Source: a virus
DNA: 20,895 nucleotides
Direction: 5' to 3' (one strand)
IMG/VR virus record: IMGVR_UViG_3300022591_000805
Location: 1 to 20,895 of that record
Each line of letters starts with the position of its first letter. The stretch's first letter is position 1. Under the pieces are notes generated by a model, which was not told the origin of the DNA, ran no database searches, and was given only the letters and a program-made list of their open reading frames with translations. Shown here piece after piece: positions 1 to 20,895 of the stretch. The position numbers and the translations under genes were made by a program.

Positions 1-7
1 CCCTCCT
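1..7 (-). promoter_or_regulatory. Shine-Dalgarno site for a gene beyond the left edge
   Basis: On the minus strand the last bases of the window read TCCAGGAGGG, a near-perfect ribosome-binding site with no start codon after it inside the window. It lies about 40 bases past the stop of the last glycosyltransferase. I infer that the minus-strand operon continues with another gene just outside. Bases 8-46 hold no gene. They contain a run of eight C and a short inverted repeat (GGGAC-GT-GTCCC, 28-39) without a following T-tract. Confidence 0.5.
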
Positions 8-46
8 GGATCACCCCCCCCGGTCAAGGGACGTGTCCCGAAGCCT

Positions 47-823
47 CTACAAATCTCCCGCCAGCGCCGCGACGGCCGGCATGTCGGCGATGAACTTGTT
101 CGTTCCCATGTGCGAGGTCCGCATCCAGGGGATCATCCACACCTTGAAACCAATTCGCTTGCACTGAAGGCAAAAGCGGTAATCCTCGCTGTCATATTCA
201 TGCGTGTCCGGGTTGACGCCAACCTGAAAGAAATCATGGGTCGGTCCGGGCAAGGAGTTGGGGTCGGAGCGCGACTCGTACCATTGGTCGGGGTAAGCCT
301 CGCGAAACTTCGCGAACACGTTGCGGCGGATCATCATGAGCCCCGTGCCCATGCTCGCCATCTCCTGCAGCTCGTCGAGCTTGATCTCGCGGCGGCCGAC
401 AAACGGCTCGTAGTTGAACACGAAGTCTGCGGAGATTCGGGCCATCTCATCCGGCGTGAAGTGCCGGCCGTTCTTGCGCAGCGCCCGCTCGATCCGCCCC
501 CAGTTGATCGACTTCTTCGCGCACGGCGCCGCCACGATGTCGCGGTCCATCTCCAGCATCGCCAGAACATCTTCAGCCTGGAATCCAATGTCCGCGTCCA
601 CGAACAGCGCATGCGTTTCATCGTGGTTCTTCAGATACTCATCCACCAGCCGGTTACGGCCGCGCGTGATCAGCGACTCGTTGTAAGTGAACGTGTAGTT
701 GAACCTCACCCCGTGGTGCATCATCATCATGATGAGCCGGGTGAAGGACTCGAAGAAGTTCACCGTGCCCATGCCGCCGTACATTGGCACGAGGATGTTC
801 AAGGATTTGTCTTTCAGGCTCAT
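47..823 (-). CDS. GT-A type glycosyltransferase-like protein
   Basis: This is a 258-residue protein that probably transfers a sugar from a nucleotide-sugar donor, acting in the cytoplasm. The N-terminus is a beta-strand (NILVPMYGG, residues 9-17) as in GT-A Rossmann folds. The segment ALFVDADIGF (about 72-81) carries a DxD pair (D76, D78), which in GT-A enzymes binds the metal and the nucleotide sugar. It is followed by AAPCAKKSINW, a pattern I associate with phage-encoded glycosyltransferases. The ATG at 823 is chosen because it forms an ATGA overlap with the stop of the preceding 72-residue gene; the longer reading to 916 runs through that gene. It closes the visible sugar-modification operon. 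Acceptor and sugar are unknown. The fold assignment is from motifs only. Confidence 0.72.
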   Translation of the reverse strand: MSLKDKSLNILVPMYGGMGTVNFFESFTRLIMMMMHHGVRFNYTFTYNESLITRGRNRLVDEYLKNHDETHALFVDADIGFQAEDVLAMLEMDRDIVAAPCAKKSINWGRIERALRKNGRHFTPDEMARISADFVFNYEPFVGRREIKLDELQEMASMGTGLMMIRRNVFAKFREAYPDQWYESRSDPNSLPGPTHDFFQVGVNPDTHEYDSEDYRFCLQCKRIGFKVWMIPWMRTSHMGTNKFIADMPAVAALAGDL

Positions 824-1038
824 TCCCCGGCCCCTTTCTGAAAGTAATGCTCGATCAGCGCCCGCTCCTGGCCGAGCGTATAGACGGACTCCACGGCCCC
901 GTTGACCAGAATGCACCAGGCCGGATTTGGGGGTTTCGGCACTTCATTGTTCCGGTTAAGGAACCTCGCCAGAACAAACTCGGGCCGCTCCACCACCGGT
1001 GCCGCCTTCTCAGCTTTAATTCGAACCTTTATAGCCAT
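820..1038 (-). CDS. small hypothetical protein in the glycosyltransferase operon
   Basis: This is a 72-residue protein of unknown function. The start is MAIKVRIKAE at 1038, behind a GGGAGG Shine-Dalgarno site (1044-1049). It opens with a basic, beta-prone stretch, has a proline-rich centre (VPKPPNPAW), and ends in a segment that looks helical. No signal peptide, membrane segment or metal motif is seen. It starts 12 bases after the stop of the upstream GT2 gene and ends in an ATGA overlap with the next glycosyltransferase. It is therefore probably cotranslated with both enzymes and may be a partner or a small virion protein. I do not recognise the family. Confidence 0.62.
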   Translation of the reverse strand: MAIKVRIKAEKAAPVVERPEFVLARFLNRNNEVPKPPNPAWCILVNGAVESVYTLGQERALIEHYFQKGAGE

Positions 1039-1049
1039 GACGACCTCCC

Positions 1050-1811
1050 TCAGAAATTTGCGCCGCATTGATTGCAATGCAGGCGGCCATTCGATGGAAC
1101 AAGCATTCCCCGACTCCCGCAGCTCAGGCACGCTTCTCCCGTGCCGACAAGAACCCCGGAAGTCGCATAACCCTGGCCCTCTTGAGAAGCCACCAAGACC
1201 TGCGCTGCGCTCTTCTGGTGATAAGGTGCGCTGGCCTTTGCCCCGTCCTTCTTCGAGCTCCGGTAGTAAAGGAAATGAATCGCGACGTCGATGTGATGCT
1301 CGGTCTTGATGATGCCGAGATCCCGCATCTGATTCGTCCAGCGCGTGTCTTCACCCCAGCCCCCTGACATCGGAACCGCCAGCGCCAGGGCGGTTTTGAC
1401 CGGGCAAAAGTGAACGATGTCGCGCCAGAGCCCCGTGGAGTCCTGATGCCATGGCCCATGATGCAGCGAGACGTGGGTGGGTGGCCGGGGCATCCCGTCC
1501 GAATACTCTTGAAACTCATAGCTGACATAATCCACGCCGTCCAACAGAGGGAGAACCCGCCCCACGTAGTCGCTGGCAACCAGATCGTCATCGTCCACGA
1601 AGTTGCTGTACAGTCCCCGGGCCCCTTCCCTCATGATCTGCCGGTTATCGCCCAGGCCAAGCTCGGGGTCCGACGTTCGCACCATGACTTCCACGTCGCT
1701 GCGGCCGGCGGCTTGCGGCGTCAGCACGCCAAGCAGCCGCTTCAGATATTCCGAGCGTGACGGCTGAGTGGCTATCAGGATGCTCCAACGAGGGTCGGCG
1801 GATGGGCTCAT
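1050..1811 (-). CDS. GT2 family glycosyltransferase with C-terminal zinc ribbon
   Basis: This 253-residue protein starts with SADPRWSILIATQPSR, the first strand of a GT2 fold, followed by LGLGDNRQ (about 52-58) and FVDDDDLV (71-78). The latter is the acidic DxD region that binds the metal and UDP/GDP sugar in this family. The same order of motifs occurs in the second half of the upstream double glycosyltransferase, so the two are paralogues. After the catalytic domain a zinc ribbon (C-x2-C-G ... C-N-Q-C-G, residues about 228-250) closes the chain; it closely resembles one on the large terminase. The start ATG at 1811 overlaps the upstream stop as TGATG, which points to coupled translation. 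The longer reading to 1877 would run back into that gene. The acceptor is unknown. Confidence 0.78.
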   Translation of the reverse strand: MSPSADPRWSILIATQPSRSEYLKRLLGVLTPQAAGRSDVEVMVRTSDPELGLGDNRQIMREGARGLYSNFVDDDDLVASDYVGRVLPLLDGVDYVSYEFQEYSDGMPRPPTHVSLHHGPWHQDSTGLWRDIVHFCPVKTALALAVPMSGGWGEDTRWTNQMRDLGIIKTEHHIDVAIHFLYYRSSKKDGAKASAPYHQKSAAQVLVASQEGQGYATSGVLVGTGEACLSCGSRGMLVPSNGRLHCNQCGANF

Positions 1812-3226
1812 CAGGCGGGCGCTCCTTGATAAAGGCATTGGTTGCAAATCAACTGCGCGTTGGAAGGCACCACGCACGAGCTGCCGCAGCGCGGGCAGCA
1901 GTGGGATGCTCTGATAGGTACCCCCGGCTGCCGCATCGCTGGCTCAGGCCGACGTTGGTTGTAGGGTATCCAGGGGGGAGCCCCAATGGTCCCCGGAGAA
2001 TCTGTTTTGCCCGTGCGCAGATAGTAGAAGTACATCACCTCGTCGATGACGTGCTCTGTCTTAACGATCCCCATATTTCTGAGGTGAGCCGCCCAGCGAG
2101 CATCTTCGCCAGGCCCACCCTCACGCGGCACAGCAAGCGAGAGTTCCCGGCGCAGAGGGCAGACCTGCATGATGTCGCGGTACTCGGCGGTGTCCGTGTT
2201 ATACCACCTTCCATGGCGCAGCGAGATGTACGTTGGGATGTGCCGCGCTCCGTTCGTGAACTGCTGCAGGCGAAAGCTGATTTGATCGACGCCATCCAGG
2301 AGCGGAAGAATGCGCGCAACATAGTCGGGCGCGACCAGATCATCGTCATCAACGATACATTGATATTCTCCCTCGGCCGCTTCCGCCATCCGTTGCCGGT
2401 TGTCGCCAAGGGAAAGAGCGTTATCGAAGTACCGGATGAAAAGCTCGACCTCTAGATGCGCGTCGATCTGCGGCTTCAGACAGGCCATGAGCCGCTGCAA
2501 GAACTCCGCCCGGGACGGTTGCGTCAACACGAGGATCGACCATCGCGGCTGAATCATCAAGGCGCGCAGGACTGCGACTTCCCGGTCTCGCTCGGCCGTC
2601 AGTTTCTTGAACGTTTGGCCGGGATTATCACGATTGCGGCGCGCGATGTTCTCGCTCATGGTCCGGTCCACGGCCGCCTTCTGGAACGCCCAGTGCATGT
2701 GTTCGGTCACGTAGGGAAGGAAGCGAAGCCGGCCGACGCTCTTTGCGACCTCATACAGCCAGGTGTCCGCATAATCTGAGGAGAAGTAGGGTGCCGTGAA
2801 GCGTCCAACAGCTTCAACCCAGCGGCGATGAATGATCGGGAAGGTCGGGAACCATTTGCCGTCTTTCGCCAGATCATCTCCGTGAACGAGCAGGAGCTTG
2901 TCGGCAGACGCCGCGAAGGCATCCTCAACAGCTTGCGTCCACCCAGGCGTGCGCATGACCACATCATCGCTCGCCAGCATGAGGATGTCTCCGGAAGCCG
3001 CCCGCATGCAGACGTTCCACATATCGGACATCACGATGCGCGGTCCCACCAAGAGCTTGTCGATCGTCCCTGAAACGTGCATGGCGTGATAGGCTTCGGC
3101 CTGCGGCTCATCATCATCAATGCGACAAACAATCTCAATCGGACTGCGCGCGGTGGCACGGGAAGACTCGATCATCCGAAAGAGTCCCAACGGTCGGTCG
3201 CGGCTTGGTGCCAAAATCGAGATCAC
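1811..3226 (-). CDS. double GT2 glycosyltransferase with C-terminal zinc ribbon
   Basis: This is a 471-residue fusion of two GT2-like domains. Domain 1 (about 1-215) begins ISILAPSRDRP and has acidic motifs RIDDDE (35-40) and LASDDVV (84-90). Domain 2 (about 225-430) begins QPRWSILVLTQPSR, has LSLGDNRQ and IVDDDDLV (291-298), and is paralogous to the whole following GT2 protein. A zinc ribbon (CCPRCG ... CNQC, about 443-465) ends the chain. Each domain could add one sugar in succession, as two-domain glycan polymerases do; that is inference. I chose the GTG at 3226 because it sits 8 bases after GGAG, whereas the GTG at 3235 is too close to that site. It lies just downstream of the FkbM gene. 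Confidence 0.78.
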   Translation of the reverse strand: MISILAPSRDRPLGLFRMIESSRATARSPIEIVCRIDDDEPQAEAYHAMHVSGTIDKLLVGPRIVMSDMWNVCMRAASGDILMLASDDVVMRTPGWTQAVEDAFAASADKLLLVHGDDLAKDGKWFPTFPIIHRRWVEAVGRFTAPYFSSDYADTWLYEVAKSVGRLRFLPYVTEHMHWAFQKAAVDRTMSENIARRNRDNPGQTFKKLTAERDREVAVLRALMIQPRWSILVLTQPSRAEFLQRLMACLKPQIDAHLEVELFIRYFDNALSLGDNRQRMAEAAEGEYQCIVDDDDLVAPDYVARILPLLDGVDQISFRLQQFTNGARHIPTYISLRHGRWYNTDTAEYRDIMQVCPLRRELSLAVPREGGPGEDARWAAHLRNMGIVKTEHVIDEVMYFYYLRTGKTDSPGTIGAPPWIPYNQRRPEPAMRQPGVPIRASHCCPRCGSSCVVPSNAQLICNQCLYQGAPA

Positions 3227-3242
3227 GAACCACACTCCTTCA

Positions 3243-3962
3243 TCACTTCACGACAGGATTCTCAAACAGCACGCTCGGGCCGGCTGAGCTGTGCGCTTCT
3301 GAAACCTGCTTCCACCCTCCGCTTGCGGCAAACTCATAAATGTGAAACCCTGCGAGCAGGGCGTTGATGACCGCCACCGAACTGCCCAACAGCTCAAGCC
3401 GCCGGGCGCGGTCGATGCATTCGATGAGGAAATAGTCCACATCGGTGAAGCTGGCGCCCAGGCCGCGGATGACCAAAGCCTCCGCGCCTTCCACGTCGAT
3501 CTTGACCAGGCGAATGCGCCCGAGCGGAAGAAAGCCGTCCAAGCGCCGCGTCTGCACCCGGATGGAATAACTGCGGTCGTCGCGGTCGGCCGCTCCCAGA
3601 CTACCAAAGCCGTCATCGTAGCCGGAAGGCAGATAGAAATCAGCTTCCCCGTCAACGTCTGAAAGCGCAAGTTGGTGAGCGGCCACGCTTGGCCAGTGCC
3701 ACTCCTGACAGTTCTGGACCAGCAGGACATGTAGTTTCGGGTTGGGCTCGAACGCCAGCACGCGCGCCCCGCACTTCGCCATGAGGCAGGAGTAATAACC
3801 GACGTGCGCCCCGGCATCGACGGTGAGATCCCCTGGGCGGATGAGCTGGCGCACGCGCTCTGTCTCCGCCTGCTCCCAAACGCCATACTGCTTGATCTGC
3901 GCGCCGATGTAACTTCCGTCAGCCACGCGCAGGCTGAACCCATATTTGGTCTCGACGATCAT
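3243..3962 (-). CDS. FkbM family SAM-dependent methyltransferase
   Basis: This is a 239-residue cytoplasmic methyltransferase that transfers a methyl group from S-adenosylmethionine, in this family usually to a sugar hydroxyl. The SAM-binding motif I is VDAGAHVGYYS (48-58), followed by the acidic FEPNP (71-75). The FkbM signature LVKIDVEGAE (152-161) is present. Length and motif order fit a single complete FkbM domain. The ATG at 3962 forms an ATGA overlap with the stop of the upstream GT-B enzyme; a longer frame to 4373 exists but runs inside that gene. Lying between two glycosyltransferase genes, it probably O-methylates a sugar of the glycan built by its neighbours. The exact substrate is not deducible. 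Confidence 0.88.
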   Translation of the reverse strand: MIVETKYGFSLRVADGSYIGAQIKQYGVWEQAETERVRQLIRPGDLTVDAGAHVGYYSCLMAKCGARVLAFEPNPKLHVLLVQNCQEWHWPSVAAHQLALSDVDGEADFYLPSGYDDGFGSLGAADRDDRSYSIRVQTRRLDGFLPLGRIRLVKIDVEGAEALVIRGLGASFTDVDYFLIECIDRARRLELLGSSVAVINALLAGFHIYEFAASGGWKQVSEAHSSAGPSVLFENPVVK

Positions 3963-4939
3963 ACCGTCACCCTCTGCCGCGCCACCGGCGTTAGGAGCTG
4001 GTCGAGCATGCGTTCCAGGCTCAACTCTTCCTGCACCTTTCGGCACCCGGCCTGCGCGATGGACTCGCGCTCTTCGTCGTGTTCGAGCCAGCGCTTGATC
4101 TGCTTGACGTTTTCCCGGATGTACCCGTGCTCGTAATAGATGATGTGCGTACCATCTGCGAACACTGAAAGGTTCTCCGCGGCCTCGCCCGGCAGGCGCG
4201 GATACATGACAAAGGTTCCGCAGGCCATGACCTCGCACGCCTTGCCGACGATCAGCCGAGAGAGCGGCGGCAGGCAGAAGAATACCTTGATCTGCCGATA
4301 GGTTTTGGCGAGCAGATGCGTCGATTCCGGCTCGCGCATCCCGTCCAACTCCTGCACGCCAACCTGCCCACATTGAAGCGTGATTTGGTCGGGCTGTTGT
4401 GCCATCCGCTGCGCGTACTCGAGACGTGGGCCATAAAGCTGCCCGATGAAGGCGGCGCCGTACTTCTTCTGTTCAGTTAGCCCGACAGAGCCCAGCGATT
4501 TAAACATCGTCGTGTCGGCCCCGAAGGGCTGCCATTGCCCGCCATACTTCTTGGCGTCCTGCGCGGCGGGGAATGACCAGTGCTTCGCCCAGGCAAGTAG
4601 CTCCGGGAGTCGGCCGGGAAGATTCAGATCGGCTCGGTCCATCGACTCATCAAATCGGGCTATCGTCTTCTCGACCAGCGGCGCCCAGGCTTCCAACCCG
4701 TAAAGTGCCGCGAGCCAGGGCTGGGTGTATTCGTGATAAAAGCTAATCACGGCATCGCAGGCGGCAAGCTGCGCGATGGTGGGCAGCTTGGCGCGCATCG
4801 GAACGATGTCGTGAGGTTGGTTGCCGGACAGGACACATTCGGTGACGTCATGCCCCATGCGGCGAAGTGTTTGGGTGTAGCCTCCGAGTGAGGCCCAGCC
4901 TGCAAAGGTGTTGCGAGGAAAGAAGATAGCGAGTTTCAT
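3959..4939 (-). CDS. GT-B glycosyltransferase (CgeB / Glyco_trans_1_2-like)
   Basis: This is a 326-residue protein with the two-Rossmann architecture of GT-B enzymes. The N-terminal half opens with MKLAIFFPRN. In the C-terminal half the segment from KACEVMACGTF to IIYYEHG (about 233-272) matches the donor-binding E...G pattern of glycosyl transferase group 1 proteins, as in CgeB-like spore-coat and phage enzymes. The ATG at 4939 is used; a TTG two codons earlier (4945) is possible, and neither has a close Shine-Dalgarno site. It starts 34 bases after the fibre stop and is coupled to the FkbM gene. This makes it the first sugar enzyme after the collagen-like fibre, which is its most obvious candidate acceptor (inference). 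Confidence 0.78.
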   Translation of the reverse strand: MKLAIFFPRNTFAGWASLGGYTQTLRRMGHDVTECVLSGNQPHDIVPMRAKLPTIAQLAACDAVISFYHEYTQPWLAALYGLEAWAPLVEKTIARFDESMDRADLNLPGRLPELLAWAKHWSFPAAQDAKKYGGQWQPFGADTTMFKSLGSVGLTEQKKYGAAFIGQLYGPRLEYAQRMAQQPDQITLQCGQVGVQELDGMREPESTHLLAKTYRQIKVFFCLPPLSRLIVGKACEVMACGTFVMYPRLPGEAAENLSVFADGTHIIYYEHGYIRENVKQIKRWLEHDEERESIAQAGCRKVQEELSLERMLDQLLTPVARQRVTV

Positions 4940-4972
4940 GTGCAATGACCGGCTTGCCCTTTCTCCTTGCGT

Positions 4973-8464
<3,492 letters not shown>

Positions 8465-8499
8465 CTTGCTCCTCCTGCCAGGATATCAAGGACTTGGAA

Positions 8500-8520
8500 G
8501 GGCGCTCTCCGTGAGCGCCC
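8500..8520 (-). terminator. hairpin between capsid and fibre genes
   Basis: A perfect 8-bp inverted repeat (GGGCGCTC / GAGCGCCC) encloses a 5-base loop, 38 bases past the capsid stop. On the minus strand it is followed only by TTCC, so it is a weak intrinsic terminator at best. An mRNA-stabilising or processing hairpin that keeps capsid expression above fibre expression is equally possible. Confidence 0.5.
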
Positions 8521-8558
8521 CTCCGTCAAGCCAAAACGCCGCTTCGAAGCCCGGTCAA

Positions 8559-10238
8559 TTAGGGCTTCACAAACGGGCCGATGCCGGTGCGCAGAGCCGA
8601 GATCCACGGCATGTAATGCGCCAGCACCTCATGGATGTAGGTGCCGAAGGTCCATTGCCGCGTGACAATCGGCCATTCGATGGCGTAGTAGTCGCGCTGC
8701 AGCAGGAATTGACGAACGGACGGAACCCGCGAATGCGGATACGGGTTCGTGTTGATGTCGTACAGCATCGTTCCCGGAGGAAACATCGGGTGAATCCTGA
8801 TCGGGATGGCTGCCCCGCCCTCGGGATTGATGGAGTACTTCGACTTGTAGCTGGTCACGAGGAAGCCGCCCATCAAGGAGCCCTGGGCGTCCTTGGTGTA
8901 CTGGAAGATGTAGCTGTTCGTCCCAGTCGAGCTGTAGATGACAGCCGATTCCAGCGCGGCGCGCACGTCAGCCGAGCACCAGATGGCGTCGGGTTGCGCC
9001 TGGTAGAGTTCCCAGAGAGTGCGCAGATCGTCTTCCACCTCTTGCACCTGGCCGTTTCCGGCCGGAGTGAACGTCCCACCGCCCATGTCGGTGCAGAGGC
9101 CATTGTTGAACGTGTAGGTTCCCAGGCCGTCCAGGTCGGTCGCCTGGTAGCTGTTGTCAACCGTGAAGCCGGTCGCGTTGCCGGTCTGAATGCCCGTGGC
9201 CTTGGCCGTGATCGTGTAGTTCGGCCACGCGGTGATGGCGCCCAGCGTCAGGACGTCCACCGTGGTGTTGGCGTTGACGCCCCAATACCACGCATAGGCG
9301 ACGGCGCCTTTCTGCGCGGGCAGGGAAGCAAGGACGCTGCCACTGCTGTTCGTGGTGCCCATGGCGACGTTCGAAATCGCCGAGATTCCGCCGGCGACGT
9401 TGATCTTCGTTCCGTCAGCGTTGGTCCGCTCGGTGTAGGCGGTGAGGCCGCGCGCCACGGTTGGCGGGATGTTGTAGCCAGCCTGCCCGCCCGGGTTGAC
9501 GCCCATGGCGGTCAAAGCGACCACCGCCACGGAGACGTTGCTCCCCGTCGCGAGGCCGCCAGCGGCTGAGCCTGTGTCCACGGTCGGAGTGGTGGGCTGC
9601 CCGAGCGCGAAGCCCAGGTTGCCGGTGGTTTGTCCGAGGATGGTGGACGGTCCGGCATTGCCCCATAGCGTGATCATCTCTTCCTGCAAGCGCAGGCGAG
9701 CCAGGTTGCGGAAATGCTCATCCGCCAGGTTGTCGGTGTAACCCTCGCCGGCCCATTGCGCCGTGAAGGTTTCCCCGCCTTCTTCGCCAAGCTCTTTGTA
9801 GGTGGCGAAGTAGTCGGCTTCATCGGGAGTCGCCGTGGCGTTGCGCTGCCCTTCCTTGACGCCCGCATAGACGAACGTTGAGTTGGGGTTAAGCGTTGCC
9901 TTCCAGTGGGCGACCGTGCCGACTCCGGCGTTGACCTTCCCGGTCTTCGGGATCATCTGGATGAACGGGGTGTTCAAGGGGAAGATGAGGTAGGCCGGGC
10001 CCCGCAGGTCATAGAAATTGAATCCCAGGCTGGTGGTCACGCCAGCCTTCATGAGGGCCTTGATGTACTCGCGTCCTGCGCGCTTCACCAGGTCGTTTTC
10101 GAGCGACCACTCTCTGGGCGGCAGGGCTTGGGCTTCAAGGCACAACTTGGCGAGCGTCGCGTCCGTACCGAGCGCTTTCGCCATCCGCTCGCGGCTCGCA
10201 TAAGCCGCGGCAGCGTATAGCTCTTGTTGCAGTTTCAT
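8559..10238 (-). CDS. major capsid protein, HK97 fold with inserted domain
   Basis: This 559-residue protein is the main shell subunit. Its position after protease and scaffold candidate, its large size and the strong ribosome-binding site (GGAGAGAGG before ATG 10238) support this. The N-terminal part has an amphipathic arm, then an E-loop-like region (FIQMIPKTG, AHWKATLNPNSTFVYAG) and a long helix (DEHFRNLARLRLQEEMITLWG). The C-terminal part has P- and A-domain-like features (DLRTLWELYQAQPDAIW, and PSVRQFLLQRDYYAIEWP near the end). Between them, about residues 210-390 are Gly/Thr/Ala/Asn rich and beta-rich, for example GAVAYAWYWG. They look like an Ig- or fibronectin-like insertion exposed on the capsid surface. 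A cleaved delta domain is not obvious. Confidence 0.85.
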   Translation of the reverse strand: MKLQQELYAAAAYASRERMAKALGTDATLAKLCLEAQALPPREWSLENDLVKRAGREYIKALMKAGVTTSLGFNFYDLRGPAYLIFPLNTPFIQMIPKTGKVNAGVGTVAHWKATLNPNSTFVYAGVKEGQRNATATPDEADYFATYKELGEEGGETFTAQWAGEGYTDNLADEHFRNLARLRLQEEMITLWGNAGPSTILGQTTGNLGFALGQPTTPTVDTGSAAGGLATGSNVSVAVVALTAMGVNPGGQAGYNIPPTVARGLTAYTERTNADGTKINVAGGISAISNVAMGTTNSSGSVLASLPAQKGAVAYAWYWGVNANTTVDVLTLGAITAWPNYTITAKATGIQTGNATGFTVDNSYQATDLDGLGTYTFNNGLCTDMGGGTFTPAGNGQVQEVEDDLRTLWELYQAQPDAIWCSADVRAALESAVIYSSTGTNSYIFQYTKDAQGSLMGGFLVTSYKSKYSINPEGGAAIPIRIHPMFPPGTMLYDINTNPYPHSRVPSVRQFLLQRDYYAIEWPIVTRQWTFGTYIHEVLAHYMPWISALRTGIGPFVKP

Positions 10239-10335
10239 GTGCGCCTCTCTCCGATCTGAATTTGACGAGCAACCGGGTGTTTATGTTCCGAGCCGCTGAC
10301 CGGAGACGACTCGCGCAATCTCGATTCCAGGGCTG

Positions 10336-10983
10336 CTACACCTGGACGAACTTCTGCAGCTTGGGGTCGATTCCCGTGGTGGGGATCTCAGCCCCGCCCG
10401 GGCGCGGAATAAGTTGCAAGCCGGGCGGCGTCGGCAGGATGCCGCGCACCGCGTCGGGCACGATCTTGTCGCCCAGCGCCGAGCGCACGCCAGACAGGAC
10501 CATCTTGCGAATCTCGTCCTGAACGGCCGGGTCGGTCTTGAGCATTTCGAGCGCCGAGTGAACGAGCCCCGTGGTCGTCGATTTCACCATGTCCTCGACG
10601 CTGCCGGGAGCGCCAGCGACGGGGTCCGCCGCCTTCACAACCGGCTCAGTTGTCGTCGCCTTCACGGCCGCAATCTTCTCCTCGCCCACGTTGTCCCCCA
10701 ACGTGTCGAGGTGCTCCGCGTGCGCCTTGTGCAGTGCCGCCTTGCCGGCATGGAATTCATGCTTGCTCTTGTGCAGCGCCGCGCATTTGCCGAAGTACGC
10801 TTTGTGCGCATCGCCATCATCCATACTCTCGTGCTTCGCTTTCACGAATTCATGGTGCGCCTTGTGGGCTTCCGCCAAGCCCGCGTGCGCCTCGGAAAGG
10901 GCCTTGTGATGGGCGGCCGCCTTCTTGAAGTGAGAGGCGAGGCCGCTGAACGCCTTCGCCAGTTCATCGATCGTTTTGAACAT
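10336..10983 (-). CDS. His/Ala-rich coiled-coil protein, candidate scaffold
   Basis: This is a 215-residue protein between protease and major capsid genes, the usual place of a scaffolding or decoration protein. Residues about 1-95 are a long Ala/His/Lys/Glu helix in which His recurs every three to four residues (KKAAAHHKALSEAHAGLAEA and similar). This probably forms a coiled coil with one face lined by histidines. The middle is Ala/Thr/Val rich. The C-terminus is short, proline-rich and ends in KLQKFVQV. Start ATG 10983 has AGGAGGA (10991-10997), preceded by a small hairpin. The family is not recognised. The scaffold role is inferred from position, length and helix content; metal binding by the His face is possible. 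Confidence 0.6.
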   Translation of the reverse strand: MFKTIDELAKAFSGLASHFKKAAAHHKALSEAHAGLAEAHKAHHEFVKAKHESMDDGDAHKAYFGKCAALHKSKHEFHAGKAALHKAHAEHLDTLGDNVGEEKIAAVKATTTEPVVKAADPVAGAPGSVEDMVKSTTTGLVHSALEMLKTDPAVQDEIRKMVLSGVRSALGDKIVPDAVRGILPTPPGLQLIPRPGGAEIPTTGIDPKLQKFVQV

Positions 10984-10997
10984 GTTCTGTTCCTCCT

Positions 10998-11012
10998 GCC
11001 GCCTTCGGCGGC
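10998..11012. other. small hairpin next to a ribosome-binding site
   Basis: A perfect 6-bp inverted repeat (GCCGCC / GGCGGC) with a 3-base loop ends directly beside the Shine-Dalgarno site of the His-rich gene. No T-tract follows, so it is not a classical terminator. It may tune translation or mRNA stability in the 60-base gap after the protease gene. Confidence 0.35.
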
Positions 11013-11043
11013 CAGTGAAATGAGCGACCGGGAAAGCTCGTGG

Positions 11044-12447
11044 TTAAGACACGCGGGCGCTGAGATCGGCCCGCACTTCTTCGGACTCTTCCTCGACCAT
11101 TCTCAAGAGCGTGTCGAGGATCGCGTCCACGTTGTCGGCGAGCAGGCCGGGCAGAGGCGAGTCGTCGCCCTCCATCTCGGACTCTCCGGCCGTGCTGTAA
11201 ACCAGATAGGCGAGCGCCTCGACGATCTGCGAGAGTTGCGAAACTTGGCTGAAGCCCTTCGCGAGCCGCCCAAGATCGTTGTCGAGCGTTGCGAGCGCAT
11301 AACCGACGTTGCCGCCTTTGACGGTGCGCTCGATCCGATTGACGTGGATGCGAACGGCCTTGCGCATCCACGCCTGGATCGCCGCGAGCTTCGCCTTCTC
11401 CTCGGCCACGTCGATGCCGTACTTGCCGGCCAGGGCGACCAACTTCTTCCAGGCCGCATCCTTCGCCGCCTGCGGCACGCCCTTGAGCTGGTTGAAGAGG
11501 CTCAGCCCGTTTCGGATGTGGCGCTTCGTCTTGGCCTCGGTCGAGAACTTCACCGGCAAGTTCCAGGTTTCCGTCTCCTCGGGATCGAGCACGATGAGGA
11601 AGGCCGAGGCCGGCAGATCTTCTCCCGCCACACGCTTCGTCCTGGCCTTGGCCAACGCCGTTGACGCGTTGGATGTCAAGCTGACGATCTGGGTCTTCAG
11701 CAATTCCACTTGCTCGCTCAGGACCGCGAAGGTGATTTCTGGCACAGGGGGCTCGACGCGCAGGAACTTGCACAGCTCGACCGTGCCGTCCGCCTTGATG
11801 TGCGTGAAGTGCGCGGTCGCTAGACAGGGGTTGTCGACCAGAGAGATTTCCGAAGGCTCTGCAACGTACCGCTTGCAGCCTTCAAACTTCGGGTCGGGGT
11901 GCATCCCCACGATCTTTCCCCCATGCGAGAAGCCCGTGAGCACCCGCTCCTCAACCTTCTTCCAGGCTGGATCGTCCACCACCTTGAAGCCCATGAAGAT
12001 TTCCTTGTCGGCATCGCGGAACTCGAATCCGATGCACTTCCCCACCGCCTCGAGCTGGTGCATGTAGCGCAGCGGGAAGTAGTTCTCCCCGGCCGTCGCC
12101 TTGCCCATCTCGTCGATCACGGCCTGGTAATAGGGCTTCGAGAGGAGGTAGTCGCAGACCTCGTCGTCCTTGTCCGGCACCTCGGCGGTCACGATCCCCC
12201 AGACCTCGCGGCGCGCCGCGTCTACCTTAGCGAACGGGATGAACTTCGAGAAGGATTTCATGACAGCCTCCTTGGCATTGGGCCCCGCCACAGCGTTAGC
12301 TTGCGCGAAAGCCGAAGACTCCGCGGTTTCCTTGCTCTTCCCATCCTTGATGGCCCGGTCGTAGGCGCTGTTCCAGACTTCACGCCATTGCGCGCGCTTC
12401 TCCTTCGGCACGTAATCCGGGACTTCCTTGACCGACCCGTAAGGCAT
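11044..12447 (-). CDS. ChaB domain fused to prohead protease (XkdF-like)
   Basis: This 467-residue head maturation protease has an N-terminal ChaB-like domain. Residues about 8-55 (PDYVPKEKRAQWREVWNSAY...) match the short ChaB helix-turn pattern. From about 63 the protein begins again as a typical XkdF-type phage serine protease. Candidate catalytic residues are the His in YMHQL, the Ser in TGFSHGGKI and the acidic residue in PSEISLVDNP, by analogy with the S78/HK97 family. A long helical C-terminal part (about 230-467) could act in the procapsid. ATG 12447 follows the portal stop directly (TAAATG) with GAGGAG upstream. An internal ATG at 12261 also has a strong AAGGAGG, so a shorter protease form is possible. 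Confidence 0.78.
   Translation of the reverse strand: MPYGSVKEVPDYVPKEKRAQWREVWNSAYDRAIKDGKSKETAESSAFAQANAVAGPNAKEAVMKSFSKFIPFAKVDAARREVWGIVTAEVPDKDDEVCDYLLSKPYYQAVIDEMGKATAGENYFPLRYMHQLEAVGKCIGFEFRDADKEIFMGFKVVDDPAWKKVEERVLTGFSHGGKIVGMHPDPKFEGCKRYVAEPSEISLVDNPCLATAHFTHIKADGTVELCKFLRVEPPVPEITFAVLSEQVELLKTQIVSLTSNASTALAKARTKRVAGEDLPASAFLIVLDPEETETWNLPVKFSTEAKTKRHIRNGLSLFNQLKGVPQAAKDAAWKKLVALAGKYGIDVAEEKAKLAAIQAWMRKAVRIHVNRIERTVKGGNVGYALATLDNDLGRLAKGFSQVSQLSQIVEALAYLVYSTAGESEMEGDDSPLPGLLADNVDAILDTLLRMVEEESEEVRADLSARVS
12267..12273 (-). promoter_or_regulatory. internal Shine-Dalgarno site in the protease gene
   Basis: AAGGAGG lies five bases before an in-frame ATG (12261) whose product MKSFSKFIPFAKVD is exactly where stand-alone XkdF proteases begin. 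Either a shorter protein is made as well, or this is a relic of a once separate protease gene to which a ChaB gene was fused. Confidence 0.5.
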
Positions 12448-14985
12448 TTATTGCTCCTCAGCCTCAGTTAAAATCAGGGCGCATAAGCAGTTTACGTGTG
12501 CGGGCAAGTCAGGCACATCTTCCACAGGGTACGGGCTGCCGTCAGCAAGTTCATTGCAGACGTCATCCTTGTCGTGATCTTCCGAAAGAAGCCAGGTCAC
12601 TTGCTGGACGATCCCGCTCTGCTTCCACGCCTCAAGGTTGCCTTGCGTCTGAGCTCTGGCGATCTCGTTGCGGGCGATGGTCGAAGCCCTGACATCCGAG
12701 AAGATGCCCGACTGCTCGATGCGGTTCTCCACGTCGCGCAGCGTGATCCGGCCCTCTTGCCCGAACACGTCCGCAATAACGGAGCGCAGCTTGTCACGCG
12801 TCGTGTCGCTGATCGCCCACTTGGGATTCGGGTTGACGATGAACTTGCCTTCAGGCGTCAGCCGCTTCCCAACAAGCTCCGCCGCCCGGTTCGAGGCCCA
12901 TTTGCGTGCCGTCTCGTTGATGCCAGTCAGCATGTCTTCGGCTGAAATCTCCAGCTCGAGTCCCCCCTTGGAAGCGCCCGCCAGGGCCGCATCCGTGAGG
13001 GGTTTCTTCGCCAACCGGGCAATCGTTTCCCACTCGGTGGCAAGACTGTCCATGGCTTGCCGCAGGGTCGCATCGGCGCCCGGCTCGGCCTTGGCCAAAT
13101 GCTCGTGTGGTAGGCCCAGGGCCACAGCCATAATCTTTGCCGTCTTCCGGTGCATGGTGCGGAAGATTTTCGTGAGGTCGCGCTCCAGCTTGTGCCTTCC
13201 AAGGATCGACGCCGGGGCCATGCGGCCCGGATGGATGACGGGCGCTTCTTTCGGCTGGACTTTTCGTTTTGTCACCTGTGCCTGGTCCTCGGAGTGGTTC
13301 GTGATCTCCAAGAAGCCATGCTGCATCGGCTCGGGCTCCGCGATCACGGTTCCAGCCGCGAACCCAATAGGCCGGTTCTGCGTTTCCGCTTTCGCCGCCG
13401 CGCCCCCGTTGGGCTTGTTGGCGCCGGCGGGCTTGCGGGGCTGGCCGCGGCCGTCAGCAACGACGGGGTTTCCATCGGCGTCAAGCTCTTCGTCGCCGCC
13501 GTCTGATGCTCCCGCTCCACCCTTTCTCTTATCAGGAATTCCACCGGCTGCTCCTTCCTCTCCCGGCTTCGCGGCCGGAGTCGTGGTCGCGCCCAGCGGC
13601 ACCGCGCCCTGGCCGGTCGTCACCATCAGCTGGCCAGCTTCGGGCACCCCCGACGGCTCTTCGCCAAGCTTCTCGCGCGCCTCTTCCCGGGTGATGATGG
13701 CTTCCTTGACGTAGGCCGTCAGCACCGTGGATTGCTTCACCGCGTCCGGCTCGATCAGCGGTTCCAGCACCATCTCATAGTCGGTATAGCCCATCTTGCG
13801 CTGGATGATGAAGTCGATGAGGCTTTTGAGCGAGGAGAAGTAGGGCATCAGCCCCTCAACCTCGGAGGCCTCCTGGGATGCTTCCGCCGAAGCTCTGTTC
13901 ATCTGGCGAGCCAGGCGCTGCGGAGAGATGCCGTAGCCGTAGGCGACCTTGCGGATATGCAGTTCATCGAAGGGATCGGCCAGCAAGGGCTCCTTCGTGA
14001 AGATGATCTGCTCGTCCTTGTCGTCATCCTTCCATCCCTGTATGAGTTGCCACTGGCGCCGCTTCGCCAGGTTCCCGGCAAGTTCGGAGTTCATCCACTG
14101 CATGGCCTCGGCGATCTTCTCCGTCGGGACGCCTTTCGGCACGACTTGCACGACGCCCGGGATGGAACCTTCCGTATAATAAGACAGCGTGAATTCCAGG
14201 CGCTTCATGCCGATCTGGATCTCCGGGGCAAGCTCTTCGGTCGGGCTCATGCCGTAGAGTTGCGAGGCGATCGTGTTGCGCGGGACGATGTTGCGGGGCT
14301 TGTAAATCAGCTGATCGGTGGAAAGGTTGACGAGAGGTATTCCCCACCAGAGCTGCGCGTAGGCCGGCTCGGGCGCCATCGGCGTCCATCCGTTCTCGTC
14401 GATGTAACGGACGATGCTATCCCCCCGGAGAACCGGCAACTCCACAATCTCACCCGAGAACGTCTTGCGAATGAGAATCGTCCAGGCGTCGATCACCAGC
14501 ATGTCTTCCAAAAGCGGGCGCAACCATTCCGGCCAGGTGTGCTCGCGGTCGGGCATCTCGAACAAGCGGTTGAGCTTCACCAGGTTCTTGTCGCCAATCC
14601 CGCGCTTCATCGCCGCCTTGGGTCTCTCTCCCGGCTCCGGCTTGGGTTGAATTTGCCAGTTCGCCATGCACATCGAATCCTTGACGTTCTCGATGGCGAT
14701 GCGGGCGAGGGGATACGTCGCCATTTGCTTGAGATCCGCCGCAGAGTATTCAGCGTCGGCGCGGGGAGTCCAGAGCAGGTTCTGCCCGGCATAATACTGA
14801 AAGCCGCGCGGCTCAATGCCAGCCGGCCCAATCGGCTTGACGGGTTGCAGGGGGGAATACCAGGTGTCGGGCTCGACACCGCGGATCGTGTCTTTCGGAG
14901 GTTGGTAGAGTTGCTGGCCGTAGTGGGACAGCGCCGCAACCAGTTGGCCGAGCGGGCGAATTACCAGAGAGGTGCTGTTGGCCAT
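12448..14985 (-). CDS. portal protein fused to MuF head morphogenesis domain
   Basis: This 845-residue protein joins the portal, the dodecameric DNA channel of the head, to a MuF-type minor head protein. Portal features lie at about 20-440: LARIAIENVKDSM, a wing region with LRGDSIVRYIDENGW, and the stem-like helix followed by ISPQRLARQMNRASAEASQEA. A Gly/Ala/Pro-rich linker (about 460-560) follows. The C-terminal MuF part has RDVENRIEQSGI, ARNEIARAQTQGNLEAW and a terminal Cys cluster (DDVC ... HVNCLC), as in head-morphogenesis proteins. ATG 14985 gives MANSTSLVIRPLG but has no clear Shine-Dalgarno site; the GTG at 15048 (21 residues longer) would include the upstream hairpin. Portal and MuF are more often separate genes. 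Confidence 0.86.
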   Translation of the reverse strand: MANSTSLVIRPLGQLVAALSHYGQQLYQPPKDTIRGVEPDTWYSPLQPVKPIGPAGIEPRGFQYYAGQNLLWTPRADAEYSAADLKQMATYPLARIAIENVKDSMCMANWQIQPKPEPGERPKAAMKRGIGDKNLVKLNRLFEMPDREHTWPEWLRPLLEDMLVIDAWTILIRKTFSGEIVELPVLRGDSIVRYIDENGWTPMAPEPAYAQLWWGIPLVNLSTDQLIYKPRNIVPRNTIASQLYGMSPTEELAPEIQIGMKRLEFTLSYYTEGSIPGVVQVVPKGVPTEKIAEAMQWMNSELAGNLAKRRQWQLIQGWKDDDKDEQIIFTKEPLLADPFDELHIRKVAYGYGISPQRLARQMNRASAEASQEASEVEGLMPYFSSLKSLIDFIIQRKMGYTDYEMVLEPLIEPDAVKQSTVLTAYVKEAIITREEAREKLGEEPSGVPEAGQLMVTTGQGAVPLGATTTPAAKPGEEGAAGGIPDKRKGGAGASDGGDEELDADGNPVVADGRGQPRKPAGANKPNGGAAAKAETQNRPIGFAAGTVIAEPEPMQHGFLEITNHSEDQAQVTKRKVQPKEAPVIHPGRMAPASILGRHKLERDLTKIFRTMHRKTAKIMAVALGLPHEHLAKAEPGADATLRQAMDSLATEWETIARLAKKPLTDAALAGASKGGLELEISAEDMLTGINETARKWASNRAAELVGKRLTPEGKFIVNPNPKWAISDTTRDKLRSVIADVFGQEGRITLRDVENRIEQSGIFSDVRASTIARNEIARAQTQGNLEAWKQSGIVQQVTWLLSEDHDKDDVCNELADGSPYPVEDVPDLPAHVNCLCALILTEAEEQ

Positions 14986-14995
14986 CAAATCCAAA

Positions 14996-15027
14996 AGGCC
15001 CGCCCAGCCTTGCAGCCGAGCGGGCCT
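14996..15027 (-). terminator. terminator-like hairpin before the portal gene
   Basis: An 8-bp inverted repeat (AGGCCCGC / GCGGGCCT) with a 16-base loop is followed on the minus strand by TTT, the stem's own final T extending this to four T. It ends 10 bases before the portal ATG. It may stop or slow transcription from the terminase block, or mask the portal start. If translation begins at GTG 15048 it lies inside the coding sequence. Confidence 0.45.
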
Positions 15028-15099
15028 GTTGGTCCTGCGCTTCAGCACTCCAGCGTTCTGTCCCTGGGAAAGGGCCGAGAACGGAATCAGTCAGCCTTC

Positions 15100-15129
15100 A
15101 ACATGCGCTTGTATCTATCCCGCTGTCAA
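15100..15129 (-). promoter_or_regulatory. candidate sigma70-type promoter in the longest gap
   Basis: A perfect -35 box TTGACA (15124-15129) stands 18 bases before CATGTT (15100-15105), which matches TATAAT at only three positions. It lies in the 197-base gap 14986-15182, the only sizeable gene-free stretch of the window, just before the head genes. It is a plausible late-gene promoter, but the -10 is poor. Confidence 0.33.
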
Positions 15130-15182
15130 GTGTTTGTTTGGGGCTCAGCGCAGTTCAGGCCGTGATGGCGGCAATTGTTCTC

Positions 15183-15371
15183 TCACTGTTTTTCTCCCTT
15201 CGGTTTCACGTTCAAAAGATTATCCATGCGCTGGCCCTTGATGTCGGGCGCAACATGCGTTTCAACTTTGGCCACTTTCCTAACCTCTCCGGCGCGCACC
15301 GTGAAGGTGATCTCGCCGTAGAAGGTCGGGCCGAGCTCATCGAGCATCTTGTGCGCCCAGTCATTTAGCAT
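15183..15371 (-). CDS. small protein, possibly DUF2292-like
   Basis: This 62-residue protein starts at ATG 15371, 12 bases after the preceding stop, with GAGG about 10 bases upstream. The core FYGEITFTVRAGEVRKVAKVETHV resembles the short YezD/DUF2292 pattern (a GsItl-vqdGkvvqIe strand pair), so a small beta-hairpin protein that may bind nucleic acid or DNA ends is possible. Resemblance is by eye and weak. The Lys-rich tail KPKGEKQ ends the chain. It is the last gene of the terminase block before the intergenic hairpin. Confidence 0.6.
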   Translation of the reverse strand: MLNDWAHKMLDELGPTFYGEITFTVRAGEVRKVAKVETHVAPDIKGQRMDNLLNVKPKGEKQ

Positions 15372-15383
15372 GATCCCGAATCC

Positions 15384-15725
15384 TCACGCAGCCCGCGGAG
15401 CTGAAGCCATCCGCCGAGCCAGGTCTTCTTTCTCTTCCAACGCGTTCCGGGCAATCGCAGGGGCAACGAAGCCTGGGTCAACCTTCACGATGGGCGGCTC
15501 GAACCACCGGGCGCCACAGACAAGGCAGGTGTGTTGGCAAAGGGTGGCGTTCAGCGGCTTGTCGGTCTTCGAGGCGTCAACCTCGACCGTGCGCAGCCGC
15601 CCGCGCCGATGTGCGCAGACGGGGCAGCGCGCGTTCAGTTCGATTCTAGCCAGCGCCAGCGGCGTCGGCGGTATGATGAGCCGCGCCAGCACGCGCAGGA
15701 ATTGCTTCAGCCAGTGGAAGATCAT
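15384..15725 (-). CDS. zinc-ribbon protein with hydrophobic N-terminus
   Basis: This is a 113-residue protein of unknown function. An N-terminal hydrophobic/amphipathic helix (IFHWLKQFLRVLARLIIPP) is followed by a spaced zinc ribbon, CPVCAHRRG ... CQHTCLVCGARW, and a charged Ala/Glu/Arg helical tail. The ATG at 15725 is chosen, with GGGGTGA upstream; a GTG two codons earlier is possible. It overlaps the preceding zinc-ribbon gene by 80 bases in another frame, which is long for this genome. One of the two starts or stops may therefore be misjudged. It lies between terminase and portal. Confidence 0.6.
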   Translation of the reverse strand: MIFHWLKQFLRVLARLIIPPTPLALARIELNARCPVCAHRRGRLRTVEVDASKTDKPLNATLCQHTCLVCGARWFEPPIVKVDPGFVAPAIARNALEEKEDLARRMASAPRAA

Positions 15726-15861
15726 AATCACCCCGCATTTCGATTTTGGGAAGCCCTCCCCATATAAATCCGCAGCCTTTGCAGATGTCCGCCAGCCAAG
15801 GACTTGGGTTCAACAGCATCACACGCTCGAAGGCCGATCCATTGCATCGAGGACAGTTCAT
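15646..15861 (-). CDS. small zinc-ribbon protein downstream of terminase
   Basis: This is a 71-residue protein starting MNCPRCNGSAFERV, with a second knuckle CKGCGFIWGG at about 28-37. That makes a compact four-cysteine zinc ribbon, often found in small nucleic-acid-binding or protein-binding phage proteins. The start overlaps the terminase stop as ATGA. The last 30 residues (Ala/Gly-rich) overlap the next gene and look less constrained. The function is unknown. It sits among several zinc ribbons in this genome. Confidence 0.62.
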   Translation of the reverse strand: MNCPRCNGSAFERVMLLNPSPWLADICKGCGFIWGGLPKIEMRGDYDLPLAEAIPARAGAAHHTADAAGAG

Positions 15862-17501
15862 CTTCGGCTCTCGTTCGCCTTCATCAGATATTCCCCTCGC
15901 GTCATGCCGTGCCCGTCCGTGGGCTTCGTCTGCTTGTCCGCCCATGTGATGCCGCATTGATTGCAGTGTAAACTCCCGCCCGCCGCCCGAATCACGGTCA
16001 CGGCCCCGCACTCCGGGCAGGTCGGTGCTTGCTCCGGGATCATCGGCTTCACAAGCGTTGTGGCCCGCGCCGTCTTGTTCATGGTGTCCAACACTTTCTG
16101 CGCTCCGCCATCCTTCAGGAAATCTATCAGCCCGAGCGCCTGGCTCCCCAGCATGAGATCCGTCAGCGCCCAGACCAGAGCATCCATCCGGTTCGGCGAC
16201 TTGGCCCCCGGCACATAGGAGCACATCTCATCTTCGAGCTCGGGGAATTCCCCAACGTGATGCACGAGCCCCTGTTCGTACTTCGCGCAGATCGGTTCCG
16301 CGCGCACCAGCTTGCCCCGCGTGGCCGTCACGTCCTTGTAGCTCACATTTTCATCCACGGTCCGAATGGTGGACTGAACCATATCGCCGCCGTAGTTGCG
16401 TTCCCCCGCGATGCGATCCGCCCCCAGGTCGGCATACGTGCTCACGCCGGCCGCCGCCCACCGATCCGGTGTCGGAGCCAGCAGCGAGGCGTCCTTCAGG
16501 ACGTACCCGTGCCCGCGCACATCGATGCCCGCGCCAATAATGCCTGCCTCGGTCGTGGAACTCCCCGAAGGGTCAATTCCCACCACGATGCGAACCAGCG
16601 CTGGTGCTTTATCCACGCGCGTATCATCGATCAATGCCTGCTTCCAGAGGCTGCCCGGGACTTCCGTGGTGTCCTCGGCCAGAATCTCTTGACGGTGCGA
16701 TAGCGCCGTCATGTCTTTCGAAATCTCCGCAAGCGCGTCTTCCGAGATCATCGGGTTAGCATGCGACGGCCAGGAGATGGCAAGCCAGCGGCTCAGACGG
16801 CCCTCTTCCTGCGCCCGCTTCATCTCCTCTTCCGCGCGCTTGAACATCTTGGAAGCGTGGCGAACATCAGAGGCTTTTGTGACGGAGCGAGAATGCAGAG
16901 ACGGCGGGGTGTAAATGAACACGGCATCCCCGTCGTTATCGAGCAGCATCGGCGCTCCGACCCGCTCCCAGGCATCCTCGTTCATCAGTTGCCATTCATC
17001 CAGGATCAGAAGATCGCCATAGTCACCACGCAGGGAGTCCGCGTTCCAAGCCGTCTTGGCCGTGATCGCCTGCTCGGTCCCCTTCAGCTCGATCAGATGC
17101 TTCGTCTCATTCTTGTAATAGATCCCGGCATCGATCGGCTCCGCGAGCGCCCGCGTGATCTCATTCCAGAAGCGATTGATTTGCTCGGTCACGGGCGCGG
17201 CATAGAGAACGCGATGACCCGACAGGAAGGAGCGGACCGCCCGGATGGCAACGCCGGCTGTCTTGCCTCCGCGGCGCCCGGCCCGCACGATGACGCGCTT
17301 GTTGGGCGCTTCAATAAACTCCTTCTGTTTCGGGAAAGCCGGTTCCTTGAGGGCGATGCCTCCGCCCATCTTATCCGGCTGGAGGATGTTCGCCACCTGC
17401 TCGGCCATGTCCACGACCGGCGAGTGCGAGGAGAGGTCTTCCTGGACGCTCACCGTCGAGCTCTTGAGCTGTGGCAGTCTGGGTTGTCGCTTCTTGGCCA
17501 T
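15858..17501 (-). CDS. terL: terminase large subunit with C-terminal zinc ribbon
   Basis: This 547-residue protein is the packaging motor and headful/cos nuclease. Its N-terminal ATPase has Walker A RAGRRGGKT (73-81), Walker B LLILDE (164-169) and a coupling motif YTPP (197-200). The C-terminal RNase H-like nuclease has IVVGIDPSGS with D310 as first metal ligand and NRMDALVWALTDL as the last acidic motif. After the nuclease, about residues 495-520 form a zinc ribbon (CPECG ... CNQCG) not normally part of TerL. It closely matches ribbons on two glycosyltransferases in this window. Start ATG 17501 (MAKKRQPRLP) lies 7 bases after the upstream stop, so translation is probably coupled; no Shine-Dalgarno site is seen. 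Confidence 0.93.
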   Translation of the reverse strand: MAKKRQPRLPQLKSSTVSVQEDLSSHSPVVDMAEQVANILQPDKMGGGIALKEPAFPKQKEFIEAPNKRVIVRAGRRGGKTAGVAIRAVRSFLSGHRVLYAAPVTEQINRFWNEITRALAEPIDAGIYYKNETKHLIELKGTEQAITAKTAWNADSLRGDYGDLLILDEWQLMNEDAWERVGAPMLLDNDGDAVFIYTPPSLHSRSVTKASDVRHASKMFKRAEEEMKRAQEEGRLSRWLAISWPSHANPMISEDALAEISKDMTALSHRQEILAEDTTEVPGSLWKQALIDDTRVDKAPALVRIVVGIDPSGSSTTEAGIIGAGIDVRGHGYVLKDASLLAPTPDRWAAAGVSTYADLGADRIAGERNYGGDMVQSTIRTVDENVSYKDVTATRGKLVRAEPICAKYEQGLVHHVGEFPELEDEMCSYVPGAKSPNRMDALVWALTDLMLGSQALGLIDFLKDGGAQKVLDTMNKTARATTLVKPMIPEQAPTCPECGAVTVIRAAGGSLHCNQCGITWADKQTKPTDGHGMTRGEYLMKANESRR

Positions 17502-17508
17502 AAGATCA

Positions 17509-18237
17509 TTATTGGAGGTTGGCCGACAGCATCGGCGTATTGGACAAGTGGGCCAGCCGCACGAATCCATCCGAGACTTCTCGCAGCGCCCGCTGTACCG
17601 CTTCCTTTTCCCGGTCATCCCGGAGCTGCGCCATCAAACCGACAAAGGCCTTGCGGACCAACTTCGCGAGCCCGCTGAAAAGCATTTGCATTTGCATGAG
17701 GGTTACGATTTGCTGGCTCTGCACTTGATGCTTCTTGATCGAGTCAATCAGCCTGCGAACCTTTTCGATCAGATCCCCGACTTCCTCCCAGCGCTGAAGC
17801 TCTGCCCGGCCCGCCTTCAGAGCCGAGATCATTTCATTGAGCGCGACCCTTTGCGCCGGAACGTCTCCCTTGCGTTGCGCCAGCTCCATCGCGTCCTGCC
17901 ATTTGAAGACATCTTCCCAGATCGCGCCCCGCTTCCCAATCTCTCCCAACACTTCAACCATCCGGCTCTGCAGCACGGCGACCAGCCGGCCCAGGGATAG
18001 AAGCTCCGGATCCCGCGACATCTTGGCGAACCGCTCAGCCAGGGATGGAGGCATGACCTTCGAGAATTCACCCGTCTTGTATGTCCCGCTGGCGATTCCC
18101 TTCAAGCTCGTCCCCCCGTGCATCCGGCATCGTTTGCCGCCCCTCACCGCAAAAGACTTGCAGGGATGTCCCGTGCTCCGCGCTTTCGCCCCGCAGCGTT
18201 GTATGGGGTGTTCCTCAACGTTAGGCGTGTCAGGCAT
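17509..18237 (-). CDS. HGG-motif protein, probable terminase small subunit
   Basis: This is a 242-residue protein immediately before terL. Near its N-terminus it has RCGAKARSTGHPC ... CRMHGGTS, the Cys/His-containing HGG motif common in phage proteins encoded beside the large terminase. The rest is almost entirely helical and charged (long runs of Glu/Lys/Arg with Leu/Val spacing), consistent with oligomerisation. I infer the DNA-recognising small terminase role from motif and position; no clear helix-turn-helix is seen. ATG 18237 (MPDTPNVEEH) overlaps the FolE fragment's stop by 8 bases. The longer frame to 18285 would lie within that fragment. Confidence 0.68.
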   Translation of the reverse strand: MPDTPNVEEHPIQRCGAKARSTGHPCKSFAVRGGKRCRMHGGTSLKGIASGTYKTGEFSKVMPPSLAERFAKMSRDPELLSLGRLVAVLQSRMVEVLGEIGKRGAIWEDVFKWQDAMELAQRKGDVPAQRVALNEMISALKAGRAELQRWEEVGDLIEKVRRLIDSIKKHQVQSQQIVTLMQMQMLFSGLAKLVRKAFVGLMAQLRDDREKEAVQRALREVSDGFVRLAHLSNTPMLSANLQ

Positions 18238-18457
18238 GAGAAGCCCTTCCCCCGAACACAATCGCCAAGAACTCCCGGCGCGCATCCGGACTGTAGCGGA
18301 AGATTCCCCGGAGCACCGATGTGGTCATCTCGGCCGTCTTCTGGATTCCCCGCATCGACATGCAGACGTGCTCACCGCGAGCCATGACGGCGACGTCCTT
18401 CGTTCCGGTCTTCCTCGTTACTTCATCGGCAATATCATGTACTAAACGTTCCTGCAC
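18230..18457 (-). pseudogene. folE: GTP cyclohydrolase I (FolE) C-terminal fragment
   Basis: The frame encodes 75 residues matching only the last third of GTP cyclohydrolase I. QERLVHDIADEV corresponds to the family's QVQERLT-QIA, EHVCMSMRG carries the third zinc ligand Cys, and TSVLRGIF...REFL is the terminal helix. The family is usually about 180-220 residues. The first two zinc ligands (CEHH region) and most of the active site are missing, and the frame meets a stop just upstream of ILQVQERL. The enzyme makes dihydroneopterin triphosphate, precursor of folate and 7-deazaguanines. The fragment alone cannot catalyse this. It follows a QueD-like gene, so both may be remnants of one pathway cassette. 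A GTG at 18457 could still start a short protein. Confidence 0.8.
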
Positions 18458-18563
18458 TTGAAGGATGAGTCAGATCCTCGATGCACGTCCACGTCCGGGC
18501 GTCGGCAGCGAGGAAGTAAATTGGTCCTTCGGCCGGATCGAACTTACTTCCTCCGGTTTTCAT
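18435..18563 (-). CDS. short 42-residue ORF between QueD-like and FolE fragment
   Basis: An ATG overlapping the QueD-like stop (TGATG) opens a 42-residue frame, MKTGGSKFDPAEG followed by PIYFLAADARTWTCIEDL and a short polar tail. It overlaps the first codons of the FolE fragment in another frame. It fills the only space between the two genes. It may be a real small gene or the scar left where the front of folE was lost. No family is recognised. Confidence 0.35.
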   Translation of the reverse strand: MKTGGSKFDPAEGPIYFLAADARTWTCIEDLTHPSSAGTFST

Positions 18564-18907
18564 CATGGCATACAGGCGACGATGGCTCCGCACTCCCCGT
18601 CTTCGGATACCGAGACTTCAATCTTGCGGCCCGGAAATTGCTGCTTCACCTGTTCGGCGATCGCGCAAGCCATATTCTCACAGGAAAGAGAGCCCATTCG
18701 GCCTCCCGGGAAGTACTTCTTCGCAAGATCGAGCAGATTGTGATATTCAACCTCGCGCTCGGAATGATGGACGTGCATGATCACTTCAACGTAGAAAAGA
18801 TGCCGATGCTCCGCCCGAAGGTACTCGCGTGGCGCCGGAGCGTTCGGCCAGCAGTGCCAGCCTTCGGCGCGGAACGTGACCTTAGCGAACATCTCAAGAT
18901 TTGACAA
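18563..18907 (-). CDS. QueD / 6-pyruvoyl-tetrahydropterin synthase-like protein
   Basis: This 114-residue protein has the T-fold pattern of the QueD/PTPS family. His18 in EGWHCW and the pair His34 and His36 in AEHRHLF correspond to the three zinc-binding histidines, and Cys19 lies near the usual catalytic Cys. SCENMACAIAEQV matches the family's T-x-E-N-helix, and EVSVSEDGECGAIV the last strand. The family converts dihydroneopterin triphosphate into 6-carboxy- or 6-pyruvoyl-tetrahydropterin, leading to queuosine/preQ0 bases. It is slightly short, and the usual HGH is HRH. The start is TTG 18907, six bases after GGAGG; ATG 18892 lies too far from it. It overlaps the ParB-type gene by 14 bases. 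Confidence 0.72.
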   Translation of the reverse strand: MSNLEMFAKVTFRAEGWHCWPNAPAPREYLRAEHRHLFYVEVIMHVHHSEREVEYHNLLDLAKKYFPGGRMGSLSCENMACAIAEQVKQQFPGRKIEVSVSEDGECGAIVACMP

Positions 18908-19664
18908 TGGATTCCTCCCCCTTGATTTCAGACCAGCGATCCAGGATGTGGCCGCAGATGTAAGGGTCCGGCTGGACGAGAACGACCTTCGTGGCCTTGT
19001 CAGCCTTGACCGTCAACAGGACGTAAGGGCCCGGATAGGGCGCGAAGATGACGCCGGCGCCATCCAGATCTTTTTTCCAGGCTTCCCATCCGGTCAACAC
19101 GTCCTCGCAGTAGAGGATGTGCTTGCCCACCTTCCACCTGTCCCCCTGCTCAACGGTATGCTTGGGATCTTCGATGGTAACTTGCGTGAGGTCCAAGAGC
19201 TTGCCATCTGATCCGATTTCGGTTCCCAGAAGCTTCGCCATCTCATCATCGGACCAGAACTTGCCCAACTGCTCCCGACCCAGGTCTCGCAATACCGCAT
19301 CATCCCAATCGAGATTAACCTCACCGACACGGTTCTGGAAGATCGAGAGCATTCGGGCACGCGGGTCCTTCAAGAGGTCCAGGTCGGTTCTCTTGTGAAT
19401 GACCGGCCTCTTCCCGTCTGTCTCGACGATCAGCGGATCGTCGAACCCCAATTCAACCAGCTTTTCAAGACGCTGATTGCCGCTGATCGTCAAGCCGTTC
19501 CGATCGACAGTCAGTGAATCTCCGAAGCCACATGACCGGAGGGAATCCTCCATCATGCCCCCGCCGCGTTCGGTGTGCTTATTGGGATTCGTTGGGTCGG
19601 GCTTCGCCACGTCGGCAAGCTTTACACCGTTTGGCGTTTTCGCGGGTGCGGCTGGCGTTCGCAT
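18894..19664 (-). CDS. ParB-like domain protein with methyltransferase-like tail
   Basis: This is a 256-residue protein. Residues about 14-100 form a ParB/sulfiredoxin-type domain: PDPTNPNKHTERG, then TISGNQRLEKLVELG in place of the usual GxRRLxAA motif. Residues 173-185 (EQGDRWKVGKHIL) and the end (VQPDPYICGHILDRWSEI) look like the first and last segments of the DNA methyltransferases commonly fused to ParB domains. The central SAM-binding and catalytic parts appear to be absent; only FAPYPGPY lies between. It may bind DNA or a partner without methylating. ATG 19664 is chosen because AGGAGGTG (19670-19677) lies five bases upstream; the frame could extend to 19688. Confidence 0.7.
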   Translation of the reverse strand: MRTPAAPAKTPNGVKLADVAKPDPTNPNKHTERGGGMMEDSLRSCGFGDSLTVDRNGLTISGNQRLEKLVELGFDDPLIVETDGKRPVIHKRTDLDLLKDPRARMLSIFQNRVGEVNLDWDDAVLRDLGREQLGKFWSDDEMAKLLGTEIGSDGKLLDLTQVTIEDPKHTVEQGDRWKVGKHILYCEDVLTGWEAWKKDLDGAGVIFAPYPGPYVLLTVKADKATKVVLVQPDPYICGHILDRWSEIKGEESIVKS

Positions 19665-19954
19665 GAATCCACCTCCTGTGTCGGACATATTATAAGCCCG
19701 GTTTGCCTTTGCAGAATATCAATTCCTTTGCGAATACGATAAGCGTCAATCGAGCACTGCAAGAGCTGCACGGTCTCCGCACACGCCGTACCACAAACGC
19801 GCCAGAACGAACCCAACAGGACGGCCACTAGAAGCCCGCAATAAACGCACAGCGTCCAGCCGCGCAGAGCGTTCGCGTCAAGCAAGGTCATGACCAGAAG
19901 CGCCGAAAGCACGCCCAAGGCCCAGGCCGTGAAGGTTCGAAAATCGTTGACCAT
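19622..19954 (-). CDS. small Cys-containing membrane protein
   Basis: This is a 110-residue protein with two hydrophobic segments, about 8-25 (FTAWALGVLSALLVMTLL) and 33-48 (TLCVYCGLLVAVLLGSF), separated by a short loop. A polar, basic C-terminus ends in PHPRKRQTV. Several Cys residues flank the second segment. Topology would be a hairpin in the inner membrane. Size and topology would fit a holin-like or accessory membrane protein, but position in a nucleotide-modification block does not support lysis, and no family is recognised. ATG 19954 follows the methyltransferase stop by a few bases, using that gene's AAGGAG as ribosome-binding site. It overlaps the ParB-like gene by 43 bases. Confidence 0.55.
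   Translation of the reverse strand: MVNDFRTFTAWALGVLSALLVMTLLDANALRGWTLCVYCGLLVAVLLGSFWRVCGTACAETVQLLQCSIDAYRIRKGIDILQRQTGLIICPTQEVDSCERQPHPRKRQTV
19670..19677 (-). promoter_or_regulatory. ribosome-binding site deciding the ParB-like start
   Basis: AGGAGGTG, a perfect anti-16S match, lies five bases before ATG 19664 and inside the 3' end of the upstream membrane-protein gene. It favours this start over the in-frame ATG at 19688, which has no such site. Confidence 0.7.
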
Positions 19955-19957
19955 GAT

Positions 19958-20680
19958 TCATAGCTCCTTTCCCATGATGTCGTCGAAAAGCTCCTTCGTC
20001 ATTTTCAGCTTCGGCTCAAAGAGCGTGGGCTGCGCCTCGACCAGGGCGATCCGTTCGCGGGCGATGCGGCAATATTCCTCGCTGATTTCAAACCCCAGGA
20101 AGTGGCGGCCCAGCTTCTTGGCGGCCACTGCGGTGGTGCCGCTGCCCAGGAAGGGGTCAAGGATGGTTTCGGCGTCACCCGCCCTATCGACTTGCTTGAT
20201 ACACCAGAGCATCAAATCGAGGGGCTTCTGCGTGGGGTGCTCCGCCCCATCCAACATTAACGCCACACGATTCAGCACGAACACCCGAAGAGCAAGATCA
20301 AAAGACGTGAATGCAAGCTCTGCGTCAGACGAGCAAATGCGCTGCCCCTTGTCCCAGACAAGCCACCCCATTTTCGCGGGAAGATTACGGGTGAAATAAT
20401 TCCCCCCCCAGATAACCTGAGCCGTCGATACACGGAAAATTTCCAGGAATATAGCATCCGATGGCGGAGCTGAATCCCATCCCTTGAATTCATAAGCCTT
20501 TCTCTCCCCATGCCGAGAAGTGCTTGCCTTCATTCCGTCACGCCCGATTCCATCCGGCGGATCAGTAATGACCGCATCCACACAGCCATCGGGCAGCGCC
20601 TTCATCAACTCCAGGCAATCCCCGCAGACCACAGTGCAGCAGCGATAGGGGCCAAGCATCCTTCCGCATCCTTCAGGCAT
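19958..20680 (-). CDS. DNA methyltransferase (N6-Ade/N4-Cyt type, beta order)
   Basis: This 240-residue protein has motif IV first (ITDPPDG, 38-44) and the SAM-binding motif I later (ILDPFLGSGTT, 173-183), followed by GRHFLGFEIS. That order defines the beta class of amino-methyltransferases. HPTQKPLDLMLWCI (149-162) is the typical motif X region. Motif IV reads DPPD where DPPY is normal. The aromatic residue there stacks on the flipped base, so activity may be reduced or altered. No target-recognition domain of its own is evident. ATG 20680 is chosen because AGGGGGTG precedes it and it overlaps the HNH stop by 8 bases; the frame could extend to 20818 but would cover the HNH gene. It may protect phage DNA from host restriction. 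Confidence 0.85.
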   Translation of the reverse strand: MPEGCGRMLGPYRCCTVVCGDCLELMKALPDGCVDAVITDPPDGIGRDGMKASTSRHGERKAYEFKGWDSAPPSDAIFLEIFRVSTAQVIWGGNYFTRNLPAKMGWLVWDKGQRICSSDAELAFTSFDLALRVFVLNRVALMLDGAEHPTQKPLDLMLWCIKQVDRAGDAETILDPFLGSGTTAVAAKKLGRHFLGFEISEEYCRIARERIALVEAQPTLFEPKLKMTKELFDDIMGKEL

Positions 20681-20894
20681 TCCACACCCCCTGAGCATAG
20701 CGCTGGCGGCGACGTAACAGGCGACATGGAATACATCTCCTACCTGTCTTGCTCTGTGTGTAGGAGCCTCCACATTTGGGGCACACAGTTTTTCGAGCGT
20801 GGCTTGCCGAGAACCCATTTCCGAAGAGGATATTTTCTTTTAGGCTAATTGCCCGAAGGTGAGAGGGGTTGACGCATTTACGGTTACGACATAG
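20673..20894 (-). CDS. HNH endonuclease, 3' part (cut by window edge)
   Basis: The frame enters from the right edge and encodes 73 residues. CRNRKCVNPSHLRAISLKEN is the second half of the HNH metal-finger motif (the N..H region). It is followed by NGFSASHARKTVCPKCG and a Cys knuckle (CIPC), the usual tail of phage HNH nucleases. A basic end (RLLRRRQRYAQG) and a stop at 20673 close the gene. The first His strand lies outside the window. Such enzymes act as free-standing homing nucleases or as nicking partners of the terminase during cos cleavage. It overlaps the methyltransferase start by 8 bases, so the two are probably cotranslated. Confidence 0.82.
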   Translation of the reverse strand, partial: LCRNRKCVNPSHLRAISLKENILFGNGFSASHARKTVCPKCGGSYTQSKTGRRCIPCRLLRRRQRYAQGVWNA

Positions 20895-20895
20895 A

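Follow-up and report, generated by a model that had tools for sequence, protein, structure and literature searches.

DpdA has a described role in the 7-deazaguanine modification of phage DNA (Hutinet et al. 2019, PMC6884629), and cassettes of this kind lie intact in other phages. In Microbacterium phage Megan the order is tgt, queC, two hypothetical genes, queD, queE, folE and terL, and locus L195 carries dpdA-like, queD-like, queD, queE, folE and TerS-like genes. Loci L240 and L246 have a common order on one strand, namely queD-like, dpdA-like, ParB-like, transporter-like, queD, queE, folE, a small gene and TerL. The PHROG names come from L246, to whose genes the nine of L240 are 68–90% identical; the transporter-like gene belongs to phrog_4899, a family of unknown function that we take to be a transporter. 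The dpdA-like genes tested (L245, L195, L192 and L246) match phrog_887, named 'queuine tRNA-ribosyltransferase', and Pfam names none of the five dpdA-like parent genes tested. From this setting and from the role described for DpdA (PMC6884629), we infer that a phrog_887-type gene in such surroundings is DpdA-like.

The window analysed here, a virus record of 20,895 bases that agrees with the start of a 34,134-bp contig (IMGVR_UViG_3300023311_000170), resembles the cassettes of L240, L246, L195, Megan and PMC6884629 in having a QueD-like gene, the start of a dpdA-like gene, the end of folE and an adjacent terminase gene. Unlike them, it has lost its middle: the FolE N-terminus, QueC, QueE and phrog_887 (E ≤ 10) were all unmatched in the 34-kb contig. 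Sequence comparisons lead us to propose that the headless folE is most likely the deletion scar of a 7-deazaguanine cassette, in which the start of a dpdA-like gene would be fused out of frame to the end of folE.

Profile searches and solved FolE chains were used to define the folE remnant, and the profile matches confirmed the open frame at 18230–18457 (minus strand; 75 amino acids from a GTG) as the C-terminal part of GTP cyclohydrolase I, corresponding to about 39% of the enzyme. The frame matched positions 110–177 of the 179 in PF01227 (E 7.1e-18), passing the 27-bit domain cut-off with 65.1 bits, a score to which C-terminal positions alone contribute. The match to TIGR00063 (positions 109–178 of 180) reached 65.6 bits against a cut-off of 181.6 and thus fell short of a whole-enzyme FolE, and that to phrog_2197 extended over positions 129–197 of 200. 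FolE homology can be followed from 18463 (LQVQERL) onwards, beginning two codons ahead of the GTG, which sits inside the QVQERL motif and is the first start codon of the frame; an in-frame stop lies at 18472–18470, four codons before the GTG. An earlier, sequence-only reading had fitted the frame to GTP cyclohydrolase I from QVQERL to the end and had placed a stop just upstream, and both observations hold in all three profiles and in the DNA. Its estimate that the C-terminal third survives was right in leaving the C-terminal part alone but slightly low in the fraction, since about 61% of FolE is missing when judged by the L195 enzyme, in which the motif lies at residue 122 of 196. The L195 FolE is also the closest match to the fragment among the compared loci (57%).

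The solved FolE chains 1gtp and 1fbx (221 residues), which we take to be those of E. coli, align over residues 149–217 with positions 4–71 of the fragment. The zinc ligands of E. coli FolE are Cys110, His113 and Cys181. Two of these, in the CEHH motif, are absent from the headless frame, as the earlier reading stated, but the third is kept: Cys36 of the fragment falls at position 181 by counting from the aligned ranges (the three printed alignments, from other species, have a single gap, no earlier than residue 45). By the same counting, the roughly 69 C-terminal residues of the fragment resemble GTP cyclohydrolase I in having Gln, Glu, His, Cys and Arg at E. coli positions 151, 152, 179, 181 and 185, all presumably functional. 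The columns of Cys181 and of Glu152, His179 and Arg185 are invariant in our alignment of FolE sequences (A3). Unlike the enzyme, the fragment lacks the N-terminal part entirely, and with it the CEHH motif and the SKxxR stretch. An AF2 model of 79 residues of the fragment (pLDDT 84) matched FolE structures at TMq 0.69–0.79 in the 50 rows listed, although the model was built on an alignment from complete enzymes and thus does not demonstrate folding of the fragment alone.

A near match to the fragment (55% identity over its length) is the FolE of Streptomyces rimosus, in an apparent queD-queE-folE cluster (L187 4424–6222) whose neighbours were named by eye and which we take to be of the toyocamycin/sangivamycin type. 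That FolE, unlike the fragment, is full length and lies in a bacterial genome; the likeness is a hint that phage cassettes and secondary-metabolite clusters exchange genes.

Directly upstream of the fragment is a 43-codon frame (18435–18566, minus strand), which would comprise the 5' remnant of a Tgt/DpdA-like gene followed by out-of-frame folE DNA up to a TGA. It had no significant match in PHROGs, NCBIfam or the phage and plasmid searches, and in viral_contigs its sole match was the phage itself. We considered it as an unrelated small gene and rejected that identity after comparison with the loci of the QueD-like gene by tblastn and HMM. In the compared loci, tblastn matched it to the 5' ends of long genes that neighbour QueD-like genes of other phages, the best being L245 (44% over 32 residues, E 1.5e-4). 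A dpdA-like N-terminal HMM, built from 14 of the 16 closest N-termini (two were missed by the motif pattern), gave the frame 29.9 bits (E 1.1e-8). Among the 491 pieces searched this HMM listed the frame twice, the second time as its own longer six-frame piece (28.7 bits), and the next unrelated piece scored 6.9 bits; of 2000 shuffles, 1575 were reported, with a best reported score of 7.5 bits. Judged by these comparisons, the 43-codon frame is the start of a Tgt/DpdA-like gene. The homology spans residues 1–26 by HMM (to 18489) or 1–32 by tblastn (to 18471), and the catalytic TIM-barrel region is absent.

The dpdA-like 5' end and the folE 3' end therefore meet within 18463–18489, the putative deletion junction zone, in different reading frames. 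Coding-like base composition is kept by the folE fragment, with a GC content of 0.59/0.47/0.68 by codon position, and not by the 43-codon frame. The fragment overlaps the out-of-frame tail of the dpdA-like remnant by 23 nt and the presumed TerS start (ATG 18237) by 8 nt, so that the earlier description of an intact frame with clean overlaps was correct as to the open frame but not as to the overlaps, which are unlike those of a normal gene.

On the other side of the stub lies an intact QueD-like (PTPS-fold) gene (18563–18907, minus strand, start TTG), whose TGA overlaps the ATG of the 43-codon frame as ATGA; the queD-like and dpdA-like genes of L240 and L246 overlap in the same way. It matched phrog_17812 (E 1.5e-17) and, weakly and below the cut-off, Pfam PTPS (E 0.026). 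An AF2 model of the protein (pLDDT 96) superimposed on E. coli QueD (4ntk) with Z 13.2 and an rmsd of 2.1 over 109 residues. The family phrog_17812 (function unknown) represents a second type of QueD-like protein, which keeps company with Tgt/DpdA-like and FolE genes and also occurs in cassettes with a normal QueD (L195, L246); H18, H34, H36 and C76-E77 are invariant in 46 sequences. It may be linked to the modification enzymes of Cui et al. 2023, perhaps under a name such as DpdL; a literature search for a DpdL-type name of the QueD-like protein found none.

The genes around QueD-like genes were compared in 79 other loci. In 56 of them a FolE gene was found within the examined flank of up to 6 kb, and its N-terminal part is present in all 56; this count sets aside the phage's own locus and includes several near-duplicates, and L192 is cut by a contig end. 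The remaining 23 have no FolE within the examined flank. The dpdA-like genes form one family in 39 of the 79 loci and adjoin the QueD-like gene in 28, directly upstream in 22 and directly downstream, as in the window, in six. Between the points equivalent to the two breakpoints there are 3,313 bases in L246 and 3,325 in L240. Because the L240/L246 order runs from queD-like and dpdA-like genes to folE and the terminase, a deletion of about 3.3 kb in it would yield the present layout.

The match to this order does not extend to the dpdA-like subfamily. The N-terminal motif of the stub is present in 16 of the 39 dpdA-like frames, 14 of which trained the profile; the two untrained carriers, L191 and L202, scored 53.8 and 61.2 bits. 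In 14 of the 16 the motif-bearing gene immediately precedes queD-like, in L267 and L269 it is non-adjacent, and the motif is found in none of the six loci with the dpdA-like gene directly downstream. The dpdA-like genes of L240 and L246 are without it, and we accordingly no longer treat these loci as complete stand-ins for the parent, which slightly lowered our confidence in the deletion and slightly raised that in a misassembly. The exact parent, with a motif-bearing dpdA-like gene downstream of queD-like, was not seen intact in any of the 79 loci; that order is known only from the scar and, unlike the intact cassettes, was nowhere seen complete.

We suggest that a 7-deazaguanine DNA-modification cassette was formerly present just upstream of the terminase genes, in this phage or in the source of its cargo, with the order queD-like, then dpdA-like, and folE last. 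A deletion would have taken the DNA from about codon 26–32 of the dpdA-like gene to about codon 120–130 of folE and joined the two ends out of frame. It would have left the intact queD-like gene, a coupled 43-codon dpdA stub and a headless folE 3' end that overlaps the start of the presumed TerS gene. In favour of this reading, dpdA-like homology stops at 18489–18471 where FolE homology starts at 18463, and genes of the same pathway abut; intact cassettes with such an order occur elsewhere. Against it, the dpdA match is short (26–32 residues), the junction comes from near-identical contigs that possibly share reads, and the undecayed FolE fragment fits continued selection equally well. A recent deletion scar was one of two options in the earlier reading, and it gains a second breakpoint here, with the upstream frame placed at the 5' end of a dpdA-like gene. 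The comparison cassettes back that option as far as an intact folE near a QueD-like gene is concerned, but the L240/L246 order fits with a dpdA-like gene of another subfamily.

The loss may have been a single event that included queD and queE, and the FolE fragment would now be inert. The deletion is probably recent because the fragment shows no decay. With the enzyme that inserts the base and the one that starts its biosynthesis both lost, the lineage would be unable to make the modification on its own, barring replacements elsewhere in its genome, outside the contig. A deletion is an ordinary kind of event. Among the titles and abstract openings listed for phage 7-deazaguanine genes, truncated phage folE, dominant-negative or truncated FolE decamers and deletions or pseudogenes of deazaguanine genes, there was no report of such a case. 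The locus is a probable instance of a phage losing its DNA-modification cassette in which both breakpoints can be placed; it would show a route by which such cassettes decay, and it cautions against taking a lone 'folE' annotation in a phage as an active pathway.

The survival of the folE end could be explained by the gene that follows. The gene at 17509–18237 (minus strand) is presumed to be that for the terminase small subunit (TerS) from its position beside the terminase large subunit gene (TerL; 15858–17618, minus strand, identified by profile matches). A match to phrog_3678, of unknown function, covers its residues 11–47 only, and a counterpart with 47% identity occupies the same position in L019, L020 and L022–L025. 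Its ATG (18237) falls within the final codons of the folE remnant and is preceded, within the folE end, by GGGGGAAGGG (by eye), probably the TerS ribosome-binding site. The presence of the presumed TerS start and probable ribosome-binding site inside the folE end could account for the retention of that end.

TerL was used to find related phages, the closest being L018–L020 and L022–L025 (74–87% identity; L021 is the phage's own contig). The compared parts of these loci contained no FolE or QueD-like match. L022 has a 64% match to the gene at window 19622–19954, and from there to TerS its slot is filled by other genes; the slot upstream of TerS therefore seems to hold exchangeable cargo. In the same slot, L022 7669–9084 encodes a 471-amino-acid protein that by eye resembles a GHKL-type ATPase. 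A full-length folE at this locus in related phages, for which the earlier reading had proposed to look, was thus not found in the compared parts of this set.

An assembly artefact, in which two parts of one intact cassette or of two phages were wrongly joined, is unlikely. The junction was seen in the window and one near-identical contig alone, two assemblies that may share reads, and the exact parent gene order was not seen. Window and contig differ by 2 mismatches over 10233–20895 and 5 over 2451–20895, with none near the junction, which argues against a false join, although collapse of a mixed population could still produce such agreement. A further argument against it is that both pieces at the join come from a single pathway and share a strand, flanked by a fitting QueD-like gene on one side and a terminase gene on the other.

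The absence of decay in the fragment suggests either that its front was lost recently or that constraint persists. With relatives at least 58% identical left out of each training set, the fragment scored 98.4 bits against the FolE profile, above 58 of 72 other distinct domains. Where the 64 other rows of alignment A3 do not vary, the fragment has the family residue in 10 of 10 columns, and it has it in 3 of 3 others with at least 90% conservation. A short protein made from the GTG (or from an internal ATG), which would dock into the host FolE decamer and poison or redirect host pterin synthesis, would be in keeping with this conservation, with the open, coding-like frame and with the model of a compact half of the FolE fold. 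We nevertheless consider it slightly more doubtful than a false join. No headless FolE was found among 90 relatives (the 80 best of at least 547 confirmed loci, 2 genome loci and 8 other loci; 73 of the 90 frames distinct), full length being scored as at least 90 residues with HH or CEH open upstream; L004, L009 and L011, outside this count, are also full length. The same was true of the 56 cassette FolE genes near QueD-like genes, and a recurrent 'headless FolE' architecture was rejected on both counts. No ribosome-binding site was seen by eye before the GTG, and ribosomes from the upstream frame, which is the stub of another gene, would cross the headless start in another frame. The structural model was built on an alignment from complete enzymes. 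The position of the GTG inside the motif, the out-of-frame joint and the uniformly full-length relatives likewise weigh against the other option of the earlier reading, in which a short protein is retained and enters the host decamer. We give marginally less credence still to the fuller version, in which a selected half-FolE would enter the host decamer and change the flow of GTP towards folate or preQ0, while the queD-like gene and dpdA stub would serve only as its leader. If the fragment were kept for function, it would represent a novel means for phages to influence pterin synthesis in the host; nothing here requires it.

Least probable is a split enzyme, whose N-terminal part would come from another phage gene or be connected through an intron, intein or frameshift: the break falls at a highly conserved motif, such motifs being favoured sites of introns and inteins, and the genome is incomplete if the phage is as long as its relatives on contigs of 55,580 and 65,728 bases, but the dpdA-like stub, together with the stop four codons ahead of the GTG, accounts for the break. 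PF01227 at E ≤ 10 found the C-terminal fragment alone in the 34-kb contig. A profile of FolE N-termini, run against six-frame pieces of at least 15 residues from the window and from 17000–34134 of the sister contig, gave nothing below E 13, although a profile from the same alignment detects the N-terminal part in 56 of the 56 other FolE genes near QueD-like genes. Rfam gave no match at gathering scores in L002, the locus spanning the region. With these searches empty, a hidden N-terminus was rejected, and the frameshift error restoring a full folE that the earlier reading had entertained was likewise sought in window and sister contig and not found.

Several observations concern the flanking genes. 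A distant DNA search of 17400–20895 found one 81-base match among phages, to a Rhizobium phage methylase, and none among plasmids; promoter and terminator scans gave 0 and 3 sites, compared with 1.2 and 3.3 expected by chance. The ParB/methyltransferase gene adjoining the QueD-like gene (18894–19688, minus strand) matches only positions 41–209 of the 633 in phrog_498 and has APYPGPY where we would expect a DPPY-type motif; it is possibly another shortened cargo gene. The methyltransferase gene at 19958–20818 (minus strand) reads DPPD at window 20554 and DPPY in the sister contig, a difference that lies near the contig end and is perhaps an error. For TerL, the top-listed match among isolated phages is Methanosarcina virus MetMV, with 57% identity over 63% of the protein.
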